In this document: positions 1 through 64,000 of the stretch, in pieces
Numbering within the stretch: the first letter of the stretch is position 1
Layout of the letters: every line of letters starts with the position of its first letter
The notes under the pieces: model-generated
Database searches by the model: none
What the model was told of the DNA's origin: nothing
What the model saw: the letters and a program-made list of their open reading frames with translations, nothing else
NCBI GenBank assembly: GCA_033065855.1
Contig: JAVXUO010002267.1
Span: 1 to 64,000, forward strand
Direction of reading: 5' to 3'
From: Escallonia rubra
Taxonomy: Eukaryota > Streptophyta > Magnoliopsida > Escalloniales > Escalloniaceae
DNA: 64,000 nt
Made by a program: the position numbers and the translations under genes

Positions 1-565
1 GGCCCAATATCTAGGGCCGGGCCCGGGCAAAATTTTATTTTAAATTTTTTTTTGTTATTCAATTTTAAATTTCATCTCTAGGCAATATTCACAATTTAAC
101 GAACCCAATCTTTATCCTTTTATTTCATTATAAGTAATATACATATGTATGTATGTATATAATAATAATATTTGTTAGCCATTATATTTTTTATTATATG
201 TTAAACATTTTCATACTCTTCTTGGTGAGCTTTATTAATAAAATCTTAACACATAACAATTTATATAGAAAAATAATAAATGTGTTCATAGGCCCTCCTC
301 CTTTTATCCGGGCTTCGGACCGGCTGCTTGTAAACAAACAGGCGAAGTTACCTATTTTTTTATATATACGAAAAAATATATATCTTGCTTGTAAAAATTT
401 ATTTTATATATATGTAAAAAAAGTATATTTTGTGAAAAAAATTATTCTTAAAACTCTAACAATCAAAATAATAATGCATGTCTATCCAAAATATCAGCAA
501 TCAAAGATCAAGAAATCTGCAACGTCAACCAAAAGGATCAAAAGAGGAAAATAAAAACAAATTAC
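1..565. repeat. 3' flank and possible left terminus of the hAT element
   Basis: AT-rich sequence downstream of the hAT transposase. A GC-rich stretch at about 12-28 (TAGGGCCGGGCCCGGGC) resembles the terminal or subterminal motif of plant hAT elements, and a weaker GGGCTTCGGACCGGC lies near 310. I found no matching inverted terminus on the other side of the transposase and no 8-bp target duplication, so the outer limits of the element are unresolved. The short open frames here look like chance. Confidence 0.35.
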
Positions 566-2842
566 CTAATCATCCGGAAGTACTTCAATATCCGAGTCAC
601 TGCTCTTCCTATCATCAATCGGTTTATCTTGCTCGCGGTAATTCGCATCAAGATAATCCTTCCAACATACACATAGCTCGAGCGACTCGGGGTTAAGACG
701 ACTCCTCCTGTCATCCAAAACCCTCCCGCTTGCTGAAAATGCCGACTCTGAAGCAACCGTGGAGGCTTGCACTGGCAGTACATCCCGTGCAATTTGGGAT
801 AAAGTTTTATACATGTTTTGATTTTGTTTCCAAAAATTTAACAAATTAAAATTAACATGTTCTTGCCTTGATAAATCAGAATAATGATCAGTATTTGCAT
901 ATACACCAATCTCATTAAAAGAGGAAAAAGTATACGAACCTCCCGAATTAGAAGTACCTTCACCTGGTAGTTGTCTTGCTACTAGATGTTCAAAGCCTTG
1001 AAGGTATGGCGCATAATACCTCTCAGCAGTGGATGATGATGTAGCTCGCCCGCGCACGTCAGCAGAATTACGATAGAGGTTGAACAAGTCCTCAAACCTC
1101 TTGCTCACTTTTGCTGTGAGCAAGGTTGTGTCATCTGCTGTGTAGCGCATTAATTTCGATATCTCTTGTATCGAGGCGTTCACGCCATGCAACTTTAACC
1201 TAGGATCTAAACAAGTAGCCACAGTAAAAATAGCAGGCAGTTTACTCCAATATTTATTAAATTTTTGATCCATCACTTGTACTATTTCCCTAAAGGGTCC
1301 TATATATCTCCATTTTGTTAACATTGTAGCCATCTTCAGAATTTCTATTACAGCGAGACGAGAGGTGGGATAGTACGTACCAGACAATAAATTGGTAGAC
1401 GTGTAGAATACCTCCAAAAATTCAGCTAGGTATGTGGCCATCTGCCATTCCTCTTGAGTTGGCAAGCCGGCTGGGAACTGGGTTAGTAGAAAATGCGTAT
1501 AGACTTCTCGGTATGCCAGAATGTGTAAAAGCATGTGGTATGTAGAGTTCCACCTGTGAGGGACATCTGTAATTGCTCTCCTGCGAGACATATTATATTG
1601 AACACACAACGTTTTAAATTGTTGTGTTCTCAAACTCGAGCCATTAACATACGCTGTCATACCCCTCATTTTGAGCAGAATATCTCCTGCAGCAGCTAAA
1701 CCATCTTGAACAATTAAATTAATAATGTGACAAACACAGCGAACATGAAATAATTCACCATGAAGTACAGGTTGAAGCGTGTCCTTTAAAGCTGCAACAG
1801 CAGCTTTATTATTAGAAGCATTATCAAAACTAACACTCATAATCTTATCCTTAATTTTAAATGTGGTGCATGCTTTTAATATAAGAATAGCAATGTTCAT
1901 TCCATCGTGCGGATAAGGGAAGTGCTCGAAAGCGATGATTCTCTTGTGCATAACCCAATCTGCATCAATCCAATGAGCGGTCACACAAGAATAACTAACA
2001 AAAGTATAAGGAGATTGCCAAATATCAGAAGTAAGACTAACTTTACCGTCAAATTTATCGAAATAATCGATAAGGCGTGCTTTAGCAGCCTTGTACTGTC
2101 GGAGTGCATCGGATCTAGTTGTGTTTCTAGTAACCTTTTTGTACAAAGGTTGGACGTATGTGTTCATATATCTAGAGTACTTAGGATTATCGGCAAAAGA
2201 AAAGGCTTGTTCATCATGAATAACAAATTCAGCGAGACCGTCTCTTTGCTCTCGCTGATTATAAACAAATAACTTACCATCAAAAGATAACTGCGTTTGG
2301 GTAGGTTCGACGTGGCCTTGTCGAGGTGCACACTGAGGGTAATGCCTGTTAAGATGTCCATTACCACTACCAGTCGAAAATAATTTAAGACAGTACTTAC
2401 ATCGAGCTTTTCGGATGTCGTCCACCGTAACTACGTCGAAATGATTCCAACACTCGGCTTTCTTCTTTTTCCCCTTTTGGACTTCTGGCACGTTATCGGA
2501 GGCATTGCTCGGCCCTTCTTCATCATGACCAGGCATAGGGTTAAGATTATGCCACTGAGTAGTAGCTTCGCCAACCGAGCTGCGTCCTTGACTATAATGC
2601 GGGGGGTCTTCATCAAGCGTGTATTCAAAATCTGGAATGTTTTGATTGAACTCCCAATTGGCTTGGGTATCTATCATAGAGCCTGTACTCATTCGTCCAC
2701 GAACGAATGGTTGTGTTGGTGCTTGGATTGGTGTTTCTGATGGCCGTGGCGCTGGCGCTTGTGCTGGTGGTGGTGCTTGCGATGATGATGATGTTTTTCG
2801 TGATGACGATGCACGCCTAATTCTCTTAATTATTCCAGACAT
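566..2842 (-). CDS. hAT-family transposase, BED zinc finger / RICESLEEPER-like, intact frame
   Basis: A 758-residue uninterrupted frame, close to the usual length of plant hAT transposases. In order: a low-complexity Ser/Pro/Ala-rich N-terminus (about 1-60); a BED zinc finger with W132, C148, C151, H163 and H167; an RNase H-like core with the first acidic site in SLTSDIWQS (D273) and the second in SVSFDNASNN (D340), followed by the family's CHIINLIVQDG motif; and a C-terminal hAT dimerisation domain ending in ASESAFSASGRVLDDRRSRL. These enzymes bind element ends and move them by cut and paste. The alternative is a domesticated RICESLEEPER/DAYSLEEPER-type host gene. The nearby GC-rich hAT-like terminus and repetitive surroundings favour a transposon. 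The frame is open, so it is recent or under constraint. No introns are needed. Family assignment is firm; activity is unknown. Confidence 0.9.
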   Translation of the reverse strand: MSGIIKRIRRASSSRKTSSSSQAPPPAQAPAPRPSETPIQAPTQPFVRGRMSTGSMIDTQANWEFNQNIPDFEYTLDEDPPHYSQGRSSVGEATTQWHNLNPMPGHDEEGPSNASDNVPEVQKGKKKKAECWNHFDVVTVDDIRKARCKYCLKLFSTGSGNGHLNRHYPQCAPRQGHVEPTQTQLSFDGKLFVYNQREQRDGLAEFVIHDEQAFSFADNPKYSRYMNTYVQPLYKKVTRNTTRSDALRQYKAAKARLIDYFDKFDGKVSLTSDIWQSPYTFVSYSCVTAHWIDADWVMHKRIIAFEHFPYPHDGMNIAILILKACTTFKIKDKIMSVSFDNASNNKAAVAALKDTLQPVLHGELFHVRCVCHIINLIVQDGLAAAGDILLKMRGMTAYVNGSSLRTQQFKTLCVQYNMSRRRAITDVPHRWNSTYHMLLHILAYREVYTHFLLTQFPAGLPTQEEWQMATYLAEFLEVFYTSTNLLSGTYYPTSRLAVIEILKMATMLTKWRYIGPFREIVQVMDQKFNKYWSKLPAIFTVATCLDPRLKLHGVNASIQEISKLMRYTADDTTLLTAKVSKRFEDLFNLYRNSADVRGRATSSSTAERYYAPYLQGFEHLVARQLPGEGTSNSGGSYTFSSFNEIGVYANTDHYSDLSRQEHVNFNLLNFWKQNQNMYKTLSQIARDVLPVQASTVASESAFSASGRVLDDRRSRLNPESLELCVCWKDYLDANYREQDKPIDDRKSSDSDIEVLPDD

Positions 2843-2902
2843 ATTTCACGCTAAACTTTGTAAGAGTAACTAAATGCACAATTATTCCAGACATATTTCA
2901 CG
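2829..2902 (-). repeat. 52-bp-offset duplication of the transposase start, creating an upstream ATG
   Basis: About 22 bp around the transposase start codon (ATTATTCCAGACATATTTCACG on the plus strand) occurs twice, at about 2827-2850 and 2879-2902. The upstream ATG (2894) is 52 bases from the annotated start, so it is out of frame. It opens a 22-codon frame that begins with the same five residues and ends just inside the main frame. The downstream ATG gives the full-length protein and is preferred. Confidence 0.75.
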
Positions 2903-4287
2903 TACGAAATCAAATATGAAGAGTTTGGTTCGGATAAAAATCCCTTAATACGATCCAGGTTATGCGCTCGCTGTTATTCAACCTTGTTCAAACCTCGAAT
3001 TAACCTAAATGGAAAAATTAATTATTAGAATTCAGCCTAGCCTCACAAATTATTAATATAATGCTTAATCTTAATCATTGCTCACTCTGACACTCTTAAA
3101 GTAAACGAAAACGAACCGGATTGCTCGAGCAGCTAAACCTAGCTAACCGATAACCTTGCACAGTCTGTAACGCATTAAGACACTCTAGAATGATAATAAA
3201 TTCTTATAAAATTCTTTTGTACATTAAAACAGCATAACAAGTTACAATATAAATTTTCTGAAATTTTGAATATTTTCAAATTCAAAACGATTTTCTTAAA
3301 TACCAGAAAAAACCCAAAAAGAGCAATTAATGCTTCTAGCCCAAATCAAAGTCCCATAATTTTCATGATAGCTTCAAAATATATAAGAAAAATAGTGAAA
3401 CAGAAATTAGGATTTAAAAAGTAACGAAACCATTTTAAAATCATCCGTTTTGCTAAATCAAATACGATATGGAATTAGTATCAAATCAACTCTAAAAATT
3501 ACGAAACTTAAAAAGAAACTTATTTACATCATAAAATCATTACAGTAATTGTTCCAGAATTTATTAACTATTGTAAGAACACCAAACTAATTTTAGTGTA
3601 ACTAAACTTTAAAAAAATATTGAAGAAATTAAAAGCTATCAGAGAAATTTGAAATGTTAACAGTAATTCTAGAATTATCCTAAGAATATTCCTATAAAGT
3701 TTCAGCATTTTATGAGAATTGCACGATGCCCCATAGCTACGTGGTACAACTGTGCAAGCACAGTGTACCACTCCCACTGCACAGAATTGTTAACCTTTTA
3801 CCCATCTTCTTCTTCTCTACACCTTCTGTCCAAACCCAGAACACACTCATACACAGCACGGCTGTCCCTCCTCTTCTCCTTTATACACACTATCACACAA
3901 ACACACACAAGCAATATACAAACCCACTTCATGAAATCTCACAAACCCATTTCACATATATCATTTCCCACACAGCAGTCCCACTATTCTCACCCAACAC
4001 ACACAGGATCACACATTTCAGCATATATTCTCATTGCCTTTCACACACCCACTGCCAAGGAGGGAGCAAATCAGGCGTGGGGAATGGACTATAACAGGAG
4101 GTCATTCTTTTAGGGGCAGGGGTAATTTGGGAAGAGCAAATTAAAGGAGTTAAGAAAACCCATTTTTTCCTAACCTCTCCCCTTGTTCAGAAATTTTAAA
4201 AAGCTGCCCCACTTTTTCACAAGTTTTCAAAACAAACCCATCATCCCCAAAAATTTTACCCAAAAACCCACTTTTTCCTAATTTTCC
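2903..4287. other. Anonymous AT-rich sequence
   Basis: No gene, terminal repeat or RNA is recognisable. The overlapping frames near 3712-4113 are rich in His, Ser, Thr and Pro, come from CA-rich sequence, and have no domain features. This may be the body of an old LTR or non-coding element. Confidence 0.4.
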
Positions 4288-4966
4288 CAAAACTTAATTA
4301 GACAGTTTTTTCACGAATTTATAAAAAATATCTAGAGCATGATTTTGCCAAAGTGAAAAACAAAGACCCTAGGTATTTTCAAAAGATCTGTATCAGGTAA
4401 AAATTTCAGATTTTTCCAAAGACTGTAAAGGGGCTAACTGATACGGGGAACCTTGTACCTTCGCAGTCTAATTTAAAATACCAAGCTAGCGCAATTTCGC
4501 GCGAAACTTTTATGAGAACCCTAGGATGTTGGGAAGTTCCATTCCCCAGGAATTCGCGCCATTCCGAAGCCGTTAGCTATTTTTTTGGCCGAACGGCCTT
4601 TTAAGCGCTCGATCCGGACACCGGTTCGCGATTTTTGCGCGAAAGATCCGTAAAATACTTTTTAGATCAAGGATGAACTCAAGAAGCGTAAAATAGCATT
4701 TTGAGGCACTTTTGAGATTTTTCCTGATGCCAGGGGCATTTTGGTAATTTGCCACCCCGCGAGGGGTGTTTTGGTAATTTTCCCGCGCCAAGTTTTTCAA
4801 ACGACTTTTTAGTCCAGAAATGTAAGTAAACCACCTGAAATGTTGTTTTGAAGCTGGTTCGGGGGCGTAATTGTCGCTAGGGGTGAAAACTTAATTAGAC
4901 AGTTTTTTCACGAATTTATAAAAAATAGCTAGAGCGTGATTTTGCCAAAGTGCAAAACAAAGACCC
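4288..4966 (+). repeat. 80-bp direct repeat pair, 596 bp apart
   Basis: A segment starting AAAACTTAATTAGACAG and running through ATTTTGCCAAAGTG to ACAAAGACCCT occurs at about 4288-4370 and again at about 4884-4968 with few changes. The second copy leads directly into the 167-bp tandem repeat. The intervening sequence is non-coding. Nature unknown; probably part of one old repetitive element. Confidence 0.6.
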
Positions 4967-4967
4967 T

Positions 4968-5335
4968 GTCTCATTTTTCGCCGAAATTCATAGAAATGGG
5001 CTAACTAGCGTGCCTCATGTGCAATGAGCGAAAAAAAAGTGACAAAAAAAATTACAAGATTTTTCGAACGTTATGAATTGGCCCATAAAGTGTGCCCGAA
5101 TAGGCCCTTCATAAGAAAACCCAAAAAATAACGTGTCTCGTTTTTCGCCGAAATACATAAGAATGGGCTAACTAGCGTGCCTCATGTGCAATGAGCGAAA
5201 AAAAAGTGACAAAAAAAATTACAAGATTTTTCGAACGTTATGAATTGGCCCCTAAAGTGTGCCCGAATAGGCCCTTCATAGGAAAACTCAAAAAATAACG
5301 TGTCTCGTTTTTCGCCGAAATACATTTCATTAGAA
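4968..5335 (+). repeat. 167-bp tandem repeat, about 2.2 copies
   Basis: The motif TTTTTCGCCGAAAT starts successive units near 4976, 5143 and 5310, an exact 167-bp spacing. Copies 1 and 2 share nearly all bases, including GGGCTAACTAGCGTGCC and CAATGAGCG. Copy 3 is cut short after about 25 bp. The near-identity of the copies implies a young tandem duplication. No coding potential. Confidence 0.85.
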
Positions 5336-5403
5336 AACCCTGAGATTAACGAGTCTAATTTTTTGAATATGCTCATAAAAATGGGCTATGGGGTGAAAAG
5401 ACA

Positions 5404-5759
5404 ATAAAGAAAAAAGGAAAGAAGAAAGAAAGAAAAAAAAAAAAAGGGAAAGAAGAAAGAAAGAAAAGGAAAGTGGGGGCCACGGGGTGGGGGGCAAGGG
5501 GGGTGGGGGTCACGGCAATAATGCCAATCGCAAGTCCTACATGCAATTGGGCATTAATGCCAATCGCATGAAAGACTTGCAATTGGGCATTAATGCCCAT
5601 TTTCTCGCGATAATTTCATTTTCTCGTGATATTTTGGTGAATTTCTCGTGCCATTTTGGTCCTTTTTCGTCCTTTTTTTGTCCGTGCTTCCAATCGCTGC
5701 TCTTACCTGCGATTGGGTGGGAAAATTTTTATTTTCCCACCGGTCGATGGGGATCGGCC

Positions 5760-5810
<51 letters not shown>

Positions 5811-5812
5811 TC
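5404..5812 (+). repeat. Purine tract, reiterated palindromic motif and (TA)n microsatellite
   Basis: Three low-complexity tracts follow each other: an A/G-rich tract (about 5404-5475), a motif built on GGGCATTAATGCC and CAATCGCA repeated with a period of about 40 bp (about 5517-5602), and a (TA)n run of about 46 bp (about 5764-5809). The repeated motif contains the palindrome GCATTAATGC. No gene is present. Confidence 0.7.
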
Positions 5813-5824
5813 CATTTTTTTAGT

Positions 5825-6680
5825 ATTTTCTATCTAACCGCCTCAAAGAGGGGCGGTCAACATCTTTCTAGTTTTGTCCCTCTCGATCAGTTTTTAGAAT
5901 ACAGATGTATATTTTTTTCATTTTCAGTTCTTTCATTCGTCTCTCGCTGGAGCGAACCGTGGCATGTATGATTTGAACTTGCTGATGACTCTCTCTCTAA
6001 ATTTCTCTCTGAAGGTAGATAATTGAACGTAACCCCTCCTTGTTTCATTACCATCCACCGGCCACCATGACCACCACCACCATTACAAACACCAAAGTAC
6101 GCACCACCTCTACCACGGTCCAACCAGCTCCGCCACCATACCCACCACCGTTAAGGACTTACTAGGAAAGTACCTGCCACTACCTTTGCAGCGCCGCCAT
6201 CACCAACACCCATCACCCACCAAACATGCCCTTATCAGATTCACCACATCAATTGATCAAGGCTTAACACCATTCGTTGCAAGACAATTTAAATTTTTTT
6301 AATTTAGATCTAACTCTCAAGGGGAAAAAAATGAAGCAAAATAAAGGTAGAAGATTTAAATTGACAGGGTTGAGGTTGACGGTACTCGATGGGGGCGGTG
6401 GGATCTGATGGCGGAAGCCTCCACTGTCAGATGATTATGGTGGCTAGTTGCAAGGATGATTATGGTGGATGGTCGTGGGTAAAGCTATGGTGGGCTATAG
6501 GTGTTATGGTGGTGGGTGAGGTAATAAAAATATGTTTAAGAGGATAAGAGAGAGAGTCGAATGAATGAGAGGAGAAGCATATCTACGAGGAGGGACTTTT
6601 TGGGGCAAAAATTGCTAAAATAGCTAACCGCCACAAAGATGGGAGGTTAAGTGAGTGGAAAATAAAGAAATCTGATATAG
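5825..6680. mobile_element. Possible small non-autonomous DNA element
   Basis: Two copies of a hairpin-like motif, ACCGCCTCAAAGAGGGGCGGT near 5838 and ACCGCCACAAAGATGGGAGGT near 6624, are followed or preceded by sequence that matches in inverted orientation (GGGACAAAACTAG against GGGGCAAAAATTG). Together they could be the ends of a roughly 850-bp inverted-repeat element. The match is imperfect and no target duplication was found. The minus-strand frame at 5887-6123 inside is Gly-rich and unconvincing. Confidence 0.3.
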
Positions 6681-8490
6681 GTTGTTCATTATTAGACGTG
6701 GATGGCTAAATTATAGGTGGAGAAATAAAGAGTTCTTCACCGAAAGATTTAAGGTAATTGAAAACAAGCAATTTTCCCTACCAAGCTTCAAACTTACGCT
6801 TGTAGGAATCCAAAATATCTGACACACTGTCGAAAAAAGAAAAAAAATGGCTGATATGGTTAAATACAAAAACAGATTAAACCCAAGAAATTAGTTAACA
6901 CCGAAAATCATCATCTTACCAAATTTCAAATTAAAAATTAAAAGTTTGAAGCCAACCTTGGTAGGAGGTTTCTTGGGTGCCCCAGATATTGATAGCATGA
7001 GTTTGTAAACCCCCAACCGCGGCGCTTGATCATTTTGACTTTGTTGATTAACATCGTATATTGATAGCATGAGTTCGTAAAAAATCAGTTCTTATATAAT
7101 ACTTTACTGGTATTCTTTTGATTTAGGGTTGGCAGGATGGCATAAACTATATACATGGAATGCTTGTTCTTGTAAGGGATTTTTTGTTACGAATCAAGTG
7201 TTCGTAATGAGACATCACTTTAAAATTTTCCTTTACTAAAGTTGAAACACCAATGTCAACGACATTAGGTGTAAATGTAGTATAAAGTATGGATTTATAT
7301 ACACTAAACAAAAGTTCCCATATACTATATCGATCAGTAGCTTCAGTGTGGTATCAAGTATATAGAATCACAGAGACTATCCAAAAGTTCCCATATCATA
7401 GATCATACCAAATTACAATTGTTCATACCTTATTCACTTGTAACTTGGGCTTCACTGATGCACCTCATTCACTTCCAACATTTCTTACTGATGACCTGAA
7501 GTTTATAGGTATGCCAATGCTCCTCAAGTTCTTTTTTGCTCACCACCCTTCTTCTTCATCGGTGACCTAAGCTTCCCTGGAACACCATTTCTTCCGGGCA
7601 AAGAGCTATGTTTAATCCTCCCACCAAATGTTGTACTCGACCCCTATGAATTCAGTTGGCCTCTGTTTTGTGCTTGTGTTATTGCACCAGAGCTTTACCA
7701 GATTACAGAGTTGATGTCTCAGCAATGTGTCTATGCCTTTTAAGCTGCACAAACAAAATAAAAAGGATGGTCAGTAAACATACACAAACTTTTACCTTTC
7801 ACTCACATATGGAGGTAATTTTATTCCTCCACCAAAAAGCATTTTAGCTACGGAGTTAAAGTTCCCTGTTGAAGAAACAACTGCATCTTTAATTATCTTG
7901 TTCGGAGGCCTCGTCTCTTCAACTGCTGTTTGGGAACTTATGGGCTGCAAAACAAGGAAAATATGTATTAAGTACGGCATGAACTAATGGAAAACACTGT
8001 GTACAACTGCTTGGTTCTTACTTTTGGATCAAGCCTCTCAGCACTCACTCCGGTCTTCATCTCAAAACTCAACTCCCTTATGTCATCAAGTCGTTCAAAA
8101 GTCCTTGACGATTAGCCATCTCATCATCTGCATCAATCCTCCCATCATTTTGGTCCAATCCCCTCTGCATTTGCTTATGTTTTTTGACCTGGTACAGCCT
8201 CATTGTCATTTCCTTTTGTTACTTGTTATCATGTACAACTGTTATCTACAATAAGAACTGAACTATAGTAACAATTTAACTACTCTTATCTACTTTAAGA
8301 AATGGGGCTGACATGTTAGGAAAAGTTGATAGGCCTGATATACTTCCTCGTGTTGAATAGGCAAGAGGAAGGTTTAGAACCAAGAAGAAAAGAAGCCAAT
8401 GAACTACTATCCAGCAACAATCTTCAAAACTTACTCCAGTATTGAGGATAGAATAAGTGCAGCAAATTGGGATTTTAGGGTATAATGCAG
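6681..8490. other. Anonymous sequence
   Basis: No recognisable gene. A short direct repeat (ATTGATAGCATGAGTT) occurs near 6990 and 7060. Frames of 60-90 codons between 7289 and 8254 have no domain features and are probably chance. Confidence 0.4.
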
Positions 8491-8496
8491 GGACAT

Positions 8497-8920
8497 GTAA
8501 GGGACAAGGACCTGACTCTGTTAGTGAAGGCATGGCAAAGAAAGCCCGAAAGAAGAGTAAGATACTTCGATGAGTTTTTGTAATTATATTATATGTTTGG
8601 AAGCTAAAACCTTTTTCTAATTATTAATGGAGGTGAGCAAAGGACTTGATTTTGTGAGTAAAGGTATGGCAAAGAAAGCTCAGAAGAAGGTAGCAAAAGC
8701 AAATGAGAATGGGGCAGGACCAAGTCAAGGATTAGAAGCGAATGCAGAGGGGACTTTCTAACTTGTGAGAGATTGTTGTTGATAGTAGTTCATTGTAAAA
8801 CTTCCTTGTATTAGGTACGTGTGGAAGCTAATTCTTGCCTCATTCTTTGTGCAGGTAAGAGAAGGATCTGATTCAGTGAGTAGGGACATGGAAAATAAAG
8901 CTCAAAGAAGCCTTGAGATA
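8497..8920 (+). repeat. Triplicated exon-like motif (unknown protein fragment)
   Basis: A coding-like motif of about 45 bp appears three times, near 8510, 8650 and 8868. It reads roughly DSVSEGMAKKARKK, DFVSKGMAKKAQKK and DSVSRDMENKAQRS. The third copy follows a splice-acceptor-like TTTGTGCAG near 8854. The pattern suggests a repeated exon of an unidentified gene or transposon cargo. I do not recognise the family. Confidence 0.35.
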
Positions 8921-9039
8921 TGTTTCTTTGGTAGAGCAGTAGTGGACAAAATTGATAGGATTCAGGTTTTGTTTATGCATACAGGCAACAACATGTTGAT
9001 AAGAATCCCTTATAATGACTGTAGACAACCTTTGTAGGT

Positions 9040-10385
9040 GGTGTTGTGTATTTATTAGGCTTTTTATCATTGATTGGTCTAGGCTTAATAATATTAGGAT
9101 TAATTTAATTAGCCAACTCCAGTCCAGTTCGTGCAGTTTAGGTGGTCCAATCCAGTTAGTTGGTCCAACTAGTTTGGGATTAACCCCTGTCAAAGTTTAG
9201 ATAAGATAGGAGGTCTAGTACTTGGTTTGGACTAGATTTAATTGTATGTCCCGGATTTAGATTAATCACATGTGGTTTATCAAGATGTGTGGTTTTTTCC
9301 CTCTAGAGTTGGTTTAAAAATACATCAATTGAGGGAGGAGAACCGGCCGAATTTCAAAGGGACCAGTAGTGGACTTCAATTAACGCCAAGTAAGGTCGAT
9401 TTAGACTTTTAAGCTTATTTTAGTCTTATCTCCTACAGGTGAGAAGCACGACTAAATAGTCTCATTCTGCATTTCTGCTGCCTTAGACCTCTATAAAAAG
9501 GCTTTTGGCTGCCTCTAAAGGGATAGTCAGTTGGAGAGAAAATTCCCCTCATAAAGGATGTGGATATTGTTTGAGAGCTTAGACTAGCAAGAAAATTTGA
9601 GAGAATAAACCAAGAGGTTTAGATTTCTTAGCCAAGTTTGAGTTCAGTGCATAGTCACCGCATCGTGGAGAATCCGCAGGCAACCGACAAGTCTTCCAAG
9701 CCGACCAAATCAAGAGTCATAAATCCCTCCGCATATCTTTAAGTAGAGTAGTTTAGAATAGTCATAAGTTAGATTAGGTTAAACCCTTTCCCCGCAATCA
9801 AGTTCCGGTCTGTGGGAAAAATCAGAAGAACCATCTCCAAGCCTACCACTAGAAGAAGTTAATTAGCATTAAATTTAGAATTCTGATAGGAATAGAATTA
9901 TGCTAAAATTAGAATTCAACTAGGATTGGACTTCTATCTTGATTAGAATCCTAAAGCAACTAGAAGAGTTGCACAAAAAGAGTTCTAAAAGCAATCAACC
10001 AGAAGAAGTTGAATTATATTAGGTCTCTGAAAAATACGGACCAAGATTTAGGTTACCTCCCATAGGGTCAGTGGAACTACGAGGTTTTGATCCCGAATTG
10101 TTTGGTCGGGTATGTAGGTCATTTGACCCCCATTGTCGAGTTCAAACCAAAGTAGGTTTAATTTGGTTTTTGTTCTTTTGTTATTTTTTTGGGATAAAAT
10201 CACAATAAAACAAGTTAGAGACCGCTTAGGGCATGACGGGGTACCTAACAGCTTCCGTCATATAACTTAGTAAATCCAAATCTCTGGTTCTGTGAGATTA
10301 GAACCTTTAATTAGAAAATATAGAGTTGAACTTTAGGTTTTCTCATTTTCCTTTGTTAGTTATCTAATCAATTTAAAAGATAAGA
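9040..10385 (+). mobile_element. Probable LTR of a Tat/Ogre-type Ty3-gypsy element (remnant)
   Basis: The segment contains a promoter-like CTATAAAAAGGC at about 9491 and ends just before TGGCGACTC (10386-10394). In Tat/Ogre-lineage elements a TGGCGACTC-starting primer-binding site complementary to tRNA-Arg follows the 5' LTR. The phrase GGGCATGACGGGGT near 10231 is also the kind of conserved block I associate with this lineage (from memory). No gag-pol follows, so it is a truncated element or recombined LTR. The left boundary, placed near a TGTTGTG at 9042, is a guess. Confidence 0.4.
9490..9501 (+). promoter_or_regulatory. TATA box of the putative LTR promoter
   Basis: TCTATAAAAAGG is a good plant TATA-box match inside the candidate LTR, at the position expected for the start of the R region. 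Weak on its own; the LTR context supports it. Confidence 0.4.
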
Positions 10386-10394
10386 TGGCGACTC

Positions 10395-11150
10395 GAGAAA
10401 ACCTTTAGTCTTTCTAGGTGGCGGTTCACCCCAATGTCCGTCTCCTGCAAGAACAGTCATATTCATCTACGTCCCCAATGAATATTCCCCCATTCATGCC
10501 AACCATGTCAAACTTTCTTGCCCAAGAGATTTATGCAGTCCAGTGTAAAACAACTTCCTTTATCTTTTCAAGCTTTTCATTTATGTTAGGACATTAAGAC
10601 ACCATCATATTTTTCCATCCACACCCTATCACTATGCATTCTCCTCATCAACTGTTGTCTAATGATCTAAAGTAGGGTTAGTATTGGCGTAACTCTTGAT
10701 TTGAGAATGTACTTACTAAAACTCTCACATAGATTGTTCATTAACATATCACATTTAGGTTGAGGATTGAAATGGGACCTAAACCGTTGCTGGGGCTCCT
10801 AATCAGCTAACTAGTTAAATGATTCACCGTCTATAGTCTTGAACTCTTCCAAGCACCTTTTAGACCATCAACTATTGTAGCTCTTGCAGCAACTCACAAG
10901 GCATCTTTCAAGGTCTTACCCATATGTTTGGCTTGCAAATTATTGCAAATTAAATATGCCTAGCACAGTGCCTTTGTCACTGGTTAGTTGGTGTTCAGCA
11001 AGTACATCTAACAAACCCCTAGTATAGAAGCAAAACAACTTGAAAAAAAAATGTAGTTAAAAAATTATTACGTGGATGTAATATATGTTTTATGATCTGG
11101 TTAGGGTTAAATGGTTTTGTCTAAAAAACTAGGTTGTTATGATTAGTCCA
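10395..11150. other. Anonymous sequence between LTR remnant and LINE
   Basis: No coding frame of note, no terminal repeats. It may hold decayed retrotransposon internal sequence. Confidence 0.35.
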
Positions 11151-11179
11151 AATCCACCATATGGTAAAGAAAAAGTTGA

Positions 11180-13240
11180 GGGTGGAGAGAAGGTGAGGCG
11201 TTCGGTGCTTTGGGATGTTGGCCCAAGCAATAAGCCAAGTTTTTAAGGAACCCTGACTTGATCAATTCTAATAGCAGAGGATATTCCAATCTATATAGGT
11301 TTGACAGCAGGGCATTGGAGGAATAAGTGGTCTATAGTTTCTGACTGTGCACTACACAGTGGGGAAAGCTCATCACTTGTGATATCTAGTCTTAGGAGTT
11401 TTGTGTTAAAGGGAAACTTGTACGTGAAAATTCGGAGTACACGGAAGTGTATCTTGACGTGTACAAGGAATTTCCAAACGTGAGTTCATGCCTTGGTGAT
11501 GCCCATTGCTTCTCTGTCTCTCGTTATTTTGATTTGAAGACCGGATTCTCTGACACTCCTGACCCTCTGGACTTCATAATCACAATTATATTATAAATCA
11601 CTTGGAACTTTCTCACTGTTTCTGGCGGGAATAGCTTATCCAATAGAGGGGTACTCCAATGATCATTAATTATGAGGTTCTTAACTTTTAATCTTGTGGT
11701 CTCATTAGGCTGGTTTTGAGAAGGCATGAAGTGAACTGTGTGCGGGATCCAATCATCCTTATATACAAAAACGATATTTCCATTACTCACCACCAAAGTC
11801 ATTTGATAAAACTTCACGGCTAATCAGAATACTGCGCCAGCCCCGAAGAAGGGATCAGTTGCTGGCGATGTTATGAATTTTATCATTAGCGATGTGGGTT
11901 CCGCGAAAAGTTGCCAGCAGAGTATAGCTAGAAGGACTTTGTTCCGTAGACGTGTAATTTGAAGCCTAGACCCCCAGATCTAATGGCCTGCAAAGTGCAT
12001 GTCAGTTTATCTAGTGGATGCCTCAGGTGTTTCTAGCACAAGGCCACCAGAATTGGCCTAGGATCGCATCAATCAAGTGACAGACCTATTGGGGGACAAG
12101 ACATACCTGCGTGTTTAGGACGAGGACTGAGGATATAACAGACTTGAAGAAGAAAATTTCTTTTTGTTGCTATACCTAGCATACTGCCCACGTACTTGCC
12201 CAAGGCAGTCGATAGTTTCAGTATCAGAATATTAGCCATCTCGTGTACCAGTGAAGGTGGAGTTTTCGGGGTAGTTCTGAGCGAAAATTTGCCAGGTTAA
12301 TTGATTACCTTGATTCTTCACAGTAGCTAGCCATGATATTCTTCAGATTAGAAGGGGTGAAGCTATTGAATTTAGTGAAAATAAGGAAATCATCCTCAAA
12401 CTATTTGATGTCGGGTACTGTCTGGTCAAACTGGGCTTGCACTAAAGTAGCCGAAAGAGCTTAATAACCTATTATGAACAGGTACTAAGACAGAGGGTTT
12501 CCTTGTCTAAGTTTGCGTTGGGGTGAGCAGCATTTGGATAGGGATGCATTATGAGAATCTCATAAGAAAATGCACAGATAGATTGCATTATAACGTGATG
12601 AAGTGGCTACCGAATACCATTTTTTCCGGAACAACTTCTAAAAAGTTCCATCATACTCGGCCATAAGATTTGAATTATACCTTCTCGCAACAAGGCATTT
12701 TGGTGTTTTGACATAAGATTTGGTAAGGCCTCCTTAATTCTGTTTACAAGGGTCTTTGGCTCGTTATTATATATTTTTTTTACATGGTATTGCAAAGGCT
12801 TATGGGTCTAAAGTCATTCAGTCTCGTTGAGGGTTTAAGTTTCGAGATAAGTACTAGATGAGTTTTATTTGTGATGCTGAGCATATAAGCTGATCTTAGA
12901 GATTACAGAGATTGCTGTTGTGATCGGCCGAGACATATTATCCCAGAACTCTTGGTAAACTAAGGCTAGGATATCAGCCAGGCCTGGTGCTTATTAGAGA
13001 GGTCTGATTCGAAATAGTGCAGATCTTATTTCTACAGCTGAAAAAGGTTTGTTCAGGTTACAAATTTGATCATGCGAAGGAGTGCGAGATATGCCACTTA
13101 CGACAGGACACCCATGGTTCATTCTTAATTCGGTGATGGGTGGACAGAAGGTAGCTTCAATATGTGTAGTGAGACAAGAAGAGATATTTGAGTGGTTAAA
13201 ATAGGCGTTGCCTAGCCATAAGTGATTGATCAAATCCGGT
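11180..13240 (-). pseudogene. Decayed L1-type non-LTR retrotransposon (LINE) reverse transcriptase
   Basis: Read on the minus strand from 13240 downward, broken frames show landmarks of plant LINE ORF2 in the right order: an LNKPFSAVEIRSALFRIRP motif before the RT palm (12994-13233); a segment corresponding to the NKTHLVLI / FRPIS region (about 12800-12900); RQGNPLSQYLFI (about 12500); an FEDDFLIF in place of the catalytic F-ADD box (about 12390); a WIPHTVHF / VKNLIINDHW region (11524-11817); and a zf-RVT-like LCSAQSETIDHLFLQCPA (about 11310-11370). Several stops and frameshifts separate these pieces, and the catalytic box has lost its Ala. The element is dead and lacks a clear 5' ORF1 or a poly-A tail. 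Confidence 0.75.
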
Positions 13241-13417
13241 CCGTAAATAATTGTTGATGTGTGGAAAACTTGTGTTTATGTCACTAACGTGTAACTGGCT
13301 TTACAAGCCCTAAAGTTTCCTCAAAACCTAGAAGCTTGTCAAGTTTTTTCCTGGCATTCTGCTCTAACATGATTTGTGCATCCAGGGTTTGGGCATCCAG
13401 ATTTCCAAATCGTTAAC

Positions 13418-14838
13418 TGTAATACCCAAAAATTTTCTTTTCTTGTGTTAGAGAAAAAAAAAATATTCATTCGAATTAAAAGTTTTATTTCGAATGAAAA
13501 CATGTTTTTGGTCGAATCGAATTTTTTTTTTTTTGGAACCACTTTCACCTATGTCGGATTCAGTTGAATTAAAACTATTTTCGGTCGAATTAAAGGTGGT
13601 TTCGGTCGAATGAATCCGCTTTGCCTCGAATGAAAACTTGTTTTGATTTGAGGAGGAATGGGGACTGAAATTTTCGGTCGAATGAAACCTCAAGATTTTG
13701 GGAAAGGTATTTTCACGGCTGAAGGATTAAGACGAATGAAACTTGTTTTGCTTCGAATGAATAGTGTAATTTTTACCTTTATATAAATAGTCTCTTTATT
13801 TTCTTTCTTGCCCTTTTGTTAAGAAAATGTTCCTTTACGGCGGAGATAGAGAGAATAGAAGGCTTGGAAAGCTCCTTAGGTACTAGAGTGGTACTTTAAG
13901 GTTTTCTTGTCTAAAAACTTGATTAATGTAAGGGATTTTAGCGCTTTTTGCTGTGGGAAGGTATTTTCGAAATTCGAAAGCTTATCCTTTGTCCAATGAC
14001 GTTCATCTTTATTGGTTAACTATTGGTTTGTTTAACTTTTGCTTTCGTTTATAACATTGTGTACCCTCCCCCATCTGTGCCTTGATGAGCATACATTTGC
14101 ATTTGTACATTTGTGACCGTCAATTTAAGATTGACATTGACTATGTTGAACAACTCTCAAATTGATAGGGTCCTTTGGACATATGTTTGTTATACTAGAG
14201 AGCCAACGACTCCTAGTACTCTCCGGTAGCACACGTTTGATGTTTGTATGTTTGGTTTGACATTTGGTCTTATGACCATCATAGTCATCGTATGTTTATA
14301 GCATACCCGGCATATAATTGACATGTGTTTTGGGTTAAATGCTTAAAATTTTTGCTTCAATATTCGATAGTAAGACATAGTTTGCTCTTTTCCATCTAAT
14401 ATTGCCGTTCGTTTCGGTTAGTTTCTGCTTGATATCTTGCTATTCAGCTACCTTATTGGGCTATTTGCACTTAACCTTTTTTCTTTCCCATCTGGCCTTT
14501 GCCACGGGTGAAGAGAGTGACAATTGAATGTTATGGCAACCTTGGAGTCCTTCGAATTTTGCTTATCATTAAAATTTTGTATCCGTACTTTGGAAATCTT
14601 ACCCGGATAGGGGTCATTCAATGTAAATGTATTGGAACATTGGTTTAGCCGCTGCGCGTAGAAATCATTTTGTAAGAGAATATTTTAGGAACATATTGTA
14701 ATAGACTTTTGTTATATATATGGAAATACTTTATGTTAGAGGCTTTTAGTGCTCTGTTTATACCGTTCCTTTTAGAACCTTAGCGGTATATTTAGAGGTT
14801 TGTTGTCAGTCACGGCCTCCCGTTTCGGGGGCGTAACA
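13418..14838 (+). repeat. 5' LTR of the Ty3/gypsy element
   Basis: It begins TGTAATACCC and ends CGTAACA, the TG...CA form with short inverted ends (TGTAA... / ...GTAACA). It is followed by a primer-binding site. The 1421-bp length is plausible for plant gypsy elements. The internal GTCGAATTAAAG/GTCGAATGAA-type phrases near 13510-13745 are short degenerate repeats within the LTR. Confidence 0.75.
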
Positions 14839-14842
14839 AGGT

Positions 14843-14854
14843 TGGTATCAGAGC
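14843..14854 (+). promoter_or_regulatory. Primer-binding site for initiator Met-tRNA
   Basis: TGGTATCAGAGC, four bases after the LTR end, is the canonical complement of the 3' end of plant tRNA-iMet, used to start minus-strand DNA synthesis in many Ty3/gypsy and copia elements. Confidence 0.9.
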
Positions 14855-14984
14855 TAAGGTTTGTGATTCTGGAGACTCGTGTGAGCAGCCTAGGTCTAAG
14901 ACGTTGCGAGATTTATTTTGATTTCGTGTTTATCTTTTGTACATTCTAGGCTTATACAGTTTCCTTTGATGTGTTAGGAGTATC

Positions 14985-15713
14985 ATGCCTCTTAGACGCC
15001 ATAATCATAACGCCCATGATCCTCCCAAGCAGCCCACGAATGACGGAGTTACTGAAGCCATTGTACAAGGATTTTAGAATTTGGCGAACTTAATTGCCAC
15101 AGGTAACGGGGGCTGCACCAAAATCAGAATGATGGACAGAATAATGGTGTTAAAACCAGAGATGTGGAGAAATTCAAGAAGTTAGCGCCCGCTTTTAGAG
15201 GGAAACACAATCCAGAGAAGGCTGAAGCGTGGGTGAACCAGAATAAGAAGGTGTTTGACCTTTGGGACACCATGGATGAACAAAAGGTGGCATATGCTGT
15301 TTTCATGTTAGAGGATGAAGCCGACCATTGGTGGAGAATGATCAAGCGCACACAGAGAATCAGTGCCAATCATTCATGACTTGGGAACGATTTAAAGGTA
15401 TTTTCTTTGAGAATTATTTTTCTCAGAATGTAAAGGATCAGAAGGAGGAAGAATTCTTGAAGCTCGTACAGAACGATATGACAGTAGCCCAATATGAGGT
15501 GAAGTTCACCTCATTGTCAAGGTATGCCCCGCATTTAGTTGACACTGAAAATCGCAAAGCAAGAAGGTTCGAGAAAGGATTAAAGCGCGGCATCAAGAAC
15601 AGATTATTGGCTCTGAAGCTTCCAACATATGCCAAGGTGATTGAACGGGCAGAAATTCTAGAGACAGATTATATGGAGTTTCTAAAAGAACAAGAGGAAC
15701 AGAGACTTAAATG
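14985..15713 (+). pseudogene. Ty3/gypsy gag (capsid) gene, frameshifted
   Basis: The frame opens at ATG 14985 and has an early in-frame stop near 15074. It then runs in two overlapping frames: 15164-15379 holds the first half of the retrotransposon gag domain (KFKKLAPAFRGKHNPEKAEA) and 15328-15714 the second half (MTWERFKGIFFENYF, then DMTVAQYEVKFTSLSRYAP). The shift between them falls near 15355. These are characteristic of the capsid-like gag domain of plant gypsy elements. The gene cannot make an intact product as read. Confidence 0.85.
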
Positions 15714-15786
15714 AGACTGTGCAGAAACTTCAGACAAGAACAAAGGTGGTGGTCAGAATAAGAAGAAATCAACTTTACAAGAAAAT

Positions 15787-16257
15787 ATGCAATCGACTCA
15801 AAAGGTTACGAAGGTTTGCGACATCTGCGGCAAGAATCATGGGGATAAGCCCTGCCATCATTTAACAAATTCATGCTTCAACTGTTGTAAGGTGGGGCAT
15901 TATGCTATGGCATGCCCATATCACAAGAAAGAGAAGACTTATAACATTCAAGCTCCGGTTGGAGCTAAACCGTCCATGGGGGACCAGAGGCCGAGAGTAC
16001 AAGGCCGTGCTTATGCTTTGACTGCCAAAGATGCCACAGCTTCTAACGACGTAGTTGCAGGTACAGTTCAGATCGGTTCTTACTCATTTCATACATTGTT
16101 TAACCCTGGGTCCACGCATTCGTTTAGAACCTCTTCTCTTGCGTGTAAGTTGGGTTCCGACCCACGACCTTTAGAATTTGATTTGATGATTGATACCCCG
16201 GTGGGGAAATCTATCTTAGTATTTACAGTGTACAAACCTTGTTTGGTGCACATTGAG
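15787..16257 (+). pseudogene. Gag zinc knuckle and N-terminal part of protease, interrupted
   Basis: A CX2CX4HX4C zinc knuckle, CFNCCKVGHYAMAC, lies about 36 residues into the frame. The aspartic protease region follows, but the expected active-site D-S/T-G is N-P-G (in TLFNPGSTHSF), so the catalytic Asp is lost. At 16258 the frame is broken by the nested LTR. The frame resumes in phase after the insertion at 20532 if one copy of the 5-bp duplication is discounted, showing the gene was still open here when the insertion happened. Confidence 0.85.
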
Positions 16258-17616
16258 TGTAATACCCCTGATTTTTGGGTATTTGTGTGAAGAACAATTA
16301 AAAAAATTATTATGATTGAGTATTGGACTTAGATAAATTATTTAGAGTCCTTTTAGAGAAGAAATTAATATTTAATAGTATTACTGGCTAATGTGATTGA
16401 ATTAGGAAAAAGAGAGAGAATTCGACTTGGATTAGGATTTTAAGTCATATTGTGATTAAATTAGTAATGAGATCTATTAGTTGTATAATAATTACACTAG
16501 GAATAAAGATTTTAGTTGTGTTATAATTACACTAGAAATTGGGACTTCAACTCATATTATAATTACATTAGTAAATTATATAAGGATGATGAAGACATAA
16601 GAGTCTTCGTATTTTTAGAGACAAAGGAGAGGAAAGAGAAAAGAGTCAAGGGTATTCTTTTTGGAATACAAGCAAAAAGGTGGTGATTGATCTAAGATAT
16701 AGAGTCGAGTGCATTCTTTTGGGTATTCAAGAAAAAAGGTGGTGATTGATCCAAGATAGAGAGGAGATTCTTGACATGATATTCCTTACTTTGAGGTAAG
16801 GGTTCTTACACCGTCTTTCCGTGTTATACACGAGATCTATGTGCTATGTTTTGATTCCCAAAAATATATTTGTCTTCGAGCGTATTTTTTTTCATCACGC
16901 TTTTTGTAACGTTACCAATAATCTTATTTTATTGTCTTATAATTTGCATTCAAGATGGTTCCCATGTAATTTATAAAAAAAATTGTATTCGTTTTATCGG
17001 AAGAAATCGTTTATAATTACTTTGTGCTCATGGGTCAGGAATTTCTTTTCTTTCTTGGCCTCCTCTTTCGTGCAATTATTCCCCATCCAGGGGCGGATCT
17101 ACATGGTGACAAGGGGGGGGGGGGGGCTGAAGCACCCCCTGACTTCTGAAAAAAAAAACCAGCTTGGAGTTCCAGCGAAACCAACAAAAAAGCAGTACTC
17201 AATTCAGTTTCTTGTCCTGCCGACATGTTTGCTCACACAAGCTAACAGACAAGGCTTTGGTTAAAAGTAGCTGAGGTACTTTTTTGTAATCTACCAAGAT
17301 CTTCTGATAAATTGAGACCTTTATTTAGGACAGATAGTCTATATACAAATATGCTAGCTTAGAGTTCGAGGGAAACCAACAAAAAACCAATACTCAAGCA
17401 GTTTCTTGTCCTGCCAACATGTTTGCTCTGTTTCCTTCTACATACTATTATGATTTATGACAAGGGGCTTTTACCATGATCTGACATAACCACTATGTGC
17501 AAATATGATCATCACTTGGTACAACAAAGTGAACCGTAGAAACTTGTGAAAACCCAGAAGAAAAAAAGAGGAAATGTAAGGAGCTTGTTAATTGTTTAAG
17601 GTGCCAAATAACATAC

Positions 17617-17842
17617 CATCAGTGTCACCATTAACAGCACTGATGAGCTGCAGGGAGACCTTATTGCCGACAATCTCATCCAAGCAATCATGAGCCGATT
17701 CAGTAGTGTCTTTCAATTTGAAAAGGTTCTTCTTCTTCATCAACACAATTGTTCCCTTGATCCTTCTCTCATCTGTTTCATATCTCATCCTCTTGTTCCT
17801 GTCTTCTTCCTCCATTACCGGAGCCGCAGCTTTACGAGACAT
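17617..17842 (-). pseudogene. Captured first exon of a 9-lipoxygenase (LOX) gene, PLAT domain start
   Basis: Starting at ATG 17842, the frame contains IKGTIVLMKKKNLFKLKDTT and then GNKVSLQLISAVNGD. These are hallmarks of the N-terminal PLAT/LH2 domain of plant cytosolic 9-lipoxygenases, which oxygenate linoleate. It stops being LOX-like after NGDTDG, where a splice donor (GATG|GTATGT, 17617|17616) lies where a first intron would be expected. Everything after that is intron-like, so only exon 1, part of intron 1 and the upstream region were captured. The plus-strand TATATTTATA at 17934-17943 is a TATA box in the minus orientation, about 95 bp before the ATG. Identification by motif memory, quite secure. 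Confidence 0.75.
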
Positions 17843-17933
17843 TTTCTTTACGTTTTTCTCTAAGTACCTAAGTGGCAGGATATGATTAACAAGAAAGTTG
17901 TTTTGATTGTGTGAAGGAGAATGGCTAAGGTTG

Positions 17934-17943
17934 TATATTTATA
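17934..17943 (-). promoter_or_regulatory. TATA box of the captured lipoxygenase promoter
   Basis: Reads TATAAATATA on the minus strand, about 95 bp upstream of the captured LOX start codon. It implies the element took promoter, leader and first exon together. Confidence 0.5.
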
Positions 17944-18120
17944 GGCAGAGATGAATCCTGGTGTTATGGCTGAGAAGCTTCACTTGTTTACAGGGTACTA
18001 GGTTATACTATTACACATGTGCCATTTTACTAAGACTTTGGGTGAAGACTTTGATTATTGAATTGATTTCTAAGGAGAGTCTCCTTTTGAGATGAGTTCT
18101 ACAAACTCTCTAGTCTCTAC

Positions 18121-18441
18121 CTACCAGCTATGAATGTTTGGCACATAATGAAATTCTTCTTCTAAAGTTGTTCTCCCCCAGACAATGAACCACTGGGAAG
18201 TACCCCTCACATTAAGGACTTTAAGCACATATGCCAGGTGCAGTTGTACTTTTATCTGTAAGACCATTATGGTTCTTCCATTTTTCAGCACCCCAAAGTA
18301 GAGATCAACACTTCCTGATTCTTTCTTGAGAACAGACAGCACCCATGAGGTTATCCCATTTTTCCAAGTAATCCACGTGATAATCCTACTTTCCTTGTGA
18401 CAAAATCTAGGACTTCTTTCTTCTTCATCTACACATTGCAA
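18121..18441 (-). pseudogene. Captured fragment resembling an F-box-associated (FBA) domain C-terminus
   Basis: A 106-codon frame. The C-terminal part (VLKNGRTIMVLQIKVQLHLAY to a terminal FHYVPNIHSW) resembles the last blade and tail of F-box-associated domains in plant F-box proteins (SCF ubiquitin ligase adaptors). No F-box is present. The similarity is loose, and it could be a fragment of another beta-propeller-like protein. It lies in the same hAT-like element and on the same strand as the LOX exon. Confidence 0.35.
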
Positions 18442-20531
18442 TTTCTAAACAAGAATTAAATATGAGCTTCATTTTTAGCCACCTTGACTTCACTGTTATC
18501 ACTATATAATCATTATGGTGATCGGTGACAAAAGTGGAGTTCACATGAAAAAATAACTTTAAATAAGCACCTTATTGTTAGGTGTCAATTTTGTAAAACT
18601 GTACAAGCACAATTAGAAGTACTAATGAAGAAAAAAATAGTAATAAAATTGGCAACAAAAGTGAAATATTAAGGTAATGGAAATATCTTAATTTCTCATT
18701 TTCTCTTTTTTTTTCCCTCTCTTTTTTATCAAATTAATACAGGCACATGGAAGTTTAAACCAACACCTGCATTGGTGACTCTAACTGCTTATCATAACTC
18801 CTCATCAGCGGTTGCGACTCTATGAGGTAATACTTTAATTTTAGTTTAATAAGTAAATTTTAGTTTAATATGATAAGTTGTTAACATTTATATTTTAGTT
18901 TAATACGTTAATTTTAGTGTAATATGCTAAAAAATTAATAATACTTTTTGTATGCTTTATAAGTGCACTTGATTTTTAATATTATTTTAATAAAAATTTT
19001 GATAAACTCGATATAATTTTTGCATCCCCTAAAAAAAATTCCTAGTTCTACCCATGCCCCCATCGTAAGGAATTTTATGCTCTTCATGTTCTTTACACGA
19101 TGCTCATCCTTTTCGTGTTCGTTGTGATGTAAATAAATTACCGCGGATTCTGCTATTACATGCTTTTGCCGCACAGTTGCTTATTTTCTCCAATATTGTC
19201 GTACAGTTAATCTGTCAACGCTATCTCTTTGTTCATGGCCTTGTCATGGAAAAAAATATATATGTGGCTGATGACGACAGACAGCAGTCCTTTTTAAAAT
19301 AGTGGAGCCGTTTTTGTTTTTTTTTACAGTCAATCGTCCTTTTTCTTTGTTTTCTCCGGAGAAGTCGTGCTTCACAATTCAGATTCCAAGTTACAAACAA
19401 AGGACATGCCACGTGTCACATTCCGGTGCCTTTTTCTTTTTGAAAGTTTTATTGATCTTTGTGCCATTAAATTTTTATCCGAAAATTTTCTTTTACCGAT
19501 ATCTCACTCATTCGATCTCCGATTCAGCTGATTTTTATTCCGTTGAATTCGTATTTTTGTTCTCTTCGATTTGAGTCTACAATGACTATTTTTGGATTTC
19601 GAATGGATATTATCTATATTTATCAAATTACTTTGTGTGTGATATTTTTATTTGAAAGTCACTTTTAATTATCGTAACTTATTTGTGACGTGTCGGCTGC
19701 GATATTCAACATGGTATAACCGTGATTTGTGATGCTTAATAATAAGCAATTTGTGTATGTGGCACCCACGAGTTTTGGTAAATGTATTTTGATATTTGAC
19801 TTATTGGTTATGTAACCCCCTTTTGGATCGATTTGTTATTCGTTTGTGAATCGATATTCGACTTATTAGTTATTAAACCCTCTTTTGGTCGCTTTTGTTA
19901 TTCGTTTGTAAAATTTGGTTGAGTTATCAATTCATATTTATTGGTTATGTTCGGTAACTCATATTTGTTATTCGTTTTTGGTAACTCTCTTTTGGTCACA
20001 TTAACCATTCGTTTGTGAAATTTGATTGAGTTATCTAACTTCCTATTTATTGGCTCTATTTGATAACTCTAGTTTCGTATTCGTTTTTGGCTCTCTATGT
20101 GTAAGATCTTTTACTGGACAATTCGTGCTCACCCCTTTGTTTTTCGTTTCCTTCCCCTTTCAGGCCAAAAGTAGCACGAAGGGAGAGATATTAGTGCAGC
20201 GGTGGAAATTGCTCTGGTTTCTAATATTGAGAATAGAGCTTATGATTTCTTTAGATGAAATATTGGTTAGTTGATTTATATTCTTTTGGAATTTAGATAT
20301 TTAGTCTAAGAGACTTGTAATAAAGTTTTGAACTATTTTGGAATTAAGATTTTTGAAGGGATTGTATATAAGTATTGGATTATTTTTGGAGTTAAATATT
20401 TGAGATTTCGATAATTGTATTTGTAGTATCCTAGATGCTCTGCTCTGCCTTCATGATAGTTACGTTGTCGACGTATTTGAGTTTTGGTTAAGGACGTGTT
20501 CGGACCCTCGGGTTCGGGGTGTTACATTGAG

Positions 20532-21607
20532 GGTAAAATGTTACCTACTGACCTTATAACTATGGATATTCAGGATTTTGACGTCATTCTCGGCATGGAC
20601 TGGTTGTCTTCCTATCATGCCTCGTTGGATTGCTATGCCAAAGAAGTACATTTTTGCCCGGTCAATCTAAGTTCAAGTATAAGGGTTCTATTTTCATTAC
20701 TTCGTCTTGTCTTATATCTGCCTTGCGGGCTAGACGTTTGCTTCGGAAGGGGTGTCAAGGATACTTGTATAGCTGTTCAGAACTTATCCCATATTCTCGT
20801 CGTTAGCGAATTTTCGGATGTGTTTCTAAAAGAACTCCCTGGTCTTCCTCCAAATCGTGAAATCGAGTTTGTTATAGACCTTATACCAGGAACTGCTCCA
20901 ATTTCTAAGATTCCCTACCGTATGGCTCTGGCCAAGCTCAAAGAACTTAAGGTGCAACTTCAAGGATTGCTCGAGAAAGGCTTTTTCGCCCAAGCGTCTC
21001 TCATTGGGGTGCTCCCGTTTTTTTTTTTGTAAAGAAGAAGGACGCAACGATGAGATTATGCATTGACTATAGAGAATTGAACCGTTTCACAGTTCGTAAT
21101 AAGTATCCTTTATCACGGATTGACGACTTGTTTGACCAACTTCAAGGTGCTGAATATTTCTCCAAATTTGACTTGAGGTCAGGTTACCATCAACTGAAGA
21201 TTAGAAGGGAAGATATATCCAAGACTGCAATATGGACACTATGAGTTCGTAGTAATGCCGTTTGGGTTGACTATTGCACTTGCAGCATTTATGGACCTAA
21301 TGAATCAGGTATTCAAGCGATACTTGGACCAATTCGTCATAGATTTATTGATGACATACTGATTTACTCCAAAACCAAGGAAGAACATGAAGATCATTTA
21401 CGTATGGTGCTACGGATTTTGAGGGAAGAGAAGCTTTATGCCAAGTTCGATAAATGTGAATTTTGGCTTGAGAAAGTTGTGTTTTTAGGGCATGGGGTGT
21501 CTAAAGATGGGATCTTAGTGGATCCATCTAAGTTAGAGGCAGTGTGGAATTGGGAAAGACCCAAAACAGTCAGAGAAGTCCGTAGTTTCCTTGGTTTTCC
21601 TGTAGTG
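20532..21607 (+). pseudogene. Ty3/gypsy protease end and reverse transcriptase, frameshifted and truncated
   Basis: After the insertion the frame resumes with the protease-RT linker (DFDVILGMDWL, then FSDVFLKELPGLPPNREIEF). RT follows in pieces: 21050-21244 contains [20 protein letters not shown] and [15 protein letters not shown]; the YxDD-type box is FIDDILIYS near 21345; then [16 protein letters not shown] in 21404-21607. Frameshifts lie at a poly-T run near 21010, near 21240 and near 21340. The sequence stops in [10 protein letters not shown], just before the RNase H domain, at the junction with TNL-flanking sequence. Dead. Confidence 0.85.
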
Positions 21608-21893
21608 AGAGAGAGATAAAGGGTGACCTGGTGATGCCGAAGGTTGGGTTGTAGCTTCCTTTTTCTGCTTCTTTCTTCCTGGGGGGGAAATCATCTAAAT
21701 GCAGATGTAGTGTATCAGTTCGGAGACACTACGGCCAAGGCTGCTCGTATGGAGCTAGTAAACTGTGATAAGTTCTGGTTTGGTGTACTGAAATTCAACT
21801 CAAAGAATAAAAATGGAGGGAATAGAATAGAAAGAGAGGGAAAGAGAACATAATTTCATTGAGCGAGAAGAAAATTGGTCTTTGATCTCACGG
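21608..21893. other. Displaced 3' flank of TNL copy A
   Basis: From GAGAGAGATAAAGGG to TTTGATCTCAC this segment matches 62094-62390 at most positions and in the same orientation (shared: CTAAATGCAGATGTAGTG, ACACTACGGCCA, AATAAAAATGGAGGGAATAG). At 62 kb the segment lies immediately beyond the 3' end of TNL copy B. Here it is cut off from TNL copy A by the 10-kb composite element. It therefore marks the original neighbourhood of the resistance gene. Confidence 0.8.
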
Positions 21894-21901
21894 ATCCGGA
21901 T

Positions 21902-22052
21902 CCCCTGCTATTGCTAGGGTTACAACAGGGTGTTGTAGCCCCCAGCAACAGCCGTTGGATCGAGTTATTTCGGAGGGAAGGGCTCAGATTAATCCATGTC
22001 ACAGGACACATTAAAGGCTCCTCATTTACCCTGCTGACAAACACTCTCTCTC
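21902..22052 (+). repeat. Left terminal inverted repeat of the 10-kb composite
   Basis: It matches the reverse complement of 31784-31932 over its whole length with about a dozen differences, from CCCCTGCTATTGCTAGGG to GACAAACACTCTCTCT. Confidence 0.85.
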
Positions 22053-22942
22053 CAAACCAACGACCCCATTCACTCTCTCTCCAGCTCCTTTTGCTGGCGG
22101 CAGAACCCGCTCCAGCTTCCGGCGATGACACGGCGACGGCGCATCCGGTGGTGAACCGACCGGAGACGCGAACCGACGATCCACCTTCCATAGAAATGAC
22201 GACGCCAGAACCAACGATCCAACAATCTGAAATCGCAGACCAATTTCGGCTACGACGCCAGCGCCTCCAGGGGACCATTCACTCTCTCGGATCCACAATT
22301 CCTTCAGCCGGCGGCAGAAGCCTCTACACCTCCCGGCGACGGCACATCTGGCGGTGAAACTTCCGACGACGGACCACTGCCCCACCTTCCGAGAGGGGCC
22401 CACGTTCTGAGAGATAAAATACACCGGTACGTTCTTGTACAAACCAGTTTCCCCAACGTTCTGTTATTCGCAAGTTTATACTCTAGCCCTTTGAATCTAT
22501 CACCGGTACGTTCCTCTATAATTCCATCTATATTCTTCATTTTCAATACCAACAATTGCTCAAAACAAATCCATACCTTCCACGTATAACAAACATCTAT
22601 CCTCTATATAGGCACTTTTCTGTGTGTGTGTGTGTGTGTGTATGTATGTGCGCACGCAGTTGAGTGGAAATATGAGAGGAAATCCTTTGGTTTAGAATTT
22701 AGATTGAATCCTGCTTTCCCAGAGTTCCTCATTTTCATGTTTGGATAATTTGATTTGGACTACTGCTCCTGCTGCAGAATTGTTTTCTTGATAAATGCTC
22801 AGCATAAAAAATCATCATTGTGATGGCAATCCGTGATTATAATTCTTATTATAAATATCATCTGCTTCCTTTATGACATTGGATTGATGACGATACCGCA
22901 TCATACACTTTAGAATGATGATTGCTTATTCAACTTTTGTAA

Positions 22943-23055
22943 TACCACTTTGAGGGCAGGTTTGACCTTGTTAAGTTCGTGAGGACAGTTCATGAAGCTG
23001 GCCTATATTTGCATCTAAGAATAGGTCCATATGTTTGTTCTGAATGGAACTATGG
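22943..23055 (+). pseudogene. Captured GH35 beta-galactosidase exon, left arm copy
   Basis: The frame reads [20 protein letters not shown] and continues [16 protein letters not shown]. This is a signature block of plant beta-galactosidases (BGAL, glycoside hydrolase 35), where the usual form is [19 protein letters not shown] donor follows TATGG at 23056, at the known exon end of these genes, and intron-like sequence continues. Only this exon is present; the enzyme's catalytic Glu residues lie in other exons. Compared with the right arm, CSEWNYG has Ser where the family has Ala. Confidence 0.85.
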
Positions 23056-23890
23056 GTCAGTTTTCCTTATTTACCTTCTTTTATTATGCAGCTGCATTTT
23101 CTTGTCTTCCCTGAGATTGTTATTCATCAAGCTAATAGCATTTGACTTCTTAAGGAGCTTCATCTTTCTATTTTTTCTATGTAGGCCAGCTTGGATGACA
23201 ATTTATTGTCAAGTTTGTCTCAAGGATCAACCCGTGCCCAATTCAATGGCAAGAAAGTAATGGGAGAATGTAACGTGCTTGGTTCAAACCATATCTAATA
23301 TGACGGCGAAAGAATACTGGAGACTTCAACGTGCTTTCAAGTCAAACCTCGATGACACTTCAAAGCTATATTTTCAAATGAAAGTTGTTCGTGATACGAC
23401 TTATCTAACATTTTCTATTTTGGAACTCTTGCATGCCTAAAGTATAAATGATTATTTTGTTTTAAATTGATATCCAAGTTGTTGCATGCCTAAACAATGG
23501 GATTATTTTGTTTTAAATGAATATCCAAATTGTTGCATGCCTAAACAGTGGGCAGGAAGTTGTAGAAAGGCACTGGACGGTGGAAGTAAATATATTGAAC
23601 ATTATGAAGATTCTCATTTTTATTAGTTGATTACTTTCTTATTGTAGGAAGTAAATGTACAAAACATTATGAATCTAGGATATCATCAGTAGTATTTATA
23701 AAAACCTATAATAATAATGCACAAGTAAATGCCTAGAAACTATTTGCCATATCTACAGCTTCAGCGGCTCCCCCTCCATCACTCCTCTACAAAGTTCAAT
23801 TAGAGATGGAATCAATGTGCTGCGTATGTGCAAAACTTTATGAATATTCCACACTTAAGCTGGCATACAAGTTCCATAAATTCTCAATAC

Positions 23891-24114
23891 CTTGTAAAAA
23901 TTAACGGCAATATAGTCAGGCCATCGCGCACCGGCTTCTTCATGACAAGTACTCATCATGCTAATTAACGGATCTGAATTTTCCTTACAGGCTTGGCTGA
24001 TGTTTGGGTCACTAGGACATAAGTTCATCAGGACAAGTGACCTTTTTTTTGTACTCATAGGAAATGATTCTTTACGGTTAGGACATGAACCAGCTTTCAT
24101 GCCGCCGTCACCAT
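23891..24114 (-). pseudogene. Captured PI-PLC X-domain protein, downstream exon
   Basis: It reads DGDGGMKAGSCPNRKESF, then LVLMNLCPSDPNISQACKEN and IAVNFYK. These match the C-terminal half of plant PI-PLC X domain-containing proteins, secreted or GPI-type proteins related to bacterial phosphatidylinositol phospholipases. The acceptor CTGCAG|AT (24115|24114) and donor ACAAG|GT (23891|23890) are intact. It joins the upstream exon in frame across the intervening intron. Confidence 0.8.
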
Positions 24115-24236
24115 CTGCAGATTTAGAGTCCAAACCTATTATAGTTCTTTCAAAAACTTTAGCCTCTTTTTTTTTGTTTTCAATATTGTAAATCTACATA
24201 TGAGAAGCAGAAGAAGACATCAGAAATGAAGCTCAC

Positions 24237-24476
24237 ATTGGTTTTCAACCAAATATCTCCACTCATAAGCAATGCCCTCAGAGGACTCCTTCGCAGCTAT
24301 TGATGTAAAAACCACTAAACGCTGATTTTTCTGGACTATATAATCAACCGTAGGCCAGTCTTCACCATTTCTTGGCATACGAGATACTGGAAACCAGAAT
24401 TTCCTTAAGCCAGCAGCGTCAAACTCCTTGGTTAGACCTTTTGGAGATGTAACATAGTCTTCAATGATGATGGTAA
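24237..24476 (-). pseudogene. Captured PI-PLC X-domain protein, upstream exon
   Basis: It reads IIIEDYVTSPKGLTKEFDAA, then FWFPVSRMPRNGEDWPTVD and ending IAYEWRYLVENQ. This is the second part of the PLC-X domain of the same plant family. The donor CAAT|GTGAGC (24237|24236) matches the acceptor of the next exon in phase. The exon's own start is unclear, near 24476. Catalytic His residues of the X domain would lie in exons that were not captured. Confidence 0.8.
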
Positions 24477-24860
24477 TTAGTTTATTATTATTTATGGGTT
24501 TCTTAACTTAGTTCACTAGAAAACTCCAGTTCAATGGGCTGCTTTGGATATCTTATTTGTCAGCTACAACTTGAGATCTTATATCGTGTTGAGGTCATAA
24601 CAACTTCAAAACTCCTTCTTCAAGAGTAATAAAGTTACTATTAACCTTTTCTTTTTTAACGAAGAACTTTAACTTTTTATACAACTAGTAATCTCCTTCA
24701 GTAATAAAGGATATCAACTTCGTTCCGCTTAATCAGGTTAAGAGTGAATTACTGCAAGCTCCTTAAGAAGTCAAATGCTGTTAACTTGATGAATAACAAT
24801 CTCAGGGAAGACGGGAAAATGTAGCTGCATAATAAAAGGGGGTAAATAAGGAAAACTGAC

Positions 24861-24972
24861 CCATAATTCCATTCAGCACAAACATATGGACCTATTCTTA
24901 GATGCACATATAGGCCAGCTTCATGAACAGTCCTCACGAACTTAACGAGGTCAAACCTGCCCTCAAAGTGGT
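24861..24972 (-). pseudogene. Captured GH35 beta-galactosidase exon, right arm copy
   Basis: Inverted copy of the exon at 22943-23055. It reads [18 protein letters not shown], closer to the family consensus than the left copy (Val for Leu, Ala for Ser). The same donor (TATGG|GT, at 24861|24860) is kept. The divergence of the two arms dates the inverted duplication. Confidence 0.85.
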
Positions 24973-25844
24973 TTTACAAAATTTGAATAAGCAGTCATGA
25001 TCCTAAAGTGTACGATGTTATATCGTCATCAATCCAATGTCATAAAGGAAACAAATGATATTTATAATATGAATTATAATCACGGATTGCCACCACAATG
25101 ACGATTTTTTATGCTGGGCATTTATCAAGAAAAAAATTCTGCAGCAGGAGCAGTAGTCCATATCAAATTATCCAAACATGAAAATGAGGAACTCTGGGAA
25201 AGCAGGATTCAATCTAAATTCTAAACCAAAGGATTTCCTCTCATATTTCCACTCAACTGCGCACACACACACACACACAGAGAGAAAAGTGCATATATAG
25301 AGGATAGATGTTTGTTTTATGTGGAAGGTACGGATTTGTTTTGAGCAATTGTTGGTATTGAAAATGAAGAACAGAGATGGAATTATAGTGGAACGTACCG
25401 GTGATAGATTCAAAGGGCTAGATTACAAACTTGCGAATAACAGAACATGGGGGAAACTGGTTTGTACAAGAACGTACCGGTGTATTTTATCTCTCAGAAC
25501 GTGGGCCCCTCTCGGAAGGTGGGGCAGCGGTCCGTCGCCGGAAGTTTCACCACCGGATGTGCCGTCGCCGGGAGGTGTAGGGGCTTCTGCCACCGGCCGA
25601 AGGAATTGTGGATCCGGGAGAGTGAATGGTCCCCTGGAGGCGCCGGCGTCGTCGCCTGAATTGGTCCGCGATTTCAGATTGTTGGTTCCGGCGTCGTCAT
25701 TTCTATGGAAGGTGGATCGTCGGTTAGCGACTCCGACCGATTCACCACCGGATGCGCCGTCGCTGTGTCATCGCCGGAAGCTGGAGCCGGTTCTGCCGCC
25801 GGCAAAAGGAGCTGGGGAGAGAGTGAATGGGGTCGTTGGTTTGC

Positions 25845-25975
25845 AATTTAGTGGTTGTCTAACACCACGTCATCAGCCTATGTGGTGTTAGACTACCACT
25901 AATATCACGCCAAGCGAAGGTGGCAAGTTGTGGGCCGAATGTCCAGCTGGATCTAAATTGTTAACCATGGTTTAT
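25845..25975 (+). repeat. Hairpin segment, copy 1
   Basis: About 130 bp that recurs in inverted orientation at 31644-31775. It contains a stem (25849-25868 with 25883-25902) with a 20-bp arm TAGTGGTTGTCTAACACCAC, a 14-base loop and one mismatch. It ends near TTAACCATGG. It may be an independent MITE-like unit or an inner part of the composite's ancestral end. Confidence 0.8.
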
Positions 25976-26161
25976 AAAGTTAAAATTAAAAATTTCAAAA
26001 AAATTAGAATTTCCCGCCCACCTTTTTTCATCTTTCAGGTTAAAACATTTGAATCCATTTCCAGTTCTTTCTCCTTTCTTTCGTCCCCATTTTATTTCTT
26101 TCTTGTCTCTCTTTCATCAGTCGTTCAACTGGCAATAAACTGGTTTGGAGAAGGTGAGACG

Positions 26162-26251
26162 ATGAAGGGTTCGAATTCCGGAGGGTACTTGGGAGATTGG
26201 ATGTTTAGATTTTCTGGAACATGTTTGAATTTAGGGTTTCCACCGTCCATG
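26162..26251 (+). pseudogene. Unidentified captured first exon
   Basis: A 30-codon frame from ATG 26162 to a strong donor CCATG|GTAAGT (26251|26252), preceded by a pyrimidine-rich leader-like stretch. It looks like the first exon of a plant gene. It starts MKGSNSGGYLGDWMFRF. I do not recognise it. It may belong to the same source locus as the antisense fragment that follows. Confidence 0.35.
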
Positions 26252-26319
26252 GTAAGTACCACTTCGTTTGTGTTACCCTTTTGGTTGTTTAGGTCCTGCA
26301 TCTGAGATCGGATCACCGA

Positions 26320-26545
26320 TGTTTCATGCAAATATGTCTTTTGCAGATTGGGTTGCGCATCTGTTGATCTTCTTCAGCAGGACCATGGCCAGATTCATCG
26401 AAATGTGGACGCCAACCCATGTTCCCTGAATAATATGGTGGTACGGGGTGCATACCAGGAAAAGGGAAACCTTGATATTGAGGAATTTGTTGCACAGGGC
26501 TCTGAAAATTGTACATGTACTGGGGAATCTGGTTCCAGCCACAAT
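26320..26545 (-). pseudogene. Captured antisense fragment with a QYQGFPFPGM motif
   Basis: The minus-strand frame contains QIPQYQGFPFPGMHPVPPYY followed by SGNMGWRPHFDESG. This Pro/Tyr/Gly-rich block resembles low-complexity regions of COP1-interacting-protein-like plant proteins. The match is from memory and uncertain. Read on the plus strand, the same DNA supplies the N-terminal half of the open frame that runs into the NPF fragment, so the two pieces are fused head to tail in opposite senses. Confidence 0.35.
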
Positions 26546-27127
26546 TCTCTTCAAGTCACAACCGGCCACACAATTCTCATCGCGGTTCCAATATATGATC
26601 GAGTATTAGTCCCAATAGCAAGGAAACACTTGGGTCACCCGTCGGGCATAACAACACTTCAAAGAATGGGAGTAGGGATTCTTTACTCCATACTGACCAT
26701 GGTTGTGGCCGCCCTAGTAGAGTGCAAAAGGCTCAGCGTTGCTAAACTTTACGGCGTATTGGACAGGCCAAAATCAACAGTCCCAATGAAGGTCTGGTGG
26801 TTGCTACCTCAATACATGCTTTGTGGGCTCAGTGATGTCTTTACAATTGTGGGGATGCAGGAGCTGTTTTATGACCAAATGCCGGAGAGCATGAGAAGCC
26901 TCGGGGCCGCGGTGTACCTCAGCATTGTGGGAGTGGGAAGCTTCTTGAGCAGTGGCGTTATTTCTCTTGTACAAGTACAAGTGATTAGTTTGAGATGGGG
27001 TGGACATGAATGGCTCGGTGGTGAGAATTTGAATAGGGCACATCTCGATTACTTTTATCGGGTACTGGGGGGGTTGAGTTGTCTGAGTTTGTGCTTTTAT
27101 TTTTGGGTTGCTAAAGGGTTTCGTTGA
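26348..27127 (+). pseudogene. Chimeric frame ending in the C-terminus of an NRT1/PTR family (NPF) transporter
   Basis: A 259-codon frame. From about residue 70 onward it is the C-terminal part of an NPF proton-coupled nitrate/peptide transporter: VPIYDRVLVPIARKHLGHPS, GITTLQRMGVGILYSILTMV, VWWLLPQYMLCGLSDVFTIV, LNRAHLDYFYRVL, with the last few membrane segments. The family is normally about 550-600 residues with 12 segments, so two thirds are missing. The first 70 residues are antisense to another fragment. The frame is open, and an expressed chimera is possible but unproven. No promoter is evident apart from that of the captured leader near 26100. Confidence 0.8.
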
Positions 27128-27129
27128 CA

Positions 27130-27717
27130 AGAAGGTTGACTGGAATGATGATGGGAAAATTTATTGTAAAACTTTATTGTGCTTTTATGTTTGGGTTGCT
27201 ATTCGTTTACTTTTAGTGGAATGACTACTGAAACTTTATTGTAAAACTTTGAGAGCCACGAGCCAAGCTTTGGTAAAGTGCCTTTACATATGCCCTATTT
27301 TTTTGTCCTGTTTTAGTAGGAAGAAAAGAGAAGAAGATGGAAGATGCTAAGTAATTATTCTTCTTACATTTCCCCCACCAATTGCTGCAAACTTGACTAC
27401 TAATACTCTTGAATATGAAAGTCACTAGCAAAAATATCAACACGTTCATCGCAAGGAGCAAATATTGACTAGCAAAATTATCAACACGTTCACTAATTTA
27501 TCTTGTTCACAAATGAAAAGGGAATCCTAATAACCAAAAGTAAAATGCCATAAAAAGAATGACTAAATAACTAATCTTCATTTAGAAGTTTTCAAGTATG
27601 ATAAACTTGGAGTTTCAATGCTTGCGTGACATTCCTTCACGTGATGTTCCTCAATTGGTAAAAAAATTCCTATAAAGGGGAAAAAAAATTAGTCTTTTTT
27701 TTTTTTTTGACGAGAAG
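27130..27717. other. 3' flank of the NPF fragment
   Basis: AT-rich, with repeated short phrases (GGAATGACTACTG / TTTATTGTAAAAC, and CTAGCAAAA-TATCAACACGTTCA twice near 27425 and 27470). Probably the captured 3' untranslated region and internal element sequence. No gene. Confidence 0.4.
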
Positions 27718-29457
27718 TTACACTACAAGAAAATGGGACTTTCCCGACGGACTTTTAGCGACGGACAAGAATCTGTCGCTAAAGGTTACTTTTAGCGACG
27801 GAATAATCCGTCGGTAAAAATCCGTCGCTAAATGTCTTTACCAACGGAACTGTCCATCGGTAAAGACATTTAGCGATGGAGTTTTACCGACAGATTATTA
27901 CCGACGGAAATATCCGTCGCTAATTGTAATTTATGTATTTTTTCACTATTTTTGAATTTTTTTCATAAAAGATAATGTTTAGCGACGGACTTTTACCGAC
28001 AGACACATTCCGTCGGTAAAAGTCTTTATGTTTGAATAAAAGGAGCCCTAACCCTACTCTTCTTTCTAACCAGCCGCACACACATGTTTTCCCTTCTTCT
28101 CTCCCCCTCCCCCTCCTCCTGGCCTCTCTCTCTCACCCTGTACCAATCACCCACGCCCACCTCCCAAGCCACTACCCCAACCCAAGCCCTTCTACTGCAT
28201 CCCCCGAACCCCTCTTCCACATCCTCACCCTCATCCCCCACTCCCGCCTTACTCTTTTTCTCTCTCTCATCCGCTACCCATGCTACCCACCTGTAGGGAA
28301 TTGCTGCGACGTGCTGGCTAAGGCTTCCGCTTTCCAACGTTTTATTCTTTTTTTGCTGATCTTTCAGTAGGGTTTTGATTTGTGGGTTTGTGATTGTGTT
28401 TGTGTGTGGTAAATATGGAGAGATCTTGTGGTTAAGACTTCAAGAATGACAATTGTTGAGTTTTTTCTTTTGGTCATTTTCGAATATCAGCAACTATCAG
28501 TAACTTTTCGTTTGACTGGAATGCAGGTTTGCAGTAGGATTGGTGATGCTCTTTCGGGGAGTGAATGCATTCAAGCATTGCCACTGGTGTCGCTACTTGA
28601 GCTGTGTCCCCACGTCAAAATGGAAGTGTGATGGGATTTAAGCCTTGGATGGGCTTCTCCTCCCCCTCCTCATCTGTAAATGCATAGTTTTAGCTTAGGA
28701 TCTGGATTTGTTTCATTACTTTTCGACATGTTCTTTGGGCATCAAAATAGTGTGTATTTGCTGGACGTTCTTTAATTTTCAAATAGATGTATCTAGCTCA
28801 TCATCCTACTGTTTATTCTCTCTGGATGGCTTGCTTACTGCAGAGTCGAGTTCTAATAGATTGCTTGCTTTGGCAGTTAAGCCAGCTCTAAGCTTATGCT
28901 CGTATACCTTTCGCCTTTGGACATTTTTCTCCCGCAAGGTTTTGGCAGATTGATGCCCGTAATAAAACCTTGAGATAAAAAATTTGAGAAAAGGTATAGG
29001 AGCAAGAGACCTTTCGCAGTGAACCGAAAAATGAAAAGTTCCTTAGTCGTGCCCTTTCGGGGTATTAAACTGGATACGTTCAACCTGTTAGTTTGCTTTT
29101 CAAAAAGTAATTTTGTTCAGTTTGCTTTTCATAAAGCAATTTTGTCCCATACAGTTTCGCTAAAAAGTTGTTTAGCGACGGAATATTCCGTCGCTAAAAT
29201 ATTTAATCCGTCACTAATTCTTCGCTAAAAATATAATTAGCGACGGAATATCCGTCGCTAATGAAAAATAAATCCGTCGGTAAAAATGACATATTTAGCG
29301 ACGGATTTAAAAATTCCGTTGCTAAACTATTAGTGACGGGCTTTTATACGAGGAATTTTTAGCGACGGTGAATCCGTCGCTAATTCTTTTAGCGACGGAT
29401 TTGGGCTTTTAGCGATGGATTTCCCCGTCGCTAAAAGCCTGTTTTCTGGTAGTGTTA
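27718..29457. mobile_element. CACTA (En/Spm) element, non-autonomous, TTA target duplication
   Basis: It starts CACTACAAGAAAATGGG (27721) and ends CTGTTTTCTGGTAGTG (29454), inverted ends typical of CACTA elements. TTA flanks both sides (27718-27720 and 29455-29457), the 3-bp duplication expected. Both subterminal regions are arrays of TTAGCGACGGA / TCCGTCGCTAA in both orientations (27750-28025 and 29165-29440), the class of motif bound by TnpA-like proteins. The 1734-bp length and lack of tnpA/tnpD make it dependent on another element. It is inserted in the 10-kb composite and is therefore younger. Confidence 0.95.
28026..28960 (+). other. Cargo region of the CACTA element (unidentified gene-like sequence)
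   Basis: Between the subterminal arrays lies a leader-like pyrimidine- and CT-rich stretch (28060-28290), an intron-like T-rich region with TGTTTGTGTGTGG, and an exon-like piece near 28525-28630 following GCAG and ending in a stop after VKMEV. It looks like a captured host 5' region, but I recognise no domain. The overlapping frames on both strands here are mutual shadows. Confidence 0.4.
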
Positions 29458-29573
29458 TTAGTAAGGACAAAGTATACCTGTGGGTTAACATCACAAGAGT
29501 TAAGCAAACTGACGAAACTGTTGGATGTCCCCTGAAATAAAGAAACGCATTTTCAGTGACATACTCCGTATTA

Positions 29574-30425
29574 TTATATTAGAAAAAACGTTGTTAAATA
29601 AATTAGAACTTTTATTACCTGACTCAAAAGTGATGTGACATTAGTATTACCAAAACAAGGTACGAACTCATGGTGGAAGATGTTGTCCATTGGCTTAGAA
29701 TAACTATATGACAATTGTTGTGACACTGATGTAGAAGGTACATCAAGGGGAACATCGGGTGTAAAATCTTGACCTACAAGATAAACAAATTTGGTCACTA
29801 TATACAATGTGTATGCAAAAGCACAAAAATATATATCTCAATACATATGAGAGTTACCATCAGTTTCATTTGTAGGAAGTTGGCTAGTTGCTCCTTTCGG
29901 TGTCTTTCTTTTTCGTGCCTTCTCAAGTGTCCCCTAGATCCTATTATAATGTGTTCCTTCAGCCCTCACTCGAGGGGGATCCATAATCGGCAAGCCATCA
30001 ACAGAACGAGGAATATCATTCGCCTCACTAACTGCATCGTCATTTCCACACTCTTCTTCAAGTCTTTTAACTTTTTGTTCAGTCCTTTCCAAATAGGCAA
30101 CAGCATTTTTTGTCGCCTCCTTGCCCCTGGCACTCATTATCATGCTAGCTAATGCTCTCCGCATCAATTTGTTTAGACATAATGTTTTTGCTTCTTTGGG
30201 ACTATTCAGTGGAGTCAAGCCATGAACATAGTCATCCTTTGCAATACGTCGTCTTGCGCCTTTTGTCCATCTTTTCAACACATATTTCTCTGGTATTCTT
30301 TTGGCTTTAACAAAGACATTAAATACCCTTAAAGTATGATGATACAACCCTCAAACAATTCACAAGAACAACTTATCTCATTACCATCAGAGTTAAGAAA
30401 ACCCTTATGCTCTCTTTTACCACCT
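29574..30425 (-). pseudogene. C-terminal fragment of a FAR1-RELATED SEQUENCE (FRS/FHY3-FAR1) protein
   Basis: Read from 30425 downward: ISCSCELFEG (the SWIM zinc-finger region, followed by a one-base shift near 30350), HHTLRVFNVFVKAKRIPEKY, then VLKRWTKGARRR, then the variable acidic C-terminal region and GTLEKARKRKTPKG. This block is typical of plant FAR1/FHY3-type proteins, which are domesticated Mutator-like transposases acting as light-signalling transcription factors. The DNA-binding and transposase core are missing. It is either another captured host fragment or the last trace of the element's own transposase; the close fit to host FRS tails favours the former. Confidence 0.7.
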
Positions 30426-30429
30426 TCAC

Positions 30430-31640
30430 ATTTCAAAAAATAATGACTCATTAGGTGCATGCCCCTTTTCTTTCCTCGTTAGGAGTAACCTAAGGTGCAA
30501 GCCCCTAACATGAACACAGAAAAGTACATCGTCGTAGCTCTTGATACAAATAAGAAGCAACTTAAATTGGTTTTCCTTTATGTTGGCATGAATCTGGTGG
30601 AGAAGTTTCAGCTAGTGTCTGAAAACTGAAATGTATCAGTCAAGTGCCAAGGAGTGTGTGAAACATTGCCTTTTCGAGGTTTCCATACTTCTTAGCAGCC
30701 TTAGGGAAATGGCAAAAAGTGTCATGGGCTAATGTATGGGTGAGCATTTATAGGCAAGTAGCTTACATACATGAATTGAGCCAATCAATATGTGCCCCAC
30801 TTGTTATGCCACAAAGGAATTGACATAAGTCCCGAGCTTTAATTTCCCATTTTCTCAGAAGGAGATTAACTGATAGCTACATCCGGCATTGCCCCACTAG
30901 CTAAACATCCTTCAAGATCCCCGAGCAATGACAACAGGCAAGGAGCTGCCCACATGACACCCACATGGGTTACACATAATATCACCACTACATCTAATGA
31001 TCATATGTTCAATGTCACGCATGCTTTTTTTCAAGAGTACTGAACCAGATAGCAAATCAAAAATCCCTCTCACTCCTGCATAGCTACATTGGCAAATACG
31101 TTCATTAGATAACCGCAGTTGAACTACCTATTAATTAAACTCTATTTTCGAAGTTGGTTATTGAAGAAGCTACGGTAAGATAAATCACCAAGAAACCACT
31201 GGATCATAACCGCATGGCCATTAATGGCGAAGGAAAGGAAGCTCTGGTTGCGTTTCAGCAAATGAGTGATGAGAAAATCATGCCAAACTTATTCTCAAAC
31301 ACACTGGACATTTCTACTTGCAGGGATACTTAGTAGCATGATCTGATTGGGATCTCAGTGAATTCAGCATGAAACATAATTGCAATCTGATGTTAATCAA
31401 ATTTGGAGAAGGAAGTGCAAATGAGATACCTGTCATTACCAAACGCCCGGATGCAGCGGTGGTGCACAGTGATGGCGCAGTGTGGTCTCAGGCGTCGGAT
31501 GATGGCAATTGCAGTGGCGGCGGCGCCGTCGGCCGTCGGAAAGGCAGTTTGGTGGCTGAAGGGCAGAAGGATATTAGGGTTTGACTTTCTGTTTTCTTTT
31601 TTATTTCTCATTTTTTTTCTTTACTTCTTCTGGTCATAGT
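30430..31640. other. Internal composite sequence, no gene recognised
   Basis: Contains CA/AT-mixed sequence and GC-rich frames at 31369-31611 on both strands (Ala- and Arg-rich) that may derive from a captured leader or presequence. I see no domain. Confidence 0.4.
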
Positions 31641-31643
31641 TAA

Positions 31644-31775
31644 CCATGGTTAATAATTTAGATCCAGCTCGACATTCGGCCCACAACTTGCCACCCTCGC
31701 TTAGTTGGCGTGATATTAGTGGTAGTCTAACACCACGTAGGCCGATGACGTGGTGTTAAACAACCACTAAATATT
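31644..31775 (-). repeat. Hairpin segment, copy 2 (inverted)
   Basis: Reverse complement of 25845-25975. The stem TAGTGGTAGTCTAACACCAC pairs with GTGGTGTTAAACAACCACTA across 31717-31769. It lies immediately inside the right terminal repeat. Confidence 0.8.
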
Positions 31776-31783
31776 TTCTCTGC

Positions 31784-31932
31784 AGAGAGAGTGTTTGTCG
31801 GCAGAGTAAATGAGGAGCCTTTAATGTGTCTGGTGACATGGATTAATCTGAGCCCTTCCCTCCAAAATAACTCGATCCAACGGCTGTTGCTGGGGCTACA
31901 GCACCCTGCTGTAACCCTAGCAACAGCAGGGG
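31784..31932 (-). repeat. Right terminal inverted repeat of the 10-kb composite
   Basis: Inverted partner of 21902-22052, ending in GCAACAGCAGGGG. Confidence 0.85.
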
Positions 31933-32045
31933 ATCCAGATCCCTCTTGATCCTGATTCTCAGTGGCTTCTTGACTTGCTGCTGTTGAGCTGGATCCTTTT
32001 CTGTCGTGGCGTCATCATGTTGCCAACTCTGATTCTCTGTATCCT

Positions 32046-33038
32046 CTATTGCCTCCTGCGCTTGAGCCGTAGTAGTGATGGCACATAATTTAGTGCTCTT
32101 TTTAGAAAGGATCTCGCGGGCTCCCCCTTTGAGTTTTCTACTGCCGCCTCGTCACGGGAGTCCGATTCTGAGGCGAAGTGCTCGCTAGATTCCGGACGAT
32201 CGCTATGGTCAGTGGATTCCTGTATATAGTTTGTACAATGGAATATCTTCTCCGGAGTTTTAGGTCTCTCGAACTGTTGAAATTCGTCAGGACCAAAGGG
32301 GTCAGGACCAAAGGCTATTATTTCCAGAGTTGTTGGACCGTCGAACGGTTGAAATTCTTCAGGACCAACAGCCATGGCTAACCAGCCCATTAACAGTTCG
32401 GTATAGAGAATATGGCTTGGTGCGTATCTGGTTGACCGGCCCTCTCTGATGATATGGCTTGGTGCGTATCTGGATGACCAGCCCTCTCTGATGTGTATTC
32501 CGCAAGAACGGATGGTGGGGCGGGGGGTTGGTGGGTTGATTTCTGTTGTGGCAGTGGTGTCTGATGGCCCTGACTCGGAAGCTTCAAGAGGCAGCGGGCT
32601 TTCATTGGAGTTGGTATTTGGTCTTATCATCTGAGAGTGGTAGTTGGATGGGGATACCGTCATCTGATCTTCAACCATAACATCTTTCTTGTATGTCAAA
32701 AGACCACCCCAGAGATGGATCCACAGCTTAGGTTTGATAATATAGACGCAATCACTGATTGTAAGGCATGGGAAATTGCCGTTCCATCCTGTCCATCTTT
32801 TGTATGTCAGGGGGAAGCGCTTCAGACAAATCTTTCCTGCCATGACAGATTTAACGTACGCGAGAGCTTCAGAAAGACTGTTGTCATTAATTAACTCTCT
32901 AATGAAAGTGAGATCCACTCGAAGCCATCCCATGGGGAGACATTTGTGGCAGTCTTGTCTATCGAGTCTCTTCCGGTGAGTTCCTTCCGGATCCATTAAC
33001 TCGCTGCCGAAATGCTCTGGGATGTCTCTTCCAGTTAC
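32046..33038 (-). CDS. TNL copy A exon 5: post-LRR region and disordered tail
   Basis: The exon begins after CATACAG (33039) with VTGRDIPEHFGSEL, the start of the C-JID/post-LRR domain of TNLs, and stays open for 330 codons to the stop at 32046. The second half is a polar, Pro-rich tail with internal duplications: IREGWSSRYAPSHI then IREGRSTRYAPSHI, and PEEFQPFDGP then PDEFQQFERP. It ends with KGEPARSFLKRALNYVPSLL, a basic amphipathic stretch also kept at the end of copy B. Such tails are uncommon among TNLs I know. Intron phase (0) agrees with exon 4. Confidence 0.8.
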   Translation of the reverse strand, partial: VTGRDIPEHFGSELMDPEGTHRKRLDRQDCHKCLPMGWLRVDLTFIRELINDNSLSEALAYVKSVMAGKICLKRFPLTYKRWTGWNGNFPCLTISDCVYIIKPKLWIHLWGGLLTYKKDVMVEDQMTVSPSNYHSQMIRPNTNSNESPLPLEASESGPSDTTATTEINPPTPRPTIRSCGIHIREGWSSRYAPSHIIREGRSTRYAPSHILYTELLMGWLAMAVGPEEFQPFDGPTTLEIIAFGPDPFGPDEFQQFERPKTPEKIFHCTNYIQESTDHSDRPESSEHFASESDSRDEAAVENSKGEPARSFLKRALNYVPSLLRLKRRRQ

Positions 33039-34757
33039 CTGTATGACAAAAATTGATTTACATTATATAATTTATACTAACTAAAAATCCGTGCTAAGTT
33101 CCAGAAGAAGAGAGAGAGTTAATTATGAAGTGGCAAAAATTATATATATCGTATCATTATATCATATAACTGATCCATACCATATAATACAACTGTCTAA
33201 TAAACAAAGCGTCGTGTATTATTGGAGCAATGCATAAGCCTTTTTTTTTTTTAGACGTCATCATTTTCCTTTTTATCCTTTTTAATTATGACACGTCATT
33301 ATATTTGTTTTCATACCCCTTTTTTCGTACTTATTAAAGTCACACATACATCATCATACTAGAATTTATTATTTAAAATCTCGCAGGTGTTATTGTCATA
33401 ATTTTAATAAACCCCTGCTAACAGTAAAGATTCAATTCTATGTATATATTCTAAAACTCTACCTAATGAATATATCACATATTAAAACTTGATTTTGACC
33501 ATGAACACCCTAAAAACACTTCAAGATAACAAAATTAAACACTGAAAAATATAAAAAAACTAAAATTTTACTTATGAAAATTAAAAATTAATAGGTCACT
33601 AGGTACAAACTTTATTTTCTATATGCGGAAGCAACTTACAAGATGAATATGACTATTTTTTAAATTACTTTTAAAGTACCAAACTGATAGTTTACATCAT
33701 AAATTAAATTTAATTGCATAAGATTTAATAATAAAACACATAAGCTTCTTTATGTTTTTTTCCATTTTTAGCCCCCTTACTTATGCAACACGTCATCTTA
33801 TTTTTTTTATGCCATTTTCTTTTTTTACCAAACTTATTAACTATTTCCTAAATTTTGTAGACATTATTGCCCCAATTTTTGTGAACCTCTTAAAACTAGG
33901 AAACCAATTCTAAAATTTCAATTATATAGCGAAAACATTGGTATATAATGAAAAAGAATAATTAGGATGCAACATCAAAGCATAAGGAAAAAATATTTGG
34001 ACACAAGATTTATCGTGGTTCGGTTATAACCTACCTACCTCCATGGTGCGTGCAAACTTCTTCGTACTATGGGAATATCTATATCTTATTAAAAAAAAAA
34101 AAAACTTAATCCGTTACATTTGGCAGCGGATGGATTTTTTTTGACCAAAATTCCTCGACAAAAAGTAATGAAATGGACCACGTCCCATGTATATATACAT
34201 ATATACATACACATGTATATACATATATATAACATATACATATGCATATGTAGCTATCCACACACATACATATGAAGCTAATCCATATCTTGATCTGGCC
34301 GTCCATCCATCGCAAATGGGCGAGCCAGATCTAAGTTTTTTTTTTTTTAGAACTTTGCATCGTCTGTTACATAATGTAACGGACGGTGAAGTTCACCGCA
34401 CCAACACCCCCCCCCCCCCCCCCCCACACAGACACACACCCCCGCCAAAAAAAGATTTGCAAGTGCATCCCTCTGACTCATTCTGTTAGGCATTCCAGTG
34501 AAACTTCATGTCCACTACACATACAAATACATACATACACGTACGTGTATGTGTATGTGTGTATGTACATACACACGTATGTACATACACACGTACACAT
34601 ACACATACACATACATACATACACGTACGTGTATGTATGTATGTATGTGTGTGTGTATATATGTATGTGTGTGTGTATGTGTATGTATGTATGTGTGTGT
34701 ACGTACGTATGTATATGTGTATTTATATACATATTCATAAACATACACGCGCGCGCG

Positions 34758-34809
<52 letters not shown>

Positions 34810-36144
34810 CAGATATGTATGTGTATATATATATATCTAAACATATACATTTACATATGTACATAGACATATGTAATTATGTATGTGTGTGTGTGTGTAA
34901 TACATATGTGTATCATGTATATGTGTGTGTGTAGAGGTAGAGAGAGAGAGAGAGAGTAAGAATATCTTTATTAATTCATGAAAAACAAACTCTCCAACAT
35001 TAAATAATTACATATAAAACAAAAATGACTTAAGAGATTTGATAGGAAATTCTAGAAACTATCTTAAACTCATATTTTATCTTTTATAAACTCTTGGAAT
35101 GCAGATTATAGACAATTTGTTTTTTTTTTTTTTTTGATAATGTCCTTAATTTGATCACTTTTAACATTTCAAAACCAGTATATCCAATATACTACGTACA
35201 AACATGAAAACAAAAGCATGCATCTTTGAATAAAAAAAATCACATTTGAGATTATAAAAAGAAGAACAAATTCATATATCTTAAAATATGAAGTAGAATT
35301 AGAACGTTATAACATTTGAAAACAAATCTAGGGAACTTTGTTTTTGTATAAACGGTGCTTTGTCGTCAGAAAGTGCTATAGCAATTTTTTTTTTCTTTCT
35401 TTTACCAAAAAATAAGGTGTGAATCATAGACAAGCATAAGTGTTGAGATATAGACGCTCTCAAGTCGATTGATAACCTTGGTACCGTTAAAGATGAATCC
35501 AACTTGGAAAATGTGTTGGCTAAAAATTTTGGTTAAATTTCACTCAATGGTTTGCTTACTCTAAATCTGCTCACGTTGGTTGAATATGGAAACATACAAT
35601 ATACAAATTCTATACGAGATATACACTAAGAAATTGAAATAAAGCATTATGACATTTGAAAAGAAATGTAAAGAAAGTGTATTTCTACACGATGTTTTAT
35701 CACATTATTTTCTAGCCACAAAATAAGATGTGCACGAGCATGTTATAAACATAAGCGCAATAATAATTACAATAAAAATGTCTCATGCAATATACGCACA
35801 TCGGTGGTCTTTTCTTTTTTCTTTTTTTGTGTATTACATGAACTTCTGATTTTTGTTCCTCCATATATTAATAAGCTCGAATTATCTAAATGCACAAAGG
35901 TAGTGCTTATCTATGTTTCACCATAGGGATTAATTTATTCTTTGAGAAAGTTGTTCACCATTTAAATTAAACGTGACTTTTTTTGATAAACTAACCGTGA
36001 ACATTTAGATTGTGCAATATACTTTATTATGCAATTCAAAGATTAGGGGCACATACATATATATGTATGTATGAATATATGCGTATTTAGATGTATATCC
36101 AGACACAATACCCATACACACACAGATGGAGAAAAAGAGGGAAC
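33039..36144 (-). other. TNL copy A intron 4 with microsatellites
   Basis: A 3.1-kb intron. It holds AT-rich sequence, including a member of the TCTAAAACTCTACCTAAT repeat family near 33450, a C21 homopolymer run near 34408, a 400-bp compound (CA/TG/TA)n microsatellite at about 34510-34935 with nested palindromes such as CATACACGTACGTGTATG, and a short GA run near 34938. Long open frames on both strands in the microsatellite are artefacts of the dinucleotide periodicity. Around 34100-34400 lie remnants (CCGTTACATTTGGCAGCGGA; GTTACATAATGTAACGGACGG) related to the Pack-MULE end motifs at 46-48 kb. Confidence 0.7.
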
Positions 36145-37170
36145 CTCAATCTTCAAGGCAGAGTGTAGAATAATCTGCCAAAATGTATAAACCATATTCT
36201 CCATCAATCTGACACAATTGTTGAGTGAGAACCGCCGCAGATTATTGTACTTGTGTAGTGGACCTGGTGGCCCTTCTAACGATACACAATCATCTGCAGA
36301 CACACTTCTTATACTTTGGGGAAGCTCTGGCAATACTTGAAGCTTCTTGCATCCTTGCAGCAGGAGAGTTTGAAGCCGAGGATATTCGGACATGCTTGAT
36401 GGTAGATTAACAAAATCATTTCCCCTAATATCCAACACTAACAAACAGGATAAGCGACTGATATCATGAGGAAGTTTTAATAGATTTTGGCAACTGATAT
36501 TTAGCTCCTGTAATGAACTTAACATCAGTAACCAAGGTAGGAAGAGTGAAATCGATGATTGGGGTTTGCATCCACAAAAAGAAAGGATTTTGAGGTTCTT
36601 CGGCAAGTAAATGAAGGGAAGAAGTTGTAAGAAAGCAGTTCCATCTGCATGAAGCTCCTCTAGGCATACCAAATTTCCAAGATTCTCTGGCAGTTTGCTG
36701 AGCTTTGAGCAGCCAGAGAGACGAAGAAACCTTAGAAAGTGCAAACTGCAAATGCTACTCGGCAGACTTCCAAGGAATTTGCATCTAGATAAATCTATCA
36801 AATCAAGGTTTTTGAGGCGTTCAATTGATAAGGGAAGCTCTTTTATAGCAGTTCCATCTAAATAAAGCTGAGATAACTTATCTATATCTCCTTGAATGTC
36901 TGGAAACTTGTCGAGTTTTTTACAGCCAGAGAGAACAAGCTTCTCAAGATTTACCAGTAGAATATTGTTTGGAAGACTTCTCAGATTTGTGCAGCCTCTC
37001 AAGTTTAAGACAACAAGCTTCTTGTGAAATGCTATAGATTGGTGGACCTGTACCAAACTCGTGCATTGCTCAAGAACCAACATTTGAAGGTTCGGGATGT
37101 CCTTAAAGTCTGGTGTCCGTATTAGCTTTTCTGAGTGACTAAGATCGATGAATGCCAGCTTGTCTACTCT
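36145..37170 (-). CDS. TNL copy A exon 4: leucine-rich repeats
   Basis: 342 codons from acceptor GAACAG|AGAGTA (37171|37170) to donor GATTGAG|GTTCCC (36145|36144), fully open. It reads KLAFIDLSHSEKLIRTPDF, LEKLVLSGCKKLDKFPDI, LYLDGTAIKELPLSIERLK and SLPSSICSLHFLRFLRLSGC, about a dozen LRRs of the TNL type with L--L-L--C/N spacing. This surface usually determines recognition. The last part (LPELPQSIRSVSADDCVSLE) is the conserved end of the array. Confidence 0.9.
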
Positions 37171-37348
37171 CTGTTCAAACAATGAAGAAATGATATTTAT
37201 CCTATATCACTACTATGCATTAAGAGATATGAAAGCATGCATAGAAACATAAGTCAGGTTAATAGCGCAATGATGAGACTCATTCATTTGTTAGATAATC
37301 TCAGGTTCGAAACGATTGAAAAGAAACATAAGATCGAAGAGATTGTAC

Positions 37349-37624
37349 CTTTATTCCAGGCCAAAATTTTCGAAGGTGGCTAAACTGCATTTCAAGCCCA
37401 ACAAGTTTTGTCGCTTGGAAACTTGCTGGTAAAGATTTTGAAGGGTATTCATGCCATTGAAGCCAACGTAACCCATCTGGAAGATATTCAACGCCTTGAG
37501 AAAGCTTGACATTACGAAATTTGAGTAGCCTTAGCTTGTCCATCCTTTGTAAGGTGTCACTGCTGAAGTCTAGTTCCGTTGGCTCTGGAAAGTCCAATTG
37601 TAAGCCTTCAACTGCCTTTGTCCC
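37349..37624 (-). CDS. TNL copy A exon 3: NB-LRR linker and first LRR
   Basis: 92 codons, bounded by TTATTAG|GGG (37625|37624) and AAAG|GTACAA (37349|37348). It contains GTKAVEGLQLDFPEPTELDF, then MDKLRLLKFRNV and LRWLQWHEYPSKSLPASF, the conserved block that precedes the LRR array in TNLs. The frame is intact. Copy B has the matching exon at the window's right edge. Confidence 0.88.
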
Positions 37625-37788
37625 CTAATAACCAACCGCGCAGGAGCGAAAATTCATGATTATTGTAATGTTAAACCCCAAAAACGACTTACTGTAATAA
37701 TGCTTTTTGTACAAATTAGAAAGACTTTTATTGTCATGTAAACAGAAAAACAGATCCTAAGCATTTTATACAAAACTTTGATTCTCAT

Positions 37789-38891
37789 CGTATTTTGTGC
37801 CAATACATCACAAACATCCTGAGGGTCCCACAATCTGCTATATTTCCAAGGCCCTATTGGTTGGGCTTTGCGAACAATATGCCATCCCATTTGTTGTATC
37901 AAGTCATGCATCTGAAGCTCACCATTAGCGATAACTATGAGAGATTTTTCAACTAGAACTGTTATCCCAATACCAGCGTGGAAACCAAAACTGTCAAGTA
38001 TTCGTTTGGCATGATCTACCTTCTCCCCCTTTAAAAAGCATGCAATATCGAGGAATATTTCTTGCTCTACTTTCTTCAGCCCATTGTCATAGCTCACTTT
38101 AAGTTTTCCTATGATATCATCTTCTGGAATATCTTTTAGCCTATTCACCACACTTTCCCACATTTCAGCGTCTCTATCATATAACAATTTACCCAGCACT
38201 GTAAGAGCTAAAGGTAGGCCTCCAGCATATTTTACTACAAGAGAAGAGAGCTTCTCGAACTCTTTTGGATGATAATATTCCCTGAAGGCATTCAAATTGA
38301 AGAGCATGACACTTTCGGTCTCACTTAACAAACGAACCTCGTATATCTTATTTTTATCTAAATTTTCGTTAATATCTAAAATCCTTATTATCTCTAGTTG
38401 TTATGATAATTCTACTCCCCTTACCAAACCAATTCCGATTTCCAGCTAATGCATCTACTTGGTCCATACTATCCACGTCGTCGAGAATGACAAGAGCTCT
38501 TTTACTGCTCACATATCTACTTATCAGTTGAACTCCATGCAAAATATCACGTACCTTCACATCCCTTTGTGTTAGGATTTCTAAAATCATTTCTTGCAGA
38601 CTCTTCAAACCATTTTTCTTTGACTTTTCTCTAACGTCATGAACAAAAATGGCACATTTAAACTGATCAGAGATGTTTTTAAACACTTCCCTTGCAACCG
38701 TTGTCTTACCAATTCCGCCCATGCCCCATATCCCAATAAAGCGAACGTCATCAGTCCCTAACTCCAGCAACGATTTAACCTCGTCAACACGAGAATCTAT
38801 TCCAACTAGATCCTCCTCAACGTTTGAAACTGGATGATCCAACTCGCTGAAGACCTCCGTAACAAGTTCGCGGATAACTTTGGATTCATGC
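37789..38891 (-). pseudogene. TNL copy A exon 2: NB-ARC domain, frameshifted
   Basis: It contains every NB-ARC landmark: P-loop GMGGIGKTT, kinase-2 RALVILDDVD, RNBS-B GSRIIITTRD, GLPL (GGLPLALTVLG), RNBS-D region (FLDIACFLKGEKVDHAKRIL) and MHD (ELQMHDLIQQMG). The acceptor CTTGCAG|G lies at 38892|38891. Between RNBS-B and RNBS-C one extra base (within TCTAAAATCC on the plus strand, 38375-38384) shifts the frame and gives a stop within a few codons. The exon length of 1103 is one more than the phase requires, which confirms a single-base insertion. The expected GT after the exon is AT. Confidence 0.9.
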
Positions 38892-39056
38892 CTGCAAGTG
38901 GAAAGGATGTAAGTTTGCATAAACATTTGCTAGTTTTCTAGGCATGTTGTGGTGGAGCGGCAAAATTTATCCTTATTATATCTCTCATCCATAATTCGGT
39001 TAGATGCCATATCAATATTTTGATGCAGAGAGATTGGCATTTGAATTGGTGCTTAC
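38892..39056 (-). other. TNL copy A intron 1
   Basis: 165-bp intron with GTAAGC donor and CTTGCAG acceptor, between TIR and NB-ARC exons, the usual position. Confidence 0.85.
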
Positions 39057-39538
39057 CCATTTTCCACTTTCTCGACATCCCACCCTGATGTGTTGGCGGC
39101 TTCGGTTAATGCTTGCCTCCAGCTAGATACCTTGCTCCTGTCATGGTACTCAAGGGCTTTAGCGAAACTCCCCGTTTGTTTACGCACGTCTGATGGATCC
39201 ACATGGTAGAAGACCGGAAGGACCGTCGTCAGTCCCCCCAGGTTCTTGCATTCAATGATCTTCACGAGTTCATCCAGGCACCACGACGACGAAGCATAGT
39301 TCTGGGAGAAAATGACGATGGCAAACCGCGACCCTTCAATGGCTTCGAAAAGTTCCGGCGAGATTGAGCTTCCTCTCTCGAGATTCTCATCGTCCTTGAA
39401 GGTGCGGATGCCAGCTTCATACAAAGCCTTATACAGATGGTCCACAAAGTTCTTGCGGGTGTCTTCGCCTCTGAAGCTCAGAAACACGTCGTACACCCAG
39501 TGCGGCGGGGTTGAAGACGAAGACGAAGAGGCGGCCAT
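39057..39538 (-). CDS. TNL copy A exon 1: TIR domain
   Basis: 160 codons plus 2 bases from ATG 39538. It opens with a Ser-rich leader then YDVFLSFRGEDTRKNFVDHL (TIR box 1), GIRTFKD, SRFAIVIFSQNYASSSWCLD with the conserved catalytic-site Glu in CLDEL, and VLPVFYHVDPSDVRKQTGSF. These are all canonical for TIR domains, which hydrolyse NAD+. The donor AATGG|GTAAGC (39057|39056) is good, and the exon joins the next at G|G CAT GAA in phase. No lesions. The start is chosen because the Ser-rich leader immediately before the TIR box is typical of TNLs and no upstream in-frame ATG fits. Confidence 0.9.
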
Positions 39539-39662
39539 GCCTGCGTAGACAATTGAAAGCTTGGCGGAGTTAAGTGTTAGGTAGGTTATGATCTACAATA
39601 AGAAGAGATCATAGAGACGTCCGATTGCTTTGCGCGTTATGGTCTAAAATCAAGACGCGTTG

Positions 39663-41520
39663 CGCTGTACAAAGTCACGAGAACATGTTACTCTGTACAA
39701 AGTCACGAGAACATGTTACTCTCCTGGCAGTTATGGACCCCTAACTTTTACAGTTATGGACCCCTAACTTTTACAGGTGAAAGAGATGAGCAGCCAGTCA
39801 AAAAGACAGAGAAGTAATGGCGGTAGTGCGCTGTACAAAGTCACGTGAACATGTTACTCTCCTGCTTGTTTCTGACAGTTTTTTGTATTATTTTTCTTGT
39901 CGTTCCTAAGAAAGATTCCTAGCATGTGTTTTGGAGTTAGAAATTTGAATTGAGAATTGTTACTTTGAAAATGTTTTTAGAATTTTTTTGAATAAATTAT
40001 ACGTGTAGAAAGTCACGTCAATGATTTTGCTTGAGAGTAATGCGCTGTACAAAGTCACGTGAACGATTGTGTAAGAGAACATGTTACTCTCCTACTTGTT
40101 TCTTACAGTTTTTTGTATTAATTTTCTTGTCGTTCCTAGGAAAGACAACTAGCGTGTGTTTGGAGTTGAAATTTGAATTGAGAATTTTTACTTTGAAAAT
40201 GTTTTTAGAATTTTTTTTTTATTAAATTATACGTGTACAAAGTCACGTCAATGATTTTGCTTGAGAGTAGTGCGCTGTACAAAATCATGTGAACGATTGT
40301 GTAAGAGAACATGTTACTCTGCTACTTGTTTCTTACAGTTTTTTGTATTAATTTTCTTGTCGTTCCTAAGAAAGACTACTAGCGTGTGTTTGGAGTAAGA
40401 AATTTGAATCGAGAATATTTACTTTGAAAATGTTTTTAGAATTTTTTTTTTGATTAAATTATACGTGTACAAAGTCACGTCAATGATTTTACTTGAGAGT
40501 AGTGGGCTGTACAAAGTCACGTGAACGATTGTGTAAGAGAACATGTTACTCTCCTACTTGTTTCTTACAGTTTTTTGTATTAATTTTCTCGTCGTTCCTA
40601 GGAAAGACAACTAGCGTGTGTTTGGAGTTGAAATTTGAATTGAGAATTTTTACTTTGAAAATGTTTTTAGAATTTTTTTTTGATTAAATTATACGTGTAC
40701 AAAGTCACGTCAATGATTTTGCTTGAGAGTAGTGCGCTGTACAAAATCATGTGAACGATTGTGTAAGAGAACATGTTACTCTGCTACTTGTTTCTTACAG
40801 TTTTTTGTATTAATTTTCTTGTCGTTCCTAAGAAAGACTACTAGCGTGTGTTTGGAGTAAGAAATTTGAATCGAGAATATTTACTTTGAAAATGTTTTTA
40901 GAATTTTTTTTTTGATTAAATTATACGTGTACAAAGTCACGTCAATGATTTTACTTGAGAGTAGTGCGCTGTACAAAGTCACGTGAACGATTGTGTAAGA
41001 GAACATGTTACTCTCCTACTTGTTTCTTACAGTTTTTTGTATTAATTTTCTTGTCGTTCCTAGGAAAGACAACTAGCGTGTGTTTGGAGTTGAAATTTGA
41101 ATTGAGAATTTTTACTTTGAAAATGTTTTTAGAATTTTTTTTTGATTAAATTATACGTGTACAAAGTCACGTCAATGATTTTGCTTGAGAGTAGTGTACT
41201 GTACAAAATCGCGTCAACGATTGTGTAAGAGAACATGTTACTCTCCTACCTGTTTCTTACAGTTTTTTGTATGAATTTTCTTGTCGTTCCTAGGAAAGAC
41301 TCCTCGCGTGTGTTTGGAGTTAGAAATTTGAATCGAGAATTTTTACTTTGAAAATGTTTTTAGACTCCTAGCGTCTAAAAACTTTGAAAATGTCTATAAA
41401 TTTTCTTGCCGTTCCTAGGAAACACTCCTAGCGTGTGTTTGGAGTTGAAATTTGAATTGAGAATTTTTACTTTGAAAATGTTTTTAGAATTTTTTTTTTG
41501 ATTAAATTATACGAAAGAGA
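39663..41520. repeat. 231-bp tandem repeat with 462-bp higher-order structure upstream of TNL copy A
   Basis: Units marked by TGCGCTGTACAAA-type starts lie at 40041, 40271, 40503, 40733, 40965 and 41195, i.e. spacings 230, 232, 230, 232, 230. Odd and even units differ consistently: type a has GTCACGTGAACG, GGAAAGACAACTAGC and GAGTTGAAATTTG; type b has ATCATGTGAACG, AGAAAGACTACTAGC and GAGTAAGAAATTTG. The dimer therefore repeats with a period of exactly 462 bp. More decayed partial copies flank it at 39663-40020 and 41290-41520. The equal small open frames at 40031, 40493 and 40955 are products of the repeat. The array begins about 125 bp upstream of the TNL start codon. Confidence 0.95.
39842..41177 (-). 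promoter_or_regulatory. Reiterated G-box and W-box/TGA-type motifs in the TNL promoter array
   Basis: CACGTG (G-box) occurs at 39842, 40056, 40518 and 40980, the last three exactly 462 bp apart; type b units have lost it by a CATGTG change. GTCACGTCAATG occurs at 40012, 40242, 40474, 40704, 40936 and 41166. In the gene's sense this reads CATTGACGTGAC, combining a TTGAC W-box core (WRKY) with TGACGTG (TGA/bZIP). The sites are seen; a regulatory role is inference. Confidence 0.45.
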
Positions 41521-41640
41521 ATTTCTAAAATTTTTGAAAGAATTTGAACGAATATTTAGGGCCTTTAAATTTATAGTCAAATAGTTTGGACTAGTTATTT
41601 ATTAAATCCTTTCAAAAAAATTAATTTGTAAAATCACTAC
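41465..41640 (+). repeat. 170-bp direct repeat, copy 1 (end of the tandem array)
   Basis: The segment from AAAATGTTTTTAGAA through AAAGAATTTGAACGAATATTT to CAAATAGTTTGGACTAG recurs at 44562-44730. The two copies bracket a 2.9-kb region holding gene fragments. Confidence 0.75.
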
Positions 41641-42209
41641 GGGGGCGTAAGTTTACGCAATTTGTTTTCGTATTTTATATTCTGTTTATATTTTTCAGAT
41701 TTTAGTATTCAGTTCTAAAATCGTATTATGTACTTTTAATCTTTTTCGTATTTACTTTTTCAGTTTTTTTCTGTACGTTTACTATTTTTATTTTCATTTT
41801 CACCAACTTTTTTGAATTCATTATTGTCTGCTTTTACACTATTTGTACACATTTCTTCTTATTTTAACTTTCTTCTTAAGCTAACAAATTATTTTTATAC
41901 CCTCTATTTATCTTTTCAATTATTTTTCCTACTTATTTTTTCACTTCTCCCGGTAAAGTCATCACTGAATTTGTGACAAAAACCCTTCACGTAGGGCCCA
42001 CCCCAATTAGTGCTTCACGTCTCCCAATAAAGTCATCACTCAATTTGTGGCAAAACCTTCCACGTAGGGCCACCCCAATACTTGCTTCACGCCAATGTTA
42101 CCTGTTCACGCCAGTCTGGGCCACATATAGGTGTGTGACATTCCCTTCCCCTTCCATTTCCATTTCCATTTCCCCTTCGTGATTTCCCATTCCCCTTCCC
42201 TGTTCGTGT

Positions 42210-42248
<39 letters not shown>

Positions 42249-43106
42249 TTTTTTATTCTTAACCTACCATATGTGAAAAAATACATTCTTGAATCAATCT
42301 TCCATTTATTAAATTAAATGTAGAAGAAGCGGATAAGTGAAAATGAGATTAAAAGATTGAACAAAACTATTGTTCGCGTGGGTAAAAAATTTAGCAAAAT
42401 TATTCACATTAAAATGAAATGCAATGAAGTAACTTTTTAAAAGGATATGTCGTTATTTATAAACGTACTTACGCAAAAAGATCTTTTTGACTTTCTCTAA
42501 TACATGATTAACTTTTTTTTTCTGAAGAGGTCCCGTCTTTTTCAATTTCTTGGATAAAATCTACTATCTTGACAAGGGTCTTTTTAGTTTGCTGAGAGCG
42601 TCAGGGGTTACTATTTACGGCCTCCTTCAATTAGATTCCCTTTAATAATAAGTAAAAAAAAATCATAGTTCAACAACCCCTCACCACCAAGCATTACGAA
42701 GGTTATTTTACATATGGTTCACTTTAACGAAAATAAATAAAGGAAAAAAAAAGACTCATTATTTAACAAACATTTTCAAAAATAGAAAAAATTCAAGTTT
42801 ACCTCTTGTTCTTATACATATATAAGTAAGAGATGGAAAAATTTTGGAAAAAAACTTTTAATAAGTTTATCACCGCGTTGATAAGCATATTACAACGTGC
42901 ATATAATTAATTAATTTACCGCAGAAGCGTGACACACAAGGCCATGAATAAAAAATAAAAACATAAATTATTAAAGAGTAAGAAAAAAATTCAAGTTTAA
43001 CCAGCATTGTCATTGTACATAAAAAATTCAAGGGGAAGGGCATAGGGGGAAAGGGTGGTGGAGACTCGTCTTCCGCTTTGTCTGCCAAAACTTTGAAAAG
43101 CAATTG
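41641..43106. other. AT-rich non-coding region with a short duplication and (CT)n
   Basis: A 70-bp tandem-like duplication (AAAGTCATCACT(G/C)AATTTGTG ... ACGTAGGGCC(C)ACCCCAAT) lies at about 41955-42095, followed by short C/T-rich repeats and a (CT)n microsatellite at about 42210-42244. The GC-rich stretch 42120-42210 with CATTTCCATTTCC repeats looks like a leader. No gene recognised. Confidence 0.5.
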
Positions 43107-43812
43107 CTAGGTTGGCCATGAGTGGTGCTGCTGGAGGAGGTTGTTCGGGAGGTTCAATACATCTTTCTCACCGAGATTTTGTAAAGGACATGCAGCGCTG
43201 GCATCACTACGTTTACAATATTTTTTAAAAACACAGTTGGGAAATTCAAACACCTGCAGCTCACATTCTTTCCATGTCTCGTAGATGGCGGGCCTTCGAC
43301 CGACAAATACAACAGACCAACGAGACATTATTATCCCTAACATAAAAAATGACATTTACATCATCAGATTTCTCAAAGCTTTTAGTGTTAGCATTTAAAC
43401 TGGAAAAACAACAAGACCATTTGCTAGCAAGTCTTGACTAGTTGTGTTACAAAAAGACATTTATTGAAAAACTGGTGATTAGTTCCTCAATGTCCAATCA
43501 AATCTGATATAAATCCAGCCTATGCATATGTGCAAACGAGACAAGTACTATATAAGAACCAGAGAACCTTAAACAGAGTTATATGCATAAGAGAACAAAC
43601 AGAACCAAAAAAAAAGGCCACCATCATCAGTAAATATGAAGAGCAATTAAGACTAAATATCCCAACACAGACACGTAAACATATTTAAGCAATTGGGTGG
43701 GGGAGATGAAAAGGGGTGGTGAGTAGTCACCTTGAGAAAGGAAGGGAGAAGCAGAAGCAGAAGGGAGATAGAGGGAACGAGATAGCAAGGAAGATATCCT
43801 GCGAACTGCCAT
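43107..43812 (-). pseudogene. Candidate chimera: ALDH2B mitochondrial presequence exon joined to an RNase H1 hybrid-binding exon
   Basis: Exon 1 (43731-43812) starts MAVRRISSLLSRSLYLPSAS, an Arg/Ser-rich amphipathic leader that closely resembles the first exon of plant mitochondrial aldehyde dehydrogenase ALDH2B. It ends at CTCAAG|GTGACT (43731|43730). The second exon (43107-43336) begins after TGTTAG and reads SRWSVVFVGRRPAIYETWKE, then FPNCVFKKY, the hybrid-binding (viroplasmin-like) domain found at the N-terminus of RNase H1. Phases match: exon 1 leaves one base, exon 2 supplies two, and the frame stays open to 43107, giving about 103 residues. The RNase H catalytic domain is missing. Each half looks captured; whether they are spliced together is inference. 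Confidence 0.5.
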
Positions 43813-43859
43813 GGCCGTATAAGTTCTAAAATTTCCTCTTCTTCTCACATATACTCACG

Positions 43860-44290
43860 AGTACATATACAGAGTGAGTTTATGGCTTCAATTCCAGTCA
43901 AAAAGACTGCACCGGCTGCTACTCTGTCTTGAGTCATGAGTAGATAGACTCAGTAAATTCTGTAAACGATATCTAGATGATTATTTGTGATTATGTTGAA
44001 CATGTGAGAGGATGACCGATGATGGGTCACCAATTCTATCACAGAGACATGCTTATTTCAAATTGGAAAAGCAAGAAAAAGAAGGTCCATTCGATAAGGG
44101 ACCAATATAAGCAGAAAAAAGGAGTGCGAAGAAGACAAGGTTATATATTTATGAAATACTAATTTTCAGGAAGAAATTCTAGCTTGGGTAGGGGCATCCA
44201 CAGGTCTAGCACTGCTGCAGCAATTGAGGCACTAATTATTCCACCTGTTCAAGTCAACTACACCAAGCTTCTTATTGGAAAAGACTAGTT
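43860..44290. other. Upstream region of the chimera and spacer
   Basis: No gene. The sequence GGTAGGGGCATCCACAGG near 44188 and the following coding-like stretch could be the start of the PPR fragment's cargo. Confidence 0.35.
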
Positions 44291-44295
44291 GTGCT

Positions 44296-44420
44296 TTTTC
44301 TGTGCTGGGGAAGATGTTTGGTGAGGCTGGTGATTATGATGGTATTAGGTATGTGTTGCAGGAGATGAAGGCTGTTGGGGTTGAACCCAATTTGGTTTTG
44401 TACAACACGCTGCTATAGGC
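44296..44420 (+). pseudogene. Captured pentatricopeptide repeat (PPR) fragment
   Basis: About 40 codons reading FSVLGKMFGEAGDYDGIRYV, then LQEMKAVGVEPNLVLYNTLL, and then a stop. This is a textbook PPR unit of an organellar RNA-binding protein (the VxPNxxxYNTLL motif). Too short to assign to a gene. It lies in the region bracketed by the 170-bp direct repeats. Confidence 0.7.
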
Positions 44421-44561
44421 ATGAAGGAAACTCTGTCAATGATCCATACTTCCATAAAACAACCATACTTCCATAAAACTCTGTCAATGATCCATACTTT
44501 CAACCACAGCATCCTCAATCACACCATCTAAAACAACCATACTTCCATAAAACAAGCTACT

Positions 44562-44730
44562 AAAAATGTTTTTAGAAATTTTTGAACAAATTTTTTTGAT
44601 TAAATTATACTAAAGAGAATTTGCGAAATTTTTGAAAGAATTTGAACGAATATTTGGGACCTCTAAATTTAGAGTCAAATAGTTTGGACTAGTTATTTAC
44701 TAAATCCCTTCAAAAAAAATATTAATCTAT
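44562..44730 (+). repeat. 170-bp direct repeat, copy 2
   Basis: Matches 41465-41640. It differs by a few substitutions and small indels, for example GGGACCTCTAAATT against GGGCCTTTAAATT. Confidence 0.75.
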
Positions 44731-46226
44731 TAAGACTTCTTTTTTACAACTATGTCCTTAAAATTCAAAAACTAATTCTAATCATTCTAAAACTTAACTT
44801 TATCATTATACTAACTTATTATGGCTTAATATTGACTATTGTATCTTCAAAACTATTTTTTAATATGAATATAAAAGCTCATATATATATAAACGTAAAT
44901 AATACTTTTAATTTAGAAGAAAAAATAATTTTAAAACTAATTGTAATCATTCTAAAACTCTCTTTAATCAATATACTAATCTATTAAGACTTCATTTTGA
45001 AAATTATCTCCTTAAAAGTATTTTCTAATACGAAAATTAAAATCCATACTTTAATTAACTTTTATCAATCGCATGCTATAAAAAAAATGGACCAAAGTTT
45101 TCTCAATCAAAATTAAACTAAAATGTAGTTAAAGTTATGGGCAAACCAGTGTAATGTACAAATTATTTTTAAAAGATACTTAGAAAAAAATGAAAACTTC
45201 TTAGGCAATAGCAAATTGATTTTAATATGTTCTCCACATTCTTTGATCAGTGGAATTTACCTTTTTTCCTTTTTGTGTACTAATAAACTTCTAATTTCGT
45301 TCACTTGTATAGTGACCCGATCAGAATTAGGAAATATGCATAACCACATTGCATATTGATATTTCACCACAAGGATTAGTTAAATTTATTAAAATAAAGT
45401 TTACCCCTTTAAAAATAAAAGTGACTATCTTTCATAAATAAATCATGACAATATAAAATTGTGCAATATATATTATTATACAATTCAAAACTACTAAAAT
45501 AAATGACTTTTAATAAAATTGTCCCATGCTTGGCAGGCAATGATAGCTTCTTTACGCGACACACCATCGTTTCTTTATATGACACGTCATCAAATCTTTA
45601 TTTCAATATTAATTAACTTCTATGTAGGTAAGTCTTAATTAGTTAAAAAAACTAGTTTTAAAATTCTACCTACCAATATACTAATTTATTAAGACTTCTT
45701 TTGATAACTATGTCCCTAAAATTAAAAAACTAATTCTAATCATTCTAAAACTCAACCTTATCATTATTCTAACTTATTAGGACTTAATATTGACTATTGT
45801 ATCTTCAAAACTACTCTTTAATATGAATATAAAAGCTCACATATATAAAAAAAACGAAAATAATACTTTTAATTTAGAAGAAAGAATAATTTTAAAACTA
45901 ATTCTAATTATTCTAAAACTCTACGTAATCAATATACTAATCTATTAAGACTTCCTTTTGACAATTATCTCCTTAAAGTTTTTTCGAATATGAAAATTTA
46001 AATCCATACACCAAAAACATAACTTATGAGATTTAGAAATAATTAATTTAAACTTTGATAGGACACTTATTTTTCAATTTTGCAGGAGAAATGAGGGTTT
46101 TCTATAAGTCCTACGAAATTCAAAAACTAATTCTAATCATTCTAAAACTCTACATAATCATCATACTAACTTATTAGGACTTAATCTTCAAAACCACTCT
46201 AATGTGAATATATATATATATATATA
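44731..46226. repeat. AT-rich repeat family, unit array 1
   Basis: A dispersed motif of about 65 bp, built on TCTAAAACTCTACCTAATCAATATACTAATCTATTAAGACTTC followed by TTTTGACAATTATGTCCTTAAAA, recurs near 44790, 44960, 45670, 45745, 45920 and 46140. Between copies are phrases such as TTTAATATGAATATAAAAGCTCA. Non-coding. The family continues after the Pack-MULE. Confidence 0.75.
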
Positions 46227-46235
46227 TATATGTAT

Positions 46236-46535
46236 GGGAGCTAATCCATTGACAGCGCTGACAAACTGAGTTAAGTTGCTAGCGCGATCTGGCCGTCCAT
46301 CTTGAAAAATGGACGGTCCAGATCGCGCCTTTTTTGAATACTGTCAGTCGTCCGCGACACTATGTCGCGGACGGACTTTTTTACCTTTTTGCCCTCTGAC
46401 CCGTCCGCTACACTGTATCGCGGACGGAACAAATTTTTTTTTTACGTTTTTTTTAAGTTCGTCCGCTATATAATGTAGCGGACGCTTTTTTTACAATAAT
46501 ACCCTCCTGTTCCATCCGCTACATTATGTAGCGGA
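46236..46535 (+). repeat. Left terminal inverted repeat of the Pack-MULE
   Basis: Pairs with about 47905-48158. Both carry CTAGCGCGATCTGGCCGTCC, a small hairpin of the GGCCGTCCATC type, and the phrases GACCCGTCCGCTACACTG and GTCGCGGACG. Confidence 0.85.
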
Positions 46536-46734
46536 GGAGTAGGCAGGCACACATTTGCTGTGGGCATGATTTGCTGAAGGCCCCACCCTATTGTCCTTTC
46601 CCCCATTCATTTCACTTTCAAAGTAAACCAGAGAAACACATTCATTTCACTTTCAATGGGTTTTTCTCTCTTGCCGAGGCTTTCTCTCTCTACGCTCTGG
46701 CTGCCGCCACCACCAGACCAAGCACCAAATCTGA

Positions 46735-46871
46735 TGGGTTTGAATGGGTTTGAGTCCTCGAGGCCCTCTCTCTCTCTCTCTCTCTCTCTTCTCTATGGCC
46801 GTCGCCGCCCCCAGACCAAGCACCACCGCCCACAAGACCGCACCAGATCTGATGGGTTTGAGTCCTCGAGG

Positions 46872-46906
<35 letters not shown>

Positions 46907-47000
46907 CTATGGCCTTCGCCGCCCCCAGACCAAGCACCACCGCCCACAAGACCGCACCAGATCTGATGGGTTTGAGTTCCCGAGGCTCTCTCTCTCTCTT
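46735..47000 (+). repeat. Three-copy minisatellite, about 115-120 bp
   Basis: Units begin GATCTGATGGGTTTGAGT and include CCTCGAGGC, a (CT)n run, CTATGGCC, and CCCCCAGACCAAGCACCACC. Starts are near 46728, 46849 and 46962. The expansions of (CT)n differ between copies. Open frames on both strands here are repeat artefacts. It may derive from a 5' leader of the captured gene. Confidence 0.7.
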
Positions 47001-47194
47001 CTATCTGGCCGCTGCCGCCACCAGACCAATCACCTGATCTATTTTCATTGCAAGGCCGATCTTGTCAGGTTTGGACTACTGCAAGTGCTTGAAGGAAAAG
47101 GTCACAAGAAATAGTCAAAAGGGAGAAATCTTCAGGCTTCAAACATTAGCAATTATTTTCCTTATTAACAGCATAAGAGGAGATTATGTGGTTA

Positions 47195-47330
47195 TCATTA
47201 GAAGCCCAACAAAAGTACCAACCAGAGGTGGAAAGCATTCATCAGCATATCGCCTAGGAACAGAAAATCCTTCGTGTGTGCTTGTGTCAGAAGGGGTAAG
47301 TTTCTTGCTAAAAACGATTGCTCTGTTTTT
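47195..47330 (-). pseudogene. Captured ARF (auxin response factor) B3-domain fragment
   Basis: The minus-strand frame reads [20 protein letters not shown], then [10 protein letters not shown]. This is the start of the B3 DNA-binding domain of auxin response factors (consensus [28 protein letters not shown]). The first Gly of HGG is Glu here. Upstream frame (47331-47510) may include the preceding linker exon but is disrupted. Only about 35 B3 residues remain. Confidence 0.8.
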
Positions 47331-47904
47331 CTGAGGCTGAGATAGAGTACTTGAATCTGCAGGACCCGAGTCCTCACGCTGCAAAGTTCCAAAGTTACAA
47401 TTATGTTTCATATATAATACAGACATCAGAAAGAGAAGATCGCGGGCAAACAGAATGTAACTTTTCACAGTTTGGCATGTTAAACTGCAGTGTACTGAAC
47501 TTGCCACCAAATAATGGATAATGGATAAACAGTCAAAAGGAGCAAGTTCCCTTGCTCCATTATGAAGAACCTGCTAACACCTGGAGTTTGCATGTGGTAA
47601 CCGAAAACCCTGACAAGCATTGCCATTACGTTTACCAACATCAATTCTCTCTGAAATATGGTCCGCTACATAATGTAGCGGACGATATTTTAGAGAGAGA
47701 AAAGCGTCCGCTATAAGTGGTCAGAGAATGAAAGAGAAAAAGTCAGAAAAAGTATGGGGCCTCTGTCTGCTACATAATGTAGCGGACGAAGTAATTCTCT
47801 TTGAAATATGGTCCGCTACATAATGTAGCGGACGATATTTTAGAGAGAAAGAGTGAGAAAAAGTGGTCAGAGAAGGAAAGAGAAAAAGTCAGAAAAAAGC
47901 ATGG
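47331..47904. other. Pack-MULE interior between ARF fragment and right terminal repeat
   Basis: Contains a possible upstream piece of the captured ARF gene (47331-47520) and two nearly identical copies, about 165 bp apart, of a block with TATGGTCCGCTACATAATG and ATTTTAGAGAGA (about 47658 and 47810). Confidence 0.55.
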
Positions 47905-48158
47905 GCCTCTGTCCGCTACATTATATAGCGGACGAACTTAAAAAAAACGTAAAAAAAAAATTTGTTCCGTCCGCGATACAGTGTAGCGGACGGGTCAGAG
48001 GGCAAAAAGGTAAAAAAATCCGTCCACGACATAGTGTCGCGGACGACTGACAGTATTCGAAAAAGGCGCGATCTGGGCCGTCCATCTTTCAAGATGGACG
48101 GCCAGATCGCGCTAGCAACTTAACTCAGTTTGCCAGCGCTGTCAATGGATCAGCTCCC
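47905..48158 (-). repeat. Right terminal inverted repeat of the Pack-MULE
   Basis: Inverted partner of 46236-46535, ending GATCAGCTCCC. Confidence 0.85.
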
Positions 48159-48167
48159 TATATATAT

Positions 48168-49950
48168 ATATGCGCGAGCGCGCACACATTTACAATTTAG
48201 AAGAAAAATTAATCTTAAAATTAAGATTAAACAACTTACGAGACTTTGAAAAAAAAAATGATCTAACAATTGATTTGAATTTTGATATGTACCTTATCTT
48301 TGAATTTGAATAACTTTGCAAGAATAATGAGGGTTGTATAATTTAAAAAATTAATTCTAAACATTTTAGAACTCAACCTAATCAATACACTAACTTATTA
48401 TGGCTTAATTTTAACTATTATAGTCTTAAAATCACTCTTTAATGTGAATATAAAAATTCATATATCAAAAAAATCAGAATAACATACTAGATTTAGAAAA
48501 AAAAAATGTACTATCATTATTCGTATATATAGTCATTGTTAAATTAATTTTAAACATTTTAGAGCTCATCCTAATTAATACACAAACTTATGATGACTAT
48601 TGTAATCTTAAAACCACTTTTTAATGCGAATATAAAAATTTATATATTAAAAAAATGAAAATAACATATTAGATTTAGAAAGAAAAAATGATGCTCTAAT
48701 TGAGTTAAGTGTATTATCATAATTCACACACACACACACACACACACACATTAGATAGTCATCATTAAAAATGAATAATGTAATTATAAATCAGCATTTT
48801 TAAATAAGAGCTCGCAACCACCAAACTGATTATATCCCATATATAAGTATTTAGAAAACAACTAACTCTTTACTGCAATTTATTGTTGAAGAATTCATGT
48901 TATGATATCAATCGTACAACATTTAAACTCTATGGCACAAACATATATTTACATATTACTTTTTAATTTTGACTATTAAATCCTTGATTAAATTGCCATG
49001 CAATTCTTGCATAGTATTTGCATATGCGAATATGTTTGCTTTAGTTCCTTTTAACTGTAAGTTGAAAGAACAATGATAGATTGTGTGATAGTACCGCTTG
49101 ACGATGTGAAAGAAAAGCTTAAAAAATACAAAAATCTAGCGATGACACTGTAATACAATCTACTCATTGTTATTTAAACTTACAGTTCAGATGAACTAAA
49201 GCAAAAATATATACCTCTACAAATATTCCGTAATAATTGCATGACCATGTAATTAATACTGTAATTTAAAATGTGCATGAGATGAAAAATATTCTACTAT
49301 GATTTCTTAAAACAATGATTTATGAAGAAAATAAGAATGAACTACGACATTTACGATTACAAAGATAAGAACTCTTATCCTAACTTTTCAAGCTAAGAAA
49401 CTTTGTTTTGATAGATTATAGGTTGGACCACTAACAGAACTTAATAATAATATAATCTTGACAAGTTACTTAAACTTGTTACAAATAAAGTATTAAAATT
49501 TTATTACCAAAAAGTTATAGTTTTAGCAAAAGTAATTTTTTTTCCCTTAAAATGTTAATCTCTTTTTGTTTCTTGATATGTGTTATGCACTAATACACTT
49601 TTTTTAGCTTTCTAGAATATTTTATAAACTTACTCGAACTTGACTCGGGATCCTGATGTATAATATCTAATAACTGAAGCGAGAAATGTAATGATAGCTC
49701 ATGACATCTCATTGCATCGTGTTTTTATTATAATAAAAATTATAAGAACAATGTTAAACATATTAATGTTGCTAAAGATCTCCAAACATTATTTTGTTCG
49801 GGGTCCTTAATTTTGCAATTAAATAAATCGACAAATATAGTAAACATTCAAATAATAAGTCTTATGCAATTCAAAAATCAATTCGAAACATTCATTATTT
49901 TTAAACCAATATACTAACCTAATATGACTTTATTTGAATATTATATATCG
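48168..49950 (+). repeat. 4.4-kb tandem duplication, left copy
   Basis: About 1.7 kb is shared with 52670-54315, including CTTACAGTTCAGATGAACTAAAGC (against ...AGAAGAACTAAAGC), CGCTTGACGATGTG and GTTAATCTCTTTTTGTTTCTTG. The offset is 4.4-4.5 kb. AT-rich and non-coding; similarity is roughly 75-85% by eye. Confidence 0.75.
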
Positions 49951-52669
49951 AAAAAGCTCTCTAAAATGAAATATTAACCTATAAAACAAGAAATACTTAA
50001 GAAATTAAATAAGAAAAATTAGGTACTATTTTAAATTCATGTTTAAATTTTCTGTAAATTCAAATATGAATTTAACTTGATTAATATGTGGTTAAAAATT
50101 TAGGTCAATAATTTCCTTACTCTAAGGTTTTCGCTATCCTATTTAGTCGCATTGGTTAAATGTACAATATCATAATATGCAGATTCTAAATGAGATATAC
50201 TTAAAAAAATAGCGTAAATTTAAAACCTTAATTATGTGAGCATTTCTTACATTCAACTAATTTTATGATGGAAAAGTTTTGAACCAATTTTTTTCTATGG
50301 TAATTTTAATGTGAGTAATTAAACTCTTAGCAAATTCCACATTAGCAGTATACCATTTATGATTTTATGTTAACTTTTATAGTTTTGAATAGAATTTTAT
50401 ATAAAATCTAAAAATATATTAGTTATGTTGTGACGTATGTAGATTAAAATTTAGAATGAAAACCTTATTATAAACGAAGATAAATATTACTTAATATGTA
50501 TGATTATTGTATACTTTGTGACATGTTGGTTAAATTTTGTTCAACAATTTCCTTGCTCTAAGGTTTTGAGCTATCCTATATAGTTATGTTGGTTAAACTT
50601 TATATAATTACATCATAGCACTGATTACTATTATCTCTGTATACTTTTTTGGTGGATGACACTTGCTTCTAAAAACGTCACATCATCCTTACTTAATTGA
50701 TCGTGTTGATTAACTTTTATAAATCACAGGATATATAAACAAATATATTGACCAAAATTTTCTCTGTCAAAATTAAACTAATATGTAATTAAGATTATGG
50801 GCAATCCATTAAAGGTACAAATTATTTTTAAAAGATACTTAGAAAATAATAAAAATGTCTTGTGCAATAACAAATTGATCTAGAAAATGATAAAAATATC
50901 TTGTGCAATAGCAAATTGATCTCAATATGTTCTCTGCATATTTTTATCAGTAAAATTTACTTTTTCTGTGTACTAAATAAATCTTTAATTTTTTTTCATC
51001 TATGTAGTTACTAAATTGGAATTAGCAATATGTACATGGACATTGCTTATTGATATTTCACCAGAAGAGTTAATTTATTTTATCACAAGAAAGTTCAAGC
51101 AAAAAATTAAAGTAACTATCTTTGATGAAATAACTATAAAATTGTGCAATTTATTTTGCTATGCATTTCAAAGCTACTAAAATAAATTATTGTTAATAAA
51201 TCGTCCTATGCTTGGCATGGGATTCTGGGTTAGTAATATATAATAAGCGAATGAAGAAAGACATTGATAGCTTTTTTGCGCAACACATGATCTCTTCTTT
51301 ATATGACATGTCATCATCTCTTTATTTTAAGATTAATTAACTTCTATATTAGTAAGTCTTACTAAATTTAAAAACTAATTATATTTACTCTAAAATTCTA
51401 CATAATCAATATACTAATCTATTAAGACTTCTTTTTGACAATTATGTCCTTAAAATTCAAAACTAATTCTAATCACTCAACATTATCATCATACTAACTT
51501 ATTATTACTAACTTATTACGACTTAATATTGACTATTATATCTTTAAATCTACTCCCTAATATGAATATAACAACTCATATATTTAAAAAATGAAAATAA
51601 TACTTTCGATATAGAAGAAAAAAATAATTTAAAAACTAATGCTAATCATTCTAAAACTCTATTTAATTAATATACTAATCTATTAAAACTTAATTTTGAC
51701 AATTACGTCATTAAAAGTGTTTTCTAATATGAAATTAAAATTCATATACCCAAAAAATAACTTTTGAGGTTTAGAATAAAAAACATGATCAATCATTCTA
51801 AAATTTTACATAATCAATATACAAATCTATTAAGACTTCTTTTTGACAATTATGTCTTTAAAATTCAAAAAATAATTCTAATGATTCTAAAACTCAACCT
51901 TCTCATTATACTAACTTATTAGGACTGAATATTAAAGAAAAAGTGAATATACTAATATATTAAGACTTAATTTTGACAATTATGTCCTTAAAAGTGTTTT
52001 CTAATAATCCTTAGACCCAAAAAATAACTTATGAGGTTTAGAATAAAAAACATGATCAATCATTCTAAAATTCTACATAATCAATATACTAATATATTAA
52101 GACTTCTTTTTGACAATTATGTCTTTGAAATTCAAAAACTAATTCTAATTATTTTAAAACTCAACCTTATCATTATACTAACATATTAGGACTTAATATT
52201 GACTATTCTATATTTAAAATTACTCTTTAATATGAATATAATATCTCATATATATATAAAATGAAAATAATACTTTCAATTTAGAAGAAAAAATTAATTC
52301 TAATCATTCTAAAACTTTACCTAATCAATATACTAATCTATTAAGACTTCATATTGACAATTATGTCCTTAAAAGTGTTTTCTAATATGAAAATTAAAAT
52401 CCATAGAACCAAAAATTAAGTTATGAGATTTAGAATAAAAAACGTGATCAATCGTTCTAAAATTCTAATTAATTAATATACTAATCTATTAAGGCTTCTT
52501 TCTAGCAACTATGTCCTCAAAATTTAAAAACTAATTATAATCATTTTAAAACTCAACATTATCATTACATTAACTTATTAGAACTTAATATTGACTATTG
52601 TATCTTTAAAACTACTCTCTAATATGAATATAAAAACTCATAAATATGTATATATATAAAACAAAATAA
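49951..52669. repeat. AT-rich repeat family, unit array 2
   Basis: Further copies of the CTAATCTATTAAGACTTC motif near 51415, 51670, 51820, 52085, 52330 and 52480, with TTTGACAATTATGTC following each. Spacing is irregular (about 150-280 bp). Non-coding; no open frame of note. Confidence 0.75.
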
Positions 52670-53007
52670 TACTTTCGATTTAGAAGAAAAAATTAATGTT
52701 ACAATTAAGATTAAACAACTTTCGAGACTTAGAAAAAAATGATCTAAAAATGATTTTGATAAGTGCCTTTCGATTTAAATTTGATTAATTTCGCAAGAAT
52801 AATAAGGGTTATATAATTTAAAAATTAATTCTAAACATTTTATAACTCAACCTAATCCATACACTAACTTATTATGACTTCATTTTGACTATTGTATTCT
52901 TAAAACCAATCTTTAATGTGAATATAAAAATTCACATATCGAAAAAAGACAAAAATAACATATTAGATTTAGAAAGGGAAAAAATAACATTCTAATTAAG
53001 TTAAATG

Positions 53008-53044
<37 letters not shown>

Positions 53045-54315
53045 ATTAGTAACGATGAATATCTTATGTATGTTACGGGCGCGCGTGTGTGTCTATATAT
53101 AGAGACACACACACACACGCGCGTAACATATATAAGATAGTCATCGTTACTAATGTGATATATAGATTTAATAAATGAATTATAAGTCAGCATTTTTAAA
53201 TAAGACCTCACGACATTATATCTCATATATAAGGATTTAGAAAACAAATAAAACTCTTTAAAATTTGTGGTATAATTATCGCGATATTTGTAAACCTTAT
53301 AATTAAATATCAATTGTACAACGTTTAAATTCTATCTACAAACATGTTTACGTACTAGACTTTGATTTTGACTATTAAAATATTGATTAGATTGTCATGT
53401 AATTCTTGCGTAATATTTGCATACGCATATATGTTTACTTTGGTTCCTTCCTGTAAGTAGAAATAACAATAAGTAAATTGTGTTAAAGCACAGCTTGACG
53501 ATGTAAAAAAAAAGATTAAATAACGCAAAACTCTAGTAACGGCACTGTAACACAATCTACTCATTATTCTTTAAACTTACAGTTCAGAAGAACTAAAGCA
53601 AACATATATACCTATGCAAATATTTTATGCAACAATTGCATGCCCATCTAATTAATCAAGACTGTAATTTTAGAAGTGTACGAGACGAAAAAATATTTTA
53701 CTGGATATCATGTTTGTATCTTAATATTGGTGATTTCTTGAAACAATGATTCATGAAAATGAAAAAGATAAGAATGGACTATGATATTTACGATTCCAAA
53801 GATAAAGAACTCTTAACCTAACTTTTGAAGTTATGAGACTTAGTTTTGAGATGTTACATAATGAACCACAAAAAGAACTTAATAATAATATAGTCTTGAC
53901 AAATTACTTGAAACTTTTATAAATAAAGTATTAAAATTTTCTTACCAACAATTATAGTTTTAGCAAAAATAGATTTTTTTTTCATAAGATGTTAATCTCT
54001 TTTTGTTTCTTGAATGTGGTATGCATTGATACACTTTTTATAACTTTTTAAAATATTTTATTAACTTACTCGAGCTAGATTCAGGATCTTGAATTATAAT
54101 CTCTAATAAATGAGGTGAGAAATACAATTATAGCTCATGACACCTCTTTGCATTGTGTTTCTAATATAATAAGAGTTATAAAAACTAAGGTTAAACATAT
54201 TAATGTTGCTAAAGATTTTAAAACAATATTTTGAACAGGATTCTTAATTTTGCAATTAATTAAATCGACAAATATAGTAAATATTTAAAAAATTAGCCTT
54301 TTGCAATTCGAAAAT
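52670..54315 (+). repeat. 4.4-kb tandem duplication, right copy
   Basis: Counterpart of 48168-49950. A (TA)n tract and a large palindrome (53037-53162) take the place where the left copy has a (CA)n run near 48726. The minus-strand frames near 53041-53564 are AT-rich artefacts. Confidence 0.75.
53037..53162. repeat. 126-bp near-perfect palindrome
   Basis: The outer arms TCACATTAGTAACGATGA (53041-53058) and TCATCGTTACTAATGTGA (53141-53158) match exactly. The inner arms continue with ATCTTATGTATGTTAC / GTAACATATATAAGAT and GCGCGTGTGTGTCTATA / TATAGAGACACACACACGCGC to a centre near 53098. A cruciform or hairpin of about 55 bp per arm. Confidence 0.9.
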
Positions 54316-54394
54316 TAATTCGAAACATTCAAAATTTTCACTTGTAAAATGTACAACTCATACAATCATCCTCTAAGTACAACGCCAAATATGT

Positions 54395-54845
54395 GAGATC
54401 AACATATCATAAGCGCATATGATACAAAGTTTGTCGTCTATCGTACAAATAAGTGATCTAGTTGTGTAAGGCAGCACTGTTCCAAGAATATGCTGGACAT
54501 AGCTATAATGTCAAAAAGGGCTCAAGATAACTTCAAATCTTGCAACGCGCCACAAGCATCACAGATTACCTGCTTAACTTTCCATTAGCATTTACATGAC
54601 TTTTGAAGAGTTGAGTTCCATCCGGTTTAACTTCAAGGCAAATGCTAAATTAGACAAATGGATAGATACTCAAGTATCCAATAGAATTTCAACTAATCAA
54701 GCATAGGCAAAATAACCCATGATTTTAAGTTAGTTAGCAAGGACACAGACATTGCGACACCGACGGGTACACCAAGCAATGCAATTTCCAAAAGTTCAAA
54801 TTTTGGCGATTGTAGACACTACAAATTTTTTAACACACTTTACCT
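54395..54845 (+). repeat. 450-bp direct repeat, copy 1
   Basis: From AACATATCATAAGCGCATATGATAC to ACTACAAATTTTTTAACACAC, matching 57450-57897 at about 90% by eye. No coding frame or LTR-like TG...CA ends. Nature unknown. Confidence 0.8.
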
Positions 54846-57449
54846 TATAAAACTCTATCTAATCACCATACTATATTAGGTCCTAATTCTGATTATTAAC
54901 ACCCCAAAAGCACTTTAAAGTAATAGGATTTTTAGAACTCTATCTTTGTGTCACGTAGGATTTTCTAGGAATCTTTTCCTTCTGACACGTAAGCTTTAAC
55001 TTTGCATGTGGTAGTTTCCCTACTTAATTGGTCTCTTTATTTAGAGTCGAACTTTTTTGAATCGGATATATAAGATTTAAGAATCCTATTTGTTTTGGTG
55101 TTCTTTTTTTTTCCCCTACCTTATTTAACTTTTTTTTTATGATTTATTATTAAAAAATTCGTAGGTATAATTTGCCCTATATTTTGTGAACTTTACAAAG
55201 CTAAGAAACCAATCATACACCTTGTAAAACTCTACCTCATCATTATACTTATATATTAGATCTTAGTTTTGATTATTAACACCTCAAAGTACTTTAAAAT
55301 AATATATAAAATCTCAAAAATATAAAATACGAAATCTTCCATACTTACTAACTCTTTATTATGATTTTATTATTAAAAACTTTATAGATATTGTTGATTA
55401 CTACACGTAAGATTTGTAATACGTAACACGTATGTATTTGGAAGAAGTCTTTGTTAAAGATCAACGAGACGTCTTTGGGGCCCATTCATAACGTGTTCAA
55501 GACGCCTTTATGTGCTGGTGTTTTTGCTAAAGTCAAAATGATCTAAAAGATAATTATGTTGTCTGCTGGTGTTTTTGTTAAAGTCAAAAAGATAAAAAGA
55601 AGATTGCACCAAGTCAAAAAGATAATTATGTTGTCGTTCCAGGAAAGACTCCTACTCCTACTCCTACTGCCAAGATATGTCCAAGTAATTCTTGTGGACT
55701 TCCGATTCCCATACTCAGCATTATATATTATTATTATTATTACTACTCGAGTTGGTTTTATTTTTAAGAAACGGGAGAATTTTATTTAAATAACATCTTG
55801 TTGCGTCGTACATCTTGGGTTAATGTTCCTACTAATATTGTGGTACATCTTGGGTTAACGATCCTAGCTAGTAACCCTATTGTTGATCATCTGCCTGCTT
55901 TGTCATTTGATCAACACAAAAGTTTATTCTCCTGTAAGTATAAAAAACGCGAATCTACCAAGTACGTTTAAGAAATTCTCTGCTGTCAAAAATCAGCGTG
56001 TCGAATAAAAGGGCGGGGCGGATATCATTTAAAAGGAAGTGGACAATGCTACGATGGTTTTATTGCTCGAGTTGGTGCCTGTGGAAGAGAGTAGACTCAT
56101 GCCATCCATTATCGGGCCTTGTCCAGGTGCCTAGAGAAGCACCATGCATACAGCAATTTGATCCTGCTGGTCAAAGAACCTGAATTTACTTTATTGGTAG
56201 TAGACTCATCTTCACCTCGTTAGCCGCAAGCCAGGTAGACTTACTTTGGAGCCCTTGGTTATAGATTATTTTATAGGTTATGGGTCGGCGGAGCAGACAC
56301 TATTTATAGATTATTTTTCTTTGTTTTCTTTTAGTACCCTTTCCTCTGATCCCAATTAGATACCACCGACAAGGGTTGAAATTTCCGACCTTTGGCTTTT
56401 AGAGATTTATGCGCCATGGGTCATTCATGGCATTAACTACAAAGTATTGACATGGATGACCAGGTTAAGCTTCAACTTCAGTGGTAATTCCATCCTATAT
56501 GATGCTTTGCCACCTTGGCAAGGACGGGCAAAGGTCTCTCGTAACACCGAACTAGCCCTTTTGTAGCAACACGAAGTTCCCACATTGAGGTCTTGATTCG
56601 GCATCTTCCTTATATGCCTAACGAAATCCATGCTTTTGAATGATCGATTGCTCATTTTTGCAAATATCCCCGATCTTAAGGAAAAAAGGGTCACGTAGGA
56701 TCAATAGTTCTGGCTCGGAAGCTACAGAAAAATTGATCATCACAGGAGGCTGCAGTGGGATGCTGCTTTCACGGTGTTCGAGGCCAGAAACACTACTTCT
56801 TGTCAAGTAATCATCTATATCATTATGAAGGAAGAGCACCCTTATGGTGAAACTTTTTTGGAACTTCCAACTATACCGCTTCAAAATATACTGACTTCAA
56901 ATTAAAACAAAGTTAATCAAGGTCAATGTTGGAGCATTCTCAATATTTAATAAATAACTGATCCAACCCACTATAGTTAAAACTTTTTCTTCATCCCCAT
57001 TATACCAATTACTCCACCAACATATCCATAATTCTTCTCCATTTTTATGCTCCTTCTTTCTTGGCCCTAAATTTCATGGTAAAGGCCCTTAGAAGTATGG
57101 ACAACTCTTTCCGTCCTTACAAGTATCATATGAGGACATATTGAGATAAGAGCGCTTTGAATGGTATCCTAACGTCGCCCTATTAGAGGCCATCAGAATA
57201 AGCTACATAGACACACACAAGCAACTCAACAAGGATAAGGCCTAAGAAGGCACAAATAAGCATCCTCTAAATTGTACCACATCAGATCCTATCGGGATAC
57301 TTTTCTGTGTTCTTATAGATCTTGTAGGGCACTACTTAGCGTCACAAGATAAATCTTCTTAAAAAATATTATTTACAATTTTTTGTTCAACATCCAATAT
57401 TCAACAAATGAGCTCGCACTAAACCATTTTCAAAACAGAAAAAACTAAT
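54846..57449. other. Sequence between the 450-bp direct repeats
   Basis: Contains two more AT-rich family members (near 54850 and 55215), a short direct repeat GTCTGCTGGTGTTTTTG(C/T)TAAAGTCAAAA near 55515 and 55560, a (CTACTC)n-like run near 55650, and unassigned frames at 55998-56183 (plus) and 56437-56884 (minus). I recognise no domain in them. Confidence 0.4.
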
Positions 57450-57897
57450 AGTCAACATATCATAAGCGCATATGATACAAAGTTTGTCGTCTATCGCAGA
57501 AACAAGTGAGCAACTTCAAAGATCTAGTTGTGTAAGGCTGCACTGTTCCAGGAATATGCTGGACATAGCTATAATGTCAAAAATGGATGAAGATAGCTTC
57601 AAACCTTGCAAAGCACCACAAGCATCACAGATTACTGATTAACTTTCCATTAGCATTTACATGACTTTTGAAGAGTTGAGTTCCATCCAATTTAACTACA
57701 AGGAAATGCTAAATTAGACAAATGGATAGTTACTCAAGTATCCAATAGAATTTCAACTCATCAAACACAGGCAAAATAACCTATGATTTTAAGTTAGGTA
57801 GCAAGGACACATACATTGCGACAACAACTGGTACACCAGACATCATAATTTCCAAAAATCCAAATTTTGGCTGCTGTAGATACTACAAAAATTTTAA
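57450..57897 (+). repeat. 450-bp direct repeat, copy 2
   Basis: Counterpart of 54395-54845. The repeat pair is 3,055 bp apart, start to start. Confidence 0.8.
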
Positions 57898-58189
57898 CAC
57901 ACCTTTATTACGTGCGCGCGTGTGCAATAAAAAATAAACATCAATTGTAACAGCTAAATTTTGTTCAAAATGGATGAGAAAGAAAGATAGTAACACAAAA
58001 AAGTCTCAACGGTAACAAGAAAGCAACCGGATGTATTAATAGTATAAAGTACCAAGACTAGAGTCTTAAAGACGAAAAAATGACATGATACCAAACGCAT
58101 GTTGGACATGTCTTATATAGCTAGATGGGTTTGTAAACGAGGCCGAAAATGTTGACTTATCTTCCTTTGGACCGGTAAGTTTGGATGCT

Positions 58190-58574
58190 TTCGGTAACAA
58201 AAAATAAGGGAACGTTTTGGCAAAGTATGCCAGTGATTATTATTCCGACAAGTTTATCATACTTGACTAGGAAAGGGATTTTGTGAAAAATAAATAGCAT
58301 AATTCTCAACTCGGCTTAGAGAATTTGTTGAGTGATCGGGTGAACATGGATACGGTCTTTGATCCGGATGAGTTGCAAGAAATGTTACTGGATGATGTTC
58401 AAGGTAAAAAATCCACAAAAGTGTTGAAAAAAATTGACATGTTCAACTTGTAGATGATCCACGTGCTTTACACCTCAAAGGAGATTGCTAAGAATGTTCT
58501 TGCGATCGAAAGAAGGGAGCTAACCCCTCGATGATGAAGATTATTTAGAGTCATAAATCAAGTTTAAAGGGGGG
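58190..58574 (+). pseudogene. Decayed copia-like 3' internal region ending in a polypurine tract
   Basis: Broken coding-like sequence (for example TVFDPDELQEMLLDDVQGKK and YTSKEIAKNVLAIERRELTP) runs into AAAGGGGGG (58566-58574), a polypurine tract placed directly before an LTR start. Coding identity is not certain; the tract position is the main evidence. Confidence 0.4.
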
Positions 58575-59233
58575 TGTTGAAAAAATAAACTTGATTTATT
58601 TAAATGCAATTGAGGTGGGTGTATTAGTGGCATGTTCAGTGATCATTTGTCATGTGTTGGTGGTGTGTTAATAACGTGTTAGTAGTTCATGTGGTTCAAA
58701 TGCACTAGTAGTGTGTTTATGACGTTGAGTAGTTGGCTAATATATGCTATTAAAGTAGTGGGTATGTCTAGGAGTTCCTTAGAAGCATTATTAAAAAATA
58801 TAAGATGGTGCAAGTAAAGTGCATGGTGCAAGTGTAAGAAGTAGAGATAAAATTTTAGTTTAATTGCGTGTTCTTTTCAAGATGTCTTCATATCTTCTTC
58901 ACTTTTACTACGAGTGTGAGTGTGAGTTTGAGCAACATCTTGTCTCCAACATTTATGAGGTCCAGATAAAGCTTAGTTCTAAACTCTAATACCACTTTTC
59001 TATACTGTTCATGCTTCTCCCTCATACATAAAATGATTAGGCATCAGAGACCCTCCGCCGGACACCACTCCAGCTAGGTAACTTATTATTTGTCTCATGT
59101 TATGCAAATCAATCAGAGAGCTTGAAGGTCCCCCAGATTTCTTCTATGAAAACTTAAAAATTGTTTCATCTTAGTAGGCTTTGGCTTTCCTATTTAAGCA
59201 TTATAATTTTAAGCTATTGAATACAATTTCAAC
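58575..59233 (+). mobile_element. Copia-type LTR flanked by PPT (left) and PBS (right)
   Basis: It starts TGTTGAAA (58575) and ends TTTCAACA (59233), exact 8-bp inverted ends. A polypurine tract abuts the left, which is the layout of a 3' LTR. A primer-binding-site-like TGGTATCGGAGT lies 17 bases to the right, which is the layout of a 5' LTR. One LTR shared by two internal regions is what a tandem element pair leaves after unequal recombination. Confidence 0.7.
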
Positions 59234-59250
59234 ATTAACAAAATTTATCA

Positions 59251-59262
59251 TGGTATCGGAGT
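59251..59262 (+). promoter_or_regulatory. Degenerate Met-tRNA primer-binding site
   Basis: TGGTATCGGAGT against the canonical TGGTATCAGAGC, after the TTTATCA spacer common in copia elements. Confidence 0.6.
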
Positions 59263-59539
59263 ACGACAAGATCATGTTTTGAGAGTCATTTTTCTTTTGT
59301 AAATTTGGCAGATGCCTTACGCTGCTTACGCAGCCAATTTTCCTTCCTTTCTAGAACTTTGATCCACCGTAATGCTGATCTACTTTCTCTCATATTCTTT
59401 AGGATTTGTTTGCACCAATTACCTAGACATTAGCAATTGCTGCAATTTTGTTTGCACCTACTACTCTTTTATTTTCACTAAAAATAGTTTTTTGCACCTT
59501 TATTTTGATATAGCATGGTCTCTTTTTATCGAGTTTATA

Positions 59540-60060
59540 AATCTGGATACTCATGTTTTACCAACTTTGTGTATATTAACGGAATCTGGAACCACGTGTT
59601 CTCATTCTATACCTGACACGTGAAGTTAGACACATAAACTACTTCTATTTTGTCCGGTCTGTGAATCTGGACCCATTCTTTTCTTATCCAATATATAAAT
59701 TTCAATGCATAACTATTCTCATTTTCGTGTCGGATTTGTGACATTAGGCACGTCATTTATCCTTCTTTTTTCCATATTGTGAATCTATATGCTCATCTTT
59801 TTCCTTTCATTTAGTTCTTGAATTTGGATGAATGTTTTTTTTTTTTGTCATTTTTCTGTATGATTTGTAAATCTGACATACAAATGTCATTCCACCTTTA
59901 GTCGGTGAATCTGGACTCATCTTTTCTTTTCACCGGGCCTGTGAACCTAGACGCACCTCTCTTACTTATTTGGTCCGGTTTGTGAACGTGGATGCCGACC
60001 ATCTATCATCTTTCATCCGGCTTCTAGTAAAACTAGATGCATCTCAACTAATATATGAAA
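59540..60060 (+). repeat. Degenerate minisatellite, unit about 55-65 bp
   Basis: Phrases of the form TCCGGTTTGTGAATCTGGAC...CATCTTTTC(TT) recur near 59575, 59658, 59727, 59778, 59815, 59865, 59902, 59937 and 59972 with heavy divergence. The plus-strand frame 59970-60224 overlaps the end and is not convincing. Confidence 0.6.
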
Positions 60061-60224
60061 GTGGACTTGCTAAGTTTCATCATTGGTACGAGCTACTGTG
60101 CACACGTAATGCGTGTTTGGTTCCATCATTGTATAACTCCTCACCACTTTTTAAACAGTATTTGATAAAAATTAGGAAAACACATTCAACATTACGGCAC
60201 CAAAGGGATTCTTTCTATATTTAG

Positions 60225-61288
60225 AATTCAATCCTAAACGTGTATTTATATTCTATTCCTCTTCCAATACTTTTTCTAATTGTTTTCCTAAGACTTCAGT
60301 CATATCCCCGCAAAATATGATATACATATAGAAATGTTACTATTTATTCACATAAAAGGTTTAAATTTGACACAATTTTTTTTATTATAGGCAGATGTAG
60401 ATAATTTTTTCAATCAAACATACTCTACCCCTTCCGCCTCAGGATTCTCAACTGGTTTTTTTTGTTTTTTTGGTGTAGAACATACATTGCATTAATTAAG
60501 ATAATAATGTATAGACAAAAAGAGCACATAATAAAGGTTTGACTCTGGAAGCAAAGTACAGCAAATATAGCCAAGAAAGCACAAACAGCATGGCCGACAT
60601 GACTTCGGAGGAAAGCATAAAACATAAATATTACCATTGTTGGATTTTGAAAATCCATATCAAATGCTAACAGGGTGGAAGAGATGTAACATGGCATCAT
60701 TTCCAGGGCCCGCTCCAAATGGCAGTTTACATTACTGCCACGGTTATCACCAGATCCATTGGAGAGGATTCTAATTGTACGGAAAGAAAGAATTGGATGC
60801 CACTCGTCCTCTCATTTTTTAATCGGACCCGTTACAGCCATGGTCACGGTGCTGCCTCTAAAGACTTGGTATGACTAAACAACCCACCCACTTGGTAGTT
60901 TGGTTGAATTGATTGTTTTAAAGGAAGAGTGTTAGGATTGGGTAGTTTGGAAAGTTGACTTTGTGAGGAATTGGGAAAGAGGGGTGGAGTTAAAATTAGG
61001 GCTTTGGAGGAAGATAGTGGTGAAATCTCCATGAGACCATTTTTCCCTATCATATACATCATTCTCCCACCACCTCCTTTCCCTCCCCTGTTTTTCCTTT
61101 ACCACCACTAGACATAGACATACCTCCTCTCACACCACCTCACATAATACGCCTAACCCTAACCCTTTGGCACTTCTCCCCTCTTCCCCACCTAATAATG
61201 AACACAATACTCCTATGCCCCCAGTTCTTCATGACGCTGGTCGCCCGACCCCCACACGCAAAGCACCGGGTTACTTCAAGACTACTAC
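60225..61288. other. Unassigned sequence, minor frames
   Basis: The 97-codon minus frame at 60425-60718 starts MERALEMMPCYISSTLLAFD and has hydrophobic stretches, but I recognise no family. The region 60830-61250 is Pro/Thr-rich in one frame and could be decayed copia polyprotein linker. Nothing firm. Confidence 0.35.
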
Positions 61289-61660
61289 GTGTCTATTGCC
61301 CGTTCTGATTCATCTTCGGCTGCCAAACAAGGTATATGTCATCCTCTTGCTCTTTCCTTAAGCTATCATCGTTTCTCTTTGCCTTACAAAGCTTTCCTTA
61401 CTACTCTAAATGTTACATATGAGCCTATCATTTTCCACGAAGCCATGAAATTTCAAAAGAATGGTGAGATCTAATGCAATCCAAAATTGTAAAACTCACT
61501 TTAAGGAACTTGGCTACTAGGGAGGCTGCAAGTTTCTCGGTTTCTTGGAAGTTAACGTAGATCTGTTTACGAGTTCTAGCCAGCTTGAATGCTGCACAAA
61601 CTTCCGAGGCTGACTATCTCGCAATAGTTCCAGTTAAGAATTTTCATTGGTGTTAGGGGG
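61289..61660 (+). pseudogene. Decayed Ty1/copia polyprotein fragment (integrase-RT linker)
   Basis: The frame has HPLALSLSYHRFSLPYKAFL and YEPIIFHEAMKF, matching the linker before copia reverse transcriptase (typically YPLxxxLSYxxFSPSxxAFL ... EPxxFxEAxxxxxWRDAM). A one-base shift then breaks it at the WRDAM position. A further piece, AQTSEADYLAIV near 61600, recalls the RNase H end (SSAEAEYxALA). It fits being the internal part of the element whose LTR is at 58575. Confidence 0.55.
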
Positions 61661-62090
61661 TTGTTGGCTGACAACGCCCGAAACCCAAATACTGTACATG
61701 ACCACTTTGACAAAAGGGGTTTATATAGAGATTAAGAGGTCTATTTTTCTTCTGATAGCCGAGAGAGGGGTGAAAAGGGAGTCAATAGTATTTCTACTAA
61801 GAGGAGACTAATAAGGAGACAGGGAAGATAAGCTGCGCCTCTCCTCCGTTTGATAGCACAGAAAAAAATGCACGAGTTTGGTTTCGAGATTTTGCTTCCA
61901 TCATATAAATGCGAAAGAGCAAAGTTATGTGGTCTGCACGTTTTATGTTTCTTTTGTAGAAGAACTGAGTTATGGCAATCAACATGAGCTCAACATGTTC
62001 CCTTTTCAGCTGCAGAAATTAGGAGTTAGAACACAGTACTAAAAGTATTGTGAAATACAAGCAGCAGTGAAGCAGAATTAGAACATTCAA
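61661..62090. other. Unassigned sequence
   Basis: No gene or repeat recognised. Confidence 0.35.
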
Positions 62091-62395
62091 GAAGAGAGAG
62101 AGAGAGATAAAGGGAGACCTAGGTGATCCTGATGGTGGGCTGTAGCTTCCATTTTTTGCTTCTTTAATTTCTTGCAGGGGGATCATCATCTAAATGCAGA
62201 TGTAGTGTATCAGTTCAGAGACACTACGGCCATGGCTGCTAGTATGGAGTAAACTGTGATAAATTCTGGTTTAATTTGGTGTACTGAAATTCAGCTCACA
62301 GAATAAAAATGGAGGGAATAGAAGAGAGAGAGAGGGAAAGAGAACAGAATTCAGTAGAGAGAGAAGGAAATGGGTCTCTGATTTCACATGCCTTC
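62091..62395. other. 3' flank of TNL copy B (paralogous to 21608-21893)
   Basis: About 300 bp similar to the displaced flank of copy A. Includes GA-rich tracts at both ends. It gives the undisturbed reference arrangement, with the resistance gene's 3' end only about 150 bp further on. Confidence 0.8.
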
Positions 62396-62945
62396 CTGTT
62401 ACATCTGAAATTTTAAAATGGAAATGAAAAGATAGGCGGTAAATTCAAAATACATAATGGTCGCTAAAGACAAGGCAACGGCCAACCGGCACCGTTACGG
62501 CCTTTGGTGTAAATGACTAAACGGTACCGTCTCCCTCGGCGCGAAAGCGGATCTCTTCTTGATCCTGATTCTCAGTGGATCCTTCTCTGTCGTGGCTTCA
62601 TCATGTTGCCAACTCTGATTCTCTGTATCCTCTATTGCCTCCTGCGCAGAGCCGTAGTAGTGATGGCAGATAATCTAGTGCTCTTTTCAGAATGGATCTC
62701 GCCGGCTCCCCCTTTGAGTTTTCTACTGCCGCCTCGTTACAGGAGTCCGATTCTATGGCAAAGTGCTTGCGAGATTCTGGACTATTGTTGAATTCGACTC
62801 TAACGCGCTCCATTAGGCAGGATTCCGGAGTACTTCTTTGGTATTCCAGGGAGACGAACTTCATATAAGGCTTTTCTCCCGGGCCAAATTTATACTCGTA
62901 GAAAGCTCTAGAAAAAGTCTCCCGGTATCTATCACTTAAAAAACT

Positions 62946-63582
62946 GATGTAGGAAGGGTGAAATCGATGATTGGGGTTTGCATCCACGAAAATAAAGGAT
63001 TTTGAGGTTCTTCAGCAATTCAAAGGAGGGAGGAAGTTGTATGACAGCAGTTCCATCTGCATGAAGCTCCTCTAGGCGTCCCAAATTTCCTAGATTCTCT
63101 GGCAGTTTGCTGAGCTTTGAGCAGCCATAGAAACGAAGAATCCTTAGAGAGTGCAAACTGCAAATGCTACTCGGCAGACTACGAAGGAATTTGCATGTAG
63201 ATAAATCTATCAATTTTAGGTGTTTGAGGCGTTCAATTGATAAGGGAAGCTCTTTTATAGCAGTTCCATCTAAATAAAGCTCAGATAACCTATCCATATC
63301 TCCTTGAATGTCTGGAAACCTGTCGAGTCTTTTACAGTCGGAGAGAACAAGCTTCTCAAGAGACACCAGTTGAATATTGTCTGGAAGCCTTCTCAGATTT
63401 GTGCAGCCTCCCAAGTTTAAGAGAACAAGTTTATCGTGAAATGCTATAGATTGGTCGACCTGTTTCAAACTCGTGCACTGCTCAAGAACCAACTTTTGAA
63501 GGTTCGGAATGTCCCTAAAGTCTGGTGTCTGAATTAGCTTCTGTGAGTGACTAAGATCGATGAATTCCAGCTTGTTTACTCT
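62946..63582 (-). pseudogene. TNL copy B exon 4: truncated LRR region
   Basis: Opens RVNKLEFIDLSHSQKLIQTP and has the same repeat order as copy A (LEKLVLSDCKRLDRFPDI, LYLDGTAIKELPLSIERLK). Differences are mostly in solvent-exposed positions. About seven LRRs remain before the deletion junction near 62950. Confidence 0.85.
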
Positions 63583-63758
63583 CTGTTCAAACAATGAAGA
63601 AATGATATTTATCCTGTATCACTACTATGCGTTAAGAGATATCAAAGCATGCATCGAAACATAAGCCAGGTTAATAGCGCAATGATGAGACTCATTCCTT
63701 TGTTAGATAATCTCTCAGGTTCGCAACGATCGAAAAGACACATCAGAAGAGATTGTAC

Positions 63759-64000
63759 CTTTCTTTTAGCCCAAATTTGTTCAAGGCGGCTAAAAGGCAT
63801 TTCAAGCCCAACAAGGTTTGCCGCTTCAAAACTTGGTGGTAGAGATTTTGAAGGATATCGATGCCAGTAAAGCCAACGTAACTGATTCGGAAAATATTCA
63901 ATACCTTGAGATACGCCATGGAATTGTAGTAGCCTTAGACTGTCCATCTTTCTTAAGGCGTCACTGCTGAATTCTACGTATGTTGCCTCTGGTAAGACCA
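63759..64000 (-). CDS. TNL copy B exon 3 (partial, runs off the window)
   Basis: Open from the donor at 63759|63758 to the window edge. At the edge the frame reads VLPEATYVEFSSDALRKMDS, matching PEPTELDFSSDTLQRMDK of copy A. Confidence 0.85.

Follow-up and report, generated by a model that had tools for sequence, protein, structure and literature searches.

Inverted repeat of beta-galactosidase DNA in Escallonia rubra: very probably the inner part of capture-extended TIRs of a MULE

Foldback-type elements (e.g., Galileo) have long, internally repetitive TIRs. Among MULEs, Mu killer of maize is an internally deleted derivative that contains an inverted duplication and was proposed to form a hairpin of several kb; the available part of its description reports short antisense transcripts in silencing plants, not the expected read-through hairpin, although a hairpin is still allowed (PMC3440606). 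Entry of acquired sequence into extended TIRs has also been published, as the accessible portion of a second paper records (PMC3310237). Here we analyse a locus in the window, by which we mean the whole stretch of 64,000 nucleotides of Escallonia rubra DNA that was studied; genome searches were made in the window's own assembly (566 Mb, 3222 contigs). We judge the locus to be a Pack-MULE with capture-extended TIRs, a known kind of element.

An earlier note made from the sequence described a 1.1-kb inverted repeat, and this description is borne out: the left arm (22053-23160, + strand) and right arm (24756-25843, - strand) are reverse complements with 94.0% identity over ungapped columns, and enclose a 1.6-kb loop (23161-24755). 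The arms give a single BLAST match of 1108 columns, 92.2% identical when gaps are counted (E = 0.0); besides indels, they differ at 65 aligned sites, of which 42 are transitions and 23 transversions. In a local alignment that extends about 17 bases past the outer ends, 1034 of 1104 ungapped columns are identical; K2P divergence from this same alignment, including those extra bases, is 0.067. The arms have drifted about 6% apart. Plant substitution rates are 1.3e-8 to 7e-9 per site and year. At such rates, this divergence corresponds to roughly 2.6-4.8 million years, so the repeat is probably old, and it bears no sign of maintenance.

The arms belong to a dispersed family. A genome search with the left arm gave at least 60 matches, with the best 40 of 123 candidates scored; among the matches listed, arm positions 1-320 define the family and several members occur as inverted pairs. 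This common TIR core (22053-22372, + strand) contains an internal tandem copy (about 22066-22131 and 22275-22345). Immediately outside it lies the outer left TIR (21892-22052, + strand, beginning GGATCCGGATCCCCTGC). All or part of this block recurs at the termini of L009-L012 and L018-L026, and in the long members L009-L012 it makes up the outer TIR. In L009 and L012 the arm begins directly after it, and in L010 and L011 no more than about 40 bp away. Taken together, outer block and left arm form a TIR of about 1.27 kb (21892-23160), which is long in the manner of MULEs. TIRs of the long relatives align over 1176 bp at 94.1% identity in L009 (at C1863), 943 bp at 98.4% in L010 (C411), 1553 bp at 99.7% in L011 (C334), where the loop is only 0.44 kb, and 1037 bp at 92.8% in L012 (C1835). 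Target duplications (TSDs) were sought in 13 relatives: six have exact copies of 9-10 bp and three have copies with one mismatch, while a 9-10-bp duplication is not convincing in the other four, two of which have an exact 8-mer. For the nine counted relatives, controls with random right ends were as good in 0 to 5 of 60 draws. The 9-bp duplication (range 8-11) that marks MULEs is thus present at family level, from relatives. Two relatives were scanned for transposase domains, and both contain them in broken frames: MULE transposase PF10551 (E 1.5e-25) with SWIM in L009, and FAR1 PF03101 (E 3.2e-19) with SWIM in L012. Since the outer TIR of relatives abuts the arm start, relatives have TSDs, and L009 and L012 retain transposase domains, the arms are read as inner MULE TIRs, and we hold with high confidence that a non-autonomous FAR1-type MULE occupies 21892-31942 and that the inner part of its capture-extended TIRs forms the inverted repeat. 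Captured BGAL DNA and fragments of a gene at C1870 lie between its termini, with likely donors located, as in a Pack-MULE. The earlier note's placement of the repeat inside a Pack-MULE therefore stands with respect to the type of element but not with respect to a separate cassette within it, because the arms are the MULE's own extended TIRs.

L009 is the sister of the window element: it is colinear with it in reversed orientation and has BGAL DNA in both TIRs. The sister keeps its transposase region and the window copy is without it; six-frame translation of the 1.6-kb loop gave no transposase frame, with the Pfam scan covering pieces of the loop. The left part of the loop (23158-23494, + strand) is a remnant of internal MULE sequence that also occurs in L009, L010 and L012 and adjoins transposase frames in L009 and L012. 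Further inward is a captured two-exon fragment (23739-24482, - strand), 94% identical to C1870:668245-668983. The earlier note had reported this fragment as PI-PLC-X; its capture is supported by the 94% match to a source, but the name is not, with Pfam, NCBIfam and PDB searches giving no match in its favour. We presume it to be PI-PLC-X-like.

The MULE lies in a copy of a TNL resistance gene. Target flank A, to its left (21604-21891), is from the 3' region of that gene and is 85% identical to 62095-62387; target flank D, to its right (31966-32200), is the 3' end by homology to TNL copies. The outer right TIR (31781-31942, - strand) is 93% identical to 21892-22054 in inverted orientation and has been displaced by a nested second MULE (25846-31780; TIRs 25846-25972 and 31642-31780) that splits the right TIR. 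Flanks A and D tie both outer TIR ends to a single insertion site. The corresponding target region (62095-62785) is uninterrupted in the window and at five further places, and 167 bp of target between the flanks are absent at the GH35 MULE. No TSD was found for the window MULE: the best hit of the script lies inside the TIR, and by eye the nine bases next to one end differ from those next to the other. No larger pair of TIRs with a 9-bp TSD was found around the arms (0 hits, compared to 2 in a direct-repeat control). Insertion of the repeat without a TSD, with an "empty site" copy at 31.6-31.9 kb, was considered and rejected because the family's outer TIR makes up the left part of this supposed site and the TIR of a different MULE its right part. 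Ends of the nested MULE belong to the high-copy C family (at least 63 matches, with the best 40 of 403 candidates scored; terminus GAGAAAATATTTAGTGG). Among five C-family copies checked, 9-bp TSDs are exact in three, have one mismatch in one and are absent in one. In the window, the right terminus of the nested MULE is followed by TGCAGAGAG, and the left terminus is shortened with TGCA in front; we read this shortened end as that expected from a small deletion over one TSD copy. The nested MULE carries an NPF/PTR2 gene fragment (PTR2 E 1.9e-27). A frame at 29934-30350 gave nothing above the cut-off in Pfam, and we take it to be FAR1-like.

Homology of the arms to beta-galactosidase (BGAL) genes, claimed by the earlier note, leads to likely donors at C3178 (two genes) and C441 (three genes), where BGAL-like genes show 83-86% identity to the arm. 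Some of the clustered genes may be haplotype copies, the difference between L014 and L015 being 0.5%. L015 and L016 have an ATG from which exon 1 stays open; L013 has ATG and a shortened exon 1; L014 has ACG in place of ATG, plus a stop. Segment 1 of the capture (22441-22685, + strand) comprises an upstream region, a TATA-like string (22604), the leader, the start codon (22672) and about four codons (MRGN), and is about 84% identical to the C3178 and C441 genes. Segment 2 (22679-23160, + strand, from alignment to the genes) comprises the end of intron 2, exon 3 and the start of intron 3. The arm joins these stretches (arm positions 389-633 and 627-1108) with a 7-bp overlap, and they lie 490-745 bp apart in BGAL genes. 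Both segments are also in the right arm, as BLAST and alignment indicate. Capture is therefore wider than the exon of the earlier note, adding the upstream region and start codon. A promoter label for segment 1 is putative and draws on its position and TATA-like string.

The GH35 exon is present in both arms, as had been noted, with a length of 113 bp in either: the left copy at 22943-23055 (+ strand; PF01301 E 1.2e-12) and the right copy at 24861-24973 (- strand; PF01301 E 7.8e-14), for which the best PDB match is 3w5f, a beta-galactosidase. A 17-residue stretch of BGAL genes is retained in the right copy, and the left copy has L and S at two of those positions. The statement that the exon is accompanied by its intron edges is half right, because the splice donor GT is kept but the acceptor AG of BGAL genes (TTTTGTAG) has become TTTTGTAA in either arm of both the window element and the sister. 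About 190 bp of BGAL sequence further inward, reaching into the loop (24564-24755, - strand), are confined to the right side, as indicated by alignment of L014 to element positions 2512-3185. The inner boundary of the capture in L009 is at position 1044, compared to 1108 in the window element. A genome search with the exon region found 16 places: the four arms, L010, where the exon is present once and internally, the five genes of the cluster, and six others that are more distant. Divergence of the MULE arms is 8-12% from BGAL genes and 2-6% among themselves, which means that capture predates the split of the two elements. Because the branching of the four arms has one informative site for each of two groupings, the direction of copying is read only from the longer right-side BGAL stretch.

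Other members of the lineage also have captured sequence in their TIRs. Inner TIR sequences of L009-L012 do not cross-match among themselves, and the five long elements, with BGAL counted, hold four different captured contents. L012 has CobW-domain sequence in both TIRs, which also occurs at C32 (L024, on one side) and C2214 (94%). TIRs of L010 contain a captured repeat in two stretches that overlap by 11 bp. TIRs of L011 are a patchwork of a stretch drawn from places beside copies of the repeat seen in L010 and pieces from C2218 (97%) and C1199 (93%), and the C1199-derived piece occurs once, internally, in L010. Entry of acquired sequence into TIRs is already in print, so this lineage represents a recurring case of a known process.

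Several other origins of the repeat can be weighed against the MULE reading. Inverted duplications are a known type of assembly artefact, and the earlier note had allowed that the arms might be one. A false palindrome merits almost no credence here, given the 65 substitutions and indels between the arms, the sister at C1863 that repeats the same layout, and three further elements with long TIRs. A non-transposon inverted duplication made by break repair at the site would accord with the missing TSD and the 167 bp of lost target, yet TIR termini of the family stand at both outer ends, 13 relatives lie elsewhere and the sister has an identical internal order; we consider such an origin extremely improbable. 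Only marginally better placed, and still very improbable, is an exon-shuffling Pack-MULE in which the captured exon is spliced into new coding transcripts. Its exon-3 frame is open in both arms and the donor splice site survives, but loss of the acceptor AG in all four arms, changes at two conserved residues in the left copy and a frame from the captured start codon that stops after seven codons (ATGAGAGGAAATCCTTTGGTTTAG) argue against it.

More weight can be given to a working hairpin-siRNA locus, although we regard this as unlikely too. Transcribed arms would form dsRNA, and the resulting siRNAs would silence BGAL genes, acting on the mRNA through exon 3 and perhaps on the promoter through segment 1. 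The structure expected of a hairpin locus is present as a predicted long-dsRNA fold and perfect 21-nt matches to target genes. In the predicted fold of the 3.8-kb stretch (-2278 kcal/mol), the right-arm end pairs with 1038 of the 1108 bases of the left arm, in line with the folding that the earlier note anticipated, and there are 20 perfect runs of at least 21 nt between the arms. Perfect 21-mers shared with the five BGAL genes number 70, 70, 70, 68 and 84 for the left arm and 91, 107, 111, 83 and 77 for the right. Perfect matches of the right arm to L015 measure 37 and 62 nt within the exon-3 region and, upstream, 35 and 32 nt; 62 nt is the longest perfect run in the exon-3 region (right arm, with L014 and L015). 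Beyond the BGAL cluster, the right arm alone shares six 21-mers with L027 and one with L028. Pairing of this extent would allow BGAL silencing. TATA-like strings face inward in both arms (22604; 25300), but a similar pattern finds one in only two of four BGAL genes tested. Also set against a working locus are the drift of the arms to about 6% without upkeep of identity, and the presence of the exon in both arms of only two elements among the 16 exon matches.

Mutation patterns bear on the same question. Differences of C-T type between the arms affect 18/94 CG, 13/92 CHG and 11/274 CHH sites (p 1.5e-5 and 0.0023 for CG and CHG against CHH), which suggests from base changes that the element was methylated, as transposons are in general; such a bias is expected of any silenced transposon. 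Among six other repeat pairs in the window, a CHG trend occurs in two (outer-TIR/nested-TIR pieces, p 0.058; flank A, p 0.04) and is absent in four (the TNL LRR pair, the 40-kb tandem, the 48/53-kb repeat and flank D); CG bias occurs in the TNL LRR pair and the 48/53-kb repeat. Methylation-type changes were considered as evidence for hairpin action and rejected, the pattern not being specific to hairpins. Private changes are more frequent in the arms than in the loop of the window element (32/1152 versus 9/739, p = 0.023), but not in the sister (18/1152 versus 16/739, p = 0.38), and only 12 of the 32 window-arm changes are of C-to-T type; with arms and loop polarised by different outgroups in a post hoc comparison, the excess is at most a hint of hairpin action. 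The present role of the MULE is most likely that of a silenced transposon.

The leader and start codon of a BGAL gene are fused to its exon-3 region in both TIRs of two elements, and the window element, lacking the transposase region of its sister, is a compact fold-back with a 1.6-kb loop. One MULE end may have acquired BGAL DNA first, and repair of a break or gap may have copied it to the opposite end, making the second arm. Transcripts that start at TIR promoters, at captured BGAL promoters or at both ends may form dsRNA that feeds small-RNA silencing. A broader proposal, which we hold to be slightly less probable than a working hairpin-siRNA locus, is that this MULE lineage repeatedly copies captured host DNA into both TIRs and so makes host-gene inverted repeats; here the inward-facing leader and exon fusion could yield dsRNA wherever the donor itself is active, and this dsRNA could target the donor family at promoter and mRNA, as a self-matched silencing cassette. 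An apparent series leads from host-gene fragment to inverted repeat: L010 carries one internal exon, L009 carries the exon in both TIRs, and the window element holds it in a compact fold-back; the time order of this series is one that we infer. With likely donors identified, it becomes possible to test at named places whether a captured fragment silences the gene it came from, and L011, with its long, nearly identical arms and short loop, may be a better test object still.

A literature search of titles and abstract openings found no BGAL-carrying MULE hairpin. Three kinds of element serve for comparison. Like Galileo-type foldback elements, the window MULE has TIRs that are very long relative to its short middle, but it is of a different superfamily, and its relatives encode MULE/FAR1 domains. 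With Pack-MULEs that have capture-extended or tandem long TIRs, as presented in the accessible portion of Ferguson & Jiang (2012, PMC3310237), it shares long TIRs, a family with 9-bp TSDs, captured gene fragments and an internal tandem copy in the TIR core. It departs from the duplicated TIRs described there in that donor leader, start codon and exon occur in both TIRs, and in that several members of one lineage have different captured DNA in their TIRs. Mu killer is the nearest precedent. As far as the available part of its description goes, both are internally deleted MULE derivatives with an inverted duplication; the Mu killer repeat is of a transposase gene and silences MuDR, whereas here the transposase is gone and the repeat consists of host BGAL DNA (PMC3440606).

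Within the window, the GH35 MULE is accompanied by a nested Pack-MULE (25846-31780) of a different high-copy family, which carries an NPF/PTR2 fragment at ~26543-27127 and a frame at 29934-30350 that we take to be FAR1-like, a name without Pfam support. Other transposable elements include an open hAT transposase frame of 759 aa on the minus strand (566-2845), with matches to Dimer_Tnp_hAT (E 1.4e-22) and hAT-like RNase-H (E 1e-12), and Gypsy-type retroelement fragments at 15319-21619 (gag, RVP_2 and RVT_1), which adjoin the left side of the GH35 MULE target. TNL resistance-gene pieces with TIR, NB-ARC and LRR domains lie on the minus strand at 36043-39592 and 62932-63618; their LRR parts are 88-89% alike, and the TNL 3' region repeats at at least five other places. 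A tandem array with a period of ~230 bp occupies 39823-41513, and matches within it are 88-95% alike.

Relatives of the GH35 MULE elsewhere in the genome have captures of their own. L012 (contig C1835) holds a CobW-domain gene fragment at 1339-1753 and its inverse, one in each TIR, and sequence likeness (94%) points to C2214:95116-95532 as the likely source. L024, a relative at C32, carries this fragment on one side. L011 (C334, 686-4228) is a 3.5-kb family member with an exact 10-bp TSD, in which TIRs of 1553 bp (99.7% identical) flank a loop of ~0.44 kb and both arms hold patchwork captures. L011 is probably younger than the window copy and probably also the better fold-back of the two.
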